Of a stretch of 64,000 bases of DNA, positions 1 to 64,000 are shown in pieces (the first letter of the stretch is position 1; every line of letters begins with the position of its first letter). The position numbers and the translations under genes are program-made. The stretch is from Gaetbulibacter sp. S0825 (GTDB lineage: Bacteria > Bacteroidota > Bacteroidia > Flavobacteriales > Flavobacteriaceae), in contig NZ_JAATJT010000001.1 in NCBI RefSeq assembly GCF_011777505.1, forward strand, positions 248,001 to 312,000. The letters are read 5' to 3'. The notes below the pieces were generated by a model, which did no database searches, was not told the origin of the DNA, and saw only the letters and a program-made list of their open reading frames with translations.

Positions 1-737
1 GGATTCAATTTTTCTAATGCCTTATTTAAATTAGTATATGCTTGGTTTTCTTCTATAGGCCTATTCAATAAATCTCGTGATGCTTTCCCTATATATAAAG
101 AGTTTCCTGAATGTTTTCCAGATTGTATTGAAGCAAAGATTTGATCTTCAATTGTTTTCCCATTACTCGTATACTGTGCCAATTCAGATGCCAAAACAAT
201 ATACCCTTTAAACAACGTTGGATCACTCCAAAATGCATCTAAAACAGGTCCAAAAGTTGGTGACATTCCAATAATAGTACGATGTGAATTAGCACGATAC
301 TTTTTTTCAATAAAAGAAATAACCTCATCTTTTAAAAATGCTACATGTTCTTTGGACTTACCTCCATAGCCACCAAAAAACTCGCGCCCTTCTTTATTTT
401 TTAAAATAAACGCCATGTCATTTCTTTTACCAGTGTTATTAGTAATCCCAACAATAATACTTCTAGGCATGTAATTTCTTTCTGCCCTTATTTTTACAAT
501 GGACTGAGTTAGGTCAAATAAAAATTCGGCATCCATGACATATATAACAGGATAGTCATGAATGTTTCTATCGTAATTTACTGGTAGAGAAATAAGTAAT
601 TGCCTCTCTTCATTAAGGATTTCAGATTTTATAAAAAGTTGTTTTCCTTTAATATAATCTGCCTCTGTTACCTGAGCAGTGGCATTACTTATTATTAGGT
701 AATTAAGTAATAATAAGCATATTTTAATATACTTCAT
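1..737 (-). CDS. Secreted alpha/beta-hydrolase esterase, 3' end outside the window
   Basis: The reading frame opens with ATG at 737 and runs without a stop to the window edge (about 245 codons), so the C-terminus is missing. Residues 1-22 form a signal peptide ending in ATAQ. The body resembles the Esterase_D / enterochelin-esterase family: YPVIYVMDAE early on and RTIIGMSPTFG at the nucleophile elbow, with a serine present although the usual G-x-S-x-G-G is altered. It is probably exported to the periplasm and hydrolyses an ester; the substrate is unknown. It starts 29 bp after the PD40 lipoprotein gene and is probably co-transcribed with it. It is a distant paralogue of the protein at 28101-29240. 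Confidence 0.75.
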   Translation of the reverse strand, partial: MKYIKICLLLLNYLIISNATAQVTEADYIKGKQLFIKSEILNEERQLLISLPVNYDRNIHDYPVIYVMDAEFLFDLTQSIVKIRAERNYMPRSIIVGITNNTGKRNDMAFILKNKEGREFFGGYGGKSKEHVAFLKDEVISFIEKKYRANSHRTIIGMSPTFGPVLDAFWSDPTLFKGYIVLASELAQYTSNGKTIEDQIFASIQSGKHSGNSLYIGKASRDLLNRPIEENQAYTNLNKALEKLN

Positions 738-766
738 TTTTTATGATTTCTTTTAAGTAAAGGTTT

Positions 767-1714
767 TTAGTTATTGCTTCTATTCTCTAGTAGTTCTTTT
801 TTTAAATGCATAAATTCTACCCAATAAATATCTCCATAATCATCTTCTCCTCTGTGAAAAAATAAATACTTCCCATCGGGTGACACACTTGGAGTCATTT
901 CAGTTTGATCAGTATTTATTTTAGGGCCCAAATTATAAGCTTCTGTCCAAGTACCGTTATTATTGAAACTGATGTACAAATCATTATCCCCATATCCTGA
1001 ATTGCTTTCACCATCATAAATAATATAGCTTTCGTCTGGTGCAATATATGGGTGAGCGATGTACTTTCCAGAGAAGTTTATTTCATTCCCCATTCTCTTA
1101 GCACTTCTATATTGACCTTCTTCCTTAACCGACTTATAAATAACCCAATCTTCTGGTTTATCTCCTTTCTCCCCAGAAGTATAATAGAGATTGCCATTCT
1201 CTGAAGATGTTAAGTACATTACAAACCTATCTACTAAGGGTTTTTCTATGGGTATTGGTTGACTCCAACCGCTTTTGTTCTTTTCGCTATACCACTGATG
1301 CAATCCACTTGGTTGAATCGTATCATTAAAAGGTCTTGTACTTCCAAAATAGAGTCTATTACCTTTAGGGTTGATATGAGGTTCAAAATCCCATCCTTGT
1401 TTTGCTGAAAAAAAAGCCAATTCAGGTTTTGTCCATTGACCATCAATTAATTTCATGGCATAAATTTCATTGTTCTCTTCTGGTTTACGGCGTGTGTAAT
1501 ATATTTCGTCCATTTCTGGATTGAAGGTGATTGCGAACTCATAATCGTCAGTTGAAATAACACCTTGCCCAAAAACTAAGGGAATATCTGTTGGGATTTG
1601 ATCGCTGAATAAGGTAAGGTTTGATTTTTTACTGTCCTGACAAGAAATAATAAAGACTAGCAGGAAAGTCAAAACGGATGGAATTTTTACTTGTTTCATA
1701 TTCTTAGTTTTCAT
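767..1714 (-). CDS. PD40 beta-propeller lipoprotein
   Basis: A 315-residue protein. The N-terminus is a lipoprotein signal (hydrophobic stretch, then FIISC), so it is probably anchored by Cys25. The body has WD40-like PD40 (TolB-type) repeats, visible as YIAPDESYIIYDGE and PSVSPDGKYLFFHRGEDD. Such propellers bind partners or substrates and are usually not catalytic. An internal Met6 at 1699 would give a more typical signal length, so the start is uncertain by five codons. It is first in a probable operon with the esterase at 1-737, behind a promoter with tandem AraC-type repeats (1764-1826). A paralogue lies at 17179-18072 under different control. Confidence 0.8.
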   Translation of the reverse strand: MKTKNMKQVKIPSVLTFLLVFIISCQDSKKSNLTLFSDQIPTDIPLVFGQGVISTDDYEFAITFNPEMDEIYYTRRKPEENNEIYAMKLIDGQWTKPELAFFSAKQGWDFEPHINPKGNRLYFGSTRPFNDTIQPSGLHQWYSEKNKSGWSQPIPIEKPLVDRFVMYLTSSENGNLYYTSGEKGDKPEDWVIYKSVKEEGQYRSAKRMGNEINFSGKYIAHPYIAPDESYIIYDGESNSGYGDNDLYISFNNNGTWTEAYNLGPKINTDQTEMTPSVSPDGKYLFFHRGEDDYGDIYWVEFMHLKKELLENRSNN

Positions 1715-1763
1715 TGACTATTGAACATTTGAGAATTTATTCAATTTAAAACAATTTCTAAAG

Positions 1764-1826
1764 CAAAGATGGGTTATAAAACGGGATTCGTTTAGTTCGA
1801 AAAGGAGTAGTATTTGTTCTAAAAGG
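1764..1826 (-). promoter_or_regulatory. Promoter with AraC-type tandem repeats, family I, site 1
   Basis: On the plus strand GTTCGAAAAGG (1795-1805) and GTTCTAAAAGG (1816-1826) are direct repeats exactly 21 bp apart. Read toward the PD40 gene, the proximal repeat is followed after 23 bp by CATCTTTG (1764-1771), a match to the Bacteroidota -7 element TAnnTTTG except for its first base. Two more copies with the same geometry lie at 2677-2739 and 7383-7445. Two-turn spacing of direct repeats is typical of AraC-family sites; assignment to the regulator at 7449-8303 is inference. Confidence 0.7.
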
Positions 1827-1849
1827 ATATTAAAATTTTGAAGTCACTC

Positions 1850-2290
1850 CTATTTGAATAGAAGAGTATTAAAAAGAATAGTAAGACTTAAACAAAACCC
1901 AATAATGGATACATTAATTAATGCACGAACGCTCCAAGTTTTTTCTTTAAAATCATGGTTTAAATATTGAGTTGTCATTACTGCTATTGCCATAAATAAA
2001 AACCAAACTGAAAAGAAAATTGAAATACTTCCCCTAATTATTGTAGTCACTACATCATGTAGAAAACCACAAAAAATAAAAGTAAGTACTAAGGCTAGTG
2101 ATGCTGGGAAATATATCTTTAGGGGTTTGAAAACCCTTTTTCCTAAATAATAACCGAAGATTGGATTCCAGAAATTCCAAAATATGGTGAAACTTTTAGC
2201 ACCTAAAGAACGATATAGATTGTTTTTTAAGGAACTAGAATGTCCTATAGGTACTCCGTTTCTTTTTTCTACATATTCCCTTAAAGTCAT
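1850..2290 (-). CDS. Small MBOAT-like membrane protein
   Basis: A 146-residue protein with about four hydrophobic segments (roughly 45-58, 63-85, 88-107, 125-145). The stretch FTIFWNFWNPIFGYYL followed by FIFCGFLHDVV resembles the C-terminal core of membrane-bound O-acyltransferases, where W..W and a histidine after FxxxGxxH are conserved. It is far shorter than a full MBOAT enzyme (350-500 residues), so it is either a minimal family or only the C-terminal half. ATG at 2290 directly follows the stop codon of the isomerase gene with no gap, which implies translational coupling. Function is unknown; the acyltransferase link is a motif-level inference. Confidence 0.6.
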   Translation of the reverse strand: MTLREYVEKRNGVPIGHSSSLKNNLYRSLGAKSFTIFWNFWNPIFGYYLGKRVFKPLKIYFPASLALVLTFIFCGFLHDVVTTIIRGSISIFFSVWFLFMAIAVMTTQYLNHDFKEKTWSVRALINVSIIGFCLSLTILFNTLLFK

Positions 2291-2635
2291 TTAAACCATT
2301 GATTTGTTACAGTAAGTTGCCTTCTCAAAATCTCTAATATTAATTGAGATAATTGGAACATCGGGAAGCATATTCTTAAGTTCTGTTATTATTGATTTTG
2401 AAAGTTGTGCTTTTTGAGAGATTGTTCTTCCTTCCATAATATTTGCAAATATGTGAATAAAATCATCTTTAGTGTTTCCAATATTATAATGTTTAAAAGG
2501 GTTGATTCTTACCTTAATATCTCCTTTGGAAAAAAGTTGTGTTGTTTCTGCTGTATCATATACTTTTTGCATAATCTCATTTGGAGACTTTAATGCAATA
2601 ATATTTTCTGAACAGTCTATTATAAAATGTGGCAT
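2291..2635 (-). CDS. CHMI-family isomerase (5-carboxymethyl-2-hydroxymuconate isomerase-like)
   Basis: A 114-residue cytoplasmic protein starting MPHFIIDCS. Pro2, exposed after Met removal, is the catalytic base of the tautomerase superfamily, and length and motifs (DIKVRIN, FIHIFANIMEGR) fit the CHMI family. In classical pathways CHMI isomerises a homoprotocatechuate degradation intermediate, but no other gene of that pathway lies nearby, so the substrate here is uncertain. It is co-transcribed with the MBOAT-like gene from the promoter at 2677-2739. A close paralogue (roughly three quarters identical by eye) lies at 29251-29595. Confidence 0.8.
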   Translation of the reverse strand: MPHFIIDCSENIIALKSPNEIMQKVYDTAETTQLFSKGDIKVRINPFKHYNIGNTKDDFIHIFANIMEGRTISQKAQLSKSIITELKNMLPDVPIISINIRDFEKATYCNKSMV

Positions 2636-2653
2636 AATTATTATTTTCTTAAA

Positions 2654-2681
2654 CTTTGATTAAATTAAAATTTAATCAAAG
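2654..2681. repeat. Perfect 28-bp inverted repeat in the leader of the CHMI gene
   Basis: Arms ctttgattaaatt (2654-2666) and aatttaatcaaag (2669-2681) are perfectly complementary, with two bases between. The right arm overlaps the -7 element at 2677-2684. As RNA it would form a hairpin at the very 5' end of the transcript; as DNA it could be a repressor operator. It could also be a weak AT-rich terminator for the MFS gene upstream, but no T-run follows. Confidence 0.6.
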
Positions 2682-2739
2682 ATATTTTTTTTATGCAAAG
2701 AACATTTGTTTGAAAAGGAGCAGTATTTGTTCGAAGAGA
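2677..2739 (-). promoter_or_regulatory. Promoter with AraC-type tandem repeats, family I, site 2
   Basis: Plus-strand repeats GTTTGAAAAGG (2708-2718) and GTTCGAAGAGA (2729-2739) are 21 bp apart. The -7 element TATCTTTG (minus strand, 2677-2684) is a perfect TAnnTTTG and lies exactly 23 bp from the proximal repeat, as at the other two sites. It directs the isomerase and MBOAT-like genes. The distal repeat abuts the stop codon of the MFS gene at 2741. Confidence 0.75.
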
Positions 2740-2740
2740 A

Positions 2741-3958
2741 TTATCGTTTTAATGAATAATTAGTGAGTAATGCTACTTTTTTTAAATTTAGATTAGGTAA
2801 AAAAAGACAAACTATTCCTACCAAAGGAAGAAACGAACATATTTTATATACAAAATCAATTGAAGTATTATCGGCTAGAATTCCTATCAAAGCAGACCCA
2901 ATAGCTGCAACTCCAAAAGCAAAACCATAAAACATCCCCGAAATCACTCCAAGTTTATTAGGTAGTAATTCTTGGGCATATGACATAATTGCCGGAAAAG
3001 CAGATGCCATTATCAGTCCTATAACTATCATAAACATATCAGTGTAAAACAGATTAACATAAGGCAGCATTAATATAAAAGGGGTTGCTCCTAAAACTGA
3101 AAACCATATAACATATAGTCTCCCATATTTGTCGCCAAGTGGACCACCAATAACTGTTCCCAACATATAGGAAAATAGATAGATAAAAAGATGTATTTGT
3201 GATTGTTCAATAGTAAGATCAAATTTTTCAATTAAATAAAAACTGTAATAATTTGATAGGCTTGCTGCGTATATAAATTTTGAAAATATTATTACTAACA
3301 GGATGCCTATTATGAGTTTTATTTTTCTTCTGGAAAAGGTAATATTGGATTTTGGTATGACACTTTTTTTCAAATTTATATTTGATAAATGCTTTTTGTA
3401 CCAAGTAGCCACTTCTCTTAAAACAAAAAAGCCAATAACTAGAGGTATAACAAACAAAACAATCAACACTTGAGAGTTTGGCAATACTATTAGAGCTACT
3501 AATAAAGGCGCAATTGCTGTACCTAAATTACCCCCTACCTGAAATATTGATTGTGCTACTCCAATTTTTCCTCCAGAAGCAAGGTTTGCAATTCTACTAG
3601 ATTCTGGATGAAAAATAGCCGATGCTATACCAATTAAAATACAGGATAGGATTAATGAATTAAAACCATTTGCATAAGATAAAAATACAACTCCAAAGGC
3701 TGATAATATTAACCCATAAATTTGTGCATATATTTTAGGTTTTTTATCAGTATAATGGCCAACCAATGGTTGCAAAATGGAAGCAGTAAACTGAAAAGCA
3801 AAAGTTATTAAACCTATTTGTATAAAAGATAGCTCATATTTTTCTTTTAATAAAGGATAAACTGATGGAATAACACCTTGAATTAAATCATTTATAAGAT
3901 GAGAAAAGCTTATTAAGTATAGGATATGGAAATTAGTTCTAGTTAAAATTCTCTTCAT
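2741..3958 (-). CDS. MFS efflux transporter, fosmidomycin-resistance (Fsr) family
   Basis: A 405-residue, 12-helix transporter. The N-terminal half closely follows the Fsr pattern: SFSHLINDLIQGVIPSVYPLL, FQFTASILQPLVGHYTDKKP and GIASAIFHPESSRIANLASGG, then a central cytoplasmic loop rich in Lys/Arg. Fsr proteins are proton-driven exporters of fosmidomycin and other small molecules. It follows the GNAT gene by 62 bp and may share the upstream operon or have its own weak promoter (TTAATTTG at 3995-4002). Family assignment is confident; the substrate is not. Confidence 0.88.
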   Translation of the reverse strand: MKRILTRTNFHILYLISFSHLINDLIQGVIPSVYPLLKEKYELSFIQIGLITFAFQFTASILQPLVGHYTDKKPKIYAQIYGLILSAFGVVFLSYANGFNSLILSCILIGIASAIFHPESSRIANLASGGKIGVAQSIFQVGGNLGTAIAPLLVALIVLPNSQVLIVLFVIPLVIGFFVLREVATWYKKHLSNINLKKSVIPKSNITFSRRKIKLIIGILLVIIFSKFIYAASLSNYYSFYLIEKFDLTIEQSQIHLFIYLFSYMLGTVIGGPLGDKYGRLYVIWFSVLGATPFILMLPYVNLFYTDMFMIVIGLIMASAFPAIMSYAQELLPNKLGVISGMFYGFAFGVAAIGSALIGILADNTSIDFVYKICSFLPLVGIVCLFLPNLNLKKVALLTNYSLKR

Positions 3959-4020
3959 CTTCTGATTTTAACTTAACTTCAAGTAAGCTTGATGCAAATT
4001 AAATGTATACGTTTCTTAAG

Positions 4021-4524
4021 CTAGACCAATTCGTATTTTCGCTCAACCAATTCTTTACCAAAGGAATTGGTTGAGATTTCTTTTGTGATTGTAAAGCCAT
4101 ACTTTGTGTACAATACAGCTGCAGTGTCAAGTTCGTCAGTAGTCCACAGATATGATGAAATATAGCCTCGTTCTTTGTAGAAATCGATAAAGAGATTCAT
4201 AAGTGATTTTCCTAGTCCAACACCTCTATAATCCTTTTCTAAATAGAAATACCTTAATTGTGCTTTTCTGTTTTCTCTATGTTGAAGAAATAAGCTGCCA
4301 ATTACCTTTCCATTATGCTCACAAATCCAAACTCTATCTTTTTTTGAGTCATAATTTTGATAAAACTCACAAATCCCTTTTGCAACATAAACTTCAAAAG
4401 AAACACCATGATTATACTCTTTTGCATACATAGCTCCGTGTCTATGGATTATATAACCAAAATCTCCTGGTTTAATATCTGTTCTAACATTTATATCTTC
4501 TATTGTAAATGTTTTATCTGTCAT
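4021..4524 (-). CDS. GNAT-family N-acetyltransferase
   Basis: A 167-residue protein with the acetyl-CoA binding motif at about residues 95-115 (YLEKDYRGVGLGKSLM, an R-G-x-G-x-G type loop) preceded by strand ICEHNGKVIGSLFL. The C-terminal YTKYGFTI matches the last conserved GNAT strand. The likely reaction is acetyl transfer to a small molecule or protein amine; the substrate is unknown. Only four bases separate it from the preceding membrane protein gene, so it is the distal gene of the operon that starts at 7356. Confidence 0.85.
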   Translation of the reverse strand: MTDKTFTIEDINVRTDIKPGDFGYIIHRHGAMYAKEYNHGVSFEVYVAKGICEFYQNYDSKKDRVWICEHNGKVIGSLFLQHRENRKAQLRYFYLEKDYRGVGLGKSLMNLFIDFYKERGYISSYLWTTDELDTAAVLYTKYGFTITKEISTNSFGKELVERKYELV

Positions 4525-4528
4525 TTTT

Positions 4529-5554
4529 TTATTTTAAATGTATAATTATTCTATCTGCTATTTGTTTAGCTGATGTAACTTGAGATAAGTCCTTATATAA
4601 CTCTCCATCTTTACCAGAATAGTGACCATGGCCAATAAGCTTCATGAGCTTATAAGTGTTTACATCAAAATCGTTAGAGGATATTTCTGTAGAATAAATT
4701 AATGATGGTTGTCCTACTTGCCCAGAGCCAGAATAAATTTTATCCTCAGGGAATTTATCTTTTGTGTAATATTCATTCCAATCGTAAGATTGATTTAGCT
4801 CAACTAATATTTTATAGTTCCCCTTTGAAATATTTATGCTTGAATTGATTATAAAGTTGCCTGTTGGCGTAGCTCCTGAAACAACATCGATATCATTAGA
4901 ATTTCCTAATGGCATATAAAGTCCATCTTCGGCTTTAACACCACGCTTGTGAGACCAATAAGGTAACGCTTCAGGTCTTCTTATTGTAGCTGGCTCCCAT
5001 TGACCATCTTTTTTCTTTCCAAAATCAAATGTACTGGAAGAAATGACTCTTGAAATGTATAAGGTTTGAATATAATTTCCATGAATATCTTCTATCCAAA
5101 TTGCAAACAATGGATATTGAAACGCACTTCCCTTTTTTAATTCAACACTAACAAGTTTATCTCCTTCGGGTTTCTTTAAATCTATAATCTGATAATCAAA
5201 ATTTACTTCTTTTTTACCAAGTTGTTCATTGCGGATTTGATTTCCAAAAGCATATAATTTGTTTAATATAGGAAGTTCAAAATAGACACCAAGCGTTAAT
5301 ATAATTCCTGCTATTATTATTAGTGGGCTTTGCAATTTTTTAAACTTTGATAATCGCTTGCCAAAAATGTAGTTTTTTAAAGGTAATTTATTATTGATAA
5401 TATGAAAAACCATCGCCAACATAAACAATAAAGCAAAAAATGTGTGTAATGATGCTATATATTTTTTAAAAGGCAAAAAATACATTAAGATACCTGATCC
5501 TATTAAAACCAATAATAAAATCAATAAAATATTACCTAATAGTCGTCTATCCAT
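4529..5554 (-). CDS. Membrane protein: DUF4405/cytochrome b561-like N-terminus plus periplasmic DUF2271-like domain
   Basis: A 341-residue protein. Three transmembrane segments (about 7-27, 33-53, 74-95) carry His37 and His51, placed as possible haem ligands as in DUF4405 / b561-like proteins. The remainder is predicted periplasmic and carries FAIWIEDIHGNYIQTLYIS and VVSGATPTGNF, reminiscent of DUF2271. This looks like a membrane electron-transfer module with an exported sensor or cofactor domain. It starts 17 bp after the NmrA-type gene and belongs to the same operon. Domain names are from recalled family patterns and need a profile search. Confidence 0.6.
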   Translation of the reverse strand: MDRRLLGNILLILLLVLIGSGILMYFLPFKKYIASLHTFFALLFMLAMVFHIINNKLPLKNYIFGKRLSKFKKLQSPLIIIAGIILTLGVYFELPILNKLYAFGNQIRNEQLGKKEVNFDYQIIDLKKPEGDKLVSVELKKGSAFQYPLFAIWIEDIHGNYIQTLYISRVISSSTFDFGKKKDGQWEPATIRRPEALPYWSHKRGVKAEDGLYMPLGNSNDIDVVSGATPTGNFIINSSINISKGNYKILVELNQSYDWNEYYTKDKFPEDKIYSGSGQVGQPSLIYSTEISSNDFDVNTYKLMKLIGHGHYSGKDGELYKDLSQVTSAKQIADRIIIHLK

Positions 5555-5571
5555 TTAAAATAACTTAAATG

Positions 5572-6420
5572 TTAGTTAGCATTAACTTTAGGGTTCCAAA
5601 CGTCTAATCGAGCAGTTTCTTTAACATACTCTGAAAAATCTTTAGGCTTTCTTCCTAGTACCTTTTCAATGTCGTTGGTAATTTCAGAATTATTAGGATT
5701 TCCTAGTACTTCAGAGAACAAATATTCAATTAACCAAATATAATCCGCTGGGACTCCTTGTTGCTTCATAACACTAGTATAAGCAGGCAAAGCAATAGGT
5801 GTAAACGCAATGTCTCTTCCAGTTGCTTCAGCTATGTCTTGAACTACTTCTTTAAAAGTTAGTTGTCTTGGCCCAGTGAGTTGATATATTTTATCATTGT
5901 GTTTTTCATGTAATAATGCTTCAACTGCCACATCAGCAATATCATTTGTGTCAACATAAGGTACTTTTGCCTCAGCTTGTGGCAAGGCAACAAAACCTTC
6001 TAATATTGGTTCTAAGAAAGCACCTTCCTCACTAAAATTTTGGTTGAACCAACTTGCGCGAACAATAGTATAATCTATTCCTGAATGAATAATTACTTGT
6101 TCACACAGTTCTGCCTCTCTTTCACCCTTTCCAGATAAAAGCACTAATTTCTTTACTTTACTTTTCTTTGCAACTTTTGTGAGTTCTTCAATAGCTTCCA
6201 ATGCTCCTGGAACAGCCAAATCTGGTTGAAAAGTTATATAAACTTTATCCATTCCTCGAAGTGCTCGAGCCCATGTTTTAGAATCATTCCAATCAAAAAC
6301 AGGGTCAACAAATCTAGAACCAATTCTAACGTTGTGTCCAGCTTCTATAAGCTTACCTGCTACTTTACGGCCTGTTTTTCCTGTGCCTCCGATTACTAAA
6401 ATGCTACTTTTATTTTCCAT
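5572..6420 (-). CDS. NmrA-type NAD(P)-binding oxidoreductase
   Basis: A 282-residue atypical short-chain dehydrogenase. Residues 6-20 hold the Rossmann loop ILVIGGTGKTGRKV (G-G-T-G-x-T-G). The region around VRASWFNQNF lacks the classical Tyr-x-x-x-Lys pair, as is typical of NmrA-like sensors and quinone reductases (the QOR2/YtfG group). It probably binds NAD(P)H and either reduces quinones or acts as a redox sensor. It lies between the DUF1772 gene (23 bp upstream) and the DUF4405-like gene (17 bp downstream). Confidence 0.85.
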   Translation of the reverse strand: MENKSSILVIGGTGKTGRKVAGKLIEAGHNVRIGSRFVDPVFDWNDSKTWARALRGMDKVYITFQPDLAVPGALEAIEELTKVAKKSKVKKLVLLSGKGEREAELCEQVIIHSGIDYTIVRASWFNQNFSEEGAFLEPILEGFVALPQAEAKVPYVDTNDIADVAVEALLHEKHNDKIYQLTGPRQLTFKEVVQDIAEATGRDIAFTPIALPAYTSVMKQQGVPADYIWLIEYLFSEVLGNPNNSEITNDIEKVLGRKPKDFSEYVKETARLDVWNPKVNAN

Positions 6421-6443
6421 TCGTTTTTGTGATTTATTATTTT

Positions 6444-6950
6444 TTAAATATTATTTTTTGTGATTTGTATAAGACTAATTATCAATATTATAAAAGAAGT
6501 GATTGACGATAATGTTCTAATTAAATGAAGACGATTCCATTTAACTTCAAACTTTTCTCTTAAGCTTTTTAAATCTTCACTACTTGCTGAACTTAAATCT
6601 GTTTTGTCCAATATTTCATTTAATGGAACATTCCCAAAAATGGTCACCATTAAAACTCCAAAAAGGTAGGCTCCTATTGCTAAAATTAATAATCCAATTA
6701 TTGGGTTTGATGTGTTTTTAAAGACATATAAGTTGATTAGTCCGAGAAATAAAGGCCCAAAGAAAACAATGAAAAATACTGGATTTAATATTGTTCTATT
6801 CATTTGTTGAAAAGATGCTAAATACCCAAAGTCATTTAACCTTCCAATTCCTGGTGTAATACTATTAGACCAAGTGAAACACAATCCTGCAGATAACCCA
6901 GTTAATACTAGAAGTGCAATAATCCCTATATTTTCTATAGTTAAACCCAT
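6444..6950 (-). CDS. DUF1772 (anthrone oxygenase-like) membrane protein
   Basis: The frame is open from 6989, but starting at ATG 6950 (MGLTIENIG) avoids a 35-bp overlap with the preceding gene and leaves a three-base gap, so I prefer 168 residues. Four hydrophobic segments are visible. SAGLCFTWSNSITPGIGRL followed by FQQMNRTILNPVFFIVFFG is the hallmark of DUF1772, the family that contains fungal anthrone oxygenases. In bacteria the role is unknown. It is adjacent to NmrA-type and DUF5367 genes. Confidence 0.85.
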   Translation of the reverse strand: MGLTIENIGIIALLVLTGLSAGLCFTWSNSITPGIGRLNDFGYLASFQQMNRTILNPVFFIVFFGPLFLGLINLYVFKNTSNPIIGLLILAIGAYLFGVLMVTIFGNVPLNEILDKTDLSSASSEDLKSLREKFEVKWNRLHLIRTLSSITSFIILIISLIQITKNNI

Positions 6951-6954
6951 AGCT

Positions 6955-7356
6955 TTATTGTTTTGATTGGATTTTATGAGGATATACACGGATATACCAG
7001 TATAATGTGGCTACTATTAAAAATTCAAAAGCTATAATCCAGAATCCTAAAGATGTAAAAAAACTATAATGATTCCCTCCGTTAGGAACGACAAATACTG
7101 GAACAGTTATTAATGCATCCAAAGCAACAGCAGTTAACAACATTGTCTGACCAACTTTAAACCCATGTATTGTGTTTTCTCTTTTATAATAATAAGAACA
7201 GCCTAACCATACCAATGGCATAACTACAACAAACAATACAATATTTGCCTGTGAATTAGGATTTTCCAAAATGGGAACATAATAAGATGTTGAATAAAAA
7301 AGTATAGCAATAATCCATATGGCTACACCTATTAAAATGGCTCGTTTAGCTTTCAT
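6955..7356 (-). CDS. DUF5367-like four-helix membrane protein
   Basis: A 133-residue protein with four hydrophobic segments (about 5-27, 38-54, 67-88, 100-125) and short loops. It matches my recollection of DUF5367 proteins, which have no known function. It is the first gene of the probable operon running down to the GNAT gene at 4021. ATG at 7356 lies 27 bp after the -7 element TAGTTTTG at 7383-7390. Confidence 0.7.
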   Translation of the reverse strand: MKAKRAILIGVAIWIIAILFYSTSYYVPILENPNSQANIVLFVVVMPLVWLGCSYYYKRENTIHGFKVGQTMLLTAVALDALITVPVFVVPNGGNHYSFFTSLGFWIIAFEFLIVATLYWYIRVYPHKIQSKQ

Positions 7357-7382
7357 GTCTTTTCTATTTAAAAGTTACATGG

Positions 7383-7445
7383 CAAAACTATGGCCAAGAA
7401 GAAATTTTGGTTTGTCTTAAAAGAAATAAGATTTGTTCGAAAAGT
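7383..7445 (-). promoter_or_regulatory. Promoter with AraC-type tandem repeats, family I, site 3
   Basis: Plus-strand repeats GTCTTAAAAGA (7414-7424) and GTTCGAAAAGT (7435-7445) are 21 bp apart. The -7 element TAGTTTTG (minus strand, 7383-7390) is a perfect TAnnTTTG, 23 bp from the proximal repeat. It drives the operon 7356-4021. The distal repeat ends three bases before the stop codon of the AraC gene. Confidence 0.75.
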
Positions 7446-7448
7446 AGT

Positions 7449-8303
7449 TTACTTGATTTGGCTTGGTCTATATCCAAATTTTTTGGCAAAAGCATTGGAG
7501 AAAGAACTTAAACTATCGTAACCAACATGCCATGCAGCTTCTTGAACTGTAGCTTCTTGCTTTCTTATCAATTTATGAGCTATGGTTAGACGCTCATTTT
7601 GAAGATATTTAAAAACTGGTACACCAAATAGCTCTTTAAAATCTTTCTTCAATTTAAAAGTATTTAACCCTATTTCCTTTGAAAGCTCTGTTAAAGAAGG
7701 AGGATTATCTAAGTTTTCTGAAAGAATTGTTTTTGCTTTAATTAGTTTTTCACGTTCTGAAGTTTTAATTTTTTCAGTTTTCATTGTTGCAAGCTGACCG
7801 AAAAAATGAGAGAGTAATGCTGTAATTTGACTCCTAAAAAACATCATTTTAGTTTTTCCTTCATATTGAATATTGAAAATAGAATCAACAATCGTTTGCA
7901 TTTCAGGAGTCATATAAAATGCTGGTCCTTCTACATAATGATCAGAAGGATTTACTAATTGATTAAGCATTTCACTAAATAACTCACCTTCATCATTAGG
8001 CAGTGCTTCAATAGCACTAATAGATGTTGCAATTACCAAACATTCCAACTGTTTTGATGCTGAAACCGTATGTATAAACTCAACGTTATCGTCGGCATAA
8101 AATGACAGTGCTAGTCCTTTTGTATAACTAAACTCTTTCTGCTTATCGCCATATTTTACAGATAAATCTACATTACCAGAACCATAAAATGCTACTGCTA
8201 TAATGGGCTCATCAAAAAAACAAGAATCAATAGTTACTTTTTCTGCTTTGGCTTCCTCGACTAAAATTATAAAATCATTTATATTAATAACATCTCTAGT
8301 CAT
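7449..8303 (-). CDS. AraC-family transcriptional regulator
   Basis: A 284-residue protein. The last ~95 residues form the double helix-turn-helix: LTELSKEIGLNTFKLKKDF as the first and TVQEAAWHVGYDSLSSFSNA as the second, ending FGYRPSQIK. The N-terminal ~180 residues are a likely effector or dimerisation domain of unknown ligand. It lies 16 bp downstream of the 8320-8865 gene and is probably co-transcribed with it. The three family-I tandem repeat promoters at 1764, 2677 and 7383 are the best candidates for its regulon (inference from proximity and site geometry). Confidence 0.9.
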   Translation of the reverse strand: MTRDVININDFIILVEEAKAEKVTIDSCFFDEPIIAVAFYGSGNVDLSVKYGDKQKEFSYTKGLALSFYADDNVEFIHTVSASKQLECLVIATSISAIEALPNDEGELFSEMLNQLVNPSDHYVEGPAFYMTPEMQTIVDSIFNIQYEGKTKMMFFRSQITALLSHFFGQLATMKTEKIKTSEREKLIKAKTILSENLDNPPSLTELSKEIGLNTFKLKKDFKELFGVPVFKYLQNERLTIAHKLIRKQEATVQEAAWHVGYDSLSSFSNAFAKKFGYRPSQIK

Positions 8304-8319
8304 GATTCCTTTTTTTAAT

Positions 8320-8865
8320 TTATAATTTTCTTCTTTTTAATATAAACAAAGTAATCAAATAAATTAAGACAATAGCAAAAGGTATTGCTACAAATTTATA
8401 TTCTGGTAACATATACCAAAGCACTAGTATAACTATGGTTCTTAAGACTGCATGAAAAATTCCAACCCAATGCTTAATAATCCATGAAAAGGGAATCCAC
8501 ATGGTTCCTGTTAATATGCCAACAGTTAAAGGCAGTGATGAATAATCTAAAATAAAAAAAGGTATAGCAATTGAATAGATTAAAACAGATTGTAAAACTG
8601 TAAATAAAAACAACCTATCAAATACATTCTTTGGTTTATTTTTATCAATAAATCGTTCGCCAGTAAATTGTGAAATAAATATTGCTAGATAGGCAATACT
8701 TCCTGTTCCCAGAAATAAGACCCATACGGCCGTTCTTACAGGAAGAAAAAGTCCAGCTATTCCAACAATTAACCAAATAATTAAGCCCGCCAACGGTGTA
8801 GCAAGAAATGGCCTATTTGTGAATTCTATTCTTTGTTCTTCAAGTGTTCTATTAATGTGATCCAT
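8320..8865 (-). CDS. Membrane protein resembling DUF7010
   Basis: A 181-residue protein with five or six hydrophobic segments after a hydrophilic start (MDHINRTLEEQRIEF, then a run containing PLAGLIIWLIVGIAGL). It resembles the family now called DUF7010, of unknown function. It precedes the AraC gene by 16 bp, so regulator and membrane protein are probably made together. A -7 element lies at 8892-8899. Confidence 0.6.
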   Translation of the reverse strand: MDHINRTLEEQRIEFTNRPFLATPLAGLIIWLIVGIAGLFLPVRTAVWVLFLGTGSIAYLAIFISQFTGERFIDKNKPKNVFDRLFLFTVLQSVLIYSIAIPFFILDYSSLPLTVGILTGTMWIPFSWIIKHWVGIFHAVLRTIVILVLWYMLPEYKFVAIPFAIVLIYLITLFILKRRKL

Positions 8866-8891
8866 TTATTTTATCGTTTCTTCCTTAAATA

Positions 8892-8899
8892 CAAATGTA
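8892..8899 (-). promoter_or_regulatory. -7 promoter element for the 8865-7449 operon
   Basis: TACATTTG on the minus strand matches TAnnTTTG perfectly and lies 26 bp upstream of the ATG at 8865. I found no tandem or inverted repeat of the kinds seen at the neighbouring promoters, so this unit may be constitutive or otherwise regulated. Confidence 0.6.
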
Positions 8900-9010
8900 T
8901 TTTTTTTAACCTTACAAATTAAGTTTTCATTAAGTCAATGACTTTTTCAAAGGATGCCTAAACCTTCAGATTAATCTATAAGTCTACCCTTTTATTAAAA
9001 ATCTTCATAA

Positions 9011-9044
9011 AAAAAGACTAATCTATTTTGAGATTAGCCTTTTT
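9011..9044 (-). terminator. Rho-independent terminator after the thioredoxin gene
   Basis: Fourteen-base arms (9011-9024 and 9031-9044) pair with a single mismatch around a six-base loop, and the minus-strand transcript then runs into a T-rich tract. It lies 27 bp past the thioredoxin stop codon. Confidence 0.8.
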
Positions 9045-9070
9045 AAGGATTATCTAATTAAATCTATGAA

Positions 9071-9388
9071 TTAATCTAGTAAGGCGTCCAATTTTTCTCT
9101 CAAAACAGATTCGAGTTGCAAGCCATTCGTTCTATCAACTATTTTCGAGTTTTTTAGAAAGAATAATGCAGGAATACTTCGAACACCAAATTGAGCCGCC
9201 AATTCTCTGTTTTGATCAATATTTACTTTTTGCACTTCAACTTTTCCTTCGTACTCTTTAGATAGTTTATCTATAGTTGGTAATAGTGTCTGACAAGGCC
9301 CACACCAATCCGCGAAAAAATCTAAAAGTATTGGCTTATCTAGTGCTATTAATTGGCTGTAATCATCTTTGTTTTCAATAGTTTTCAT
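9071..9388 (-). CDS. Thioredoxin-family protein
   Basis: A 105-residue protein with the redox motif ADWCGPC (Cys29 and Cys32) and the cis-proline region FGVRSIPALFFLKN. No signal peptide, so it is cytoplasmic and reduces disulfides. It is distinct from the second thioredoxin at 35810-36127, which lies beside dnaE and looks like the housekeeping copy. This one lies behind a promoter with AraC-type repeats (9556-9621) shared with the isochorismatase gene, suggesting an inducible stress role. Confidence 0.9.
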   Translation of the reverse strand: MKTIENKDDYSQLIALDKPILLDFFADWCGPCQTLLPTIDKLSKEYEGKVEVQKVNIDQNRELAAQFGVRSIPALFFLKNSKIVDRTNGLQLESVLREKLDALLD

Positions 9389-9399
9389 ATTAATCCGTT

Positions 9400-9528
9400 T
9401 TAATTAAATTTAAATCGAGTGATGTAAGAATTACGTCGTCTACTATTCCATAAAAAACTTTTCGTGTTTGTCATCAAATCGAAGCTTGAAATACTTGATC
9501 TCTTTTTGTTTTGTTTTACTGTTTCCAT
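9400..9528 (-). CDS. Possible 42-residue basic small protein
   Basis: An ATG at 9528 opens a 42-codon frame that starts METVKQNKKRSSIS and ends at TAA 9400-9402, 11 bases before the thioredoxin start. It is rich in Lys/Arg and Ser with no membrane segment. It sits just downstream of the -7 element at 9556-9563, so it would be on the thioredoxin transcript. Nothing is recognised in it; it could be a leader peptide, a small gene or a chance frame. Confidence 0.3.
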   Translation of the reverse strand: METVKQNKKRSSISSFDLMTNTKSFLWNSRRRNSYITRFKFN

Positions 9529-9555
9529 AATATATATTGTTGTGTTATTATGAAG

Positions 9556-9621
9556 CAAAGATCTGAAGTTAAGCCTGTTAATTGCTAGGCAAGGTTTCCC
9601 TAGTCGTTGGCAATTTTTCCC
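9556..9621 (-). promoter_or_regulatory. Promoter with AraC-type tandem repeats, family II, site A
   Basis: Plus-strand repeats GGCAAGGTTTCCC (9588-9600) and GGCAATTTTTCCC (9609-9621) are direct repeats exactly 21 bp apart. On the minus strand GATCTTTG (9556-9563), a -7-like element, follows the proximal repeat after 24 bp. The 40-bp block 9582-9621 matches 12046-12085 at 33 of 40 positions, with identical distance to the -7 element. It lies between the AraC gene stop (9624) and the thioredoxin gene it would control. Confidence 0.75.
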
Positions 9622-9623
9622 AA

Positions 9624-10445
9624 CTACAAGTTTTCTTTGAATAAAGACGGAGATACGCCTTCTTGTTTTTTGAAAAAGCGACTAAATGCTTGAATATCTT
9701 CATAGCCAATTTCATATGCGATTTCTTGAATTTGCATATTGGTGTAGCGTAAACGGCGACGTGCCTCTAACATTTTGCGATCATGAATATATTGCAATGG
9801 AGTTTTTGAGCCTAGTTTAGAGAAAATATTCGATAAGGTTTTTGGTGATTTGTTTAATAATTCAGCATATTCAGCAACAGTATGTTTTGTTTTGAAATAC
9901 TGTTCAACCAAGAAGTTAAATTCTCTAACTATATCAGTTTCCATCTTTTCCTCTGGATATTGAAATTGGGCCTTAAATAAGCGTGTGCATAAAATTAAAT
10001 AACGTTTTAACATCATTTGTAACATATCAATTTGTAAGTTATCTTTAGATTGCATTTCTATACTAAACATAGTCCAAAGTGTCTCAAATTGAAGGTGATC
10101 CTTTTCTGGAATTGTTATTATTGGTAATTGTGATGCACCAAAAAATAATAATCCTTTACAGCCAACTTCAGTGTCATGATCGATGACACAATAAAATGGT
10201 CTGTTGAATCTTAAGAAACGTGTAGATTCTAAATGATTTACTGCCACCTTGTGAAACTCCGTAAGAAAAACTATTTGGTTTTTATTGAAAGTATATATCT
10301 TCCCATCTATAACCAGTTCATTGACATCACCTTGAAACCATAAAATTGTAAGACTCCCTTCAATAATTTCTGAAAACACAGTACATTCGTGTTTTTCAAG
10401 AGTCATAAACTGAAGGTATTCATTAGTGTTTCCTATAAATTTCAT
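9624..10445 (-). CDS. AraC-family transcriptional regulator
   Basis: A 273-residue protein with C-terminal AraC HTH domain (about 175-273): TVAEYAELLNKSPKTLSNIF as the first HTH and MQIQEIAYEIGYEDIQAFSRF as the second, ending EGVSPSLFKENL. The N-terminal region (FNKNQIVFLTEFHKV) resembles a cupin-like sensor. Monocistronic; ATG at 10445. Family-II tandem repeats occur immediately downstream (thioredoxin promoter) and at 12052-12085 (isochorismatase promoter), so it is their likely regulator by proximity. Confidence 0.88.
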   Translation of the reverse strand: MKFIGNTNEYLQFMTLEKHECTVFSEIIEGSLTILWFQGDVNELVIDGKIYTFNKNQIVFLTEFHKVAVNHLESTRFLRFNRPFYCVIDHDTEVGCKGLLFFGASQLPIITIPEKDHLQFETLWTMFSIEMQSKDNLQIDMLQMMLKRYLILCTRLFKAQFQYPEEKMETDIVREFNFLVEQYFKTKHTVAEYAELLNKSPKTLSNIFSKLGSKTPLQYIHDRKMLEARRRLRYTNMQIQEIAYEIGYEDIQAFSRFFKKQEGVSPSLFKENL

Positions 10446-10526
10446 AGTCGTAAACGCAAAAGCAATGATTTGTTATCAAATATTGTATGCCAAGATACTA
10501 AACTTTAGATGTAACTACAGAGCAAA

Positions 10527-10561
10527 AAAAAGCATCAACCATAAAATGATTGATACTTTTT
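10527..10561 (-). terminator. Terminator after the carboxymuconolactone-decarboxylase-like gene
   Basis: aaaaagcatcaa and ttgatacttttt pair with one G-U position around a short loop. Read on the minus strand the stem is followed by a T-run. It lies about 95 bp past the stop codon at 10657 and upstream of the AraC gene. Confidence 0.65.
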
Positions 10562-10656
10562 CGCTATTAATCAACACTTAAACTCTACAATATTTTAGAT
10601 AATTGTTAAATTTTCTTCCGTCATCTGTCTAGCTGTTCATAATAACATCTAGTTTG

Positions 10657-11232
10657 TTAATTAGGCTTCACCCATTTTCTACTTGAAAATGCTATATCTA
10701 CAGGAGTATCAAACACGTGGTTAAAATAATTACTCATTGTTTTTACACCAATTCCAGCAATCACACCTAAAATGTGATTTTCAGTATAACCAGCTGCAAA
10801 AAATGCCTCAATGTCTTCATGAGATGGATTTCCTCGTTTAGCAGTCATCACACGACTAAAAATACTTAGTGCTTTATACTTAGCATCCTCAATTTCGATA
10901 TTGTTTCTAATGGCATTGGTAACACTTATTGGTACTTTACTCATTTTATCTGCTACAAAACTATGAGCCGACATACAGTAATCACATTCATTTTCAAAAG
11001 CAATAGATAAGAAAATAATTTCTTGCTCTTGTGATGTAAATCCCGCATTCTCTCTAAAAGTTTTATAAGAATGGCTGTATGCATCAAAAAGTGCTGTATT
11101 GTTTGCCATAGTAGCATACATGTTAGGAATCATTCCCATTCCTTTTTTCGCAGCTTCTAAAATTTTAGCAGAAATAAAATCTGCAGTTTCTATGGTTTTT
11201 GGCTCTAAAGCCAGTTTTGAGATGTTACTCAT
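10657..11232 (-). CDS. Carboxymuconolactone decarboxylase / AhpD-like peroxidase family protein
   Basis: A 191-residue cytoplasmic protein with Cys83-x2-Cys86-x3-His90 (ECDYCMSAHS), the redox-active motif of AhpD-type members rather than of true decarboxylases. It probably reduces peroxides or acts as a thiol oxidoreductase. It starts 30 bp after the isochorismatase-like gene and is likely co-transcribed from the promoter at 12020. Its link with a thioredoxin under the same putative operator supports a thiol-redox role. Confidence 0.88.
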   Translation of the reverse strand: MSNISKLALEPKTIETADFISAKILEAAKKGMGMIPNMYATMANNTALFDAYSHSYKTFRENAGFTSQEQEIIFLSIAFENECDYCMSAHSFVADKMSKVPISVTNAIRNNIEIEDAKYKALSIFSRVMTAKRGNPSHEDIEAFFAAGYTENHILGVIAGIGVKTMSNYFNHVFDTPVDIAFSSRKWVKPN

Positions 11233-11262
11233 AATTTTTAATATTATGATTAATGATTTTTT

Positions 11263-11982
11263 TTACTTGTTCAATTTATCAGCTAGTTCTTTGGTGCTGT
11301 ATACATGACTTGCAATAAAACGGAAGTTTGTTTGTGCTGCAGCATTACCATCATGCCCAGGTATAATTGCTGACGCTGTAGCATCACCAACTACTGCTAC
11401 TTCAAAACCATCCTCGATAAGTTCTCTCATATGTGCTTCCACACATAAGTTACCAGACATACCTGCTAAAATGACTTTATCAATTTTTTGCTTTCTTAAT
11501 TGCAAGCTCAAATCATTTTGCTCTGGACCAAATACTTTATGAGGTCCAACAACGGTTACAAAATCTTTTTCGATGTACTTTTTGTAAGGCTCTAAAAAAT
11601 CGGCTCCTGAACCTTCAAAACCTTCTGTACTTAATTGGTCACCACGATCAAACATATTAATGTTGTGCATTAATTTTTCTAATGCGCCTTCAAATTTCCA
11701 ATTATGATCATGCTTGTAATAATAGTGAGGTGAGATAAATACTTTAATACCATTTTCCTCAGCTAGTTTAAAAAGCGTTTCTAAATTCTCTACAGTGTTA
11801 TTTGCTTTAACACTTTCACCAACCACTCCCCAAGTAACACCTTGTGGACTTAAGAAATCGTTTTGTGGATCTGTGATTACGATAGCTGTTACACCATCGA
11901 TATCAAATTCGTTGTCGGGAAGTTGTGCAAATGCATTTGTTATTCCCATAAGTATTGTTAATGTTACAATTACTCTTTTCAT
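11263..11982 (-). CDS. Secreted isochorismatase-fold cysteine hydrolase
   Basis: A 239-residue protein with a clear signal peptide (residues 1-19, NAFAQ cleavage region). The catalytic triad is visible: Asp38 (VITDPQNDF), a Lys near 149 (GPHKVFG) and Cys180 (AGMSGNLCVEAH). The family hydrolyses amides or vinyl ethers such as nicotinamide or isochorismate; an exported member is less usual, so it may act on an external amide. First gene of a probable two-gene operon with the AhpD-like gene, driven by the family-II AraC-type promoter. Confidence 0.88.
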   Translation of the reverse strand: MKRVIVTLTILMGITNAFAQLPDNEFDIDGVTAIVITDPQNDFLSPQGVTWGVVGESVKANNTVENLETLFKLAEENGIKVFISPHYYYKHDHNWKFEGALEKLMHNINMFDRGDQLSTEGFEGSGADFLEPYKKYIEKDFVTVVGPHKVFGPEQNDLSLQLRKQKIDKVILAGMSGNLCVEAHMRELIEDGFEVAVVGDATASAIIPGHDGNAAAQTNFRFIASHVYSTKELADKLNK

Positions 11983-12019
11983 GTGTTTATTTTTTATTGT
12001 TTATAAAATTTTGATACCG

Positions 12020-12085
12020 CAAAGATGAGATAAGAAAGAAATGATTTGCTAGGTAGAGTTTCCCGATGAGTTGGCAATTTTTCCC
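12020..12085 (-). promoter_or_regulatory. Promoter with AraC-type tandem repeats, family II, site B
   Basis: Plus-strand repeats GGTAGAGTTTCCC (12052-12064) and GGCAATTTTTCCC (12073-12085) are 21 bp apart. On the minus strand CATCTTTG (12020-12027) is the -7-like element, 24 bp from the proximal repeat as at site A. The ATG of the isochorismatase-like gene is at 11982. Confidence 0.75.
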
Positions 12086-12182
12086 TTAGTCAATTTTTAA
12101 ACAACTTATTAGCAAAACACTTGATTGACTCTTTAAAAAAATAGGAAATCGTTATTTTTGATATTAATTAAATTACCAAATA

Positions 12183-12860
12183 ATGAAAATAAAAGATTTG
12201 TTTTTATATACAAATAAATTTGAATCGGAAAAAAGATTTTATTCTGAAATCCTTGGATTTAAAATCCACAAAGAAACCATTGATAGTTTTACCTTAAAAA
12301 TTGGCTGGAGTAAATTAACGTTTATAAAATCTGATAAAGCTTATAAATATCATTACTGCTTTTTGATTCCTTCCAACAAATTAGAATCAGCTATGCAATG
12401 GATGGAAAAAAGAACTCGTGTAATAGATATAGAAAATGGCAGAAAAACACAGCGTTTTGAAACTTGGAATGCAGATTCATTTTACTTTTTTGATGCTAGC
12501 GGAAATATTGCAGAGTTTATTGTAAGACATGATTTAAAAAACCAATCTTTAAAATCTTTTAGTATAGAAGATGTTGTTTGTGTCAATGAAATCGGATTGC
12601 CAACAACATCAATTGAAACATCCAACACCTTTTTAGAAAAAGAATTAGATTCTTACTTTTGGAAAGGAGATAAATTAAACTTTGGAACTAACGGAACGCA
12701 AGAAGGTTTGTTCTTATTACCTAATTACAAAACTAGAACCAAGTGGTTTCCAACTAATTTGCGTGTAGAGCCATCTCCTTTTAAAGCCGTTATTGAAAGT
12801 AATAGTGTTTTATATGATTTTGAGTTTTTAAATGAAGATATTATAATTAAAAAGAAATAG
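12183..12860 (+). CDS. VOC (glyoxalase/bleomycin-resistance fold) protein
   Basis: A 225-residue protein. The N-terminal part starts MKIKDLFLYTNKFESEKRFYSEILGFKI, a typical beta-alpha-beta-beta-beta entry strand of the vicinal-oxygen-chelate fold, and SFYFFDASGNIAEFI carries the Asp-x-x-Gly-Asn-x-x-Glu pattern with a likely metal-ligand Glu. The C-terminal half looks like a degenerate second module. It may be a metal-dependent lyase or a binding protein; the substrate is unknown. A -7 element TATTTTTG lies at 12153-12160. The next gene (Crp/Fnr) starts 12 bp after its stop. Confidence 0.8.
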   Translation: MKIKDLFLYTNKFESEKRFYSEILGFKIHKETIDSFTLKIGWSKLTFIKSDKAYKYHYCFLIPSNKLESAMQWMEKRTRVIDIENGRKTQRFETWNADSFYFFDASGNIAEFIVRHDLKNQSLKSFSIEDVVCVNEIGLPTTSIETSNTFLEKELDSYFWKGDKLNFGTNGTQEGLFLLPNYKTRTKWFPTNLRVEPSPFKAVIESNSVLYDFEFLNEDIIIKKK

Positions 12861-12872
12861 TCTTTAGAACCT

Positions 12873-13463
12873 GTGGATAATACTCAACAACATATACAAT
12901 TACTTATTAATCACATCAATCAAGATGTATCTCTTGATGAGTATGCTATTAATAAACTATCTTCTTTTCTAGTATTCAATGAGCTGAACAAGAAAGAGTT
13001 TTTAATTAAGCCGGGAGAAACCGCTAATTCCATGAATTTTATTGTGCAAGGATGTATGCGTAGTTATTACTTAGATGAAAATGCACAAGAACACACCTTA
13101 CAATTAGGTATTGAGGAATGGTGGATTAATGACTTGTACAGTTATTTAAGTAGAAAACAATCTAGAATGTATGTGCAAGCCTTAGAAAAAACATTACTTA
13201 TACAACTACCAAGACTAGAATTAGAGAAACTTTACATTGAAGTTCCTGAAATCTCACATTTCTTTCGGATTAAAATACAAAATGCCTATGTGGCTGTTCA
13301 AGAACGTGTCATTGATAGTATGAGTGATGATGCCTACGAACGTTACGACAACTTCAGAAAAGCATATCGCGACATTGAACAACGTGTTCCACAATACATC
13401 ATTGCTTCTTACCTTGGAGTAACCCCAGAGTTCTTAAGTTATTTACGCAAAAAACACTCCTAA
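12873..13463 (+). CDS. Crp/Fnr-family transcriptional regulator
   Basis: A 196-residue protein with GTG as the only plausible start. Residues ~25-115 form a cyclic-nucleotide-binding-type beta-barrel (LIKPGETANSMNFIVQGCMRSYYLD) and the C-terminus is a winged HTH (QRVPQYIIASYLGVTPEFLSYLRKK). No [4Fe-4S] cysteine cluster, so it is not a classical oxygen-sensing FNR. It is co-transcribed with the VOC gene and is followed 9 bp later by a TTAAG-N4-CTTAA inverted repeat controlling the next operon, its likely target. Confidence 0.88.
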   Translation: MDNTQQHIQLLINHINQDVSLDEYAINKLSSFLVFNELNKKEFLIKPGETANSMNFIVQGCMRSYYLDENAQEHTLQLGIEEWWINDLYSYLSRKQSRMYVQALEKTLLIQLPRLELEKLYIEVPEISHFFRIKIQNAYVAVQERVIDSMSDDAYERYDNFRKAYRDIEQRVPQYIIASYLGVTPEFLSYLRKKHS

Positions 13464-13472
13464 AACCGGTTC

Positions 13473-13516
13473 TTAAGATACCTTAAGTTTTTTCTTTTAG
13501 CCACTATGTAGTTTTG
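13473..13516 (+). promoter_or_regulatory. Crp/Fnr-type operator TTAAG-N4-CTTAA with -7 element, site 1
   Basis: Perfect 5-4-5 inverted repeat TTAAG-ATAC-CTTAA (13473-13486), then 22 bp, then TAGTTTTG (13509-13516), a perfect TAnnTTTG. The repeat centre would fall near -41, the class II activator position of Crp/Fnr proteins. It is 24 bp upstream of the outer-membrane-like gene ATG. A second copy of the same 18-bp block (TTCTTAAGATACCTTAAG) is at 30773-30790 in the opposite orientation with identical spacing. Confidence 0.75.
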
Positions 13517-13539
13517 ACCCATAGAATAACAAATGGGTT

Positions 13540-14160
13540 ATGTTACGATTTATATATTTTTTATTTTTTATCACGTTTGGGTCTTTAACATCAAATGCCC
13601 AAAGTGTTAGTTTCTCTCCTGAAATAGTGATTGGAAATCGCTCTGCTGTGTATCAGCATTTTGTTGGATACAAATTTAATAACTCCTGGTCTATTAATAA
13701 TGTGTCCTTATTTGACACAGAATATATTAATAATAAAAACAACATGTTTTTTATAAGAAACATGTTGTCTTATAATCTTAACAAAAATTTTAAAGCCAAC
13801 GCTGCTATAGGACTTAAAAACCCTGGAGCATTTGCAACATTAACATCTCAATACCAATACAATACACCGAACTTTAAAATAAGTTATGCTATTGGCAGCA
13901 CCTATCAAAACGGATTTACCCTAGAGCAAACATTAATACTCAATTACACTCCTAAGCTAAGTAAAACCATTCAAGGCTATATAAACCTTTTTGCAGTGGT
14001 TAACACCAATTTAAAAGTGCTTGATAGAGGTATTCAACAACTACGCATAGGAATTAAAAAAGAAAAGCTCATAACAGGAATAGCTGCAAATCTAGATCAG
14101 TTTAATAAAGCAGAAAAAACACTAGAAAACTTCGGGGTATTTATAAAATATAACTTTTAA
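13540..14160 (+). CDS. Outer-membrane beta-barrel-like secreted protein
   Basis: A 206-residue protein with signal peptide (MLRFIYFLFFITFGSLTSNAQ). The remainder is alternating aromatic/polar strands such as SINNVSLFDTEYI and YAIGSTYQNGFTL, ending with an aromatic residue (KYNF), which fits a small outer-membrane barrel. No named family recognised. It leads the operon with DoxX, a YdcZ-like transporter, GNAT and a nitroreductase. A probable paralogue occupies the same position relative to DoxX at 22484-23128. Confidence 0.7.
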   Translation: MLRFIYFLFFITFGSLTSNAQSVSFSPEIVIGNRSAVYQHFVGYKFNNSWSINNVSLFDTEYINNKNNMFFIRNMLSYNLNKNFKANAAIGLKNPGAFATLTSQYQYNTPNFKISYAIGSTYQNGFTLEQTLILNYTPKLSKTIQGYINLFAVVNTNLKVLDRGIQQLRIGIKKEKLITGIAANLDQFNKAEKTLENFGVFIKYNF

Positions 14161-14172
14161 ACTTTACAAATT

Positions 14173-14574
14173 ATGAACACAAAACAACACATCGGATTAT
14201 TAGTATTAAGAGTAAGTATTGCATTTACGATGCTCATATATGGCATTAGCAAATTAACTTTTGGAATCGACTATATTAAAAATTTAGTCCATGAATATGG
14301 CCTGCCATCATTTATTAGCTATGGTGTATTTGTTGGTGAACTTATAGCACCATTACTCATTATTATAGGGTATAGAACCAGATTAGCAGCACTTGTTTTT
14401 GCAATAAATTGCTTTGTAGCGATTGTTATGGATAGGATTCCTGACCTGTTTAGTTTAAATGCACATGGTGGTTGGGCAATAGGTCTCATATTCATCTACA
14501 TGATGTTTGGCATAGCAATGTTTTTTATAGGTGGAGGCAAGTACGCTTTATCAACCAATAACAAATGGGATTAA
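14173..14574 (+). CDS. DoxX-family membrane protein
   Basis: A 133-residue, four-helix protein (about 8-28, 47-66, 72-92, 101-122) with the DoxX pattern LRVSIAFTMLIYGISKL and GELIAPLLIIIGYRTRLAA. DoxX proteins are inner-membrane partners of oxidoreductases and thiol/sulfur metabolism, although their biochemical role is not firmly known. It begins 12 bp after the outer-membrane-like gene. A second DoxX is at 22012-22461. Confidence 0.88.
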   Translation: MNTKQHIGLLVLRVSIAFTMLIYGISKLTFGIDYIKNLVHEYGLPSFISYGVFVGELIAPLLIIIGYRTRLAALVFAINCFVAIVMDRIPDLFSLNAHGGWAIGLIFIYMMFGIAMFFIGGGKYALSTNNKWD

Positions 14575-14584
14575 CACTGTAGCT

Positions 14585-15034
14585 ATGAGACTATTTTTTT
14601 TATCAGTATTAGGATTAGCAGGAGGCGTTTTTTTAGCGGTTCAAGCTGGATTTAACTCTCAATTGGGCAGCACTCTAAAACAACCTGTTCTTGCTGTGAT
14701 TGCAAGTTCAATTAGTAGTGTGCTATTTGGAAGCCTGCTTTTGCTAATTATAAGCAGAGATAGCATTCAAAACATTACAACAACCCAAGTACCATGGTAC
14801 TTATGGTTTATTGGCGGACTGTTTAGTGTTATCGGCATTGCTATTTATTTCTATAACATTCCAAAAATTGGAATTTCAAAAATGATAGCCCTTGGACTCT
14901 GTGGGCAGCTTTTATTTTCATTAATAGCAGGGAAATATGGATGGTTAAACTTACCTGTTGAACCTTTAACTACCAAAAGACTTGCAGGAACCATAGCGAT
15001 GGTAGCAGGTATTATACTCTTTAACATTAAATAA
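14585..15034 (+). CDS. YdcZ/DUF606-type DMT-superfamily transporter
   Basis: I place the start at ATG 14585 (MRLFFLSVLGLAGGVFLAVQ), giving 149 residues, because the longer frame from 14531 overlaps the DoxX gene by 44 bp and adds a non-membrane leader. Five hydrophobic helices with the pattern AGFNSQLGSTLKQPVLAVIASS fit the DUF606 half-size members of the drug/metabolite transporter superfamily, which work as dimers. The substrate is unknown. Confidence 0.82.
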   Translation: MRLFFLSVLGLAGGVFLAVQAGFNSQLGSTLKQPVLAVIASSISSVLFGSLLLLIISRDSIQNITTTQVPWYLWFIGGLFSVIGIAIYFYNIPKIGISKMIALGLCGQLLFSLIAGKYGWLNLPVEPLTTKRLAGTIAMVAGIILFNIK

Positions 15035-15040
15035 TTAACT

Positions 15041-15772
15041 ATGAATACAATACAATCAAATATTATAAACTTAACTTCTTTATGGAGAAGTGCAACTCAA
15101 CCGTTTAACACTTATAATGAAGATAAAAACATAGGTTACTGTTTTATACCCAACTCACAATGGCCTAATAAAATTTGGCTAAAAAAGGAGCATAATCCAG
15201 AGATTCTAAATGAAATTAAATTGCTTTTAAAATCAGAATTGGATGGTCTCACATTCACTTATTTTGATTTAGGGACTAATGGAGAAAACAAGATTTTCGA
15301 TTATCATGATTTTGACGAAACCTCTATACAATTTGGAATGTCATTAAAGCTTTCTAAAAAAGTAAAAATCTCAAAGCAATTAAAGTTTAAACTAGTTACT
15401 AACATCAATGATTCTCAAATATGGAGTCAATCATTTTACAAGGCCTTTGGGTATATAATTTCAGAAGAAACCCTTAATAAAACTTTTCATCATATAAACT
15501 ACTATCTAATATATGATCAAGAAAACATTATTGGAACTGTTATTAGTCATCAAACAAATTCAACCATTGGCATTCATAGTCTTGGCATATTACCCAATAT
15601 GCGTGGTAATGGATATGCAACACAAATAATGCATCAGCTCCTTAATAATGGACTAGAACAGGGATGCAATCTAGCTACTTTACAAGCATCCAAAATGGCT
15701 AAATCCATGTATGAAAAAATGGGCTTTACAACGGAACTTATAATGAGAAACTATAAACTCAAAACACAATAA
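15041..15772 (+). CDS. GNAT-family N-acetyltransferase with N-terminal extension
   Basis: A 243-residue protein. The acetyltransferase domain is in the C-terminal half: LGILPNMRGNGYATQIMHQ carries the R-x-x-G-x-G/A acetyl-CoA loop and MYEKMGFTTELI the final strand. The N-terminal ~110 residues may be a degenerate second GNAT domain. It starts six bases after the YdcZ-like gene and two bases separate it from the nitroreductase gene, so it is within the operon. Substrate unknown. Confidence 0.85.
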   Translation: MNTIQSNIINLTSLWRSATQPFNTYNEDKNIGYCFIPNSQWPNKIWLKKEHNPEILNEIKLLLKSELDGLTFTYFDLGTNGENKIFDYHDFDETSIQFGMSLKLSKKVKISKQLKFKLVTNINDSQIWSQSFYKAFGYIISEETLNKTFHHINYYLIYDQENIIGTVISHQTNSTIGIHSLGILPNMRGNGYATQIMHQLLNNGLEQGCNLATLQASKMAKSMYEKMGFTTELIMRNYKLKTQ

Positions 15773-15774
15773 AA

Positions 15775-16404
15775 ATGGAACTTATAGAAAATTTAAAATG
15801 GCGTTATGCCACAAAAAAATTCGATACTTCAAAAAAAGTATCATCTAATGACCTTCAAAAGTTAAAAGAAGCTGTGCAATTATCAGTTTCGTCTTATGGA
15901 TTACAATTGTACAAAGTTTTAATTATTGAAAACTCAGAGATCAGAGAGCAATTAAAACCTGTTTCTTGGAATCAAAGTCAAATTACGGATGCTTCTCATT
16001 TATTTGTTTTTTGTAATTATACAGATGCGACTCCAGATGCTATTGACGATTTCATTAAACAAACAGCTGAAACTCGAAATCTTGATTTAGAACGACTTAA
16101 TGGCTATGGTGATTTTATCAAAGAAAAGCTTAATGAGAAAATACCTGAAGAAAAAACAGGTTGGTTAAAATCACAAACTTATCTAGCACTTGGAAACCTC
16201 TTAAATGCTTGTGCCGAATTAAAAATTGATGCTTGCCCAATGGAAGGCTTTGAGCCAGAAGCCTATAATAAAATTCTAGGGTTAGAACAACAAGGACTTA
16301 ATGCAGCAGTGATCGCACCAATAGGTTACAGACATGATAAAGACCATACAATTGGGCAACAAAAAGTACGCAAGCCTATGGATGTACTTTTTGAAACTGT
16401 TTAA
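15775..16404 (+). CDS. Nitroreductase-family NAD(P)H-dependent oxidoreductase
   Basis: A 209-residue protein of the NfsB/FRase I type: WRYATKKFDTSKKVS (FMN-phosphate-binding Arg/Lys near the start), SVSSYGLQLYKVLII, and AVIAPIGYRHDKD near the C-terminus. It would bind FMN as a homodimer and reduce quinones, nitro compounds or other electron acceptors with NAD(P)H. It is the last gene of the 13540 operon and is followed by a strong terminator. Confidence 0.9.
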   Translation: MELIENLKWRYATKKFDTSKKVSSNDLQKLKEAVQLSVSSYGLQLYKVLIIENSEIREQLKPVSWNQSQITDASHLFVFCNYTDATPDAIDDFIKQTAETRNLDLERLNGYGDFIKEKLNEKIPEEKTGWLKSQTYLALGNLLNACAELKIDACPMEGFEPEAYNKILGLEQQGLNAAVIAPIGYRHDKDHTIGQQKVRKPMDVLFETV

Positions 16405-16423
16405 ATTAATTTTTTTTTAATTT

Positions 16424-16454
16424 AAAGGTTTGGGTTAGTTCCCAAACCTTTTTT
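16424..16454 (+). terminator. Rho-independent terminator closing the 13540-16404 operon
   Basis: aaaggtttggg (16424-16434), six-base loop, cccaaaccttt (16441-16451), then further T. A perfect 11-bp stem 20 bp after the nitroreductase stop. Confidence 0.85.
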
Positions 16455-16488
16455 AATTTAGTCATGTTTTATATCATTAACGCCATTA

Positions 16489-17064
16489 ATGGAAAACGAA
16501 ATAGTAAAATTAATATCTAGGTACCTAGAACTTACTAATGAAGAAGCTTCTGCTTTTGCTGAATGCATTCCAATCAAAACATTCAAAAAAGGCGACCTGC
16601 TTTTAAGTGAAGGGCAGGTTTCAAGAGATTCTTATTTTGTTATTGAAGGCTGCGTTAGAAAATATTATATTATAGAGGGTGAAGAACGTACCACTGAGTT
16701 TTATGTTGAAGATGAATCTATTGCTTCATTACAGAGCTATCAAAACAAAACACCAGCCAATCACTATTTTGAATGTGTTGAAGATTGCAGACTAGCGGTT
16801 TTAAACTATGAAAAAGAACAGGAATTATTTAAACGTGTTCCTAAATATGAAGCTTTATGCCGAATGTCTATGGAAAGTGATTTTGGTGAGCAACAGGAAG
16901 CTTTAGCTAAGTTTATTACTTCTAGCCCTGAAGAACGCTACAAAAATCTTTTAGAAACCAGATCTGATTTGCTACAGCGTGTACCACAATATCATTTGGC
17001 CAGCTATTTAGGTGTGAAACCTGAGTCTTTAAGTAGAATACGAAAAAGATTGACTAAAAAATGA
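16489..17064 (+). CDS. Crp/Fnr-family transcriptional regulator
   Basis: A 191-residue protein: a cNMP-binding-type barrel (FKKGDLLLSEGQVSRDSYFVI, EGCVRKYYI) and a C-terminal winged HTH (LQRVPQYHLASYLGVKPESLSRIRKR). It lies alone between the terminator at 16424-16454 and a convergent gene. Its recognition helix (KPESLSRIRKR) differs from those of the two other Crp/Fnr proteins in the window, so it probably reads a different operator. I found no candidate target for it here. Confidence 0.87.
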   Translation: MENEIVKLISRYLELTNEEASAFAECIPIKTFKKGDLLLSEGQVSRDSYFVIEGCVRKYYIIEGEERTTEFYVEDESIASLQSYQNKTPANHYFECVEDCRLAVLNYEKEQELFKRVPKYEALCRMSMESDFGEQQEALAKFITSSPEERYKNLLETRSDLLQRVPQYHLASYLGVKPESLSRIRKRLTKK

Positions 17065-17178
17065 GAAGAATGCTCCAGAAATAAATTCCAGAGCATCACA
17101 ATTAACTGCTATTAACCGAGGGATTTTTATACATTGTAGGAGGCAGTAATTTTATTATAATGCAATCTTTCCAATAAA

Positions 17179-18072
17179 CTATTGTTGGAGTCTGAGATTC
17201 TCAATAATTTTAGAATCAACCCAATATTTTGTTGATTCCCAATATGTACTTCCATTTTCACTTTCTTTTTCTTCTGACCTTGAAAAAAGCAAATATTTTC
17301 CGTCAAGTGTTAATCTCGCACCATTTTCTACTAGTTCTGAATTTATCTTTTCTCCCATATTAATGGCAGGACCCCATGAACCATCTTGCTGTTGAAAACT
17401 GATATAATTATCAGACATTCCATATCCATCGTCTCGCTCGCTACCCCATATTAAGAAGGATTCATCTGGAGCTATAAATGGGTGGGCTGTCCATTTTCCT
17501 GTATTAATATGTTTACCAAGTAATTTTGGTTCTTCACGTTTACCATCTATAATCCTTGATATTCGAATTTCGTCATTGCTTTTATAGTCATCAAAAACCA
17601 TAGTCCCTTTAGAAGATACTGACATCACCATAATGCCCCAATCTTCCCTATCAAACATGGAGCCTAGACTTTTAATTTTTGACCATCCAGAATCTGTACG
17701 CTCTATGTAGTTCCATCTGGAGTATAAGATGTTACTATCGCTAGGATTATGTTTAAAGCTATACTTATTAACCCTGTAATAACTACCTTCATTCCGATAA
17801 ACAACTACTTGATCCTCAAAGGGGTCGTTCCCTGAGTAAGTAAAGTAAAACTCTTGCATATCCAAAGAGTCCTTGTTCCCTAATTTCCAATCTTCAGAAG
17901 TACTCTTTTTAGGAACAAAAATTTCAGGAGTTAATCCTGGTGGCTTATACCCAAAGTATAGATTTTCCTCTATTGAATAATCATTCTTTTTTGTTTCTGA
18001 TTTCTCAGTTTTACAAGCACTTAAAAATGCACAAAATACGAGTACTGAGAATTTAATAATAAGATTTTTCAA
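17179..18072 (-). CDS. PD40 beta-propeller lipoprotein
   Basis: A 297-residue lipoprotein: hydrophobic start (KFSVLVFCAFLSAC) with Cys20 as the lipidation site. Propeller-type repeats include FIAPDESFLIWGSERDDGYG and LTLDGKYLLFSRSEE, matching the paralogue at 767-1714. The start codon is TTG at 18072; an in-frame TGA lies two codons upstream and no ATG is available. Transcribed alone from a promoter with a TTAAC-N4-GTCAA operator that overlaps the 3' end of the next gene. Confidence 0.8.
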   Translation of the reverse strand: MKNLIIKFSVLVFCAFLSACKTEKSETKKNDYSIEENLYFGYKPPGLTPEIFVPKKSTSEDWKLGNKDSLDMQEFYFTYSGNDPFEDQVVVYRNEGSYYRVNKYSFKHNPSDSNILYSRWNYIERTDSGWSKIKSLGSMFDREDWGIMVMSVSSKGTMVFDDYKSNDEIRISRIIDGKREEPKLLGKHINTGKWTAHPFIAPDESFLIWGSERDDGYGMSDNYISFQQQDGSWGPAINMGEKINSELVENGARLTLDGKYLLFSRSEEKESENGSTYWESTKYWVDSKIIENLRLQQ

Positions 18073-18101
18073 TGTTCAATTTGTTTTAATTACCGACAAC
18101 A

Positions 18102-18145
18102 TAAAAATATTACTCTAAGCAGTTTTAATTATTGACTTTAGTTAA
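18102..18145 (-). promoter_or_regulatory. Crp/Fnr-type operator TTAAC-N4-GTCAA with -7 element, site 1
   Basis: Minus strand TTAAC-TAAA-GTCAA (18132-18145), 22 bp, then TATTTTTA (18102-18109). The 45-bp block is nearly identical (41 of 45) to the one at 19672-19716. The operator lies inside the last codons of the serine-hydrolase gene (18125-19663), so one stretch is both coding and promoter. Confidence 0.7.
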
Positions 18146-19663
18146 TAATGAAAGCTTTTCTGAAGAATTGTCACACCAAAAGCAGTCGTCATTTTTTGGT
18201 TGTAGTTCTAAGGCTTTTGTATAGGCTTTAATAGCGTTATCGTTTACATTTGCTTTGTAATAGGCATCACCAAGCGAATCCCAACTATTGCCATCTTCAG
18301 GAAATAGTTGTGTGTTAAGCTTATAGATGGTAATGGCTTTTTCCATTTTATTTTTTCTGTAATACGTGCCTCCTAAACGATTTAAATGTCTTGGTGAGTC
18401 GATGGTATTTTTAAATTTCAGTTTTAATTGTTTTACTAAATTATCAATACTACCCTTATATGCTTCAGTAAATTTGTAAAGCTCACTAACCATATACTTT
18501 GGTAATTCTTCAGGAACATAGGCCTTATCAAATAACATCTTTTCAATTTCCATGGTCATTCTTCTTATAGGTCTAATATATGCATTAGAGGCAAATAGTA
18601 TCACAACATCTTCTTCTGGAAACCATACAAATTCATTATATGAAACTCCATTAAACCCATTGTGTGTGATGACTTTAGTATTTCTTTTTGATGTAAAAAC
18701 AGTCCAACCATAAGTATAGTGGCTCGACTCATCTTCATATTCAGCTACATAGGGTTTTGTGAGTGTTTCAAAGGACTCCTGAGATAATATTTTATTAGAC
18801 TTTAATGCTTGATACCATTTATACATGTCATTGTTTGTGGAATGTATGCCACCATTAGCCAGTACAGTCCTTGCTATTTCTCCATCTTTTTTATACTGAG
18901 CGATATATGAACCTTCATTGGAAACATTAAGCAGATATTCATTGGCAATAGTTGTGCTATCCCATTCTGGTAACAAATAACCTGTTTGATGCATTCCTGA
19001 TGGTTGAAATAAGTGTTCATTCAGATATGTTTCATAATCCTGACCAGAAACAAGCTCGATAATCCTCCCTAAAATACTGTAGCCTGAATTCGAATATGAA
19101 TATTCTGAGCCTGGAGTAAATAATAGCTTCTCTTGAAACAGGTTTGAAAAATAAATATCCATTGATGTGAGATCAAAATCATCTGTACTACCATGACTAA
19201 AACCAGCTGAATGGGTTAATAACTGATGTATGGTGATGCCTTTTTTATCCTCTGGTAAATTATCAAAGAAGGTACTGATAGGGCTCTCCAGTTTTAATTT
19301 GTTGTCTTCCGCTAACTTGACAATAGCAGCACCTGTAAACTGTTTTGACACCGAACAAATATCATACACCGTATTAGGGTTATTGAATACATTATTTTCT
19401 TTGTCGGCGAACCCGAATCCTTTATTAATAATAATAGAATCGTTTTTAGCAACTAAAACAGCTCCTGAAAACCCATTAGTTTCACTTTGTTTTAAATAAT
19501 TACTGATGCGATTACTCAACAAATCAGATTCATCTGTCGTTGTTTTATTCGATTGGCAGGCAACACTTAAAATAGCATTTAAACAACCTAACACAAGGAA
19601 TATGCTATGTTTAACTTTTGGAATAGTTAATTGTAATTTGTTGTTCATAATAATCATTTTCAT
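18125..19663 (-). CDS. Serine beta-lactamase-fold hydrolase lipoprotein with C-terminal TPRs
   Basis: 512 residues from ATG 19663; Met3 (19657) or Met6 (19648) are equally possible starts and the latter fits the promoter better. The lipobox is LSVAC (Cys36). Class C beta-lactamase / penicillin-binding fold motifs are S104-V-S-K107, Y-S-N (YSYSNSGY) and H-x-G (THNGFNG). Residues ~425-505 hold TPR-like helices (LGGTYYRKNKMEKAITIYKL, SLGDAYYKANVNDNAIKAY). It probably acts as an exported D-amino-acid peptidase or esterase on the cell surface rather than as an antibiotic-resistance enzyme. Monocistronic. Confidence 0.85.
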   Translation of the reverse strand: MKMIIMNNKLQLTIPKVKHSIFLVLGCLNAILSVACQSNKTTTDESDLLSNRISNYLKQSETNGFSGAVLVAKNDSIIINKGFGFADKENNVFNNPNTVYDICSVSKQFTGAAIVKLAEDNKLKLESPISTFFDNLPEDKKGITIHQLLTHSAGFSHGSTDDFDLTSMDIYFSNLFQEKLLFTPGSEYSYSNSGYSILGRIIELVSGQDYETYLNEHLFQPSGMHQTGYLLPEWDSTTIANEYLLNVSNEGSYIAQYKKDGEIARTVLANGGIHSTNNDMYKWYQALKSNKILSQESFETLTKPYVAEYEDESSHYTYGWTVFTSKRNTKVITHNGFNGVSYNEFVWFPEEDVVILFASNAYIRPIRRMTMEIEKMLFDKAYVPEELPKYMVSELYKFTEAYKGSIDNLVKQLKLKFKNTIDSPRHLNRLGGTYYRKNKMEKAITIYKLNTQLFPEDGNSWDSLGDAYYKANVNDNAIKAYTKALELQPKNDDCFWCDNSSEKLSLLTKVNN

Positions 19664-19672
19664 AGTTTATGA

Positions 19673-19716
19673 TAAAAATATTGTTCTAAGTAGTTTTAAT
19701 AATTGACTTTAGTTAA
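19673..19716 (-). promoter_or_regulatory. Crp/Fnr-type operator TTAAC-N4-GTCAA with -7 element, site 2
   Basis: Minus strand TTAAC-TAAA-GTCAA (19703-19716), 22 bp, then TATTTTTA (19673-19680), matching TAnnTTT without the final G. It drives the serine hydrolase gene. The -7 element lies only 9 bp from ATG 19663, which favours the internal ATG at 19648. Confidence 0.72.
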
Positions 19717-19734
19717 GAAACATTTTCTATTCAA

Positions 19735-20394
19735 CTACCATTCTCTTATTTTTCCTTGATGCCAAAACTGTCCGCTTATAACATCAGTATGTAGTAAGTT
19801 TAAAATGTCAATAGCCACATCTTTAGGTAAGCGAGGTGCGATTTTGCCTCCCATATCGGTTTGTGTCCATCCTGGATCTAGAGACGATACTATAATATCC
19901 TTTTCCTCTAATCGTTTTGCCAACAACTTGGTGTACATATTTAAGACCGCTTTAGACATCTTGTAATGTGGCTGAAAGGCATCAAAGTTCTGCTCGCTAA
20001 AAGAGCCCCAATCAGACGTGATATTTATAATATGTGCATTAGGAGCCAAAAGTGGTAGTAGTTTTTCGGTGAGTTCAATAGTGCCAAAAACATTGATATT
20101 GAATGTTTTTTTCAATTGTTCCATATTGATTTCTGACGTATCCCATTTTTCCAGTAATACACCTGCATTATTTATTAAAAAGTTGAGCTTTATATTTTCT
20201 AAATTCTCAACGAATTTGTCAATAGAATCATTATTGGATAAATCGAGTTTTAAGCATTTAAAATTAGAATGTTCTAATAGATTATTTCCTGAGGTGGAAG
20301 ACCCAATCACGTTAAAATGGGGCTGCTTTGTCAACAACTCAACCGTTGCCAAACCAATACCTCTACTGCTTCCTGTAACTATTCCATGTTTCAT
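19735..20394 (-). CDS. Short-chain dehydrogenase/reductase (SDR)
   Basis: I place the start at ATG 20394 (MKHGIVTGSSRGIG) because it overlaps the preceding stop as ATGA, a classical coupling; a frame from 20406 is also open. The product is 219 residues. Motifs: TGSSRGIG (NAD(P)-binding), NNAGVL, and the catalytic Tyr-x-x-x-Lys (HYKMSK, here Y-K-M-S-K). It resembles carbonyl-reductase / sniffer-type SDRs. Last gene of the 21308-19735 operon. Confidence 0.87.
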   Translation of the reverse strand: MKHGIVTGSSRGIGLATVELLTKQPHFNVIGSSTSGNNLLEHSNFKCLKLDLSNNDSIDKFVENLENIKLNFLINNAGVLLEKWDTSEINMEQLKKTFNINVFGTIELTEKLLPLLAPNAHIINITSDWGSFSEQNFDAFQPHYKMSKAVLNMYTKLLAKRLEEKDIIVSSLDPGWTQTDMGGKIAPRLPKDVAIDILNLLHTDVISGQFWHQGKIREW

Positions 20395-20846
20395 GTTGTA
20401 TGCCATTTTACTATTGATTTATTATGTATTTGAGCTCCTAGCTTTTTATAAAACCTAATGGCTTTTTCGTTATTACTTTCAACCTCCCATTTTATGAGTT
20501 TAATATTGTTTGAAACACAAATGTCTTTTGCATGTTGCATCAATTTTTGCCCAATGTTGTTCCCTCTAAATGGTTTGCATACAAACAGGTCATCTATAGC
20601 CATGTATGTACTTCCATTCCAAATAGAATAGTTCCACATATATGTAACATAACCTATTAAAACACCTTTGTGTTCTGCTATGATAGCTTCGAATTTTTGA
20701 GGCTGAACATTTGAAAACCCTGATTCAGTTATTTGGTCTAAATCTGTTTTTAGGTATTGTAGTTGACCTTCATATATAGCAAGTCCCTTAATTAAACCTA
20801 ACAACGCTTTAGCGTCTTTCTGGCTTGCTTTTCTTATGATTATCAT
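20391..20846 (-). CDS. GNAT-family N-acetyltransferase
   Basis: A 151-residue protein with the complete GNAT layout: IIRKASQKDAKALLGLIKGLA at the start, DLFVCKPFRGNNIGQKLMQ as the acetyl-CoA loop (R-G-x-x-I-G), and NEKAIRFYKKLGAQ as the last strand. It resembles spermidine/spermine N-acetyltransferase-type members. Three bases separate it from the SnoaL-like gene, and its stop overlaps the SDR start. Confidence 0.88.
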   Translation of the reverse strand: MIIIRKASQKDAKALLGLIKGLAIYEGQLQYLKTDLDQITESGFSNVQPQKFEAIIAEHKGVLIGYVTYMWNYSIWNGSTYMAIDDLFVCKPFRGNNIGQKLMQHAKDICVSNNIKLIKWEVESNNEKAIRFYKKLGAQIHNKSIVKWHTT

Positions 20847-20849
20847 ATT

Positions 20850-21308
20850 TTACCAATATTCTTTAATCATAAAAATCTTTCCATCCTTAAATTCAAAAAG
20901 GGCCATTTGCTTATCACCTTTAACCACTTTACCTTCTTCTTTTGTGATGAAGCGTTTACTTACTGTAATGGCATTTAAGCCATAAATAATGTTCTCGATT
21001 TTTATATCAACAACACTTCCGTCGTAGCCTCCATTATTTTGATTACGTTTATAACCATTGTAAAGATCTTCTCTTGTATAAACACCACCATATTTTGGGT
21101 GCGCATAGGTGAAATCGTCTGTAAACAAGGTAAAAATGTTATCTATGTCTTTTAAAGTTGAGTTTTGTTGAAATACTTTTAGGTTTAGTTTATAATACTG
21201 ATTTAGTGTATAGTTTAGCGAATCTTTATGAGTAAGATTATTTTGTTGGGCTTGAGCCAAATTAAGGGCACTAAACAAAAACGTGATAATTATTAGTTTT
21301 AGTTTCAT
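20850..21308 (-). CDS. Secreted SnoaL/NTF2-like protein
   Basis: A 152-residue protein with signal peptide (MKLKLIIITFLFSALNLAQAQ). The body has an NTF2-fold pattern: a helix with NIFTLFTDDFTYAHPKYGG followed by strands IENIIYGLNAITVSKRFIT and MALFEFKDGKIFMIKEYW. Such pockets bind or convert small hydrophobic molecules. First gene of an operon with GNAT and SDR, under the operator at 21411-21454. Confidence 0.82.
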   Translation of the reverse strand: MKLKLIIITFLFSALNLAQAQQNNLTHKDSLNYTLNQYYKLNLKVFQQNSTLKDIDNIFTLFTDDFTYAHPKYGGVYTREDLYNGYKRNQNNGGYDGSVVDIKIENIIYGLNAITVSKRFITKEEGKVVKGDKQMALFEFKDGKIFMIKEYW

Positions 21309-21410
21309 ATTTTTAATCTTCTGCTAAGGCATTTAAATTTTCTCTTTTTCTGTTCAAAAATCCAACAGAATCTGGCTGTCTTTTTTAAAACCCAACATAT
21401 TATTTACAAG

Positions 21411-21454
21411 CAAATTTATAGCTTTATGGAATTAACTTCATTGACTTTAGTTAA
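21411..21454 (-). promoter_or_regulatory. Crp/Fnr-type operator TTAAC-N4-GTCAA with -7 element, site 3
   Basis: Minus strand TTAAC-TAAA-GTCAA (21441-21454), 22 bp, then TAAATTTG (21411-21418), a perfect TAnnTTTG. About 100 bp of leader separates it from the ATG at 21308. It lies three bases past the stop codon of the flavin-reductase gene. Confidence 0.78.
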
Positions 21455-21457
21455 GAA

Positions 21458-22003
21458 TTAATATTTTGGAAAATTGATTATTGTCTGAAATTTATTAACC
21501 TTAGATTGAATTTCTGCTTTCAAACTTTCATCATTGATTTCTCCGCAATTGAAATTATCGTAGAATGAGGGTAATGAAAATGTATCTGTGATACTGGCTC
21601 CCATAAACGGAAAGTAAGCACTTGCAGATTGTAATACGCTTTCACCACCTCTACCTCCTGGTGAGGTTGCCATTAATAGCATAGGTTTTTCTCTCCATAT
21701 TTTCATATTTACACGAGATAACCAGTCTATAATATTTTTAAATACCGCTGCATAAGACCCATTATGTTCTGCGAGAGATACTATAAATCCATCGGCAGTA
21801 TCAAATAACTCGTCTAGTCTTTTTACCGCAGTCGGAATACCATTTTCAGTTTCAAAATCAGCACCATAAATTGGCAATACATAATCATTTAAATCAATTG
21901 AAATAATTTCTACTTTTTCTAATAAATTAGCGGTATAGGTTATTAAACTATTGTTTATAGATTTTTGACTATTACTACCTGCTATTGTGATTATTTTTTT
22001 CAT
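21458..22003 (-). CDS. NADPH-dependent FMN reductase (flavodoxin-fold)
   Basis: A 181-residue protein. GSNSQKSINNSLI near the start is the FMN-phosphate loop, and LAEHNGSYAAVFKNIIDWLSR and LMATSPGGRGG are the two other flavin-binding loops of the azoreductase/FMN-reductase superfamily. It would transfer electrons from NAD(P)H to quinones, azo dyes or flavin. It follows the DoxX gene by 8 bp; a flavin enzyme also ends the parallel operon at 15775. Confidence 0.9.
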   Translation of the reverse strand: MKKIITIAGSNSQKSINNSLITYTANLLEKVEIISIDLNDYVLPIYGADFETENGIPTAVKRLDELFDTADGFIVSLAEHNGSYAAVFKNIIDWLSRVNMKIWREKPMLLMATSPGGRGGESVLQSASAYFPFMGASITDTFSLPSFYDNFNCGEINDESLKAEIQSKVNKFQTIINFPKY

Positions 22004-22011
22004 AATTACTG

Positions 22012-22461
22012 TTATTTAGAGATTAAGTTATCTATTGACCATTTGCCACTACCATTAACTATTATCGTTAAGGCAAGACCGATTATTAAGAGCGAATATT
22101 CGTAACCTTCACCACCCTGATTACCAAACCAATTCATAAAAAAGCCATGTTCTAATTGTGTTGTATATATGATACCTATAAACATTCCTGCTAGTGATAA
22201 TGACCAAAACCTACTCAAGAATCCTAGAATTAGTGAAATTGAGCCAAAGAATTCAATCATAATTATTGAGAAGGCTACAATGCTTGGTAATGCCATTTGT
22301 GTTGTAAAAAATTCTATGGTTGCCGTATAACCATTACCGCCAAAAAGACCTAATAATTTCTGTGCGCCATGCGGAAATATGACTAACCCAAGTGTTAATC
22401 GTGCAATGCTAAATCCAATATTTGGATGTGTCGTTAAAAGTGTTTTTACTAAATTTTTCAT
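22012..22461 (-). CDS. DoxX-family membrane protein
   Basis: A 149-residue, four-helix protein: ARLTLGLVIFPHGAQKLLGLFGG, IEFFGSISLILGFLSRFWSLSLAG and a C-terminal helix GYEYSLLIIGLALTIIV. This is the standard DoxX/SURF4-like pattern. It sits 22 bp after the outer-membrane-like gene and 8 bp before the flavin reductase, so it is probably a membrane partner in the same redox function. Confidence 0.9.
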   Translation of the reverse strand: MKNLVKTLLTTHPNIGFSIARLTLGLVIFPHGAQKLLGLFGGNGYTATIEFFTTQMALPSIVAFSIIMIEFFGSISLILGFLSRFWSLSLAGMFIGIIYTTQLEHGFFMNWFGNQGGEGYEYSLLIIGLALTIIVNGSGKWSIDNLISK

Positions 22462-22483
22462 AATGTTTTAGATTTAAAATTGT

Positions 22484-23128
22484 TTATAAAGTTTTTCGGT
22501 AATACACACCGAAAGATGATTGTTCTAAATGTGTTTGCCCATATTGGTCAAAGTCTAAACCAATACCCAATTGGTGCCCTTTGTAAGACACACCTGCACG
22601 CAATTGCTGAAAACTCCTTGAGTGCGTTTTAAAATCGTCCCAGACTGTTAAAAACTGACAATTGAACCAAAAAGAGATTTTATCATTTATGGGTTTGTTG
22701 AATTGAAACTGTGCAAATGCTTCAGCATAGCTGTGATTGGTTTGCTCAGAATGGGCTATGGTAGGTATAATTACAAATACTATACGTGAATTTTTTAGTG
22801 TAATCTTTGCTGACAAACGTTCTGAATACCCAGCAACACTGTTGTAATATAAAGATGGCCCAATTGTAATATTCTTATTAATACTCCAAAATAGTGTTGG
22901 TTGAATTCCTACTTCATCAAAATCCTCATACTCTTTATCATTGAATTTTTGAAAGAAAGCCAACGTATTAATGTTTAGAGTCTTGCTCTCATTAATAGCA
23001 TAACTTGAATATAATGTAAAATCTGTTTTATTATAACCAGAAAACAGTTCTACTTGTGTAAATTGTGCTTGCAAATAGTTGGCAAACCCAATTGTTAAAA
23101 ACGATGTAATGATTATTATTTTTTTCAT
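22484..23128 (-). CDS. Outer-membrane beta-barrel-like secreted protein
   Basis: A 214-residue protein with signal peptide (FLTIGFANYLQAQ). The rest consists of amphipathic strands (ITIGPSLYYNSVAGYSERL, ISFWFNCQFLTVWDDF, QLGIGLDFDQYGQTHLE), a pattern shared with 13540-14160, although the two are divergent. It leads an operon with DoxX and an FMN reductase. A partial TTAAC-type half site lies 64 bp upstream inside the Crp/Fnr gene. No named family recognised. Confidence 0.7.
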   Translation of the reverse strand: MKKIIIITSFLTIGFANYLQAQFTQVELFSGYNKTDFTLYSSYAINESKTLNINTLAFFQKFNDKEYEDFDEVGIQPTLFWSINKNITIGPSLYYNSVAGYSERLSAKITLKNSRIVFVIIPTIAHSEQTNHSYAEAFAQFQFNKPINDKISFWFNCQFLTVWDDFKTHSRSFQQLRAGVSYKGHQLGIGLDFDQYGQTHLEQSSFGVYYRKTL

Positions 23129-23181
23129 GCTTCAAAATTCCGATAGGAACACATGAAAAAAAATGAACTAGTTTAAGACTT

Positions 23182-23775
23182 TTACATTCTATTGACTTTC
23201 GATATAATTTTACTCATAAACTCTGGCGTAATACCAATGTACCCTGCCAAGTCTTTCTGGGTAATTCTATTAACAATATTTGGATATTTCTTTTTGAACT
23301 CGATATATCTTTCTTCTGCTGTTAAGGATATACCATGGTTAGAACGCCTAATGTAGCTTATGAGTGATCTTTGATAAAGTATTCGGTAAAACCTTTCAAA
23401 TTTTGGTATTTCTTGAAAAAGTAAATCATAATTAGCTCTAGAAATACCTAACAACTCTGAATCTTCAGTAGCTTTAATAAAATAACGTGATGGTTGTTTG
23501 GTTATAAAACTTGCAATGTCTCCTGTCCAATAATCTTCAACCGCAAACATTGAGATATGTGGTACGCCATCTACATCTAAAGTATATGCCTTTAAGCAAC
23601 CTTTAGTTATAAAATACTCGTATTTAGTAATTTCTCCCGCTTGCATTAAATAAGCCCTCCTTTTTACTTTTACTTCTGTAAGCAAAGAAATATACTTCTG
23701 CTTTTCAAGCTCGGTTAAATCAATAAATCTACTAACATTATCAATAATTAGTTTATGTGAGTCCTTCAATTTCAA
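23182..23775 (-). CDS. Crp/Fnr-family transcriptional regulator
   Basis: A 197-residue protein reading from a TTG at 23775; no ATG is available and another in-frame non-ATG start lies just upstream, so the start is uncertain. The cNMP-binding-type barrel spans ~25-115 (VKRRAYLMQAGEITKYEYFI) and the winged HTH is ITQKDLAGYIGITPEFMSKIISK. It is adjacent to the outer-membrane/DoxX/FMN-reductase operon. By proximity it is the prime candidate to bind the TTAAC-N4-GTCAA operators at four promoters in the window. Confidence 0.87.
   Translation of the reverse strand: MKLKDSHKLIIDNVSRFIDLTELEKQKYISLLTEVKVKRRAYLMQAGEITKYEYFITKGCLKAYTLDVDGVPHISMFAVEDYWTGDIASFITKQPSRYFIKATEDSELLGISRANYDLLFQEIPKFERFYRILYQRSLISYIRRSNHGISLTAEERYIEFKKKYPNIVNRITQKDLAGYIGITPEFMSKIISKVNRM
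23192..23205 (-). promoter_or_regulatory. Degenerate TTAAC-type half site
   Basis: Minus strand ATATC-GAAA-GTCAA keeps the right half and spacer of site 4 (31579-31592) but only three of five left-half bases. No good -7 element lies 22 bp downstream. It overlaps the last codons of the Crp/Fnr gene and lies upstream of the outer-membrane-like gene. It may be a weak site or chance. Confidence 0.35.
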
Positions 23776-23801
23776 AATGATTCTATATACTTTCTTTAAA
23801 A

Positions 23802-23930
23802 TTAAGCATTTAATCCTTTTTGCTGAAAAACTTTGCTCATTTTTTCATTAGCATTAATACATCCAATTATTATAGGTTTAGATGTATAGAACCAAAGAGC
23901 CAATGGATGATAATGTTGAACTATAATCAT
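23802..23930 (-). pseudogene. Small frame, possible gene remnant, in the 23776-24058 gap
   Basis: A 42-codon frame from ATG 23930 (starts MIIVQHYHPLALWFYTSKP) stays open a further ~17 codons upstream without a start. A second short frame ending VVDVWEASVKT precedes it on the same strand (stop near 23974); its end resembles the C-terminus of NmrA-like proteins. Together they look like decayed 3' ends of former genes, but I recognise no family with confidence. Confidence 0.2.
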
Positions 23931-24058
23931 CTCTTTCAGACCAAATTTTGAGATACAGTAAGTGAATATGACTTGTTTAAGTTTTTACAGATGCTTCCCA
24001 AACATCTACAACTTTATTATATTCAAAACTATCTATTCAGTCTATTCTATGATCCATT

Positions 24059-27000
24059 TTATATTGCCCTAAATAATTTATCAATTTCAGATTTGACTGC
24101 CTCATTTGGTGCTACTTTATAAAATTCCTCAAGCAAATCTAAAGTTGTAGGCTTTTTTGGGTATTTGTTATTGGCTAAAAAACTTCTTAGCGCTTGATTT
24201 ACTTTATCTTCACCAATTGATTCAGATAATTCCACCATTACAATAGCGCCTTTTGAGTAAGCTATATGTGTTGCATCATAAGGCACTTTGTATAAAGGTG
24301 GATCTCCATAAAGTCCTTTTTCATTATCATAAATTTGTTGATGTACTTTAACACGTTCCATCATGCGCTCTTTCCCATACAACTTTTTGTAAATCATCAT
24401 TTCAGTATACATAGCCAAAGACTCTGTGAGCATTGAAGCACCTTCTCTTTCATCTGGATTTATTTGACTATTTCCCCACCATATATGAGCCAACTCATGA
24501 CCTGCTAACTCATTTATGACATCTTTGCTTGGATCACTATCTATATTAGCATGAAATATCATGTTTTCGGTCATAAAAATGGTGGCTGGATATGCTGTAG
24601 CTGCAAACCCACTCGTAAAAGATGAGATCTCAACAAAGCTTATTTTTTCAAATGGGTAAGCATTAAAATTATCTATACAATAATCTAAACTTAAAACCGC
24701 ATTATTCAGTAGTCGATCTACATTTTCAAAATGCATGTCATGATAAAGTACTTCAATCTCTATGTTACGATGCTTGATAGATTGCTTTTGGTACTTAGCA
24801 GATGCAACTGCAAATCGAAATGGAATACTATCGGCTTTGTATTGGGTATTTGCCCTATCTTTTTCAGTCCAGGTTTTAACTACATCCCCAATTCCCAAAG
24901 GCGTTTGATTGCTTTCAGTGGTTACTACCATATTTAAATTTATAAAATCCTTTTTAAAGACTTTTGGTGCTTCAAGCTTCTTTAAATTTGTTGGATTACC
25001 AAGTTCATGTTCTTCTCGTTTTTGTTGATTCTCTATCTCTTTATGTGATTGGTATCCCAACAAAGGATAATGATTACTAATCCTCATGAACGAACCATTA
25101 TCAACGATGGCATTAAAAGATTGATGCCCATTGACAGCGAACCATTTGTATGATAAATTAAACTCCAGAGTCGCTGTATCACTTGGCATAAAAGGTTCAT
25201 CAAGTTTTACCTCTGAAACAATCTCATCAACTGAAATATCTTTATTATGCATTCTAAATGTTGCTTCATTTAATTCTAAGTCGGAATGAAAATTCAATAG
25301 AATCTTATTTATTGGTTTATCTGTTAGATTTTGAATTCTATATTTTCCTTGAATTTTATAAGAATTTTCAGAAGGATACAAGTCTATTTTTGTGTCTACA
25401 TCTATAATTGTTGGTTGCGATATATTTTGATAATGACGGTAATTTTTTTCATAATTAACTGCTTCAATTATTTGTACATCTTCATTTTTTGGTAAATAGC
25501 CATTCATAAAATTAAAGCCTCCAAAAACGCCTAATGCAAAGAAAACAATGGCAATAAAAGATTTCAACTTGGTCCATTGTTTAAATTTTAAAAATGAATT
25601 TAAAACCCATATTAAGCCCAATAGGCTTATTCCAAAAAACAATCTGTTTGAAAAGGCCGACAGATAAGCACCATATCCATTTAAGTCGCTAAACACACCA
25701 TTGAACCCTGAGAAAATGTGTAACAATGGATATGGCAACAACATCTTAAATAATGGTGTTGCAAAAACTACAACCGCTAATATTGAAACACCTAAGGCTA
25801 CATATTTGCTATTTATAATAGTATTGACAAGAAGTAATAATGCCCCGAAAAGGAAAAGCGGAATTGTATTAAATATAATAACCCCAAAATAAGCCAACCA
25901 ATCAATTTGGGTATATCCATAACTTATTTGTAACACTAATGCTAATACTATAAGTAGCGTAGTTAAGAATACCAATAGCACAGCTAATGACATTAAGTGC
26001 CCTTTTAATTTCGCTTTTGAAAAAAATGTACTGTCTTCAATTAAATAAAAATTGGCTGTAGTACTTCGCCAATACATATCATTTATAAAATACACTAAAA
26101 CAAATGCTCCTATTAAGTGAAAGCTTTGAGAAATAGAAGTAGCCAAAAGTCCTGAACTGGCATAATAATTTGGTAAACGTATGCCTTTATCTATATCAGA
26201 ATACATCTCTATACCAACATAGAATACTAACAGCATTGAAACGGCAACTATGGTTACGCTTTTAAAGAGGTAAACTATATCAACCTTTGCAAAGGAAATA
26301 ATTGAACTGAACTCTGACTTAAAACTAAAATTAAGAGCTGGTGTTTTAACTTTTGTTAATCTTACTTTTACATCCTTAACCTTATGCTGAATACGCTTTA
26401 ATTCCTTTTTACTTGTCGCTTTATTGAACACATAAAAACGATAAGAAATTACCAAAAACAATATTGACAACAACATATAAGCTATACGATTGATAGCCAA
26501 AAAGCCTTTTAATGGAACGATGAACTGATTTTTATCGGTAACACTAAAGTCTTTAGCTTCAAAGAAATATGCTGATACTCCAAAAGGATCTAATAATGAT
26601 GATAGTTGCTGGGTTTCAATAGATTGTGGTATGCTTCCTGCCATAAATGGCGAATTAGAAAACACCAGTAATACCATGTAAAGCACATACAATAGTAAAC
26701 CTCCAATAACCACTAATAACTTCTTGCGTGAAGTATAAGCAATCATAAACAAGAAGCTACAAACAAAAAAGCAGTTTAAAACTCCAAAGATCAAAAAAGG
26801 ATAGAGATACGACCAAAAACTAAACCCTAACTGCATTTCATTTCCAGTACGCGAGTTTTGACCAATGACAAAACCTAAAATTAAGATTAAAAAACTTAGA
26901 AAAGTTTTTAAAGTAAACACTGAGAATTTTCCTATTAAATAGTTTTTAAGCGTAATTGGATATGAGAACAACATGATATCAAATTTTGTATCCCATTCCT

Positions 27001-27229
27001 TAAATAGAATCTCCAAGGCAAATAAAATAGCCATAAAAATTATTGATAGACTCAACAAAGCCATCATAAAGCCAATTGTGTAAGGAGAATTAAGATAAAT
27101 TCCTTCACCAGCAGTTAGGTTAAACTTATAACCGCAAAACCATCCTATAAACAGTAATATGACACTTGTTAAACCTAAGACATAACGATTTCCGCTATGC
27201 TTTAATTGAAATTGAAGTATAGCATTCAT
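24059..27229 (-). CDS. ABC permease fused to an M1-family zinc peptidase
   Basis: 1056 residues. The first ~570 hold about twelve membrane segments typical of ABC-2 permeases (KEWDTKFDIMLFSYPITLKNYLIGK, repeated in a second half). Residues ~600-1056 are an M1 aminopeptidase-like domain with the zinc motif HELAHIWWGN and the downstream Glu in LTESLAMYTE. Such fusions occur in Bacteroidota. The peptidase domain is probably periplasmic. ATG at 27229 is two bases after the ATPase stop, so the two form one transporter. Substrate unknown; processing of an exported peptide is plausible. Confidence 0.88.
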   Translation of the reverse strand: MNAILQFQLKHSGNRYVLGLTSVILLFIGWFCGYKFNLTAGEGIYLNSPYTIGFMMALLSLSIIFMAILFALEILFKEWDTKFDIMLFSYPITLKNYLIGKFSVFTLKTFLSFLILILGFVIGQNSRTGNEMQLGFSFWSYLYPFLIFGVLNCFFVCSFLFMIAYTSRKKLLVVIGGLLLYVLYMVLLVFSNSPFMAGSIPQSIETQQLSSLLDPFGVSAYFFEAKDFSVTDKNQFIVPLKGFLAINRIAYMLLSILFLVISYRFYVFNKATSKKELKRIQHKVKDVKVRLTKVKTPALNFSFKSEFSSIISFAKVDIVYLFKSVTIVAVSMLLVFYVGIEMYSDIDKGIRLPNYYASSGLLATSISQSFHLIGAFVLVYFINDMYWRSTTANFYLIEDSTFFSKAKLKGHLMSLAVLLVFLTTLLIVLALVLQISYGYTQIDWLAYFGVIIFNTIPLFLFGALLLLVNTIINSKYVALGVSILAVVVFATPLFKMLLPYPLLHIFSGFNGVFSDLNGYGAYLSAFSNRLFFGISLLGLIWVLNSFLKFKQWTKLKSFIAIVFFALGVFGGFNFMNGYLPKNEDVQIIEAVNYEKNYRHYQNISQPTIIDVDTKIDLYPSENSYKIQGKYRIQNLTDKPINKILLNFHSDLELNEATFRMHNKDISVDEIVSEVKLDEPFMPSDTATLEFNLSYKWFAVNGHQSFNAIVDNGSFMRISNHYPLLGYQSHKEIENQQKREEHELGNPTNLKKLEAPKVFKKDFINLNMVVTTESNQTPLGIGDVVKTWTEKDRANTQYKADSIPFRFAVASAKYQKQSIKHRNIEIEVLYHDMHFENVDRLLNNAVLSLDYCIDNFNAYPFEKISFVEISSFTSGFAATAYPATIFMTENMIFHANIDSDPSKDVINELAGHELAHIWWGNSQINPDEREGASMLTESLAMYTEMMIYKKLYGKERMMERVKVHQQIYDNEKGLYGDPPLYKVPYDATHIAYSKGAIVMVELSESIGEDKVNQALRSFLANNKYPKKPTTLDLLEEFYKVAPNEAVKSEIDKLFRAI

Positions 27230-27231
27230 AA

Positions 27232-28104
27232 TTAATTGTTTTGAGAAAGAACATTAAAGTAAACGTGCTCTAGTATTGGTTCAACTGATGAAAATGCTTC
27301 AGGTTGTGTAGGTGAAAACACTGTGATTTGAAGTTGACGCTCTATAAGTTGTTGACTAATAACTTTTAGATTTGATTGGTAAATTTCTAGTTCATCATTA
27401 TTAATAAATTTTGACCAGATTTTACCTTCTAAATCTTCAATTAAGTCTTTTGGCTTACCAGTTTTAAGAATTCTACCTTTATTCATTATGGTCATTTCAG
27501 AACATAGGTTTTTCACATCTTCAACTAAATGAGTAGATAAAATCACAACTACTTCACTACTAATATCACTTAAAAGCGTGTTAAAGCGGTTACGCTCCTC
27601 TGGGTCTAGTCCTGCTGTTGGCTCGTCTACAATGATGATTTTCGGGTTACCAAGTAAAGCTTGGGCAACGCCAAAGCGCTGTTTCATACCGCCAGAAAAG
27701 GTATGTACCTCTTTATCTCTAAAATCCCAAAGGTTGACTTTTTCTAACAAATATTGAATCTGTTTCTGACGTTCAACTTTATTATTAACACCTTTTAAAA
27801 AAGCTATATGGTTTAATAAGTCGTATGCATTTACCTTAGGGTACACTCCAAAATCTTGTGGCAAAAATCCTAGATTTTTTTTGATATAATCTGTGTCTTG
27901 TACTACATTTATATCATTAAACATAATAGAACCTGAAGTTGGTCTCTGTAATCCCACAATCGTTTTCATTAAGGAGGATTTACCAGCACCATTTGGGCCT
28001 AACAATCCAAACATTCCATTCTTTATCTCTAATGAAATATTTTTTATGGCTTCATGACCGTTTTTATAGGTAAGATTTAGATTCTTAATCTTTAGTGAGT
28101 TCAT
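27232..28104 (-). CDS. ABC transporter ATP-binding protein
   Basis: A 290-residue ATPase: Walker A GLLGPNGAGKSSL (residues ~33-45), signature TFSGGMKQRFG, Walker B IIIVDEPTAGLD, and H-loop STHLVED. The C-terminal ~70 residues are the variable extension of CcmA/DrrA-type exporters. It starts at ATG 28104, overlapping the previous stop as ATGA, and drives the permease-peptidase fusion encoded directly downstream. Confidence 0.93.
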   Translation of the reverse strand: MNSLKIKNLNLTYKNGHEAIKNISLEIKNGMFGLLGPNGAGKSSLMKTIVGLQRPTSGSIMFNDINVVQDTDYIKKNLGFLPQDFGVYPKVNAYDLLNHIAFLKGVNNKVERQKQIQYLLEKVNLWDFRDKEVHTFSGGMKQRFGVAQALLGNPKIIIVDEPTAGLDPEERNRFNTLLSDISSEVVVILSTHLVEDVKNLCSEMTIMNKGRILKTGKPKDLIEDLEGKIWSKFINNDELEIYQSNLKVISQQLIERQLQITVFSPTQPEAFSSVEPILEHVYFNVLSQNN

Positions 28105-29240
28105 ATTTTAATCTTTTTAATTGCTTTTGTCTTCTCTTTTAATAATTTTTCCGAATCTGGATACTTTTCTAATAAAACATCATACAATTCAACCGCCTCT
28201 TTAAAACGATTACTTTTTACATAAAAGTTAGCAAAGTGAGAAACGGCATACTCCATATTACCACTCATCAGTCCATCAATTATTTTCTCTTTATCTAAAG
28301 CATTGAGTAATGTTTCAAAATGATAAAAATCTTCTGCTCTCATGGCACTTCTAATGATGGTAAATTTAGACCAGAGAGAAAGTTCTGGAGAAAACCCATA
28401 TCTGTTTGCTCTTTCTTTGGCATAACGATTAGCATAGTCTAAACCACCAGCATTGATAAATTTTTGAAGATTATTGGTTTCAAATTCCTGATAGTATTTA
28501 TAATAGTTTCTAAGTCCATGATATAAGGTTGGGTAACCAGTTGAACGGTGTTTTTCTATATAAAGGTTTAAGAAAGTCCATTGTAATCCTTCAATATTTT
28601 TTTGAGATAATAAGGAATCTAATTTAACGGCACTGTGTTTTCCATCATACTCGTCTGGACTTATAGAAAAATAGAGGTTTGTTGGTAATGTTGAAACACC
28701 GTTTAACTTATCTATGGCTTCCATTATAGGATACGCACTTGCCATGATATGTGCATCAAACAATGTTGGGTTTGACAACATCGTGTTAAAAACTAAACTT
28801 GCACCAAACTCCCATCCAAAAAATAATTTTTCATTATTGGTTCTAAAGTTAGTATCTATATATGGTATAAGTTCAGTACTAACAAACTCAATAAATTTTT
28901 CCTTTCCTTCTCCTAAATCCTGAAATCGTTTTGGGTAATCAGTATTTATTCCAACAACTATAAACTCTGGCGTTAATTGGAACTGTTTAAAAGATTGATT
29001 TAAGCTTACTGAGTATAGAAAAAATCGCTGTCCATCCAACACATACACCACAGGATATTTTTCATTAGAATGTGCATAATTTTGAGGAAGATAAACCTGA
29101 ATCTGTCTCTCCTCGCCCAACGCTTTTGATTTAATAAAATGGTTTGTCCCTATAGTATTATTAGTAGGACTATTTTGAGCGTTTACACTTACTACTAATA
29201 AGCAACTTATAAACGTTGAAAAAACTATTCTTTTTATCAT
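28101..29240 (-). CDS. Secreted esterase-like protein without the nucleophile serine, C-terminal repeats
   Basis: 379 residues with signal peptide (FISCLLVVSVNAQ). The Esterase_D-type fold is clear: RQIQVYLPQNYAHSNEKYPV and YVLDGQRFF. At the elbow, where G-x-S-x-G-G is expected, it reads LFFGWEFGASLVF, with Glu in place of Ser. Residues ~340-379 look TPR-like (SNRFKEAVELYDVLLEKYPD). It may be a non-catalytic binding protein. Its stop overlaps the ATPase start (ATGA) and the CHMI gene is 10 bp upstream. Confidence 0.82.
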   Translation of the reverse strand: MIKRIVFSTFISCLLVVSVNAQNSPTNNTIGTNHFIKSKALGEERQIQVYLPQNYAHSNEKYPVVYVLDGQRFFLYSVSLNQSFKQFQLTPEFIVVGINTDYPKRFQDLGEGKEKFIEFVSTELIPYIDTNFRTNNEKLFFGWEFGASLVFNTMLSNPTLFDAHIMASAYPIMEAIDKLNGVSTLPTNLYFSISPDEYDGKHSAVKLDSLLSQKNIEGLQWTFLNLYIEKHRSTGYPTLYHGLRNYYKYYQEFETNNLQKFINAGGLDYANRYAKERANRYGFSPELSLWSKFTIIRSAMRAEDFYHFETLLNALDKEKIIDGLMSGNMEYAVSHFANFYVKSNRFKEAVELYDVLLEKYPDSEKLLKEKTKAIKKIKI

Positions 29241-29250
29241 ATTTAAGAAA

Positions 29251-29595
29251 TTATATCATAGCTTTATTACAATAGGTTGCTTTCTCAAAATCCCTTATGT
29301 TGATAGAGATAATAGGCACTTCAGGAAACATAGCTTTAAGCTCTGTCACAATTTGCTTTGACAGTTTTGCTTTTTGTTCCGTATTTCGCCCTTGCATGAT
29401 ATTAGCAAATACATGAATAAAATCAGCTTTAGTATTCCCAACAGTATAATGTTGAAAAGAATTAATCCTTACTTTAATATCGTCAGGAGCAAACAATCCT
29501 GTTGATTCTGCTGTATCATATACTTTTTGCATGATATTTTCAGGTGATTTTAGTTCTATGATCTGTTGCGAACAGTCTATTACAAAGTGTGGCAT
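29251..29595 (-). CDS. CHMI-family isomerase, second copy
   Basis: A 114-residue protein starting MPHFVIDCSQQ, with Pro2 as expected catalytic base and the same segments DIKVRIN, FIHVFANIMQGR and ISINIRDFEKATYCNKAM as the copy at 2291-2635. The two are about three quarters identical and equal in length. It is embedded in an operon between a serine hydrolase and an esterase-like gene, not in an aromatic degradation cluster, so its substrate may differ from that of classical CHMI. Confidence 0.82.
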   Translation of the reverse strand: MPHFVIDCSQQIIELKSPENIMQKVYDTAESTGLFAPDDIKVRINSFQHYTVGNTKADFIHVFANIMQGRNTEQKAKLSKQIVTELKAMFPEVPIISINIRDFEKATYCNKAMI

Positions 29596-29615
29596 ATCGT
29601 TTTATTTTAAAATTT

Positions 29616-30695
29616 TTACTTTTTAAACTTTTTGATTACTAAGGCCGTGATTTGCCTTGTTGCCTGCGTTGGCGAATTACAATCACAATTACTAAACCCA
29701 ACAACATAAATATCTAAACTTGGCACATAAACGCCCATAGATTTAAAGCCAAATACACTTCCTCCATGTTCTCTCGTTGGCACACCATCAATATCTTTTA
29801 AACGCCAACCATAACCATAGGTAAATTGCTCTCCATTGTTTAATGTGTTTTTTCGAAATACTTTATCAATTGTACTCTGAGAAATTAACAGATTATTGTT
29901 AATGGCTTCTTGCCATTTTAACATATCGTCAACGGTTGACATTAAAGAACCAGAAGCATACGGAATACTTAAACTCACAAACATTTTGTTTGTAAACGCT
30001 CCTCTGTTATGATAGCCATAGGCTCTATTTTTTACAATCTCTCTATCACTCGCATAACGAGAATTGTTCATTGCAAGTTTTTCGAAGATGTTTGTTTCTA
30101 TAAAATCTTCGTATGTTTCTCCAGAGACCAATTCTATTATATATCCTAATACTACATAACCAGAATTATTATACTCAAATTTTTCACCTGGCTTAAATTC
30201 TACAGGTTCATCTTTAAAAAAGTCAACTAGCTCTTTTGGTGCCATATCTTTTCTTGCAATTCTCAAAATGGATTTCATCTTAGTAAAATCCTTAATACCA
30301 GACGTATGCGTCAATAAATGATGAATAGTGATATTGTTTCCATTAAGGTAATCTGGAATAAATTTTGAAACAGCATCATTTACATTTAATTCCCCTTGTT
30401 CTTGGAGCATCATGATAGCAATAGCTGTAAATTGTTTGGTCGTAGAACCTATTTGAAAAACATTTTCTGGCATCATATCTACATCGAGTTCAATGTTAGA
30501 TTTACCAAATGCTTTTCTGTATATTGACTCACCATTTTTTGCTACTAAAAACACACCTCCTGGTTCATCCTTCTTTTTGAACACAGTAGTTAAAACACTA
30601 TCTATTTGAGTTTCTAAAGTTTGTGAATATGTGTATTGTAGAACCAAAATAGTACTGACAAAAAACAGGCTTCGTTTTAATAGTTTTAATTTCAT
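29616..30695 (-). CDS. Secreted serine beta-lactamase-fold hydrolase
   Basis: A 359-residue protein with signal peptide (residues 1-24, LQYTYSQ). Active-site motifs: S-T-T-K (QIGSTTKQFTA), Y-N-N (FEYNNSGY) and H-G-G (REHGGSVFG). It belongs to the class C / AmpH / esterase EstB group; without the rest of a resistance context it is more likely a peptidase or esterase. First gene of the operon continuing through CHMI, the esterase-like gene, the ABC ATPase and the permease-peptidase, under the TTAAG operator at 30774-30787. Confidence 0.87.
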   Translation of the reverse strand: MKLKLLKRSLFFVSTILVLQYTYSQTLETQIDSVLTTVFKKKDEPGGVFLVAKNGESIYRKAFGKSNIELDVDMMPENVFQIGSTTKQFTAIAIMMLQEQGELNVNDAVSKFIPDYLNGNNITIHHLLTHTSGIKDFTKMKSILRIARKDMAPKELVDFFKDEPVEFKPGEKFEYNNSGYVVLGYIIELVSGETYEDFIETNIFEKLAMNNSRYASDREIVKNRAYGYHNRGAFTNKMFVSLSIPYASGSLMSTVDDMLKWQEAINNNLLISQSTIDKVFRKNTLNNGEQFTYGYGWRLKDIDGVPTREHGGSVFGFKSMGVYVPSLDIYVVGFSNCDCNSPTQATRQITALVIKKFKK

Positions 30696-30743
30696 TGTGT
30701 TCGTTTTTTATTGATTATGTATTAGATGTTCTTATTATTAATC

Positions 30744-30787
30744 CAAATTTAATTGGTCAGCTTATTAATAATCTTAAGGTATCTTAA
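30744..30787 (-). promoter_or_regulatory. Crp/Fnr-type operator TTAAG-N4-CTTAA with -7 element, site 2
   Basis: Minus strand TTAAG-ATAC-CTTAA (30774-30787), 22 bp, then TAAATTTG (30744-30751), a perfect TAnnTTTG. The core and its flanks are the same 18 bases as at 13471-13488. It drives the five-gene operon starting at 30695. Confidence 0.78.
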
Positions 30788-30832
30788 GAAAATTTACCAA
30801 TCTCGAATTATGACTAAAAGAGCTTCTTGGGG

Positions 30833-31525
30833 TTACACAAATTTTGCATTTTGTAGTCCCCTTTGTTTTTTAAACCCTTTAATTAGTAGCCAAACTGTAA
30901 AAGAAAACTCTCCAATTACTGATGGCATAATCACGATAACTTCAAAAACATCTTTATAATCAATATAATTTGGCATAAATAGTTTAGCCATACCATCTAT
31001 AATGTAACCTATAGCTGCTAGAAGCAATAACAGACCTAGAGCTTTCGGGATATATTGTGATTTTAAGGCTAGATATCCTAAAACAATTAAATGGATACCA
31101 AAAAACAATAATCCAACAGTCCAAAGTGTGTCAAAATCTAATAATAGCTTCATTACACGATGCTGTAAGGTTACAGAATTACTTGCATTAAATGTTAGCT
31201 GATAAATATTCCATAGCTTAAATAAGGCAATACCAAAAAACAGGGCGTGCAATAACCTAAAAAATGAAGCTAAATAAGTGATGTTTTTACTTATTGATTT
31301 TGTTAAACCAAAAAGTGACCAAACCAGAAGTGCATCAAAAAACAACATCATAACAAACCCAAGTAATCCGTTTCCGAATTGTGAATGATTATTAATAAAG
31401 TTTGCAGTTGTAATTGACGGATTATTAATATCTAGGAGGCTTTCAAGCACGGCAAAATTGGCATAAAAGCCAGATATAAAAATCATTAAATAAGCTATTC
31501 CCGAAATTTTTGCAATTTCTTTCAT
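30833..31525 (-). CDS. DUF4386 membrane protein
   Basis: A 230-residue protein with six hydrophobic segments. The start (KISGIAYLMIFISGFYANF), the middle FRLLHALFFGIALF and GIHLIVLGYLALKS match the DUF4386 family, whose function is unknown. Monocistronic, transcribed from the promoter at 31549-31592 with a TTAAC-type operator. A DUF4386 gene sharing an operator with hydrolase and redox genes is the only clue to its role. Confidence 0.85.
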   Translation of the reverse strand: MKEIAKISGIAYLMIFISGFYANFAVLESLLDINNPSITTANFINNHSQFGNGLLGFVMMLFFDALLVWSLFGLTKSISKNITYLASFFRLLHALFFGIALFKLWNIYQLTFNASNSVTLQHRVMKLLLDFDTLWTVGLLFFGIHLIVLGYLALKSQYIPKALGLLLLLAAIGYIIDGMAKLFMPNYIDYKDVFEVIVIMPSVIGEFSFTVWLLIKGFKKQRGLQNAKFV

Positions 31526-31548
31526 AATTCTACATATTATATTCTATG

Positions 31549-31592
31549 CAAAATTATTGGCTCACAAAATAGATTTCATTGACTTTCGTTAA
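31549..31592 (-). promoter_or_regulatory. Crp/Fnr-type operator TTAAC-N4-GTCAA with -7 element, site 4
   Basis: Minus strand TTAAC-GAAA-GTCAA (31579-31592), 22 bp, then TAATTTTG (31549-31556), a perfect TAnnTTTG. It is 24 bp from the DUF4386 ATG. Unlike sites 1-3 the spacer is GAAA rather than TAAA. Confidence 0.78.
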
Positions 31593-31746
31593 GAAAAGTA
31601 TTTACTCTTGCTTTTTAACAAAAGCTAAACGAGTTGAATCTAACTACTAATATGTTTAACCCTCAATATGGTTCATAGTAACAAAATTCAATTCAAAACC
31701 ATGTACGCTAACAAAGTGTTTTAACGAATCAAACTGAAAACAAAAA

Positions 31747-31771
31747 CCCCACAGTTAAAGGAACTGTGGGG
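31747..31771 (-). terminator. Strong terminator with no assigned gene
   Basis: ccccacagtt (31747-31756), five-base loop, aactgtgggg (31762-31771). On the minus strand the stem is followed by TTTTTG. It cannot belong to the tRNA, which has its own terminator at 32023-32050. Confidence 0.75.
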
Positions 31772-31841
31772 TAATGAATTTTATTGAACCCATATTTGTG
31801 ACCTTAACAAGGTTAAGTTTTAAACAATGTCGAAATATATA

Positions 31842-31878
31842 ATTGTATTAAAAAATAATTTTTATTTTTTAATACAAT
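31842..31878. repeat. Perfect AT-rich inverted repeat
   Basis: Arms attgtattaaaaaataa (31842-31858) and its exact complement (31862-31878) flank three bases. The stem is 17 bp, long enough to form a hairpin in RNA or a cruciform in DNA. Confidence 0.7.
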
Positions 31879-32022
31879 AGGACAAACCGTCCCCTTAAAC
31901 ATCCCCTCAAACAAAAAAGCATCCCAATCTTCTATAAAGAAAAAAGGAAAGCTTTCCATCGGTTTAACTACATAAACCACCCTATTTTACTAGGGACAAC
32001 ACAACTTCTTTAGTTTGCTTAA

Positions 32023-32050
32023 AAAAAGCCTCAACTAGGTTAAGGCTTTT
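32023..32050 (-). terminator. Terminator of the tRNA-Asp gene
   Basis: aaaaagcctcaa and ttaaggctttt pair with one mismatch around ctagg. The minus-strand T-run follows the stem, which begins 11 bp past the mature tRNA 3' end. Confidence 0.75.
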
Positions 32051-32060
32051 AGCAATCTTG

Positions 32061-32134
32061 CGGTCTGGACGGGACTCGAACCCGCGACCCCCTGCGTGAC
32101 AGGCAGGTATTCTAACCAACTGAACTACCAAACC
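32061..32134 (-). tRNA. tRNA-Asp(GTC)
   Basis: 74 nt on the minus strand. The acceptor stem GGTTTGG pairs with CCAGACC (one G-U), followed by discriminator G. The anticodon stem-loop CCTGCCTGTCACGCAGG presents GTC (Asp), and the T arm GCGGGTTCGAGTCCCGT is canonical. CCA is not encoded. No integrase or duplicated 3' end is nearby, so it is not an obvious attachment site. Confidence 0.96.
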
Positions 32135-32214
32135 GTTGCATTATTGCGGTTGCAAATATACATTGCATTTTTTATAACACAAATGTTTTTTAATAATTTT
32201 TCAATAAAATCGAC

Positions 32215-33144
32215 CTAAACAAACTTTTGTCGTTCTAACATATAGGTAGTGAGTATTTTATTGAAACTTTCATTTATATCAGCCTCAACGTATTTTATTT
32301 GATACTGCGCACACTTTAATTGAATTGTCTCAAAATAGTTTGCAACTGCTTTTTCATAGTTCTCTTTAATGTTTTCGGCATATAAATCTATACGCTCGCC
32401 TGTTTCAACATCTACAAAGCGTTTAGGCGCATTATCAAAATCAAAATTGAATTCCTTTTCTTTATCCATCACATGAAACAAAATAACTTCATGCTTATTA
32501 TACTTTAAATGTCTTAAAGCATCAAAAAGCTTCACCTCATCAATACCATCTTGAAACATATCTGTAAACAAAAAAATCAGCGAACGTCTATGAATTTTTT
32601 CGGCTATTTGATGAAGATATTCGTAAGTATTGGTGGTTTTTTGAACAGATTTTGAAACCACCATATTTGCTAACTGATCTAACAGCATTCTATGATGACG
32701 CTCACTCCCTTTTTCAGGTGAATAATAATCGTAAATATCACTATAAATACTTAGCCCAACAGCATCTCGTTGTTTTTTTAAAATGTGCATGATTGATGCG
32801 GCGGCTAATGCTGAAAAACCAATTTTGTTCAACGAATCGATTGAAAATTGCTTTAGCTCAGGATAGTGCATTGAGCTACTGTTATCGACTATAATATGAC
32901 ACCGTAAATTTGTTTCTTCATCATAACGTTTTGTGAAAAGCTTATCTGTTTTTGCAAATAATTTCCAATCTATATGACGTGTACTTTCACCACGATTGTA
33001 TATTTTATGTTCAGCAAATTCTGCAGAAAATCCATGAAATGGACTTTTGTGCATCCCTGCAATAAAGCCTTCAACCACTTCCTTTGCTAGTAATTCAAGG
33101 TTTTTAAATCCTGATGTTTTATTTACTTCGTCTCTTAAATTCAT
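32215..33144 (-). CDS. DUF58 / von Willebrand-like domain protein
   Basis: A 309-residue cytoplasmic protein. The DUF58 core GESTRHIDWKLFAKTDKLFTKRYDEE is followed by a metal-ion-dependent adhesion-type motif IIVDNSSSM (D-x-S-x-S). These proteins usually work with a MoxR-type AAA ATPase to activate periplasmic or membrane complexes; the MoxR gene is not in the window. ATG at 33144 overlaps the aminopeptidase stop by one base (TAATG), so the two are coupled. Confidence 0.9.
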   Translation of the reverse strand: MNLRDEVNKTSGFKNLELLAKEVVEGFIAGMHKSPFHGFSAEFAEHKIYNRGESTRHIDWKLFAKTDKLFTKRYDEETNLRCHIIVDNSSSMHYPELKQFSIDSLNKIGFSALAAASIMHILKKQRDAVGLSIYSDIYDYYSPEKGSERHHRMLLDQLANMVVSKSVQKTTNTYEYLHQIAEKIHRRSLIFLFTDMFQDGIDEVKLFDALRHLKYNKHEVILFHVMDKEKEFNFDFDNAPKRFVDVETGERIDLYAENIKENYEKAVANYFETIQLKCAQYQIKYVEADINESFNKILTTYMLERQKFV

Positions 33145-35720
33145 TATTCTTTGGTGCTTTCAAAAATAGTTTGCGCTCTAAAAATTGGATCTGCTGCTTG
33201 AAACAATTTGTTTTTTAATATAGGACTAAAATCAGGGTTTTCTCTTAAAAACGTTTCAATAACTTCTTTTGCATACGCTGAATTATACCTTCCTACAGTG
33301 CTACTAAGCCATCTTTTGGGAAAAAATATATCTCCTGTTAGTTGAATTTCTTCTAACAACTCCAAACTCGTGTTTAAATGTTTTTGACCACTTGCTTGAC
33401 GTAATGGATGGTGAATATTACCCAAGGCTCTTAACACCCAAGACTCTTTTGCTCTGTTATCAGCATCTTTAAACGATTCGAATAACTTATCGCGAGTTGC
33501 TTCATTATTTGATAAGGATGGCAATAAAAACTGAAACCTCTCAAGCTTATCTTGATTGGTAATTTCTGTTTCGGCAGTTTTTAAAATATTTTGTGTTTCT
33601 GGATGATTATATAACGCTAATGTTGAAGCTAAATTGGTATAATCATCTTTATTTAATTTTAAATTAGAAATGGTTTTAGTTTTATTCCAAATAGCATATA
33701 AAAAGTCTCGTCCTTTATCTGAATAAGCTATCGACCTATACAATCCAAAAAGTGTTTTTTTAATTCCTGATTCTTCAGTTCCTTCCAAACGTTGCCTTAC
33801 ATCAGTTTCTAATGTTTCTTGTATGCTTTCTCGTTGTGTTTGAGTTAAATATGTCCAGAATATACTTTGCAATTTTCCTGAAACCAATCGAACAAGTACT
33901 TCTTCTTGTTCTTCCAAAATAGCACGCTTAAATAGATTAAAAGCTACTATTGTAGACACATCATTATTCAATGTTTTCTCATATAAATTAATATATGAGT
34001 AACCTCTTGCAACTTCATTTTCAAGATTTAGAAAAGCATCCAGATTTTCTTGCTGAACTGGGAAAACACCATATCCAAATCCATTGAAATTATAAATAAT
34101 ATTAAGTGGTTTTGGCAACCCAACGGCTTCTTCAACAATAACATCTTGCTTTTGCATTCCCACGTTTATCACGTGTATAGAATCTGTATACACGAGCCCA
34201 ATTTCAAATTGTTGCGGCCATATTTTGTCACTTTTATCCTCTGCTTTTTGAACTATTTTAAATTTAGAAATTGTATTATTTGAATCATAGGTTACATTAT
34301 CAGTGATTATTGGTCTTCCAGATTGATTTACCCAAACATCACTCCAAGCTTTCATATCAATATCTGTTTTCTTATCAAGAATTGCTACTAATTCATTCCA
34401 ATCGGCATTGCCATTGGCATACGTTTTTATATACTCTTGTATGCCTTCTTGAAAAGCTTGTTTACCCATGGTAGCTTCTAATTGGCGCATCATAATTGGT
34501 GCTTTGTTGTAAATAATGTTTCCATATAAAGAACCTGCGTTTTTCAAATTATCTAAATGTTGGCGGATAGATGTAGCACCTTTTGTACGATCTTCGGCGT
34601 AAGCACTAGAATAATGCGACAAAACAAACTGTAAGTCGTGGTTAAGCTCCGGAAAACTAGGATTGGCAATTTTATCTGCCATAAAGTTGGCAAATACTTC
34701 TTTCATCCAAACATCGTTAAACCATTTCATGGTCACTAAATCTCCAAACCACATGTGAGAAACCTCATGGGCTATCAATTTTCCTCTACCTAACTCAGAA
34801 CTTTTTGTTGCTGTTTCATCTAAAAACAACGTAGATTCTCTATATTGAATAGCGCCTACATGCTCCATACCTCCATATTGAAATCCTGGAATGGTTGCAA
34901 AATCTAATTTTTGAAACGGAAATTTATAATCGGTATAATCTTCTAAAAAACGTACTGCTTCATAATGTAGTCTAAAGATTTCTGGAATGCTTGCAGTAAC
35001 TTTTGTCGAATCGGTTTCTCTATATAACAGATTCATTTTAAAATCATCGATAGTTTTTTGAGTCGTCTCAAAAGCACCTGCAACAAAAGAAAATAAATAG
35101 GTGCTCATTTTATCGGTAGGGTTATATATGTGCTTTGTTTTATTTTCCTCTTCAATAGTGTCTTTTAATAATGCGCCACATAATACGTTCCACTCTTTAG
35201 GTGCTGCAATATTTAAATGGTAAACTGCTTTTAAATCTGGTTGGTCAAAACATGGAAACAATGTACTTGCTCTATCTGGCACAAGTAAAGTATATAAATA
35301 TTCCTTATTTCTGTTTAGAGATAATTCGCCAGCATTAAAAGCAACTCCAATGGTGTTTTTACCTTGTTTTAAGTAAGTAGTATCAATTATTAAATGCTCA
35401 TTTTCATGCTTAATATCAATATTGCTTCCATTGGCATTAACGCTTAAAAGCAAGGACTTGTCTGCGTTGAAATCTAAAATAAGTGGTTGTTGCAAGTTAA
35501 GAATATTGGCTTCTAGTTTCAATTTAGAAACTACAGGTGCATCTAACGATTCTGGAATATCAAAGGTTAAATGATACTCGATATTTGAAAGTTGTTCTGC
35601 TCTAAATTCTGCTAAATCCAACGATATACCTTTAGCTAATAAAGCAGATTCTGTAACTTTATCATTATTATTACATGCTACCAAAAAAAGGGCTAAAAGC
35701 CCTAAATATATTTGCTTCAT
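33144..35720 (-). CDS. M1-family aminopeptidase lipoprotein
   Basis: The frame is open from 35777, but I choose ATG 35720 because it gives a lipoprotein signal (MKQIYLGLLALFLVAC, Cys16), and the longer version would run through the trxA terminator. The product is 858 residues. Motifs: GGMEH (substrate binding, FQYGGMEHVGA), HEVSHMWFGD (zinc), and MKEVFANFMAD with the third ligand region. It resembles eukaryotic-type aminopeptidase N and would cleave N-terminal residues from peptides at the cell envelope. Coupled to the DUF58 gene. Confidence 0.9.
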   Translation of the reverse strand: MKQIYLGLLALFLVACNNNDKVTESALLAKGISLDLAEFRAEQLSNIEYHLTFDIPESLDAPVVSKLKLEANILNLQQPLILDFNADKSLLLSVNANGSNIDIKHENEHLIIDTTYLKQGKNTIGVAFNAGELSLNRNKEYLYTLLVPDRASTLFPCFDQPDLKAVYHLNIAAPKEWNVLCGALLKDTIEEENKTKHIYNPTDKMSTYLFSFVAGAFETTQKTIDDFKMNLLYRETDSTKVTASIPEIFRLHYEAVRFLEDYTDYKFPFQKLDFATIPGFQYGGMEHVGAIQYRESTLFLDETATKSSELGRGKLIAHEVSHMWFGDLVTMKWFNDVWMKEVFANFMADKIANPSFPELNHDLQFVLSHYSSAYAEDRTKGATSIRQHLDNLKNAGSLYGNIIYNKAPIMMRQLEATMGKQAFQEGIQEYIKTYANGNADWNELVAILDKKTDIDMKAWSDVWVNQSGRPIITDNVTYDSNNTISKFKIVQKAEDKSDKIWPQQFEIGLVYTDSIHVINVGMQKQDVIVEEAVGLPKPLNIIYNFNGFGYGVFPVQQENLDAFLNLENEVARGYSYINLYEKTLNNDVSTIVAFNLFKRAILEEQEEVLVRLVSGKLQSIFWTYLTQTQRESIQETLETDVRQRLEGTEESGIKKTLFGLYRSIAYSDKGRDFLYAIWNKTKTISNLKLNKDDYTNLASTLALYNHPETQNILKTAETEITNQDKLERFQFLLPSLSNNEATRDKLFESFKDADNRAKESWVLRALGNIHHPLRQASGQKHLNTSLELLEEIQLTGDIFFPKRWLSSTVGRYNSAYAKEVIETFLRENPDFSPILKNKLFQAADPIFRAQTIFESTKE

Positions 35721-35753
35721 AATACAACTATAAAAGTAAGAGGTACTAAAAAT

Positions 35754-35786
35754 AGAAAAGGTTTGGCGCATTGCCAAACCTTTTCT
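35754..35786 (-). terminator. Terminator of trxA
   Basis: agaaaaggtttggc (35754-35767) and gccaaaccttttct (35773-35786) form a perfect 14-bp stem with a five-base loop, followed on the minus strand by ATTTTT. It lies between trxA and the aminopeptidase gene and therefore separates their transcripts. Confidence 0.9.
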
Positions 35787-35809
35787 ATAAGCTTATTTGT
35801 TAAATTAAT

Positions 35810-36127
35810 TTATAACAATGAGTCTATTGCTTCTGTGTAAGCATTTTTTGGAGCTACGCCTACTTGTCTTCCTACAACTTCTCCATCTTTAAATACTAAA
35901 ACTGTTGGTATGTTTCTAACACCATATTTCGCTGCAAATTCTTGATTTGCATCTACATCCACTTTTCCAACAACAGCCTTGTCTGCATATTCTTCACTTA
36001 TTTGGTCAATGATTGGTCCAACCATTCTACATGGTCCACACCAGGCAGCCCAAAAATCTACCATTACTGGCTTGTCGCTTTTTAAAACCGTTTCTTCAAA
36101 CGTTGCATCTGTTATTTCTAATGCCAT
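35810..36127 (-). CDS. trxA: Thioredoxin
   Basis: A 105-residue protein with the classical active site FWAAWCGPCRMVGP (Cys30, Cys33), conserved Asp24 (VMVDFWA) and cis-Pro loop GVRNIPTVLVFKDG. Cytoplasmic disulfide reductant, kept reduced by thioredoxin reductase. It sits between dnaE and the aminopeptidase gene and ends at a strong terminator; this is the housekeeping-type copy compared with the diverged one at 9071-9388. Confidence 0.95.
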   Translation of the reverse strand: MALEITDATFEETVLKSDKPVMVDFWAAWCGPCRMVGPIIDQISEEYADKAVVGKVDVDANQEFAAKYGVRNIPTVLVFKDGEVVGRQVGVAPKNAYTEAIDSLL

Positions 36128-36249
36128 AATATTTTAATTTAATTGTGTATTACTACTAATTTATATGCAAAATTAGTCAAAAATTTTGCCAAAGCTTACA
36201 ACTACACTATTTGTTTTGCTTATTTGGAAATTGATTGATGTTATAAGAG

Positions 36250-39200
36250 CTAATTTAATTTATAAAACACTTGCTGACTCTCTAATTCTTCAAGTAATTC
36301 TTGTGAGATTTTTACTTTTTGCTTTCTACTAGGCATTTGCAATTTTATTTGCTCTTTATTATCGTAAATCACAAAATTTAAATGATGATTACCTTCGTGC
36401 ATTCTCAACAATTCTTTAATGCTTTTTATACGCTCTTCTTGAATGTCTTTAATATCGAATTGGATAGATAGTTTCTTTGCATAACTATCCATTACATCAT
36501 GTAATAACTGGAAACTATTATATTGAATTCTTGGTTCTCCTTTCTTTCCTGTATCTCTATTTACCCACCCTTCTTTAATATAAGCTCTCACATACACAAA
36601 ATTACTAACCATTAAAAAATGCCTGAATTTCAAATATTCTTCTCCAAAAATCCTAAACTCATAAGATTCCACGTAATCTTCGATAGTAAATAACGCCCAA
36701 CCTTTTCCTTGTTTACTAACACGATGTTGTACATCTGTCACTACGCCACCAAAAGTCAACTCTCTATTTACATAATTTTCAAGGTCTTTAAATAAAGATA
36801 CTTCAGCATTACAGAATGTGGTCATTTCAATTTTGAAATCGTCTAATGGATGACCAGAAATGTAAATACCAACTACTTCTTTTTCTCGCGCCAGTTTTTC
36901 CATAGTTCCCCATTCTTCACAAGGAGGCACTTCAGGTTCTGGAATTTGAACATCACTAGATTCTCCAAACAAACTTACTTGCGCTGAATTCTCATTTTCT
37001 TGATACTTATTTGCATATTTAATTGTTTTTTCTAGAAATGTTATACCATCTCCTTCATCAATAAAATATTGTGCTCGATGTGTTTCTTTAAAGCAATCAA
37101 AACCACCTGCATTAGCCAGATTTTCAAATGCTTTTTTATTGGCTGCACGCAAATCAATGCGTTTTGCTAAATCAAAAATGGATTTATATGGTCCATCTTT
37201 TTTCCGGTTTTCTACAATGGTTTTTACAGCACCATGACCAACACCTTTAATCGCTCCCATACCAAAACGAACTGCATTATCTTGGTTTACTGAGAACTTA
37301 TAATAAGATTCGTTCACATCTGGACCAAGTACGTTCAATTTCATGCGCTTGCATTCTTCCATGAAAAAGGTCACTTGCTTAATATCGTTCATGTTATTTG
37401 ATAACACTGCAGCCATATATTCGGCTGGATAATGTGCTTTTAAATAAGCAGTTTGATAAGCTATCCAAGCATAACATGTTGAGTGCGATTTGTTGAAGGC
37501 ATAACTTGCAAAAGCTTCCCAATCTTTCCAGATTTTTTCAAGCTTCTCCTTGTCCATCCCTTTTGCAGCAGCTTGTTCAATAAACTTAGGTTTCATTTTA
37601 TCAAGAACCGCTTTCTGCTTTTTCCCCATGGCTTTACGCAATACATCTGCTTCACCTTTGGTGAAATCTGCCAACTTCTGCGACAATAACATTACTTGCT
37701 CTTGATAGACTGTAATACCGTAGGTTTCCTTGAGGTATTCTTCCATTTCTGGGAGATCATATTCAATCTCTTCATCGCCGTGTTTACGTGCAATAAAACT
37801 TGGAATGTATTCCATTGGCCCTGGACGATACAAGGCGTTCATTGCAATAAGGTCATCAAAAACAGTTGGTTTTAAATCTTTCATGTGTTTTTGCATCCCT
37901 GGAGATTCGTATTGAAAAATCCCTACAGTTTCACCTCTTTGGAACAACTCATACGTCTTTTCATCATCTATTGGAAAATTGTCAGGATCTAAATCTACAT
38001 TATGTTTGGCTTTTACAATTTTTACGGTATCCTTTATAAGAGTCAAGGTCTTTAAACCAAGAAAATCCATCTTCAACAATCCAGCATCTTCCACAACCGA
38101 GTTATCAAATTGTGTGACATACAAATCCGAATCTTTGGCTGTTGCCACTGGAACATAGTTTGTAATATCACTTGGTGTTATAATAACGCCGCAAGCGTGA
38201 ATTCCTGTGTTTCTAACTGATCCTTCTAAAATTCTTGCAAGATTTACCGTTTCGGCCTCAAGATCCTCACCATCAGCTATATTTAATAGCTGATTAACTT
38301 TTTCTAAATCTTCAGCACGAAACATCCCTTTAAGTTTCTTTTCGTCTGCTCCAAAAATCTTTCCGAGTTTAGACATGGTAGGAATGAGTTTCGCTATTCT
38401 GTCAGCATCAAATAATGGTAAATCCAATACTCTTGCAGTATCACGAATGGAAGACTTTGCAGCCATGGTCCCATAAGTAATAATTTGCGCTACTTGATTA
38501 GCTCCATATTTATTAATTACATAGTCCATAACGCGTCCACGACCTTCATCATCAAAATCGATATCAATATCAGGCATACTTACACGATCTGGATTTAAGA
38601 AACGCTCAAAAAGTAAATCGTACTTTAAAGGATCAATATTTGTAATCCATAAACAATAAGCCACTACAGAACCAGCTGCTGAACCACGTCCTGGTCCAAC
38701 AGACACATCCATATTTCTTGCTTCTCGAATAAAGTCTTCAACAATTAAGAAATATCCTGGATACCCAGTGTTTTCAATAGTTACGAGCTCAAAATCTAGT
38801 CGTTCTTCTATTTCTTTTGTGATTTCTCCGTAACGTTTTCTAGCACCCTCATAAGTAATATGCCTTAAATAAGCATTCTCTCCTCGTTTGCCTCCATCTT
38901 CTAAATCTTGCTCATCCTTGAATTCATCAGGAATACCAAATTCTGGCAGTAATACATCTCTAGCTAGTTCAAAAGCTTCCACTTTGTCCACAACTTCTTG
39001 AATATTAACAATAGCTTCAGGAATATCTTTAAACAACGCTTTCATTTCTTCAGAAGACTTAAAAAAGTATTCTTGATTTGGTAAGCCATAACGATAGCCT
39101 CGACCTCTTCCTATTGGAGTCCCTTGCTTTTCACCATCTTTTACACACAATAAAATGTCATGTGCATTGGCATCTTCTTGCTCACAATAATAATTGTTAT

Positions 39201-40629
39201 TTGTTGCGACTAACTTGACATTATGTTTATTTGCGAACTCTTTTAATACTTGATTAACACGTCTTTCATCCTCTTGATTGTGTTGCATAATCTCAAGATA
39301 GAAATCATCTTTAAATTGGTCTTTCCACCAAACCAAGGCTTCTTCAGCTTGTTTTTCACCAACATTAAGAATCTTACTCGACACTTCTCCATAGAGATTT
39401 CCTGAGAGAACTATAATGTCATCTTTGTATTGTTCTACTATTTTTTTGTCAATTCTTGGTACATAATAAAAGCCATCTGTATAGGCAATGGATGCCATTT
39501 TTACCAAATTTTGATAACCGTTTTTATTTTTGGCTAACAACACAATTTGGTAACCATAATCTTTGTGTGACTTGTTTAAATGGTCTTCACAAACAAAAAA
39601 TTCACAGCCAATAATTGGTTTAATTTCTTCACCAACTGCAGCTTCTCCTTTTTCAAGAGCTTCTTCGTTTTGCTCCTTGATAATTCTATTATGGTTTTTC
39701 ACTTCTTTTACAAAATGAAATGCTCCCATCATGTTAGCATGGTCTGTTAATGCTACAGCATTCATGTTGTGTTTAGCTGTAGAAGCAACCAAATCTTTAA
39801 TACTAATGGTGGACTGTAATACCGAAAACTGCGAGTGATTATGAAGATGTACAAAATTGGCATTTTCTAACTCTGAAACATCAACAGAGCTTTCAATGTT
39901 TTCAATCTCTTGTGTCTCCTGTAATTGCTCATGAATTTTGGCAGATGCTTTCTGGAGATTGATGTGCTTTAATCCAATAAGTTGAATTTCCTTAGGATTA
40001 GCTTCAGTAAACTTTTCAAAATAATCTGGCTGCACATCCAGTTGCTCTTTGGTGTACTGTTTTCTTCTAATTAATTCCAAAAAACAACGTGTAGTTGCCT
40101 CTACATCTGCTGTGGCATTATGAGCTTCGTTAAAAGCTTCTCCAAATAAATATTCGTGTAACTCTGTAAGTGTTGGTAATTTAAATTTACCTCCACGACC
40201 TCCTGGGAGTTTACATAATTCGGCAGTATGTTCCGTACACGTATCTAAAACAGAAAGTTCCAACAATTTAGTTGCAGTATCTTCTCGAAAAAACTCACAA
40301 CCCATGATATTTAAATCAAAACCAACATTTTGTCCGACAACAAATTTCGATTTATTAAGTGCTTCGTTGAATTTTTCTAAAACCTCAGTTAATGGTAAAC
40401 CTTGCTCCTGTGCCAATTCGGTAGAAATACCATGAATTTTTTCGGCATCATACGGAATATTAAATCCGTTAGGTTGTATTAAATAATCTTGATGCTCGAT
40501 ACAATTTCCCATAACATCATGCAGTTGCCATGCTATTTGAACAGCTCTTGGCCAATTATTAGTATCAGTAATTGGTGCATTCCAACGCTTTGGCAAACCT
40601 GTTGTTTCTGTATCGAATATTAAGTACAT
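36250..40629 (-). CDS. dnaE: DNA polymerase III alpha subunit with N-terminal proofreading exonuclease
   Basis: A 1459-residue protein. Residues 1-190 are a DnaQ-like DEDDh exonuclease (FDTETTGL, then AHNATADVEAT). The PHP domain starts near 258 (FVHLHNHSQFSVLQSTIS). The catalytic aspartates are in PDIDIDFDDEGRGR, after the Gly/Ser-rich RGSAAGS loop. An OB fold (GGVVTDVQHRVSKQGKGWALF) is near the C-terminus. Most bacterial DnaE proteins are ~1160 residues and rely on separate DnaQ; the fusion is known in Bacteroidota. It replicates the chromosome. Monocistronic or with trxA. Confidence 0.95.
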   Translation of the reverse strand: MYLIFDTETTGLPKRWNAPITDTNNWPRAVQIAWQLHDVMGNCIEHQDYLIQPNGFNIPYDAEKIHGISTELAQEQGLPLTEVLEKFNEALNKSKFVVGQNVGFDLNIMGCEFFREDTATKLLELSVLDTCTEHTAELCKLPGGRGGKFKLPTLTELHEYLFGEAFNEAHNATADVEATTRCFLELIRRKQYTKEQLDVQPDYFEKFTEANPKEIQLIGLKHINLQKASAKIHEQLQETQEIENIESSVDVSELENANFVHLHNHSQFSVLQSTISIKDLVASTAKHNMNAVALTDHANMMGAFHFVKEVKNHNRIIKEQNEEALEKGEAAVGEEIKPIIGCEFFVCEDHLNKSHKDYGYQIVLLAKNKNGYQNLVKMASIAYTDGFYYVPRIDKKIVEQYKDDIIVLSGNLYGEVSSKILNVGEKQAEEALVWWKDQFKDDFYLEIMQHNQEDERRVNQVLKEFANKHNVKLVATNNNYYCEQEDANAHDILLCVKDGEKQGTPIGRGRGYRYGLPNQEYFFKSSEEMKALFKDIPEAIVNIQEVVDKVEAFELARDVLLPEFGIPDEFKDEQDLEDGGKRGENAYLRHITYEGARKRYGEITKEIEERLDFELVTIENTGYPGYFLIVEDFIREARNMDVSVGPGRGSAAGSVVAYCLWITNIDPLKYDLLFERFLNPDRVSMPDIDIDFDDEGRGRVMDYVINKYGANQVAQIITYGTMAAKSSIRDTARVLDLPLFDADRIAKLIPTMSKLGKIFGADEKKLKGMFRAEDLEKVNQLLNIADGEDLEAETVNLARILEGSVRNTGIHACGVIITPSDITNYVPVATAKDSDLYVTQFDNSVVEDAGLLKMDFLGLKTLTLIKDTVKIVKAKHNVDLDPDNFPIDDEKTYELFQRGETVGIFQYESPGMQKHMKDLKPTVFDDLIAMNALYRPGPMEYIPSFIARKHGDEEIEYDLPEMEEYLKETYGITVYQEQVMLLSQKLADFTKGEADVLRKAMGKKQKAVLDKMKPKFIEQAAAKGMDKEKLEKIWKDWEAFASYAFNKSHSTCYAWIAYQTAYLKAHYPAEYMAAVLSNNMNDIKQVTFFMEECKRMKLNVLGPDVNESYYKFSVNQDNAVRFGMGAIKGVGHGAVKTIVENRKKDGPYKSIFDLAKRIDLRAANKKAFENLANAGGFDCFKETHRAQYFIDEGDGITFLEKTIKYANKYQENENSAQVSLFGESSDVQIPEPEVPPCEEWGTMEKLAREKEVVGIYISGHPLDDFKIEMTTFCNAEVSLFKDLENYVNRELTFGGVVTDVQHRVSKQGKGWALFTIEDYVESYEFRIFGEEYLKFRHFLMVSNFVYVRAYIKEGWVNRDTGKKGEPRIQYNSFQLLHDVMDSYAKKLSIQFDIKDIQEERIKSIKELLRMHEGNHHLNFVIYDNKEQIKLQMPSRKQKVKISQELLEELESQQVFYKLN

Positions 40630-40784
40630 AAAAGCCTTTTTTAATTTACGTTTAGCAAAAAAAGTAAGACGATAAAATTACGTAGAAATAATCCTTTTTT
40701 AAAGTGAAGTTATGAACAGTTTTAAACAACAAAAGCAATCATAGATTATTGCCCTTTGCTAATGGGTTTATAAATTTTTAAATT

Positions 40785-41276
40785 CTATTCAATTTGCTGT
40801 AATCCACCAAGCAAAGGTACTTTGTAGAACACACCTTTATTAAAATTAATTACTTTTAAACCATCCGCAGTGTATGCATAAAACCAAAACGTCCCATAGA
40901 GATTTTTTGGGTCCTCATTATCTATGTCTTCAACAATAATTTCACCACTTGTTGGGTAAGTCCCCAAACTTGGGTCTGGGGCATTCTTGGTAGAATACCT
41001 AGTTCCGTCAGCAGCAACAAAAACGGCAACATTATCACTATTTAAATCAAGATTAAATATCTCTCTGGAGTCTGTTGTAGTGATTAACTGAATTATTTCA
41101 CCAGAGTTTCTCCCCTCAATAACAAAACCTCCGTTATCAATATCTGCTGCAAAAAAATCTGAACGCCACAACTCATTATTCTTATTTGCTTGCATAGCGG
41201 GTGAATTAAATCTAATTTCATCACTACAACTTAACATTGTGAGAATAACGATAAGGACTACATTTAACTTTTTCAT
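40785..41276 (-). CDS. Hypothetical lipoprotein (DUF6252-like)
   Basis: I use ATG 41276, giving MKKLNVVLIVILTMLSC with a lipobox Cys17 and a 163-residue product; the frame is open from 41369, but the longer version would place a 31-residue leader before the signal. The rest is soluble with an antiparallel-strand pattern (GGFVIEGRNSGEIIQLITT, GTFWFYAYTADGLKVINFNKG). Similar proteins in Flavobacteriaceae are annotated DUF6252; function unknown. Divergent from rpsP. Confidence 0.7.
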   Translation of the reverse strand: MKKLNVVLIVILTMLSCSDEIRFNSPAMQANKNNELWRSDFFAADIDNGGFVIEGRNSGEIIQLITTTDSREIFNLDLNSDNVAVFVAADGTRYSTKNAPDPSLGTYPTSGEIIVEDIDNEDPKNLYGTFWFYAYTADGLKVINFNKGVFYKVPLLGGLQQIE

Positions 41277-41352
41277 AACTAAGTAACGATTATAAGCCAT
41301 CAAAAGTATAATAAAAAAGTAAACTAAATAATTGTGAATTAGAAAAATATAG

Positions 41353-41360
41353 TATCTTTG
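41353..41360 (+). promoter_or_regulatory. -7 element of the rpsP promoter
   Basis: TATCTTTG is a perfect TAnnTTTG, 46 bp before the rpsP ATG. TTG triplets lie at a suitable upstream distance for the -33 element. A good reference for the promoter type used in this genome. Confidence 0.75.
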
Positions 41361-41406
41361 CGCACTCATTAATAATCGAGGTCGTGAACCTCACTAATTA
41401 ATTTTT

Positions 41407-41919
41407 ATGGCAGTTAAATTAAGACTACAAAGACACGGTAAAAAAGGAAAACCTTTTTACTGGATTGTTGCAGCAGATGCAAGATCAAAAAGAGATGGTA
41501 AATTTTTAGAGAAATTAGGAATTTATAATCCAAACGTAAACCCAGCACATATAGAATTAGATGTTGACGGTGCTGTACAATGGCTTCAAAATGGAGCGCA
41601 ACCTACTGATACAGCTAGAGCAATTCTATCTTATAAAGGTGCTATGTTAAAAAATCATTTAGCAGGAGGAGTACGTAAAGGCGCTTTAACAGAAGAAGAA
41701 GCTGAGAAGAAATTCCAAGCTTGGTTAGACGAAAAAGCAGCTAAAGTTGACGCTAAAAAAGATGGTTTAGCTAAAGTAGATGCTGAAGCTAAGGCTAAAG
41801 CTTTTGAAGCTGAAAAAGCAGCAAACGAAGCTCGTATAGCAGCAGCAGCTCCAGTTGTAGAAGAAACAACAGAAGAGGCTCCAGCTGAAGAAGCACAAGC
41901 TACAAACGAAGAAGAATAA
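41407..41919 (+). CDS. rpsP: 30S ribosomal protein S16 with long acidic/alanine-rich tail
   Basis: A 170-residue protein, twice the usual ~80-85. The S16 domain is residues 1-82 (VKLRLQRHGKKGKPFYWIVA, FLEKLGIYNPN). The remaining ~88 are a low-complexity Ala/Glu/Lys tail that looks largely disordered or helical. Extended S16 proteins of this kind are common in Bacteroidota. It binds 16S rRNA early in 30S assembly. Followed by a terminator-like hairpin before rimM. Confidence 0.95.
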   Translation: MAVKLRLQRHGKKGKPFYWIVAADARSKRDGKFLEKLGIYNPNVNPAHIELDVDGAVQWLQNGAQPTDTARAILSYKGAMLKNHLAGGVRKGALTEEEAEKKFQAWLDEKAAKVDAKKDGLAKVDAEAKAKAFEAEKAANEARIAAAAPVVEETTEEAPAEEAQATNEEE

Positions 41920-41940
41920 AAAATTATTTTTTATACTTTT

Positions 41941-41969
41941 AAACCCAGACCTTTGTGTCTGGGTTTTTT
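41941..41969 (+). terminator. Hairpin between rpsP and rimM
   Basis: aaacccagac (41941-41950), loop ctttgt, gtctgggttt (41957-41966), then more T. It is a full rho-independent terminator placed 22 bp after rpsP and 11 bp before the rimM ATG, so it must be partly read through or limit rimM expression relative to S16. Confidence 0.8.
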
Positions 41970-41979
41970 ATTTAATAAT

Positions 41980-42504
41980 ATGAAGAAAGAAGATTGTTTT
42001 TATTTAGGTAAGATTGTTAAAAAGTACAGCTTTAAAGGAGAACTTTTAGCTAAACTAGATACAGACCAACCTGAACTATATGAGCATTTGGATGCTATGT
42101 TTGTTCAAGTAAGAAATAACTTAATTCCTTTTTTTATTGAAAGTTCGCAACTTCATAAATCTGAATTATTACGCATTAAATTTGAAGAAGTCGATACTGA
42201 AGCGGATGCTGATGCCTTACTAAAAAGCGAATTGTATTTACCATTAGAATTCTTACCAAAATTAGAAGGCAATAAATTTTACTTTCATGAAGTGATTGGA
42301 TTTAAAATTACTGATAAAAACTTTGGAGAAGTTGGAACTGTTAAAGCTATAAATGATTCCACAGCACAAGCACTTTTTGAAGTAGATCGCGATGGTATTG
42401 AGATTTTAATTCCAATGAATGACGAGTTTATCGTAGAAGTAAATAGAGAAACAAAAACTATTTTAGTTGAAACTCCAGAGGGATTAATAGATTTATACTT
42501 CTAA
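41980..42504 (+). CDS. rimM: 16S rRNA processing protein RimM
   Basis: 174 residues from ATG 41980; a longer frame from 41953 starts inside the terminator hairpin and is unlikely. The N-terminal RimM domain (CFYLGKIVKKYSFKGELLAKL) and C-terminal PRC-barrel (EVIGFKITDKNFGEVGTVKAI, ILIPMNDEFIVEV) are both present. It helps mature the 30S head. The last 12 bp overlap the convergent gene at 42493-42975. Confidence 0.93.
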   Translation: MKKEDCFYLGKIVKKYSFKGELLAKLDTDQPELYEHLDAMFVQVRNNLIPFFIESSQLHKSELLRIKFEEVDTEADADALLKSELYLPLEFLPKLEGNKFYFHEVIGFKITDKNFGEVGTVKAINDSTAQALFEVDRDGIEILIPMNDEFIVEVNRETKTILVETPEGLIDLYF

Positions 42505-42975
42505 GGTTTCCCTTACCTTTAGGCTATTCATTTTATAATGAAGTAAATCTCGCTGCTCTACCAACAGTTTACATAAAGATAAAGACAAATTAAACTCCTG
42601 TAGTAAGTCATTGTAATTATCAATACCCCATTCTTTCATACTGCATATTTGGCCAATCAATTCTGAAGTATTATTTTCCTTAAGCAAAGGCCTTAAATTT
42701 TTCCAAAAAATATAATAAGCTCTACTTAATTTGTTTAACCCTTCAAAACTTTTGGGCTTCTCTCCTAGGTTAATAGTTTCTCTTCGTAATGCTCTAACAA
42801 ATTCATTTCTTTCGAAAGCGAGCTCCCTAAAAAAAGATTTTAAATTATCATCATCAACAATATCATGGGCGTCTAAATAAATTTTTTCAGCCTCATAGTT
42901 CATCATTAATAAATTATTTGCCTTAGTTATAACTTTTTCTGAATGCTTTATTTTCATATTCCTGCTTCTAAACAT
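42493..42975 (-). CDS. Ferritin-like helical bundle protein (PA2169/DUF2383-like)
   Basis: A 160-residue, entirely helical and soluble protein: NLLMMNYEAEKIYLDAHDIV, FFRELAFERNEFVRALRRET, then two further helices. This resembles the PA2169/DUF2383 four-helix bundle related to ferritin-like proteins, although few metal-ligand Glu/His pairs are evident. Its 3' end overlaps rimM by 12 bp in convergent orientation. Met7 (42957) is an alternative start. Confidence 0.6.
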   Translation of the reverse strand: MFRSRNMKIKHSEKVITKANNLLMMNYEAEKIYLDAHDIVDDDNLKSFFRELAFERNEFVRALRRETINLGEKPKSFEGLNKLSRAYYIFWKNLRPLLKENNTSELIGQICSMKEWGIDNYNDLLQEFNLSLSLCKLLVEQRDLLHYKMNSLKVRETLEV

Positions 42976-43116
42976 TTATATAAATATAACTCAAAAAGAA
43001 GGCTTAAATTATAAACTTTCACATGATTTAATAATAAGTTTTCAACATTTAAATAATTGTCCTTTCAATAAAATTGAAGTCGAAATTATTAATACATTTA
43101 ACCTCAAAAACTTAAC

Positions 43117-43833
43117 ATGTCTTTTAAGCCTTTTCTTTTTAAAAAATTTAGTGTTAATCAAGATAAATGCGCCATGAAAATAGGCACTGATGGTCCATTA
43201 CTTGGGGCTTGGGCATCCATAAGTCAAGATCCCTTTTCTGCTTTAGATATTGGCTCTGGAACAGGTGTTGTAGCACTAATGTTAGCTCAAAGATGTCACG
43301 CAGAACTTATTGATGCTATTGAAATTGATGCTGATGCTTATGAACAGTGTACAGAGAATTTTGAAAATTCACCATGGAACGACAGATTGTTTTGTTATCA
43401 TGCCTCATTAGAAGAATTCGTTGAAGAAATCGATGATAAGTATGATTTAATTGTATCCAACCCTCCCTTTTATTCGGATGATTACAAAAGTGAAAACAAT
43501 CAACGCAATATAGCTCGCTTTCAAGATGCATTACCTTTTAAACATCTTTTAGAAAGTGTCTCTACATTGCTATCTGAAACAGGAATATTTTCTGTTATTA
43601 TTCCATATAATGAAGAAACAACTTTTATTAGCTTAGCAACGAATTTCAATCTATTTCCAAAAAAGATTTTAAGAGTTAAAGGCAATCCAACTTCAGAAAT
43701 AAAAAGATGTCTTATAGAATTTTCGTTTACTAAAGGTCGTATTGAAACAAATGAACTTATTATAGAGACCGAACGGCATCAATACACACAAGAGTATATA
43801 AATCTTACTAAAGATTTCTATTTAAAAATGTGA
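43117..43833 (+). CDS. tRNA1(Val) adenine-N6-methyltransferase (YfiC/TrmN6-type)
   Basis: A 238-residue class I methyltransferase. The SAM loop is ALDIGSGTGVVALMLAQR and the amino-methylation motif is SNPPFY (N-P-P-F/Y), characteristic of N6-adenine enzymes. The start FKPFLFKKFSVNQDKCAMKIGTDGPLLGAW is typical for TrmN6, which modifies A37 of tRNA-Val. Four bases overlap the longest frame of the next gene, but not its likely start. Confidence 0.9.
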   Translation: MSFKPFLFKKFSVNQDKCAMKIGTDGPLLGAWASISQDPFSALDIGSGTGVVALMLAQRCHAELIDAIEIDADAYEQCTENFENSPWNDRLFCYHASLEEFVEEIDDKYDLIVSNPPFYSDDYKSENNQRNIARFQDALPFKHLLESVSTLLSETGIFSVIIPYNEETTFISLATNFNLFPKKILRVKGNPTSEIKRCLIEFSFTKGRIETNELIIETERHQYTQEYINLTKDFYLKM

Positions 43834-43931
43834 CTGTAATCCATTCAACAGAAAAAGTTTTATGTTTTTTTATTAACTTACAAATAGAATTTATGGCTAT
43901 TATATATTTACTGCAACCAACACAAAAAAAC

Positions 43932-45677
43932 ATGAAAACTCTAAAAACAGTATTGATTCTATTTACCTTAATATTTGTATCGTGCAAAAAAAATAATGAG
44001 AATACCTCTTTATTAGTTGACGATGGAAATCCACAATTTGCAACTTCGGTTAACGGAATGGTCGCTGCTGCACAACCATTGGCTACGCAAGCAGGTTTAG
44101 AAATATTAGAAGCTGGTGGAAATGCTGCTGATGCAGCTTTAGCGACAGCATTTGTTTTATCGGTTGTTGAGCCAACTATGAATGGTATCGGAGGAAGAAA
44201 TTTAATTTTAGTGAGAAAATTAGATGGGACTTTCCAAGGTTATAATGGAATGACTGAGGTACCAATCAATTATACACCTCCAGAAGTTGCAGTTAACTCA
44301 GGTCATGAAACGGTTGCTACTCCAGGTGTGGTCGCTTCATTAATGAGGCTATATAAAGAGCATGGTTCTTTACCTTTGCCTCAAATCATGGCAGCTTCAA
44401 TTAAACATGCCTCAAACGGATTTGAAGTGCTTCCAGGTGAAGCCACAAGACATAAAATTGCTCACAAAAGCATGTTAGAGAATCTAGGGTTTCGTATGCA
44501 TATGCTTAAAAATGATTCAATTTCATACAAATCTGGAGAGCTACTAAAACAGCCTACTCTAGCTAAAACATTACAACTAATTGCAGATACTGAAGGTGAA
44601 GATTTTTATAAAGGTGAAATTGCTAAAAAAATTGCTTCGGATATGGAAGCAAATGGAGGTTATGTAACATTAGAGGATTTAAAGAATTACCAAGCAACAG
44701 ATATGAGATATGTTACGACAAACTATCGAGGTTATCAAATTCATACAATGCCAGCTCCTTCAGGAGGAGGACTTTTAGTTAAAACTTTAAACATCCTTGA
44801 AAATTTTGACTTAAGTAATATCAATGATATGCAATGGGCTGCCATAATGAATCAAGCTCTTGCTTTATCTATTAACACCATGGAAACTGATTATAAAGAA
44901 GAAAACTTAAATTTGGTTCAAAGTAAAGATTGGGCTAAAAAACAAGCTACTTCAATAGTAATTCCTAACCCAAAAACTACTAGTAATAATTTTACAAAAA
45001 CTACTATATCAGAATTACTAGCCAACAATACTGACTGGAGCGGAAATTCTTGGGGAAAAGACAGTCACCATACAACACACTTTGTAACGGCAGATTGTAA
45101 AGGAATGGTAGTATCAATTACCCAAACCGTAGGCCCTTTATTTGGTTCAAAAGTTATTACCCCAGATTTAGGTTTTGTATATGCCTCAACAATGGGAACT
45201 TATTTATCAAACTCAGATCAAGCTCCAGGTTCAAGACCAAGAACAACAATAGCTCCAACAATAGTTACTAAAGACGGAAAAACTGTTATGGTTTTAGGTG
45301 CTGCTGGAGGTTTGAGGATACTTTCAGGGATTGCTCAAACTATTTCAAGGTATATAGATAGAGGTTTAGAATTAAAAGAAGCTGTGGCTGCTCCACGTAT
45401 CCATCCCGAAATGGTAGTCAATAAAGAGACAGGGAAACGGAAATTTGATGGCATGCAATTTAGTGCAGAATTTACGCCAAGTAATGGGTGGACAGCAAAA
45501 GATTCAATAGCATGGAAGCATGCAGGTTTTGATATAAAAAGCATTGAGCGTTATGGAGCTTTTGCAAGAGTCCATGCTGTTACTTTTAACCCTGAAACAA
45601 ATGAGTGGACAGGTATTGCTGATCCTGATTGGGAAGGCACTGCTGAAGGGCCTAAAAAATCAGATTGTGAATATTAA
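43932..45677 (+). CDS. Gamma-glutamyltransferase lipoprotein
   Basis: 581 residues from ATG 43932, the start that gives a lipoprotein signal (MKTLKTVLILFTLIFVSC, Cys18); a frame from 43830 would add a non-signal leader. Ntn-hydrolase motifs: the autocleavage and nucleophile Thr in SHHTTHFVTADC, the gamma-Glu binding GSRPRTTIAPTIV, and the large-subunit start NAADAALATAFVLSVVEP. It cleaves glutathione and other gamma-glutamyl compounds outside the cytoplasm. It ends 4 bp inside the convergent pentein gene. Confidence 0.92.
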   Translation: MKTLKTVLILFTLIFVSCKKNNENTSLLVDDGNPQFATSVNGMVAAAQPLATQAGLEILEAGGNAADAALATAFVLSVVEPTMNGIGGRNLILVRKLDGTFQGYNGMTEVPINYTPPEVAVNSGHETVATPGVVASLMRLYKEHGSLPLPQIMAASIKHASNGFEVLPGEATRHKIAHKSMLENLGFRMHMLKNDSISYKSGELLKQPTLAKTLQLIADTEGEDFYKGEIAKKIASDMEANGGYVTLEDLKNYQATDMRYVTTNYRGYQIHTMPAPSGGGLLVKTLNILENFDLSNINDMQWAAIMNQALALSINTMETDYKEENLNLVQSKDWAKKQATSIVIPNPKTTSNNFTKTTISELLANNTDWSGNSWGKDSHHTTHFVTADCKGMVVSITQTVGPLFGSKVITPDLGFVYASTMGTYLSNSDQAPGSRPRTTIAPTIVTKDGKTVMVLGAAGGLRILSGIAQTISRYIDRGLELKEAVAAPRIHPEMVVNKETGKRKFDGMQFSAEFTPSNGWTAKDSIAWKHAGFDIKSIERYGAFARVHAVTFNPETNEWTGIADPDWEGTAEGPKKSDCEY

Positions 45678-46552
45678 TTACCTCTTAGCATTGGTCTTGT
45701 TAAGCAAGTTGGTCCACCACCACCCTTGACGCTAATATCCTCGCCTTTATAAGTCGTCACATTACATCCAGCTTGCTCTAATAATAGTTTAGTTTTTGGA
45801 TTTCCAGCAACCATTAAACATTGTCTTGGTGCAGTTGCTAGCACATTACAACCCATAGATTCGAATTCAGCATCTGGAACTTCAATTAATTGAAAACCTC
45901 TATTTAATAATTCATTTCTAAATTTAATTGGCATTAATGGTGAATATACCACTGCCAAATCTTTATCAACAGGGCTCAAAATACTCATTAAATGAAACAC
46001 GTCGCTTTTCCCTTTATAATGAGGTAATTCAGCAACAACAACATCAATGCCTTTAGGCTCTAATAAATCTTTAAGCTGCTCGATACCTTCAAGATTGGTT
46101 CGGTAAGTATGGCCAACAGCCAAGGTTGTTGAATCTAACCAAGCCACATCACCTCCTTCTAAAGTTCCAGGCGCTTCAATAGTTCCTAATATTGGAATAT
46201 TATTGGCTTTATAAATCTCTAAATGTGATTGAGGCTCATTAATACGGCCTCCTTTTCCCATATTACAAATTATCATTCCAAAATCTGTAGCAATTGAGGC
46301 GTCTCTACAATACATAGAATCAATTTGTACTTTTTCATCATAAGGGAAAGTATGTGTTTTAATATTTCTATCTAAAAAATAATTCTGAAACACTTTATAT
46401 TCATCCAAAGCGTTGTCAAAATTTGGACGAGATAAATAATTAAGCGCTTTCCATTGTTCACTTATATTAATATCAGAAACAAATGCATCTTTTACTGGTT
46501 TTATATAAACCTCTTGCAGTTTTAAATATTCAGAATGATAAGTTGTTTTCAT
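45674..46552 (-). CDS. Pentein-family amidinohydrolase (arginine deiminase / DDAH-like)
   Basis: A 292-residue enzyme. GTLEGGDVAWLD, the His in SDVFHLMSILSPV and a near-terminal Cys in GGGGPTCLTRPM form the guanidino-modifying catalytic set; YCRDASIATDFG contributes substrate Asp. The size fits dimethylarginine dimethylaminohydrolase or compact arginine deiminase. It probably hydrolyses arginine or methylarginine to citrulline. It starts one base after the stop of an AdiC-like transporter, so uptake and hydrolysis are coupled. Confidence 0.85.
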   Translation of the reverse strand: MKTTYHSEYLKLQEVYIKPVKDAFVSDINISEQWKALNYLSRPNFDNALDEYKVFQNYFLDRNIKTHTFPYDEKVQIDSMYCRDASIATDFGMIICNMGKGGRINEPQSHLEIYKANNIPILGTIEAPGTLEGGDVAWLDSTTLAVGHTYRTNLEGIEQLKDLLEPKGIDVVVAELPHYKGKSDVFHLMSILSPVDKDLAVVYSPLMPIKFRNELLNRGFQLIEVPDAEFESMGCNVLATAPRQCLMVAGNPKTKLLLEQAGCNVTTYKGEDISVKGGGGPTCLTRPMLRGN

Positions 46553-47860
46553 TTATTCATTTCTTCGGTTCCATTTCATAATAACATACATTGGGACTCC
46601 GCACAATAATAATAAAAATCCATAAAAAACAGTATCATTACCAGAACCATAAATTGCCCATAGTGAATAAGCAATTCCAAGCATTCCAAGTGCTATTGTT
46701 TTAACCCAACTTTTTATATGAATTTTTCTTTCAATAAGAACTAATATATATGCTGCAGCCACAAATAAATAAGGTATTAAATTAGAAAACACCACAATAC
46801 CAGCAATAAACTCAAATTGCTTTACAAGGCCATCCGATAAATTCATTAACATTATGAAAGAGGTTAATAACCCTCCTATAATCAACCCTTTTGCTGGCGC
46901 TCCATTTTTATTTTCCTTTCCAAATATTTTTGGAAACAGCTTATCCTGTGAGGCTGCCATCGGTATTTGGCCTGAAAATAAAATCCATCCATTTAGACAA
47001 CCTATTGCAGATATTGCTATTCCACCTGCAACAAAGTATCCTCCAAAGTCACCTCCAATTAATATTGCTGCATCGGCAAAAGGTGATGGAGAAGCAGCCA
47101 ATACATCCATGGGTAAAATTCCAAAGAGTACAAATGTGCCCAAAATATAAACCAAAGCAACAATTATTGTCCCTAACAATGTGGCTTTAGGAATTGTTTT
47201 TTCTGGGTTTTCAATATTAGCTGCAGGTATAGAAGCTGATTCAAGTCCTAAAAAGGCATATAATGTAGCAGCCGCAACTACTGGGAATATCGCAAAATTA
47301 CTTTCAGTCGTTAAATTAAAGGCAGGGAAATTATTAATATCAAATAAAAATAATCCTGCTATAATCACAAATGCTAATGGCAGCAATTTTAAAAAAGTGG
47401 TTATAACCTGTATTTTACCGGACTCTTTAATTCCTCTAGTATTAATCCATATAAACAGCCAAATAAAGGATAGCCCTGTCAACACCCTAATTATTGGGTC
47501 ATTATCAAGAATAGGGAAAAAGAAACTCAATGCACCTACTATGGTTATTGCCAATGCTGCATTGCTCACCCAAATTGAAATCCAATACCCCCAAGCTACT
47601 AAAAACCCAATAAAATCTCCAAAACCAGCCCTAGAGTAGGCATAAGGACCTCCACTTTTATTGACAATTATTTTGCTAAAATTACCAAATATTTTTGCTA
47701 AAATTAATGCTCCTATAGCCGTAAAAATCCAACCTAAAAAGCTTATACTACCGTATGATGCAAGGGTGGCAGGCAATAAAAAAATCCCTGCTCCAATCAT
47801 ACCACCTACAACATATGAAGTAGATGTAATTAATCCAATTTTTTGTGGTTTAGATGCCAT
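46553..47860 (-). CDS. APC-superfamily amino acid antiporter (AdiC-like)
   Basis: A 435-residue, 12-helix transporter. The substrate loop is VVGGMIGAGIFLLPATLASYG (residues ~17-37) and SGGPYAYSRAGFGDFIGFLVAWGYW follows, close to the pattern of the arginine/agmatine antiporter AdiC and relatives. Arginine/ornithine or arginine/citrulline exchange fits the pentein gene encoded directly downstream. Divergent from the Rieske oxygenase gene. Confidence 0.88.
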   Translation of the reverse strand: MASKPQKIGLITSTSYVVGGMIGAGIFLLPATLASYGSISFLGWIFTAIGALILAKIFGNFSKIIVNKSGGPYAYSRAGFGDFIGFLVAWGYWISIWVSNAALAITIVGALSFFFPILDNDPIIRVLTGLSFIWLFIWINTRGIKESGKIQVITTFLKLLPLAFVIIAGLFLFDINNFPAFNLTTESNFAIFPVVAAATLYAFLGLESASIPAANIENPEKTIPKATLLGTIIVALVYILGTFVLFGILPMDVLAASPSPFADAAILIGGDFGGYFVAGGIAISAIGCLNGWILFSGQIPMAASQDKLFPKIFGKENKNGAPAKGLIIGGLLTSFIMLMNLSDGLVKQFEFIAGIVVFSNLIPYLFVAAAYILVLIERKIHIKSWVKTIALGMLGIAYSLWAIYGSGNDTVFYGFLLLLCGVPMYVIMKWNRRNE

Positions 47861-47937
47861 TTATTGAGTTTAAAAAAGAGGTAACGTTTAATTGCGTAAA
47901 TTAGGAGCAACCTTACGAATGTACAACTATATTATTT

Positions 47938-49026
47938 ATGATGAAGACATATCATATCCATCCAGATATTAAAAAAGCTGAAACACTTCCTGCTAAATTT
48001 TATAAAGATGCTGAAACTTTTGAAGCTTTAAAAGAAGATGTGTTTCTAAAGTCATGGCAATTCATCGGTGATGAAAACTTGGTAAGACTTCCACAATCAG
48101 TTTATCCATTTGTACTACTGGACTCTTTTTTAACCGAACCAATGTTGTTGACTCGTGATAAAGATGAAGAGATTAGTTGCTTAACAAATGTGTGTACGCA
48201 CCGTGGTAATGTTGTGGCTTTACATTCAGGGAAATCAAAAAAATTGACATGTATGTATCACGGTAGACGCTTTAATTTAAAAGGCGAATTTGAGCATATG
48301 CCAGAGTTTAATGATGCTGAAGATTTCCCCAGACCATGTGATAATTTACATACGTTTCCATTACGTAAATTTGGACCATTGTTGTTTGCTGGATTGAATC
48401 CTTCGTTCGATTTTCAACAAGTGATAGACAAAATGAACGAACGTGTTGGTTTTTTGCCTTTGGATGAATTTAGCTTAGACAATTCTCTTTCTAAAGATTT
48501 TTTAGTCCATGCTCATTGGGCTTTGTATTGCGATAATTATCTTGAAGGATTTCATGTGCCTTTTGTTCATGAAGATTTGAATGCAGTACTAGATTATGGA
48601 AGCTACAAAACCGAAGTTTACGACTATTGTAATCTTCAAATTGGTTATACAGATGAAGCTACTGAAGTTTTTGACTTACCTAAAGACCATATTGATTATG
48701 GTAAAAATGTAGCGGCATACTATTATTGGGTGTTCCCGAATATGATGTTCAATTTTTACCCTTGGGGACTCTCGATAAACGTTGTTAAACCCCTGGACAT
48801 GAATCGTACCAAAGTTTCATTTATCTCTTATGTGTATGACCCTTCAAAACTTGATAAGGGTGCAGGAAGTGGTCTTGAGAAAGTAGAACGTGAAGACGAG
48901 TTTGTAGTCGAACATGTTCAAAAAGGTGTACGCTCTTCTTTTTACAAAGCTGGACGATTTTCTCCAACTCGTGAGCAAGGTGTTCATCATTTTCATACTT
49001 TAATTAGTAAGTTTATGAACGCATAA
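47938..49026 (+). CDS. Rieske non-haem iron oxygenase, alpha subunit
   Basis: A 362-residue protein (start 47938 or the next codon). The Rieske cluster is Cys-x-His (NVCTHRGNV) and Cys-x2-His (CMYHGRRF). The mononuclear iron ligands are in DNYLEGFHVPFVHEDL (Asp, His, His). It resembles choline/carnitine monooxygenase and other ring-hydroxylating alpha subunits. A partner reductase could be the ferredoxin system at 51325-52756, but no reductase is in the same transcript. Substrate unknown. Confidence 0.88.
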   Translation: MMKTYHIHPDIKKAETLPAKFYKDAETFEALKEDVFLKSWQFIGDENLVRLPQSVYPFVLLDSFLTEPMLLTRDKDEEISCLTNVCTHRGNVVALHSGKSKKLTCMYHGRRFNLKGEFEHMPEFNDAEDFPRPCDNLHTFPLRKFGPLLFAGLNPSFDFQQVIDKMNERVGFLPLDEFSLDNSLSKDFLVHAHWALYCDNYLEGFHVPFVHEDLNAVLDYGSYKTEVYDYCNLQIGYTDEATEVFDLPKDHIDYGKNVAAYYYWVFPNMMFNFYPWGLSINVVKPLDMNRTKVSFISYVYDPSKLDKGAGSGLEKVEREDEFVVEHVQKGVRSSFYKAGRFSPTREQGVHHFHTLISKFMNA

Positions 49027-49187
49027 ATTTCTTCTTAAAATCCTTAATGATTTGTTTTGCTTTAGTTAAATTTGGCATATTATTATGCCTAATAAAAATA
49101 AAGGTTAATTATAAATGAAATGAGGGACTAATGAAATGAGCATTTATGCGAATTACATCTGACCTCTAAAACAATATTATCTATCAG

Positions 49188-50366
49188 ATGAAACCAGATT
49201 TATTTGAAGCTCCAGATTACTATAATATCGATGAGCTTTTATCAGAAGAACATAAATTAGTACGTGATGCAGCAAGAGAATGGGTAAAACGTGATGTGTC
49301 ACCAATTATAGAAGAGTATGCTCAAAAAGCAGAGTTCCCTAATCAAATTATAAATGGATTAGCTGAAATTGGTGCTTTTGGACCATACATTCCTATGGAA
49401 TATGGTGGTGCTGGTTTAGACCAAATTTCTTATGGCTTAATCATGCAAGAAATTGAACGTGGTGATTCTGGAGTTAGAAGTACAGCTTCAGTACAATCAT
49501 CATTAGTGATGTATCCAATATGGAAATATGGAACCGAAGAACAACGCCAAAAATACTTGCCAAAATTAGCCTCAGGTGAATGGATGGGTTGTTTCGGATT
49601 AACAGAGCCTGATCATGGCAGTAATCCTGCTGGAATGACTACTAATTTTAAAGATAAAGGCGATCATTATTTATTAAATGGTGCAAAAATGTGGATTTCA
49701 AATGCACCTTTTGCACAAGTTGCTGTAGTTTGGGCTAAAGATGAAAGTGGACGTATTCATGGTTTAGTTGTAGAACGTGGAATGGAAGGTTTTTCAACGC
49801 CAGAAACCCATAACAAATGGTCACTTAGAGCTTCAGCTACTGGAGAACTTATTTTTGACAATGTAAAAGTTCCAAAGGAAAACTTATTACCAAATAAATC
49901 AGGATTGGGAGCACCACTAGGATGTTTAGATTCTGCACGTTATGGTATTGCTTGGGGAGCTATAGGTGCAGCCATGGATTGCTATGATACTGCTCTTAGA
50001 TATAGTAAAGAGCGTATACAATTCGGTAAGCCAATTGGTCAATTTCAATTACAACAAAAGAAATTAGCCGAAATGATTACTGAAATCACTAAAGCACAAT
50101 TATTAACTTGGCGATTAGGTGTTTTACGTAATGAAGATAAAGCAACCTCTGCGCAAATTTCTATGGCAAAACGTAATAATGTAGATATGGCCATTAATAT
50201 TGCTCGTGAAGCGAGACAAATGTTAGGAGGCATGGGGATTACTGGTGAGTATAGTATCATGCGTCACTCTATGAACTTAGAAAGTGTTATTACTTATGAA
50301 GGTACTCACGATATTCACTTACTCATCACTGGTTTAGACATTACAGGTTTAAATGCATTTAAGTAG
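49188..50366 (+). CDS. Acyl-CoA dehydrogenase, glutaryl-CoA dehydrogenase-like
   Basis: A 392-residue flavoenzyme. CFGLTEPDHGSNPAGM binds FAD and substrate. The C-terminal LESVITYEGTHDIHLLITGL carries the catalytic Glu at the position of glutaryl-CoA dehydrogenase (YEGTHDIH). Reaction: oxidative decarboxylation of glutaryl-CoA to crotonyl-CoA in lysine/tryptophan breakdown. A possible -7 element TAAATTTG is at 49067-49074, with a small hairpin ggcata/tatgcc after it. Followed by a terminator. Confidence 0.88.
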   Translation: MKPDLFEAPDYYNIDELLSEEHKLVRDAAREWVKRDVSPIIEEYAQKAEFPNQIINGLAEIGAFGPYIPMEYGGAGLDQISYGLIMQEIERGDSGVRSTASVQSSLVMYPIWKYGTEEQRQKYLPKLASGEWMGCFGLTEPDHGSNPAGMTTNFKDKGDHYLLNGAKMWISNAPFAQVAVVWAKDESGRIHGLVVERGMEGFSTPETHNKWSLRASATGELIFDNVKVPKENLLPNKSGLGAPLGCLDSARYGIAWGAIGAAMDCYDTALRYSKERIQFGKPIGQFQLQQKKLAEMITEITKAQLLTWRLGVLRNEDKATSAQISMAKRNNVDMAINIAREARQMLGGMGITGEYSIMRHSMNLESVITYEGTHDIHLLITGLDITGLNAFK

Positions 50367-50387
50367 AAACCAAAACATATATATTCT

Positions 50388-50413
50388 AAAAGCGAGTTTT
50401 AAAACTCGCTTTT
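50388..50413 (+). terminator. Terminator of the acyl-CoA dehydrogenase gene
   Basis: agcgagtttt (50391-50400) and aaaactcgct (50401-50410) are perfectly complementary with flanking A and T tracts. It begins 22 bp after the stop codon. Confidence 0.88.
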
Positions 50414-50431
50414 TTTATTGATATTTACATC

Positions 50432-51328
50432 ATGTCTTCCAAAAAACGATTAGATAGAGCTTATAAAAATGCTAAAGTTGTCAACTTTGACGACTCTAGT
50501 AAGTTCATTCTATTTAGCGATTGTCACAGAGGTGATAACAGTTTTGCTGATGACTTTGCTAATAACCGTAACATCTACTTTCATGCGTTAAAACATTACT
50601 ACACTGAAGGGTTTCAATATTGTGAACTTGGTGATGGTGACGAGCTATGGGAAAATATCTCTTTCCAACCTATTCTAGAAGCACATAAAAATGTGTATAT
50701 GCTTATGAAACAATTTCATGAGCAAGAACGTTTACACATGATTTGGGGAAATCATGATATGGTATATAGAAATCCTAATTATGTAGAAAAGCACTTATCT
50801 ACTTACTTTGATCCTAAAATTGGTGAAGCTGTCGAGTTGTTTTGCAACTTGCAATATCATGAAGGCATTGTTTTAAAACATTCAGAAACTAGTCAAGAAT
50901 TATTTTTAACTCATGGCCATCAAGCAGATTGGTGGAATTACACCTTCTGGAGATGGAGTCGTTTTTTGGTTCGTGTACTTTGGAAACCATTGAATGTCAT
51001 GGGAATTGCAGACCCAACAAGTCCAGCAAAAAACTACAAAGAGCTTATAAAAGTAGAGCGCAGAACTAAAAGATGGATTATTGAAAATAAAAATCTTTTA
51101 ACTATTGTTGGCCATACACACAGACCTCGATTTCCTGAACCTGGTGATATTGCTTATTTCAATGATGGCAGTTGTGTGCATCCACGAAGCATTACAGGAA
51201 TTGAAATTGAAAACGGTGCTATTTCATTAATTAAATGGCAAATTGCCACAACGGATAGTGGTACACTAAAAATTGTAAAGGTGTTGTTGGAAGGTCCTCA
51301 AAAATTGATTGATTATAAAACTGATTAA
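50432..51328 (+). CDS. Calcineurin-like metallophosphoesterase
   Basis: A 298-residue cytoplasmic enzyme with the five dimetal motifs: FSDCHRGD, ELGDGDELWE, IWGNHDMVY, LTHGHQADWW and IVGHTHRPRF. The layout resembles the UDP-2,3-diacylglucosamine pyrophosphatase / serine-threonine phosphatase group, but the substrate cannot be told. It begins 18 bp after the upstream terminator and ends 4 bp inside the convergent ferredoxin gene. Confidence 0.88.
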   Translation: MSSKKRLDRAYKNAKVVNFDDSSKFILFSDCHRGDNSFADDFANNRNIYFHALKHYYTEGFQYCELGDGDELWENISFQPILEAHKNVYMLMKQFHEQERLHMIWGNHDMVYRNPNYVEKHLSTYFDPKIGEAVELFCNLQYHEGIVLKHSETSQELFLTHGHQADWWNYTFWRWSRFLVRVLWKPLNVMGIADPTSPAKNYKELIKVERRTKRWIIENKNLLTIVGHTHRPRFPEPGDIAYFNDGSCVHPRSITGIEIENGAISLIKWQIATTDSGTLKIVKVLLEGPQKLIDYKTD

Positions 51329-51660
51329 CTCTCAGGAGCCAACTCTACTTCTAAACCATCCATTTCTGGTGTCATTTGAATTTGGCAACCTAAACGTGAA
51401 TTATCTTTTACATAAAAAGCTTCATATAGCATAGCTTCTTCATCATCTTGCATTTCAGGAAGTTTATGATTAGAGTTTACGTAACACTGACATGAAGCAC
51501 ACATTGCCATACCTCCACAAATACCAATAGTTCCTTCTGGTGCAAGCTCGTAGGCACGAACTACTTCCATGAGGTTCATTGCCATATCTGTTGGCGCATC
51601 TATTGTATGAGACACTCCATCTCGGTCAATTATTGTTACTTTTATATCTTCTTGCATCAA
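51325..51660 (-). CDS. Adrenodoxin-type [2Fe-2S] ferredoxin
   Basis: A 111-residue protein. Cysteines C-x5-C-x2-C in GICGGMAMCASCQCYV and a fourth in SRLGCQIQM, the vertebrate-adrenodoxin/ISC Fdx arrangement. It carries single electrons, probably to Fe-S assembly or an oxygenase. The FAD reductase gene lies 34 bp upstream in the same direction and is the likely electron donor. Confidence 0.92.
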   Translation of the reverse strand: MMQEDIKVTIIDRDGVSHTIDAPTDMAMNLMEVVRAYELAPEGTIGICGGMAMCASCQCYVNSNHKLPEMQDDEEAMLYEAFYVKDNSRLGCQIQMTPEMDGLEVELAPES

Positions 51661-51663
51661 AAA

Positions 51664-51688
51664 ACCTTTCGACTGTGCTCAAGGTGAC
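51664..51688. repeat. Degenerate REP-like palindrome
   Basis: acctttcgactgtgctcaag followed by gtgac. The outer acctt/aaggt arms pair, and the core TTCGACT-GCTCA resembles the intergenic palindromes common in Flavobacteria genomes. It sits between the reductase stop and the ferredoxin start. Confidence 0.4.
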
Positions 51689-51694
51689 TTTAAG

Positions 51695-52756
51695 TTAATT
51701 AATCTTTTTTACAACAGCCTTTGGTGCTTCTTTCCTTGTACCATCAAAACCATCTACTCCACTTACGGTTGTATATTTTAATACATATTTCTTACCTGGA
51801 TTGATAATTTGATATGCTGCTTGACACATTAGTGTAGCTTCATGGAAACCACATAAAATCAATTTTAATTTTCCTGGATAGGTATTCACATCACCAATAG
51901 CAAAAACCCCCGGAATATTGGTTTGATAGTCTAAGGCATTGTTAACTTTAATCGCATTTTTCTCAATTTCCAATCCCCAATTTGCAATTGGTCCAAGTTT
52001 AGGAGACAAACCAAATAGAGGTATAAAATGATCGCATTCAATATTAAATTCTTTGTCTTCTTCACCAGATTGCTTTACAGCAACCCCATTTACATGTCCA
52101 TTACCAATAATTCCAATCACCTCAGCTGGTGTTACAAGACTAATTTTTCCTAGATTTTTTAATTCTTGAACTTTTTCAACAGAATCTAAATGACCTCTAA
52201 ATTCATTTCTTCTATGGATTAAGGTTACTTCTTTTGCCACATCAGCTAAAAAAATACTCCAATCGAGAGCTGAATCTCCACCTCCAGCAATTACTACTTT
52301 TTTATCTCTATAGATTTCTGGGTCTTTAATGATATACTCTACTCCTTTATCTTCAAAATCTGCAATATTTGGAATTAAAGGCTTACGTGGTTCAAAACTT
52401 CCTAAACCACCTGCAATTGCTACTACTGGCGCTTGGTGTTTTGTTCCTTTATTTGTGGTTACAATAAACGTACCATCTTCTTGTCTTTCTATAGTTTCAG
52501 CGCGTTCTCCTAAAGTAAATCCTGGCTCAAACTGTTTACATTGTTCTAGCAACTTATCTGTTAAATCTCCTGCAAGAATTTCAGGATAAGCAGGAATATC
52601 GTAGATAGGTTTTTTAGGATATATTTCTGAACACTGACCGCCAGGTTGAGGTAACGCATCAATTAAGTGACATTTTAGTTTTAGTAATCCAGCCTCAAAA
52701 ACGGTAAATAATCCTGTAGGTCCAGCTCCAATAATAAGTATATCAGTAGAAATCAT
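51695..52756 (-). CDS. Ferredoxin-NAD(P)+ reductase (thioredoxin-reductase-like)
   Basis: A 353-residue flavoprotein: FAD loop IIGAGPTGLFTVFEAGL at the start, NAD(P) loop VVIAGGGDSALDW, and GVFAIGDVNTYPGK near the end. No Cys-x-x-Cys pair between the domains, so it is a ferredoxin-NADP reductase of the YumC type rather than a thioredoxin reductase. Upstream of the ferredoxin gene and probably co-transcribed with it. Confidence 0.9.
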   Translation of the reverse strand: MISTDILIIGAGPTGLFTVFEAGLLKLKCHLIDALPQPGGQCSEIYPKKPIYDIPAYPEILAGDLTDKLLEQCKQFEPGFTLGERAETIERQEDGTFIVTTNKGTKHQAPVVAIAGGLGSFEPRKPLIPNIADFEDKGVEYIIKDPEIYRDKKVVIAGGGDSALDWSIFLADVAKEVTLIHRRNEFRGHLDSVEKVQELKNLGKISLVTPAEVIGIIGNGHVNGVAVKQSGEEDKEFNIECDHFIPLFGLSPKLGPIANWGLEIEKNAIKVNNALDYQTNIPGVFAIGDVNTYPGKLKLILCGFHEATLMCQAAYQIINPGKKYVLKYTTVSGVDGFDGTRKEAPKAVVKKIN

Positions 52757-52827
52757 TAAAAAATCAAATTTATTAAGCGCAAAAATAAAAATTATAAGTG
52801 TGGTAAAATGTGATAAAAGTCACATTC

Positions 52828-53070
52828 TTAGGCTTCAATATTAATAACACTCTCTATTTGAGGTGCATACTTTTTTATAGTCATTTCTACTCCCGATTTA
52901 AGTGTCATCTGGTTGACGCTACAACTTGTACAAGCGCCTTCTAACTGCACTTTTACAAATCTATCATCTTCTATGGATAAGAGTGAAATATCGCCTCCAT
53001 CACTTTGCAAAAACGGACGAATTTCATCTAACGCTTTTTCAATATTTAACCTAAGTTCTTCTGTAGTCAT
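52828..53070 (-). CDS. NifU-domain Fe-S scaffold protein
   Basis: An 80-residue protein equal to the C-terminal NifU domain. RPFLQSDGGDISLLSIED and the cluster ligands Cys-x2-Cys in ACTSCSVNQMTL are intact. It assembles or carries Fe-S clusters. Three bases separate it from the Mrp gene, so it is translationally linked, and the ferredoxin/reductase pair lies downstream, giving one Fe-S-centred cluster. Confidence 0.92.
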   Translation of the reverse strand: MTTEELRLNIEKALDEIRPFLQSDGGDISLLSIEDDRFVKVQLEGACTSCSVNQMTLKSGVEMTIKKYAPQIESVINIEA

Positions 53071-53073
53071 AAC

Positions 53074-54210
53074 TTACTTATTTACTGCTGAGCATCCAGC
53101 CATTGTGGTTATTTGTATGGCTTCAGTTGGAGGCAAATCTGTATTTCTATTTACTACTTCTTGAACCACATTTCTAGTTAAATTTTCAAAAGCTTCCTCT
53201 ATAGGAGTCGCTGTTTGTAATGCTGCTGGTCTTCCAATATCACCCGCTTCCCTTACACTTTGTACTAAAGGAATTTCACCTAAGAATGGCACTCCTAAAT
53301 CTTCAGCTAAATTTTTAGCGCCTTCTTGTCCAAAAATATAATATTTATTGTCAGGCAACTCTTTTGGTGTAAAATAAGACATGTTTTCTACCATTCCCAA
53401 TACTGGAACATTGATGTTTTCTTGCTGAAACATTGCCACACCTTTTTTAGCATCTGCCAATGCTACGTTTTGCGGTGTACTCACTACAACTGCTCCAGTA
53501 ATTGGAAGCGATTGCATGATACTTAAATGAATATCACCAGTACCTGGAGGTAAGTCTATTAATAGAAAATCAAGCTCTCCCCAAGCCGCATCAAAAATCA
53601 TTTGATTTAATGCTTTTGCAGCCATTGGTCCTCGCCAAATTACTGCTTGATTTGGTTGGGTAAAAAATCCGATAGATAAAATTTTAACTCCATAATTTTC
53701 AACAGGTTTCATCTTAGATTTTCCATCAATATTTACAGCTAAAGGTCGAGCATCAGCAACGTCAAACATAATTGGAATAGAAGGGCCATAAATATCTGCA
53801 TCTAGAATTCCAACTTTGAATCCCATTTTAGACAAGGTCGCTGCCATATTTGAGGTAACTGTAGATTTTCCAACGCCACCCTTACCAGATGCAACAGCTA
53901 CAATATTTTTAATTCCTGGTATTGGATTACCCTTTATTTGATTTACTGAGTCCGTTTTTGGAGCATCTACCTTAACATTCACTTTAACCTTTGCTTTTTC
54001 ATACACTAAATCGTGAATGGTTTTCATTATGTCAACCTCAGTACGTTTTTTTGCTTGTAAACTTGGGTTTTTAATCGTGATATCTACAATAACTTCATCT
54101 GCAAATGTCATCACGTTTTTAACTGCGCCACTTTCAACCATGTTTTGTCCTTCACCAGGTACAGTAATTGATTCTAATGCTTTTAATATGTCTTGTTTGC
54201 TTAACTTCAC
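53074..54210 (-). CDS. Mrp/ApbC-type Fe-S carrier ATPase
   Basis: 378 residues. The N-terminal ~90 residues are a MIP18/DUF59 domain (ILKALESITVPGEGQNMVESG). The P-loop is VASGKGGVGKSTVTSNMA (deviant Walker A) and LLIDLPPGTGD is the switch region. The Cys in the expected CxxC of Mrp is not evident in the body, but GCSAVNK ends the protein. Known Mrp proteins load Fe-S clusters onto targets. It leads the NifU gene. Confidence 0.88.
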   Translation of the reverse strand: MKLSKQDILKALESITVPGEGQNMVESGAVKNVMTFADEVIVDITIKNPSLQAKKRTEVDIMKTIHDLVYEKAKVKVNVKVDAPKTDSVNQIKGNPIPGIKNIVAVASGKGGVGKSTVTSNMAATLSKMGFKVGILDADIYGPSIPIMFDVADARPLAVNIDGKSKMKPVENYGVKILSIGFFTQPNQAVIWRGPMAAKALNQMIFDAAWGELDFLLIDLPPGTGDIHLSIMQSLPITGAVVVSTPQNVALADAKKGVAMFQQENINVPVLGMVENMSYFTPKELPDNKYYIFGQEGAKNLAEDLGVPFLGEIPLVQSVREAGDIGRPAALQTATPIEEAFENLTRNVVQEVVNRNTDLPPTEAIQITTMAGCSAVNK

Positions 54211-54363
54211 TATTTCTTATTTAGATTAATTCTAAGATACAAATATACAGCGAAATGTTGAAAATGAGAAGTACTTATATTGAAATGATTTATAAGTGAA
54301 TTATGATTTGTTATAAACCTATTTTTGTAATTATTTGTAAATATTAAAGAGATTAATAAATAA

Positions 54364-54693
54364 CTACAACTCCTTTGAAGGGTCCCAATACACTTTATCC
54401 AAGTTTTGAATTTGATTGTCAACGACCTCAACGCCTTCGCTTTCCAAAAGCTGTTGCATAAGGTTTGTGCCATCAAAATGATGTTTTCCAGTTAATAGTC
54501 CTTTTCTATTAACAACACGATGTGCAGGTACATCTTTACCTCCTGAACCATTCATTGCATAACCAACCATTCGTGCACTTCTAGCTGCTCCTAAATAAGT
54601 AGCGATAGCTCCATAACTTGTAACTCTTCCATAAGGAATACGTTTTGCCACTTCATACACTTTATCAAAAAAATTAAGAGTTTCAGGTTTCAT
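54364..54693 (-). CDS. Alkyltransferase-like protein (MGMT family without active-site Cys)
   Basis: A 109-residue protein with the MGMT DNA-binding fold: RIPYGRVTSYGAIATYLGAA and RMVGYAMNG. The methyl-acceptor motif PCHRV reads PAHRV here, so Cys is replaced by Ala. This is typical of ATL (Atl1/eAtl) proteins, which bind O6-alkylguanine and pass it to nucleotide excision repair. A start at 54693 lies three bases after the LysE stop, so the two share a transcript. Confidence 0.88.
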   Translation of the reverse strand: MKPETLNFFDKVYEVAKRIPYGRVTSYGAIATYLGAARSARMVGYAMNGSGGKDVPAHRVVNRKGLLTGKHHFDGTNLMQQLLESEGVEVVDNQIQNLDKVYWDPSKEL

Positions 54694-54696
54694 TAA

Positions 54697-55326
54697 TTAT
54701 ATTTCTTTGATAATATTAATTAGTGTGAAAATAGCAATGATTCCAGTGATGGTACCAATAATATAATTCATACTCTTTTGGGAAGTCAATTTTTCATTTT
54801 TAATCTTATCGAAAAAGAAAATGTATATGTAAAGCATTACAAATGTCCCTGTTGCGGCTCCTGCTACGTAGGCTATAATACTATAAATTTCAAATGTTAA
54901 CCAACCAAATGAGGCTAATGTTAAGGTCATGTATGCTTGGTAGGGAATTGGAAACACATTCAAAGCAGACAGAAGCATACCTTGAAAAAATCGTCGATGC
55001 TTGCTTCGTACATTTGCTTCAACATCTGGTTTGGGTTGTTTCCTGGCTAGTAATAAAAAATAGATGGTTATTAAAACGAATATGACAAAGGCTACTCGCT
55101 GAAGAATAGTAATCACCTCGGAATGATTGCTTAAATATTTCGCAAAAATAGCTGCAAGATACGTTTGTAAACATACAATAACACAAACACCGATAGAAAA
55201 TAAAATGCCTCGATTAGCATCTTCTTTTAAACTGATTTTTGCAGCTGTCATATTAAGTAAGCCTGGAGGAATTACACCAACAAATGCAATAACTAAACCT
55301 AAAAAGAAGATAAAAGTAATGTCCAA
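54697..55326 (-). CDS. LysE-family amino-acid exporter-like protein
   Basis: A 209-residue protein with six hydrophobic segments; LGLVIAFVGVIPPGLLNMTAAKIS is the family's first helix with the conserved Gly/Pro and AYMTLTLASFGWL a later one. LysE/RhtB proteins export basic or small amino acids. It lies between trmB (three bases upstream) and the ATL gene (three bases downstream), so the group is transcribed together. Confidence 0.82.
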   Translation of the reverse strand: MDITFIFFLGLVIAFVGVIPPGLLNMTAAKISLKEDANRGILFSIGVCVIVCLQTYLAAIFAKYLSNHSEVITILQRVAFVIFVLITIYFLLLARKQPKPDVEANVRSKHRRFFQGMLLSALNVFPIPYQAYMTLTLASFGWLTFEIYSIIAYVAGAATGTFVMLYIYIFFFDKIKNEKLTSQKSMNYIIGTITGIIAIFTLINIIKEI

Positions 55327-55329
55327 CGT

Positions 55330-56004
55330 TTACTTAATTTTGAACCTAATATACGTAATTGGTTTGTTTTGCTCTAAATATTGGCTTTCATAAAAGGTTT
55401 GAATACTTGTAACTTCCTCAGGACTACCTTCTTGTTTATACACATTATTGTTTGCATAAATCACTTCATGGCCTTCGCCATGTAATAATCCTAGCGTATA
55501 ACCATGCATAAATTCGCTATCCGTTTTAAGGTTAACAATACCTTCTGGTTTTAAAATAGATTTATAGCGTTTTAAGAACTCTGAATTGGTCATTCTGTGT
55601 TTAGTACGCTTATATTTTATTTGAGGGTCTGGAAAAGTTATCCAAATTTCGTCTACTTCATTTTTTGCAAACACATATTCAACTAATTCAATTTGTGTAC
55701 GAATAAATGCCACATTTTCAATTTGCTCTTCAATAGCTGTTTTGGCACCTCTCCAAAAACGAGCACCTTTAATATCAATACCGATAAAATTCTTATTAGG
55801 ATATTTTTTTGCAAGTTCAACACTATATTCACCTTTTCCACAGCCTAATTCTAAAACTAATGGATTATCATTTTTAAAAAACTCTTGCCTCCAATTGCCT
55901 TTTAATTTATAATCGCCTTCAACCAAATCTGCTCTAGATGGCTGAAAAACATTTTTAAAGGTTTCGTTTTCTTTAAATCTTTTAAGCTTATTCTTACTTC
56001 CCAC
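55330..56004 (-). CDS. trmB: tRNA (guanine-46-N7)-methyltransferase
   Basis: A 224-residue enzyme: SAM loop LVLELGCGKGEYSVELAKK, FIGIDIKGARFWRGAK, and the TrmB motif IWITFPDPQIKYKRTKHRM. It methylates G46 in the tRNA variable loop. The start ATG at 56004 is 72 bp from the divergent glycosyltransferase gene. Confidence 0.95.
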   Translation of the reverse strand: MGSKNKLKRFKENETFKNVFQPSRADLVEGDYKLKGNWRQEFFKNDNPLVLELGCGKGEYSVELAKKYPNKNFIGIDIKGARFWRGAKTAIEEQIENVAFIRTQIELVEYVFAKNEVDEIWITFPDPQIKYKRTKHRMTNSEFLKRYKSILKPEGIVNLKTDSEFMHGYTLGLLHGEGHEVIYANNNVYKQEGSPEEVTSIQTFYESQYLEQNKPITYIRFKIK

Positions 56005-56076
56005 GTATTATTGATATTTTGGCAAAAATAATGAAATAAATGAGAGTGTTATTATAGTTATCTTTGACTTTCAATT

Positions 56077-57132
56077 ATGAGCAAACGAATTTTAATAGCG
56101 CCTTTAAATTGGGGATTAGGTCATGCCACACGTTGCATACCAATTATTAATGCTTTACTAATTAATGGTTTTGTGCCAATAATTGCAAGTGATGGCAATG
56201 CTCTATCGCTCTTGAAAAAAGAGTTTCCTGAATTAGAATTCATAGAGTTACCTTCTTATAATATTGAATATTCAAAGAAAGGGAGTCGCTTAAAATTTAA
56301 ATTACTAAAAGATGCTCCAAAGATATTGAGAGCCATTAAAAAAGAACATCATATCATTCAAGATTTGGTGGTAAAAAATAAGATTGTAGGTATTATCTCA
56401 GATAACCGATTCGGGGTGTATTCAAAAAAGATTCCTTCGGTTTACCTAACGCATCAATTGAATGTTTTAAGCGGAAATACCACATTGCTAAGCACCAAAC
56501 TTCATCAAAAAACCATCAAAAAATTTGATGAGTGTTGGATTCCAGATTATAGAGGACATAATAATTTGAGTGGTGTATTAAGCCATTCCGAAAACAGTTT
56601 GATTACAATAAAACGCATTGGTGCTTTAAGTAGATTAAACAAAATAGATTTGCAACAAAAGTATGACCTTATGGTCTTATTGTCTGGTCCAGAGCCTCAG
56701 CGAACATTATTGGAAGAGAAGCTGCTTTTAGAGTTGAATGATTACAATGGAAAAGTAATTTTTATAAAAGGAGTTGTTGAATCCGAACAAAAAGTAACCA
56801 CTCAAAACAATATTATTATTTATAACTACATGATATCAACTCAGCTAGAAACAGCTATCAATGAAAGTAAACTAGTATTGTCACGATCTGGCTATACAAC
56901 TATTATGGATTTAGCTAAATTGGAGAAAAAAGCATTTTTTATTCCTACACCTGGACAGTTTGAACAAGAATATTTAGCTAAATATTTAGCAGAAAAACAC
57001 ATTACTCCTTTTAGTAATCAAAAAGACTTTACTATAGAAAAACTAAATGATGTGATACAATACCAGGGCTTTTCAGATATTGAAAACAAGACAAACTACA
57101 AAGAATTATTTGCTCTTTTCGAGCGTAAATGA
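56077..57132 (+). CDS. Glycosyltransferase of GT-B type (MJ1255/VC2487-like)
   Basis: A 351-residue protein. LIAPLNWGLGHATRCIPIIN is the N-terminal signature, LVLSRSGYTTIMDLAKLEKKAFFIPTPGQFEQEYLA is a UDP-sugar-binding region similar to MurG/GT28, and a central YNYMISTQLE precedes it. The acceptor is unknown. Its last 27 bp overlap the 3' end of the convergent histidine kinase gene. Confidence 0.8.
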   Translation: MSKRILIAPLNWGLGHATRCIPIINALLINGFVPIIASDGNALSLLKKEFPELEFIELPSYNIEYSKKGSRLKFKLLKDAPKILRAIKKEHHIIQDLVVKNKIVGIISDNRFGVYSKKIPSVYLTHQLNVLSGNTTLLSTKLHQKTIKKFDECWIPDYRGHNNLSGVLSHSENSLITIKRIGALSRLNKIDLQQKYDLMVLLSGPEPQRTLLEEKLLLELNDYNGKVIFIKGVVESEQKVTTQNNIIIYNYMISTQLETAINESKLVLSRSGYTTIMDLAKLEKKAFFIPTPGQFEQEYLAKYLAEKHITPFSNQKDFTIEKLNDVIQYQGFSDIENKTNYKELFALFERK

Positions 57133-58149
57133 GAATTCGCTTCCAATACCATATTCACTTTCTACATATAACTTTTCCTCATGTGCTTCAATAATATGTT
57201 TTACAATGGCGAGCCCTAATCCAGAACCTCCTTCTTTTCGCGAACCACTTTTATCAACTCTGTAAAAACGCTCAAACAATCTTGGTATATGTACTTTTTC
57301 GATGCCTTCACCATTATCGGTTACCCTTACAATTACCTTGTTTTTAATTAGGTTTTCAATACTTACTTCGGTAGTTCCATTTGTTTCGCCATACTTGATA
57401 GAATTCACTATTAAATTTGATAGTACTTGTTGTAAGCGTTCCCTATCTCCATTAACCATAATGGGATTGTTATAATCCATATCAAAAGTAAGCGCAATTT
57501 TCTTTTTTGCAGCTTTCATTTCCAACAGTTCGAAAACATTTTTGACAAGTTCTACAATATCAAATGATTCAATTTCTAATCTCAAATCACCAGCTTCAAA
57601 CTTGGTAATCATGTCTAAATCTTTAATAATATATATTAAACGCTCAACACCTTTATCTGCTCTTTTTAAATACTTTTCTCTTAAGGTTTCATCGTCTGCT
57701 GCACCATCAATTAAAGTAGAAACATAGCCTTGTACCATAAATAATGGTGTTTTTAGTTCATGAGACACATTCCCTATAAATTCTTTTCGGTACTGTTCTC
57801 GTATTTTAAGTGCTTCAATTTCTATTTTTTTATTCTTGGCATATTTATCAATTTCTTGAGTAAGTGTAGCCATATCTGTAGTGATTTTGCTCCTGTCGAA
57901 TGTACTAGACTCTAACAAGGTAAGATCATCATAAATCTTTTTAACCCTTTTGTATATAAATTGCTGAACTCGGTACTGAATAATTAAAAACGATACCAAA
58001 AAACATACAAAAGCAAAGGTTGCAATGGCCAAAATGTCAAGGGAATAAAATGCATATAAAAAAACACTCACTAAGAGTGTTAAAATTGCGGTAATAAATA
58101 ATGAAGATTTAAACGCAAATTTATACGATCTTTTAAAAGTTTTTGCCAT
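57106..58149 (-). CDS. Sensor histidine kinase (PhoR-like)
   Basis: A 347-residue kinase. Two membrane segments lie close together (about 12-31 and 35-55) with almost no periplasmic loop, so it may sense a membrane or cytoplasmic signal. The H box is IGNVSHELKTPLF, the N box VLSNLIVNSIKYGE, and the G boxes VTDNGEGI and GGSGLGLAIVKHI. It starts at ATG 58149, overlapping the response-regulator stop by one base (TAATG). A PhoR/WalK-type pair; phosphate control is a guess. Confidence 0.9.
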   Translation of the reverse strand: MAKTFKRSYKFAFKSSLFITAILTLLVSVFLYAFYSLDILAIATFAFVCFLVSFLIIQYRVQQFIYKRVKKIYDDLTLLESSTFDRSKITTDMATLTQEIDKYAKNKKIEIEALKIREQYRKEFIGNVSHELKTPLFMVQGYVSTLIDGAADDETLREKYLKRADKGVERLIYIIKDLDMITKFEAGDLRLEIESFDIVELVKNVFELLEMKAAKKKIALTFDMDYNNPIMVNGDRERLQQVLSNLIVNSIKYGETNGTTEVSIENLIKNKVIVRVTDNGEGIEKVHIPRLFERFYRVDKSGSRKEGGSGLGLAIVKHIIEAHEEKLYVESEYGIGSEFSFTLEKSK

Positions 58150-58832
58150 TAATTTACAAACTTATACCCAACTCCTTTTACAGTTTTAAATGTATTGTCC
58201 CCAATTTTTTCTCTAAGCTTTCTAATGTGTACATCTATGGTTCTTCCACCAACAACAACTTCATTTCCCCAAACTTTATCTAATATTTCGTCCCTTTTAA
58301 ACACCTTTCCAGGCTTAGAGGTCAATAAAGATAGTAATTCAAATTCTTTTCGTGGTAATGCAATCTCTTTGCCTTTTAACAAAATTTTATAGGCCTCTCT
58401 GTCAATAGTCAAATCACCAATTTTTAAAACATTCTCCTGTTTGTCTTCTTCCTTGTAACGACGTAATAAAGCTTTAACCTTACTAACTAATACTTTAGGC
58501 TTAATAGGTTTTGTAATATAATCGTCGGCTCCTGCATCAAATCCTGCTACTTGTGAATAATCTTCACCTCTTGCGGTTAAAAAAGTAATGATTACATCTT
58601 TAAGGTTTGGAATGGCTCTAATTTGCTCACAGGCTTCAATACCATCCATCTCAGGCATCATTACATCTAAAATAATAAGCTGTGGTTTTTCTTTCTTTGC
58701 TTTTTTTACAGCTTCTATTCCATTCTCAGCTTTAATAACCTTGTATCCTTCAGATGATAGATTATAGCCAACAATTTCTAAAATATCTGGTTCATCATCA
58801 ACAAGAAGTATTTTAATGCTTTTTTTGTCCAT
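58149..58832 (-). CDS. OmpR/PhoB-type response regulator
   Basis: A 227-residue protein. The receiver domain has the acidic pocket (VDDEPD), phospho-acceptor Asp in LIILDVMMPEMDG, and Lys in YITKPIKPK. The winged HTH is residues ~130-227 (LLTSKPGKVFKRDEILDKVWG, VVGGRTIDVHIRKLREKIG). It forms an operon with the histidine kinase, from the promoter at 58860-58867. Confidence 0.93.
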   Translation of the reverse strand: MDKKSIKILLVDDEPDILEIVGYNLSSEGYKVIKAENGIEAVKKAKKEKPQLIILDVMMPEMDGIEACEQIRAIPNLKDVIITFLTARGEDYSQVAGFDAGADDYITKPIKPKVLVSKVKALLRRYKEEDKQENVLKIGDLTIDREAYKILLKGKEIALPRKEFELLSLLTSKPGKVFKRDEILDKVWGNEVVVGGRTIDVHIRKLREKIGDNTFKTVKGVGYKFVN

Positions 58833-58859
58833 TAATTATTGTATCGTAATTAGATGACA

Positions 58860-58867
58860 CAAAGATA
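58860..58867 (-). promoter_or_regulatory. -7 element of the response regulator promoter
   Basis: TATCTTTG on the minus strand, a perfect TAnnTTTG, 27 bp upstream of the ATG at 58832. Confidence 0.7.
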
Positions 58868-59042
58868 AAATTAAACAAAAAGAATAAGACCAAAACGCCG
58901 TTTAATAACATTTTGGTAATGTAGCAATGACATTATTTTAACTTTTCGATAAAAAGCAGGTTTTTTTAACACCTCTTTGGTATAACCTTTGCAACTGTTT
59001 TAGTAGTTTTACAAGGAATGATTAATAGCTGAACCCAATTTT

Positions 59043-59384
59043 ATGAAAAAAAACTACATTTTTAAACTTTTATTTTTAATGATGCTATTTGCATCTGTGT
59101 TTACTTATGCGCAATCTAATGATGATATTGCTGCTAAGAACACCATCGAAAATATTGAGGGTTTAACCATTTTCCCTAACCCAGTTAATAATGGAAAAGT
59201 ATATATAAGTACTAAGTATAACCTTGCCAAAAACATTGAAATTTTTGATGTTTTAGGAAAAAAAGTAGTTTCACAAGTACTTTATGGTAAAGAACTTAAA
59301 ATACAAGACCTAAATCCAGGTGTGTATATTTTAAAAATTAAGGAAGGAAAACTCTCTGCTACACGTAAGTTGGTGGTAAGATAA
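59043..59384 (+). CDS. Very short T9SS type A sorting-domain protein
   Basis: A 113-residue protein. Signal peptide (MMLFASVFTYAQ), then only about 25 residues before the Por secretion C-terminal domain starts: LTIFPNPVNNGKVYIST, NIEIFDVLGKKV and DLNPGVYILKIKEGKLSATRKLVVR. Nearly all of the mature protein is the sorting domain. It may be an exported adaptor, or a sorting tag that has lost or not gained its cargo. A typical TAnnnTTTG promoter (TAACCTTTG) lies about 50 bp upstream. Confidence 0.85.
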   Translation: MKKNYIFKLLFLMMLFASVFTYAQSNDDIAAKNTIENIEGLTIFPNPVNNGKVYISTKYNLAKNIEIFDVLGKKVVSQVLYGKELKIQDLNPGVYILKIKEGKLSATRKLVVR

Positions 59385-59408
59385 CTTCATAGAACGTTAT
59401 ATTTATGT

Positions 59409-59437
59409 AAAAAGCAGCCTTTTTAGGGTTGCTTTTT
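59409..59437 (+). terminator. Terminator of the short T9SS protein gene
   Basis: aaaaagcagcc (59409-59419) and ggttgcttttt (59427-59437) pair with one G-U and a seven-base loop, then T. Confidence 0.8.
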
Positions 59438-59497
59438 TGCGTTTAAACGTAAAATTCTTAGTATATTAGGTGTCTTAATTAATTAAATCCTCGTTTT

Positions 59498-61309
59498 ATG
59501 AAAAAACTTTACTTTTTATTTAGTGCCCTTTTTATAACTTCTTTGTCTTTTGGACAATTACTCCTTAATGAAAATTTTGACTATGGAGCTTCAGCTGGAG
59601 ATTTAACGACTGTGAGTGGTGGCAATTGGGCTAATCACTCTGGAAGTGGAAGTGTTTTGTATACTACTACTAGTTTATCTATGACTGGTTATCCTTCTAC
59701 AGGAGTAGGAGGCTCTGCTACAATTTCATCTTCTTCAGGTGAAGATATTAATAGAACCTTCGCAGCTCAATCTACTGGAACAGTTTACTTTGGTGGTCTT
59801 ATAAACATTAGCGCTATTTCTTCTGGATCTTATTTTTTCCATTTAAAAGATGCTGCCTTTAATTTTAGAGCTCGTATTGGAGCAAAAGATGATGGTTCAG
59901 GAGGTGTATTATTTGGAATTGGAGCTTCTTCGAGTACATTAACATATGGAACTACTTCTTTTAGTACAAATACCACATACTTAGTTATTGGTACTTATAA
60001 TATTGGTACTGGAGAATCAAAACTATACATTTCTACGACAGTTCCCGCAACTGAACCTGGATCTCCAGAAGCATCCAATACTGGAACTTCTGGAACTACT
60101 ATTAGTGCAGTAGCACTTAGACAAGCTTCTGGAGTCCCTAATGCCACTATAGATGGTGTACGTATTGGAACTTCATGGAATGATATTGTAACTGTATCTT
60201 CAAGTCCTCTTATCGAAGTTAGTGCTGCTGTAAATGATTTAGATTATGAATTTGATTCAGGTCCTTCAGCTGAAGGTTCTTTTACTGTACAAGGAAGTAA
60301 TCTTACAAATGATATAACTGTTACTGCTCCCACAGATTTTGAGATTTCTGAAACATCTGGAGGCACTTTTGGAGCTTCAGTAACATTAATGGAAAGTGGA
60401 GGTAGTGTTAGCTCTACAACTATTTATGCACGTCTTAAATCTGGTTTAGCAATTAACACATATTCAGGTGATGTAACAGCTTCTTCAACTGGTGCTACTT
60501 CACAAACTGTTGCTTTATCAGGAAGTGTTTATGCAACTCTAACAAATTCTTTAGTTATCGCTGGAGTTTTTGATAGTGATTTAAGTCATGCTCCTAGAGG
60601 TATTGAAATATATGTGTTAGAAGATGTTGCTGATTTAAGTGTTTTTGGCTTAGGTTCTGCTAACAATGGCAATGGTGGCGGAGATCAAGAATTTACTTTT
60701 CCAGCTAGTGCTGCCTCTATTGGTGATAGAATTTTTATAGCGTCTGAATCTACTCACTTTACTTCTTTCTTTGGCTTTGCGCCAGATCACACGAGTGGTG
60801 TAGCTCAAATAAACGGTGATGATGCAATAGAATTATTTGAAAATGGGCAGATAATAGATACTTTTGGAGATGTCGATACTGATGGGTCTGGTCAAGCTTG
60901 GGAATATACAGATGGATGGGCGTACAGAAATAGTACTACAGGTCCTGATGGTACTACTTTTACTATTGGCAACTGGACATTTAGTGGTCCTGATGCTTTA
61001 GATGGTGAAACTACTAATGCTGGAGCTACTACACCTTATCCTAACAGCACTTATAACTTATCAACAAGAAACAACTCTATCGAAGGATTCAATTTATACC
61101 CTAACCCAACATCTGATGCGTTTGTAAACATTTCTAGTGATAATCGTGCATCTATAAAAGTAAGTGTATTTGATATTCTTGGTAAGCAAGTAATACGAAG
61201 AGAAGTTACGAATAACCGTTTAAACGTGTCTAATTTAAACCCAGGTGTGTATATTTTAAGAGCAGAACAAAACAATGCTTTTACAACAAGAAAACTAATA
61301 ATTAACTAA
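59498..61309 (+). CDS. T9SS-secreted surface protein with lamin-tail-like domain
   Basis: A 603-residue protein with signal peptide (FSALFITSLSFGQ). The first half is a strand-rich Ser/Gly/Thr repeat region (ILFNEN-like start LLLNENFDYGASAGDL; SPLIEVSAAVNDLDYEF begins a choice-of-anchor-type module). Residues ~350-500 (LVIAGVFDSDLSHAPRGIEIYV, INGDDAIELFENGQIIDTFGD) resemble a lamin-tail domain common in surface proteins of this phylum. The C-terminus EGFNLYPNPTSDAFVNIS ... NLNPGVYILRAEQN is a T9SS type A sorting domain. No catalytic domain seen; probable surface adhesin or carrier. Confidence 0.85.
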   Translation: MKKLYFLFSALFITSLSFGQLLLNENFDYGASAGDLTTVSGGNWANHSGSGSVLYTTTSLSMTGYPSTGVGGSATISSSSGEDINRTFAAQSTGTVYFGGLINISAISSGSYFFHLKDAAFNFRARIGAKDDGSGGVLFGIGASSSTLTYGTTSFSTNTTYLVIGTYNIGTGESKLYISTTVPATEPGSPEASNTGTSGTTISAVALRQASGVPNATIDGVRIGTSWNDIVTVSSSPLIEVSAAVNDLDYEFDSGPSAEGSFTVQGSNLTNDITVTAPTDFEISETSGGTFGASVTLMESGGSVSSTTIYARLKSGLAINTYSGDVTASSTGATSQTVALSGSVYATLTNSLVIAGVFDSDLSHAPRGIEIYVLEDVADLSVFGLGSANNGNGGGDQEFTFPASAASIGDRIFIASESTHFTSFFGFAPDHTSGVAQINGDDAIELFENGQIIDTFGDVDTDGSGQAWEYTDGWAYRNSTTGPDGTTFTIGNWTFSGPDALDGETTNAGATTPYPNSTYNLSTRNNSIEGFNLYPNPTSDAFVNISSDNRASIKVSVFDILGKQVIRREVTNNRLNVSNLNPGVYILRAEQNNAFTTRKLIIN

Positions 61310-61327
61310 TCGTAATTAAATAGAATT

Positions 61328-61358
61328 AAAAAAGCGTTGCCAATGGTAACGCTTTTTT
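61328..61358 (+). terminator. Terminator of the 603-residue surface protein gene
   Basis: aaaaaagcgtt (61328-61338) and aacgctttttt (61348-61358) form a perfect 11-bp stem. It begins 19 bp after the stop codon and is followed by AT. Confidence 0.85.
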
Positions 61359-61385
61359 ATTTTATATACTTTTGTTCTCGATATA

Positions 61386-61405
61386 TCCAGACGTATGCGT
61401 CTGGA
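61386..61405. repeat. Palindrome, possible REP-like element
   Basis: tccagacg (61386-61393), loop tatg, cgtctgga (61398-61405). The flanks ttctcga and tctcgaa are also partly symmetric, as in repetitive extragenic palindromes of Flavobacteria. Only one copy seen in the window. Confidence 0.4.
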
Positions 61406-61426
61406 CTCTCGAACTGATAATTTTGT

Positions 61427-62407
61427 ATGATAGATAAAGAAGCTGTTTTTAATATTAAATCAAAACTGCAATTTGAACAATTGGCTCTTCAAGTTTTCAA
61501 GCATCAGTTTAAAAATAATAGGGTGTACCGTTCGTTTTGTGATTTATTATATATGCATCCTAGTGATGTAAAAACCATTAAGAATATTCCTTTTCTTCCT
61601 ATTCAGTTTTTTAAATCGCATACAGTTATTAGCTCAAAAGAAAAAGCTCAAGAAACATTTACAAGCAGTGGCACTACAGGACAAACAACGAGTAAACATT
61701 TTGTAACTGACATCTCATTATACGAACAGAGTTTTAGAAACGGATTTAAACACTTTTATGGTAACATTGAAGATTATGTAGTGTTAGCCTTATTACCATC
61801 TTATTTAGAGCGTGATGGCTCCTCATTAATCTATATGGTTAATGATATGATTAGCAACTCCAAACAGCCTGAAAGTGGCTTTTATTTGGATGATTTAGAT
61901 TCTTTAAAAAACATATTGATCGACTTAGAGTCTCAAAATAAAAAAACAATACTCATAGGCGTATCTTTTGCGTTGTTGGATTTTGTAGAGAGGTATAAAT
62001 TGAAGCTCAAAAACACCATTGTTATGGAAACCGGTGGTATGAAAGGCAAACGAAAAGAACTTATTAGAACTGAATTACATGAGATTTTAAAACAAGGCTT
62101 TGGAGTAAACACCATACATAGCGAATATGGTATGACCGAATTACTATCTCAAGCATATTCCAAAGACAACAGTCTCTTTAAAACACCTCCTTGGATGCAA
62201 GTTCTAACTCGTGATACTGAGGATGCTTTAACAATTCAGTCACACGGAAAAACTGGTGGTATTAACATCATCGATTTAGCAAATATGAACTCTTGTGCTT
62301 TTATCGCCACTCAAGACTTAGGTAAAGTTTATAAAGATGGTAGTTTTGAAGTTTTAGGACGCTTTGACAACTCCGATATTAGAGGCTGTAATCTTATGGT
62401 AATTTAA
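61427..62407 (+). CDS. LuxE-like acyl-protein synthetase family protein
   Basis: A 326-residue protein. TFTSSGTTGQTTSKHFVTD is the adenylate-forming phosphate loop and METGGMKGKRKELIR and HSEYGMTELLSQAY are the later ANL-type motifs in a short LuxE-like arrangement. Without luxA/B/C/D nearby it is not a light system; members of this family in Flavobacteria occur near polysaccharide or lipid genes. It probably activates an acyl group onto an enzyme or carrier. Acceptor unknown. Confidence 0.82.
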   Translation: MIDKEAVFNIKSKLQFEQLALQVFKHQFKNNRVYRSFCDLLYMHPSDVKTIKNIPFLPIQFFKSHTVISSKEKAQETFTSSGTTGQTTSKHFVTDISLYEQSFRNGFKHFYGNIEDYVVLALLPSYLERDGSSLIYMVNDMISNSKQPESGFYLDDLDSLKNILIDLESQNKKTILIGVSFALLDFVERYKLKLKNTIVMETGGMKGKRKELIRTELHEILKQGFGVNTIHSEYGMTELLSQAYSKDNSLFKTPPWMQVLTRDTEDALTIQSHGKTGGINIIDLANMNSCAFIATQDLGKVYKDGSFEVLGRFDNSDIRGCNLMVI

Positions 62408-62519
62408 TTTCGAAATTATTTCTCTAAAGACTGTAAGGTGCAATTAATAAGTACGACTACAACAAGGTAGTCAAGTAAAATTGCTGCGAAAAAGAAAAAT
62501 TAGGTTGGTTAGTTTTTCG

Positions 62520-62546
62520 AAGTCTGGTTGTAAAACAACCAGACTT
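62520..62546. terminator. Hairpin between convergent genes
   Basis: aagtctggttgt (62520-62531) and acaaccagactt (62535-62546) form a perfect 12-bp stem with a three-base loop. The plus strand then reads cttctttta, so it could terminate the LuxE-like gene; the minus-strand side is not T-rich. Confidence 0.6.
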
Positions 62547-62552
62547 CTTCTT

Positions 62553-63848
62553 TTATATAACTTTAAGAATATACGTATTTCGCTTTCCTTTGTTTAAAAT
62601 CACATACGTATCGTTAATTAAATCTTCTCTAGTGATTTTATAATCTTCGGTTACTTTTTCTTTATTAACTGATACCGAGTTTTCTTTTAAAGCACGTCTT
62701 GCTTCTCCATTGGATGCCAAAAAGTTTGTTTTAGCGGCTAATGCACCAATCATGTCTAATCCTTCTTCAATATCAGACTTTGTGATTTCTGCTTGAGGCA
62801 CACCTTCAAACACATCTAAAAACGTAGCTTCATCTAAGGTTTTAATATCTTCTTTAAAACTCTTGCTGAATAAAATGTTTGATGCTTTTTCGGCATTTTC
62901 AAAATCCTCATCTGAGTGTACCATAGACGTGATTTCTTTGGCTAAACACTTTTGCAACACTCGTAAATGTGGTGCTTCTTGATGTTCTTTTACTAAAGCA
63001 TCAATGTCTTCTTTAGTTAAAAACGTGAATATTTTAATGTATTTAACAGCGTCTTCGTCGCTAGAGTTTAACCAATATTGGTAGAATTTATATGGCGATG
63101 TTCTTTTGGCATCTAACCATACATTTCCGCCTTCGGATTTTCCGAACTTTGAACCGTCGGATTTTGTGATTAATGGACAGGTAATCGCATAACCTTTTCC
63201 GCTGCCTATTCTTCTAATTAACTCAGTTCCAGTAGTGATATTTCCCCATTGATCACTTCCTCCCATTTGTATAGTACAACTGTTTGCTCTATATAAATGC
63301 AAAAAATCATAGCCTTGAACTAATTGATAGGTGAACTCTGTAAAGCTCATTCCTTCGGAAGCTTCAGAAGAAATTCTATTTTTTACAGAATCTTTACTCA
63401 TCATATAATTTACAGTAATGTGCTTCCCAACATCACGAATGAAATCTAGAAAAGAGAATTCTTTCATCCAATCGTAATTATTCACTAGAACTGCGGCATT
63501 TGCTTCATCACTTTCAAAATCCAAAAAGTGTGCTAACTGATTTTTAATAGCGTCTTGATTATGACGCAATGTTTTTTCATCTAATAAATTACGTTCACTC
63601 GACTTTCCCGAAGGATCACCAATCATTCCAGTCGCACCACCAACTAAAGCCACTGGTTTGTGTCCACAGCGCTGATAATGTGCCAAAAGCATTATTGGTA
63701 CTAAGTTTCCAATGTGCAAAGAATCGGCCGTTGGATCAAAACCAACATAAGCACTACGCATGCTTTCCATTAAATGCTCTTCAACTCCAGGCATGGTGTC
63801 GTGTACCATTCCTCTCCATGCTAATTCTTCAATAAAATTCTTTGCCAT
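62553..63848 (-). CDS. tyrS: Tyrosyl-tRNA synthetase
   Basis: 431 residues from ATG 63848 ([20 protein letters not shown]); a frame from 63908 is open but reads through the -7 element at 63867-63874. The HIGH-type motif is [12 protein letters not shown], the KMSKS-type loop is [13 protein letters not shown], and the substrate pocket contains [13 protein letters not shown]. The C-terminal S4-like RNA-binding domain is present ([13 protein letters not shown]). It charges tRNA-Tyr. Divergent from the epimerase gene. Confidence 0.95.
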
Positions 63849-63866
63849 TTGATTTAAAAATTTGAA

Positions 63867-63874
63867 CAAAGATA
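63867..63874 (-). promoter_or_regulatory. -7 element of the tyrS promoter
   Basis: TATCTTTG on the minus strand, a perfect TAnnTTTG 18 bp upstream of the ATG at 63848. It supports the shorter tyrS start. Confidence 0.7.
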
Positions 63875-63920
63875 ATTTTTTACATAATGATGAGAAAAGA
63901 AAAAACACTAATTTAGTTGT

Positions 63921-64000
63921 ATGATATTAGTTACAGGCGGAACAGGTTTAGTTGGCAGTCATTTACTCTACAATTTAATTGAACGTGGAGAAAAAGTAAA
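63921..64000 (+). CDS. NAD-dependent epimerase/dehydratase, 5' part only
   Basis: ATG at 63921 opens [19 protein letters not shown], the Rossmann T-G-G-T-G-x-x-G loop of extended SDR epimerases. The gene runs off the window after 26 codons, so the substrate cannot be judged. Divergent from tyrS. Confidence 0.8.

Follow-up and report, generated by a model that had tools for sequence, protein, structure and literature searches.

The four TTAAC-N4-GTCAA repeats of the window, the whole stretch of 64,000 nucleotides of Gaetbulibacter DNA analysed here, are very probably operators of Reg2, a putative Crp/Fnr class II activator encoded beside the cluster (Table 1). The repeats share the form TTAAC[T/G]AAAGTCAA upstream of TAnnTTT[G/A]. 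All four lie on the minus strand where the original prediction had placed them, without mismatches to TTAACNNNNGTCAA, and its spacing of 22 bp between repeat and box is exact in each case. When the window was shuffled 200 times with its dinucleotides preserved, the repeat occurred 0.28 times on average (maximum 3), and the repeat followed by TAnnTTT at 22 bp 0.005 times (maximum 1), against four observed in both cases. The promoters at 18132 and 19703 are near-duplicates that agree, by reading, at 18 of the 22 spacer positions, so the independent sites number about three. These two sites have the lowest matrix scores of the four and both have TTTA boxes; the 18132 repeat is included in the last codons (3' end) of ORF 18125-19663.

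The whole-genome scan (3.16 Mb) that had been suggested as a check, for the exact repeat, 22-bp gap and box, returned these four places only. A whole-genome search for the flanked operator TTCTTAACYNAAGTCAATGAA with three mismatches allowed also returned the same four only, with three places for the reversed pattern. With two mismatches allowed, the full pattern was not enriched in the genome (38 places, reversed pattern 57), and neither was the 14-mer in the window (92 places where 116.5 are expected). No wider regulon was found in the Gaetbulibacter genome with the full pattern at up to two mismatches or the flanked operator at up to three.

Table 1. Regulators, operators, boxes and neighbouring genes in the window
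Feature	Position	Strand	Remarks
Reg1, paralogous Crp/Fnr regulator, helix PEFLSYLRKK	12873-13463	+	family assigned from its alignment with Reg2 and Reg3
Reg1-type operator TTAAG-ATAC-CTTAA	13473-13486	+	directly after Reg1 gene
Box TAGTTTTG	13509-13516	+	22 bp from operator 13473-13486
Reg2, Crp/Fnr regulator, recognition helix PESLSRIRKR	16489-17064	+	putative reader of TTAAC-N4-GTCAA
Gene called PD40 lipoprotein in the original prediction	17179-18072	-	
-7-like box TATTTTTA	18102-18109	-	22 bp from operator 18132-18145
Beta-lactamase-family serine hydrolase with TPR	18125-19663	-	Pfam PF00144, 6.6e-54
Reg2-type operator TTAAC-TAAA-GTCAA (putative)	18132-18145	-	lowest-scoring copy; 19.6 bits
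-7-like box TATTTTTA	19673-19680	-	22 bp from operator 19703-19716
Reg2-type operator TTAAC-TAAA-GTCAA (putative)	19703-19716	-	before serine hydrolase-TPR gene; 24.0 bits
SnoaL-like/DUF4440, GNAT and SDR genes, putative operon	19735-21308	-	SnoaL-like and DUF4440 both below or near cut-off
SDR gene	19735-20406	-	
GNAT gene	20391-20846	-	
SnoaL-like gene	20850-21308	-	
-7 box TAAATTTG	21411-21418	-	22 bp from operator 21441-21454
Reg2-type operator TTAAC-TAAA-GTCAA (putative)	21441-21454	-	before SnoaL-like/GNAT/SDR genes; 31.3 bits
Gene behind Reg3-type operator	21458-22003		FMN reductase
Gene behind Reg3-type operator	22012-22461		DoxX-like by reading of sequence
Gene behind Reg3-type operator	22484-23128		no Pfam match
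Box GAATTTTG	23133-23140	-	downstream of Reg3-type operator
Reg3-type operator TTAAA-CTAG-TTCAT	23163-23176	-	right after Reg3 stop codon; 22 bp to GAATTTTG
Reg3, Crp/Fnr gene, recognition helix PEFMSKIISK	23182-23775	-	
Box TAAATTTG	30744-30751	-	22 bp from operator 30774-30787
Second Reg1-type operator	30774-30787	-	before beta-lactamase-family gene 29616-30695
DUF4386 gene	30833-31525	-	Pfam PF14329, 2.3e-46
-7 box TAATTTTG	31549-31556	-	22 bp from operator 31579-31592
Reg2-type operator TTAAC-GAAA-GTCAA (putative)	31579-31592	-	before DUF4386 gene; matrix 31.3 bits

Class II CRP sites are centred at -41.5, and promoters of Bacteroidota carry a TTG element at -33. With the flavobacterial sigma-A box at -12 to -5, as given in the available part of PMC9723704, the 22-bp gap places the repeat centre at -41.5, and this geometry strongly supports, as first predicted, a putative class II operator of the Crp/Fnr type. 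We infer that Reg2 binds, that it activates instead of repressing, and how far the operons extend: a Reg2 dimer would sit on TTAAC-N4-GTCAA centred at -41.5, replacing the -33 element, and would contact RNA polymerase at the adjacent TAnnTTTG box, with class II activation of the DUF4386, SnoaL-GNAT-SDR and serine hydrolase-TPR genes and of gene 17179-18072. The consensus has TGAA at the place of the -33 TTG, so these promoters look weak without help, which argues against Reg2 acting as a repressor that covers the -33 region and whose release induces the genes. Such repression is unlikely: the operator does overlap the -33 region and some Crp/Fnr proteins repress, FNR doing both (PMC4505428, available part), but the distance between operator and box is nearly fixed at 22-23 bp, also at myxobacterial loci with a different box, and a repressor needs no such constancy. 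The near-copies at 18132 and 19703 would also suit a local element, mobile or duplicated, without any regulatory function; the probability of this is close to negligible, since 54 sites of relatives keep operator and box but differ in most of the spacer, and since the operator precedes unrelated genes in other genera at the same spacing.

The regulator named in the original prediction was Reg3, whose gene is located among the four sites. Reg3 has the Crp/Fnr sensor domain (PF00027, 7.4e-10), and the half-site TTAAA of its own operator resembles the repeat half-site. However, it is very improbable that Reg3 binds the four repeats (TTAACTAAAGTCAA), since it has this different conserved operator, TTAAA-CTAG-TTCAT (TTAAACTAGTTCAT), identical in the window and in all eight Reg3 orthologs of at least 83%. 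Moreover, the flanked operator is absent from five of the six other family genomes with a close Reg3 ortholog (54-86%), and in the sixth, G102, it lies 726 bp from the Reg2-type gene and about 2 Mb from the Reg3-type gene. Operator-bearing stretches of four genomes (L037-L038, L039, L040 and L042; 7.9 to 40 kb) include Reg2 orthologs and no Reg3 ortholog. The predicted type of regulator, Crp/Fnr, is retained, but the gene is not; the operator travels with 16489-17064, a gene absent from the original prediction.

One line of evidence for Reg2 comes from 80 loci chosen by the Reg2 protein alone. TTRAC-N4-GTCAA was present in 58 of them, with 85 occurrences (symmetric sites being counted on both strands) against six of the reversed control. 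TAnnTTT followed at 22 bp in 43 cases and at 23 bp in seven, with at most three at any other distance. An operator matrix, whose training sites come from the same loci that were scanned, reached at least 14 bits in 70 of the 80 loci and in none of the 80 reversed; at 12 bits the numbers were 71 and six. Twelve of the 70 positive loci belong to the 22 without a core hit, and hence without a training site. Ten of the 80 had no operator of at least 14 bits, including the close relatives L043 (94%) and L047 (86%). The matrix, built from 54 sites that all belong to relatives and include no window site, placed the four window sites in the top four ranks. Rank five, with a score of 4.3, went to one of these sites read on its opposite strand, and the best score of an unrelated place was 3.5. 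Pyxidicoccus, Archangium, Corallococcus and Myxococcus are taken here to be Myxococcota; three of the five myxobacterial loci had no operator of at least 14 bits (L108, L112 and L115, with 6.4, 12.5 and 6.4 bits). A looser operator form, written after these five loci had been seen, lies in them 22-23 bp from TACT[CG]T.

The flanked operator was found in 11 of 199 family genomes, at 13 places, against six places in six genomes for its reversed control. All 11 are within the 45 genomes having a Reg2 homolog at E<=1e-30 (p 2.8e-8), and within the 20 having one at E<=2e-42 (p 4.6e-13), a cut-off picked after the data were seen. Nine of these 20 do not have the flanked operator at up to one mismatch; three of the nine (G134, G002 and G142) present Gln-type regulators with GTGAA sites. 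One of the 13 places, in G019, sits on another contig than the listed Reg2 homologs of that genome. A match in G180, TTAACCAAAGTCAA, is probably due to chance and was rejected: it has no TGAA flank, the next gene is on the other strand, no Reg2 ortholog occurs in the 20-kb stretch around it, and the 40% homolog of this genome is on another contig.

The Reg2 protein presents a sensor domain of the cNMP-binding type (PF00027, 40.2 bits, cut-off 27.5) and a possible C-terminal Crp-type HTH (PF13545), which scores 20.9 bits, under the cut-off of 27. Its structural model (pLDDT 88) aligned to FNR and CRP chains up to residue 191 with Z of 14-17, and to FNR 5e44 with Z 16.6, 185 aligned residues and rmsd 3.0. 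In the sequence profile, PESLSR of Reg2 is aligned with VETISR of FNR. The recognition residues Glu-x-x-Ser-Arg are present; S182 and R183 are invariant in an alignment of 38 rows and E179 is nearly so, and no invariant column other than C96 is a cysteine. The closest solved relative is 3dn7, a Crp-like protein of Cytophaga hutchinsonii (1.4e-40), which matches the model over 144 residues of the sensor half (Z 17.9) but has a different recognition helix, PEYLSEIRKK; its listed entry names neither an operator nor a function.

The CRP half-site is TGTGA; that of Reg2, TTAAC/TTGAC, differs from that of cAMP-dependent CRP. The likeness to FNR includes the fold, the aligned Glu, Ser and Arg of PESLSR, and the 5-4-5 palindrome of the FNR box, TTGATNNNNATCAA (PMC4505428, in the text available). 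On the other hand, the Reg2 half-site ends in C, the first 25 residues of the translated Reg2 protein contain no cysteine and hence no [4Fe-4S] cluster motif at the N-terminus, and the putative Reg2 targets are not anaerobic respiration genes. The PrfA box, tTAACanntGTtAa, is described in the accessible part of PMC3443378 as centred on -41.5; its half-site is almost that of the Reg2 sites and its position is identical. PrfA differs in phylum, sigma box and targets, and the sites of Reg2 lack full symmetry, pairing TTAAC with GTCAA, and have TTC and TGAA conserved on their flanks.

Among the downstream genes at the loci of relatives, DUF4386 is the commonest target family, with 21 of 66 (the window copy included); these genes were chosen by a mechanical rule, which took the longest ORF with its start no more than 450 nt from the box. 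Some of the resulting assignments must be wrong, among them L049 at 449 nt, and two of the 68 sites were excluded for having no ORF. Gene 17179-18072 had no Pfam match at E 0.001. Several Reg2 targets, DUF4386 among them, are of unassigned role, and DUF4386 was not mentioned in the literature searched. To our knowledge, few transcription factors of flavobacteria and related bacteria have a known operator. No description of an operator of this kind in Bacteroidota was found among the matches listed, judged by title and start of abstract (subscription papers and RegPrecise lay outside the scope), nor any paper in the literature searched combining Bacteroidetes, TAnnTTTG, Crp and binding site. 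The available portion of a paper on a Riemerella Crp-like protein (PMC13277301) contained no operator. Here, regulator, operator, promoter geometry and targets are tied together over many genera by sequence alone.

Reg1 goes with TTAAG-N4-CTTAA. The three paralogs lie within 11 kb, and each appears to read a 5-4-5 palindrome of its own, 22 bp from the box in all three cases. In addition, the half-site varies together with the residue that the alignment places at FNR Glu-209. When only genes with a site no more than 1.5 kb away are counted, GTCAA accompanied all 52 of the Glu type, with no GTGAA, and GTGAA all 17 of the Gln type, with no GTCAA, a covariation that includes only two independent contrasts. 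No site occurred within 1.5 kb of 58 of 110 Glu-type genes and of three Gln-type genes. One genome (L103) has both regulator types and both sites. The simple Glu/Gln rule was rejected for Pro-type regulators (PPSLSR), which occur with GTGAA in L208 and with TTAACTCAGGTTAA in L143. In CprK, a Crp/Fnr regulator whose (de)halobox is TTAAT-N4-ATTAA, Val-192, equivalent to FNR Glu-209, has been linked to one half-site base, and the same position covaries here; organism group and ligand are different, and the part of PMC2610375 available, the source for CprK, presents no comparable Glu/Gln contrast. Our best reading is that paralogous FNR-like regulators with diversified half-sites would act as class II activators from -41.5, and that specificity in the LSR-type clade may be set partly by this residue.

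We lean towards a broader proposal, that Bacteroidota and some Myxococcota, the latter perhaps by transfer, would hold short Crp/Fnr activators working at -41.5, often several per genome, whose operators have diverged (half-sites TTRAC, TTCAC, CTTAAG and TTAAA/ATGAA), with at least one base under a readable code: the third half-site base would be G with Glu and C with Gln at the FNR Glu-209 position. If true, specificities could be read from genomes in bulk, since operators are often located directly after the regulator gene or before a convergent neighbour. Three adjacent paralogs with different operators, together with covariation at the FNR specificity position, would make the avoidance of Crp/Fnr cross-talk directly testable and would offer a cheap route to operator prediction for many uncharacterised Crp/Fnr proteins.

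The four TTAAC-N4-GTCAA repeats and their TAnnTTT[G/A] boxes lie where the original prediction placed them, all on the minus strand, and the distance between repeat and box, which it described as fixed, is 22 bp at all four sites. The full arrangement of repeat, 22 bp and box was observed four times with 0.005 expected from 200 dinucleotide shuffles, and a whole-genome scan for it returned four exact copies, every one inside the window. With its conserved flanks (the flanked operator) and up to three mismatches, the repeat matched the same four places in the whole genome (reversed control, three). Since looser mismatch settings gave no excess over the control in either the window or the whole genome, the operator set appears local to the cluster in the Gaetbulibacter sp. 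S0825 genome. The segments 18102–18145 and 19673–19716 are near-identical promoters with weaker operator flanks and TTTA replacing TTTG, apparently a local duplication.

Repeats, regulator genes and related palindromes in the window
Feature	Position	Strand	Location
TTAAC-N4-GTCAA repeat	18132–18145	−	
TTAAC-N4-GTCAA repeat	19703–19716	−	
TTAAC-N4-GTCAA repeat	21441–21454	−	
TTAAC-N4-GTCAA repeat	31579–31592	−	
Reg1 (Crp/Fnr)	12873–13463	+	
Reg2 (Crp/Fnr)	16489–17064	+	
Reg3 (Crp/Fnr)	23182–23775	−	
Reg1-type palindrome CTTAAG-N4-CTTAAG, first copy			after stop of Reg1 gene; core 9 bp past stop
Reg1-type palindrome CTTAAG-N4-CTTAAG, second copy			before beta-lactamase-family gene 29616–30695

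Among 199 Flavobacteriaceae genomes, the window-derived pattern gave 10 sites in 6 genomes against one reversed match. Four of the other five matched genomes carry a Reg2 ortholog (53–85% identity) near the site, and the stretches fetched from these four (7.9 to 40 kb) all lack a Reg3 ortholog; the match in the fifth, G180, is probably due to chance. The flanked operator with at most one mismatch occurred at 13 places in 11 of the 199 genomes (reversed control, 6 places). With the threshold set to E ≤ 1e-30, 45 of the 199 have a Reg2 homolog, and all 11 fall among these (p = 2.8e-8); in G019 it lies on a different contig from the listed Reg2 homologs. At the genus level, the operator (up to two mismatches) was present in three of six genomes, including the window's own, at 7 places with one reversed match. 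The original prediction had named Reg3 as the reader of the repeats. Close Reg3 orthologs occur in six other family genomes, and this argues against Reg3: five of the six lack the operator, while in the sixth, G102, only 726 bp separate it from the Reg2 ortholog but some 2 Mb from the Reg3 ortholog. The linkage of operator and Reg2 points to Reg2 as the probable regulator. The class predicted appears right and the gene wrong; the observation itself holds, and it extends further than was noted.

The linkage was also analyzed in 80 loci for which the encoded protein was the sole criterion of choice: of 340 stretches encoding Reg2 relatives, the 80 best were taken (47–94% identity). TTRAC-N4-GTCAA occurred 85 times against 6 reversed, being present in 58 of the 80, and within the 60 bp examined TAnnTTT stood at 22 bp in 43 cases and at 23 bp in 7, with no other distance accounting for more than 3. 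A stricter pattern gave 40 occurrences against none reversed. The consensus of 54 sites was TTC-TTAACYnAAGTCAA-TGAA, then 22 bp, then TAnnTTTG, where the letters TTC, AA and TGAA were not forced by the search pattern. The weight matrix reached 14 bits in 70 of the 80 loci (reversed, 0/80) and 12 bits in 71 (reversed, 6). Built without any window site, the 54-site matrix gave its four highest scores to the four sites of the window (31.3, 31.3, 24.0 and 19.6), the first unrelated score being 3.5. When perfect 5-4-5 palindromes were counted by their distance to TAnnTTTG, with no half-site assumed, the Reg2 loci showed a peak at 22 bp (28, compared with an average of 2.3 for the remaining spacings). 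A peak at the same distance appeared in 38 loci whose Crp/Fnr genes, retrieved as Reg2 or Reg3 homologs, are more distant (5 compared with 0.5, although L146 and L180 count one place twice). In L076, L091, L096, L098 and L099, a fully symmetric TTGAC-N4-GTCAA precedes genes convergent with the regulator, encoding 201–206 aa (111 aa in L096).

The matrix score list also contained the Reg1-type palindrome; in each of its two window copies, 22 bp separate the 5-4-5 core from TAnnTTTG. Nowhere else does the genome match CTTAAGATACCTTAAG perfectly, and there are 5 further places at two mismatches against 1 in the control. The palindrome was found in 12 of 17 loci with a Reg1 ortholog of at least 50% identity and in 2 of 63 without (Fisher, 8e-9). 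Past the stop of Reg3 lies TTAAA-CTAG-TTCAT, 22 bp from GAATTTTG; it is identical in the window and in all eight other Reg3 orthologs of at least 83%, and takes altered forms in two orthologs of lower identity (61% and 54%). Searched with its T-rich flank and up to three mismatches allowed, it has a single match in the genome. Judging from sequence, the three neighbouring paralogs would thus share one geometry, a palindrome 22 bp from a box, while each has a different operator. At 23126–23140, the GAATTTTG box is followed by AAGC and the ATG of gene 22484–23128; as the box is placed at −12 to −5, the transcript is predicted to start at the ATG, giving a leaderless mRNA. The spacing between GAATTTTG and start codon is constant in 8 Reg3 orthologs, two of which use GTG.

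The predicted Reg2 fold resembles the FNR and CRP chains across nearly the whole length, and in the model the chain stops at the recognition helix, with no strand beyond. Reg2 is not FNR, since no cysteine precedes residue 26 of its translation. Profile alignment to the solved FNR set PESLSR of Reg2 onto VETISR. Among 130 proteins with the LSR helix motif and Glu or Gln aligned with FNR Glu-209, only GTCAA and GTGAA were looked for, within 1.5 kb: Glu-type genes had GTCAA in 52 cases and GTGAA in none, Gln-type genes had GTGAA in 17 and GTCAA in none, and neither site was seen for 58 genes of the Glu type and 3 of the Gln type. The Fisher value of 1.7e-16 overstates the evidence, because a tree inferred with the recognition residues excluded has three Glu/Gln changes and only two independent contrasts, both concordant. 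In a Gln-type test set collected by protein, GTGAA was found in 13 of 15 Gln loci and GTCAA in none; the Glu loci, counted with the window's own genome excluded, had GTCAA in 7 of 12 and GTGAA in none. In one genome, represented by locus L103, both regulator types occur together with both sites, and GTGAA lies 10 bp past the Gln-type gene. Pro-type genes did not follow a simple rule of this kind. In Gln-type loci L196–L211, the box is at 23 bp, not 22 bp, in 16 of 17 sites.

The available text of PMC9723704 places the flavobacterial sigma-A box at −12 to −5. A 14-bp operator 22 bp upstream is centred at −41.5, in agreement with the class II position near −41 proposed originally, and the PrfA box is likewise centred at −41.5 in the available text of PMC3443378. 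The right half of the operator and the TGAA flank would cover the −33 region. Five myxobacterial Reg2-relative loci (L089, L108, L112, L115 and L120) have an operator-like site 22–23 bp from TACT[CG]T, by a pattern written post hoc and with three of the five below 14 bits in the matrix scan. The geometry seems retained despite the different promoter box, which favours polymerase contact, and hence activation, over repression; the regulators and sites in myxobacteria may reflect transfer between phyla. The system would be a case of class II Crp/Fnr regulation, itself a known kind, and, as the original prediction held for such a regulon, these operators were not found described in the literature searched.

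The 66 genes downstream of sites (4 in the window, 62 in relatives), picked mechanically, include 21 DUF4386 genes and 13 zinc-binding dehydrogenases, the others being scattered. SDR, GNAT, FMN reductase and hydrolase families are nearby in the window, and our guess is that the cluster handles toxic compounds. Two sister regulators, Reg1 and Reg2, may feed one gene cluster at DUF4386. At 29616–31592, a Reg2-type operator precedes the DUF4386 unit and a Reg1-type operator after it faces the beta-lactamase-family gene. The same genes and operators occur in L038 (593–2570), and in L052 (12390–13200) the same two operators flank a DUF4386 gene, the Reg1-type one facing the next gene.
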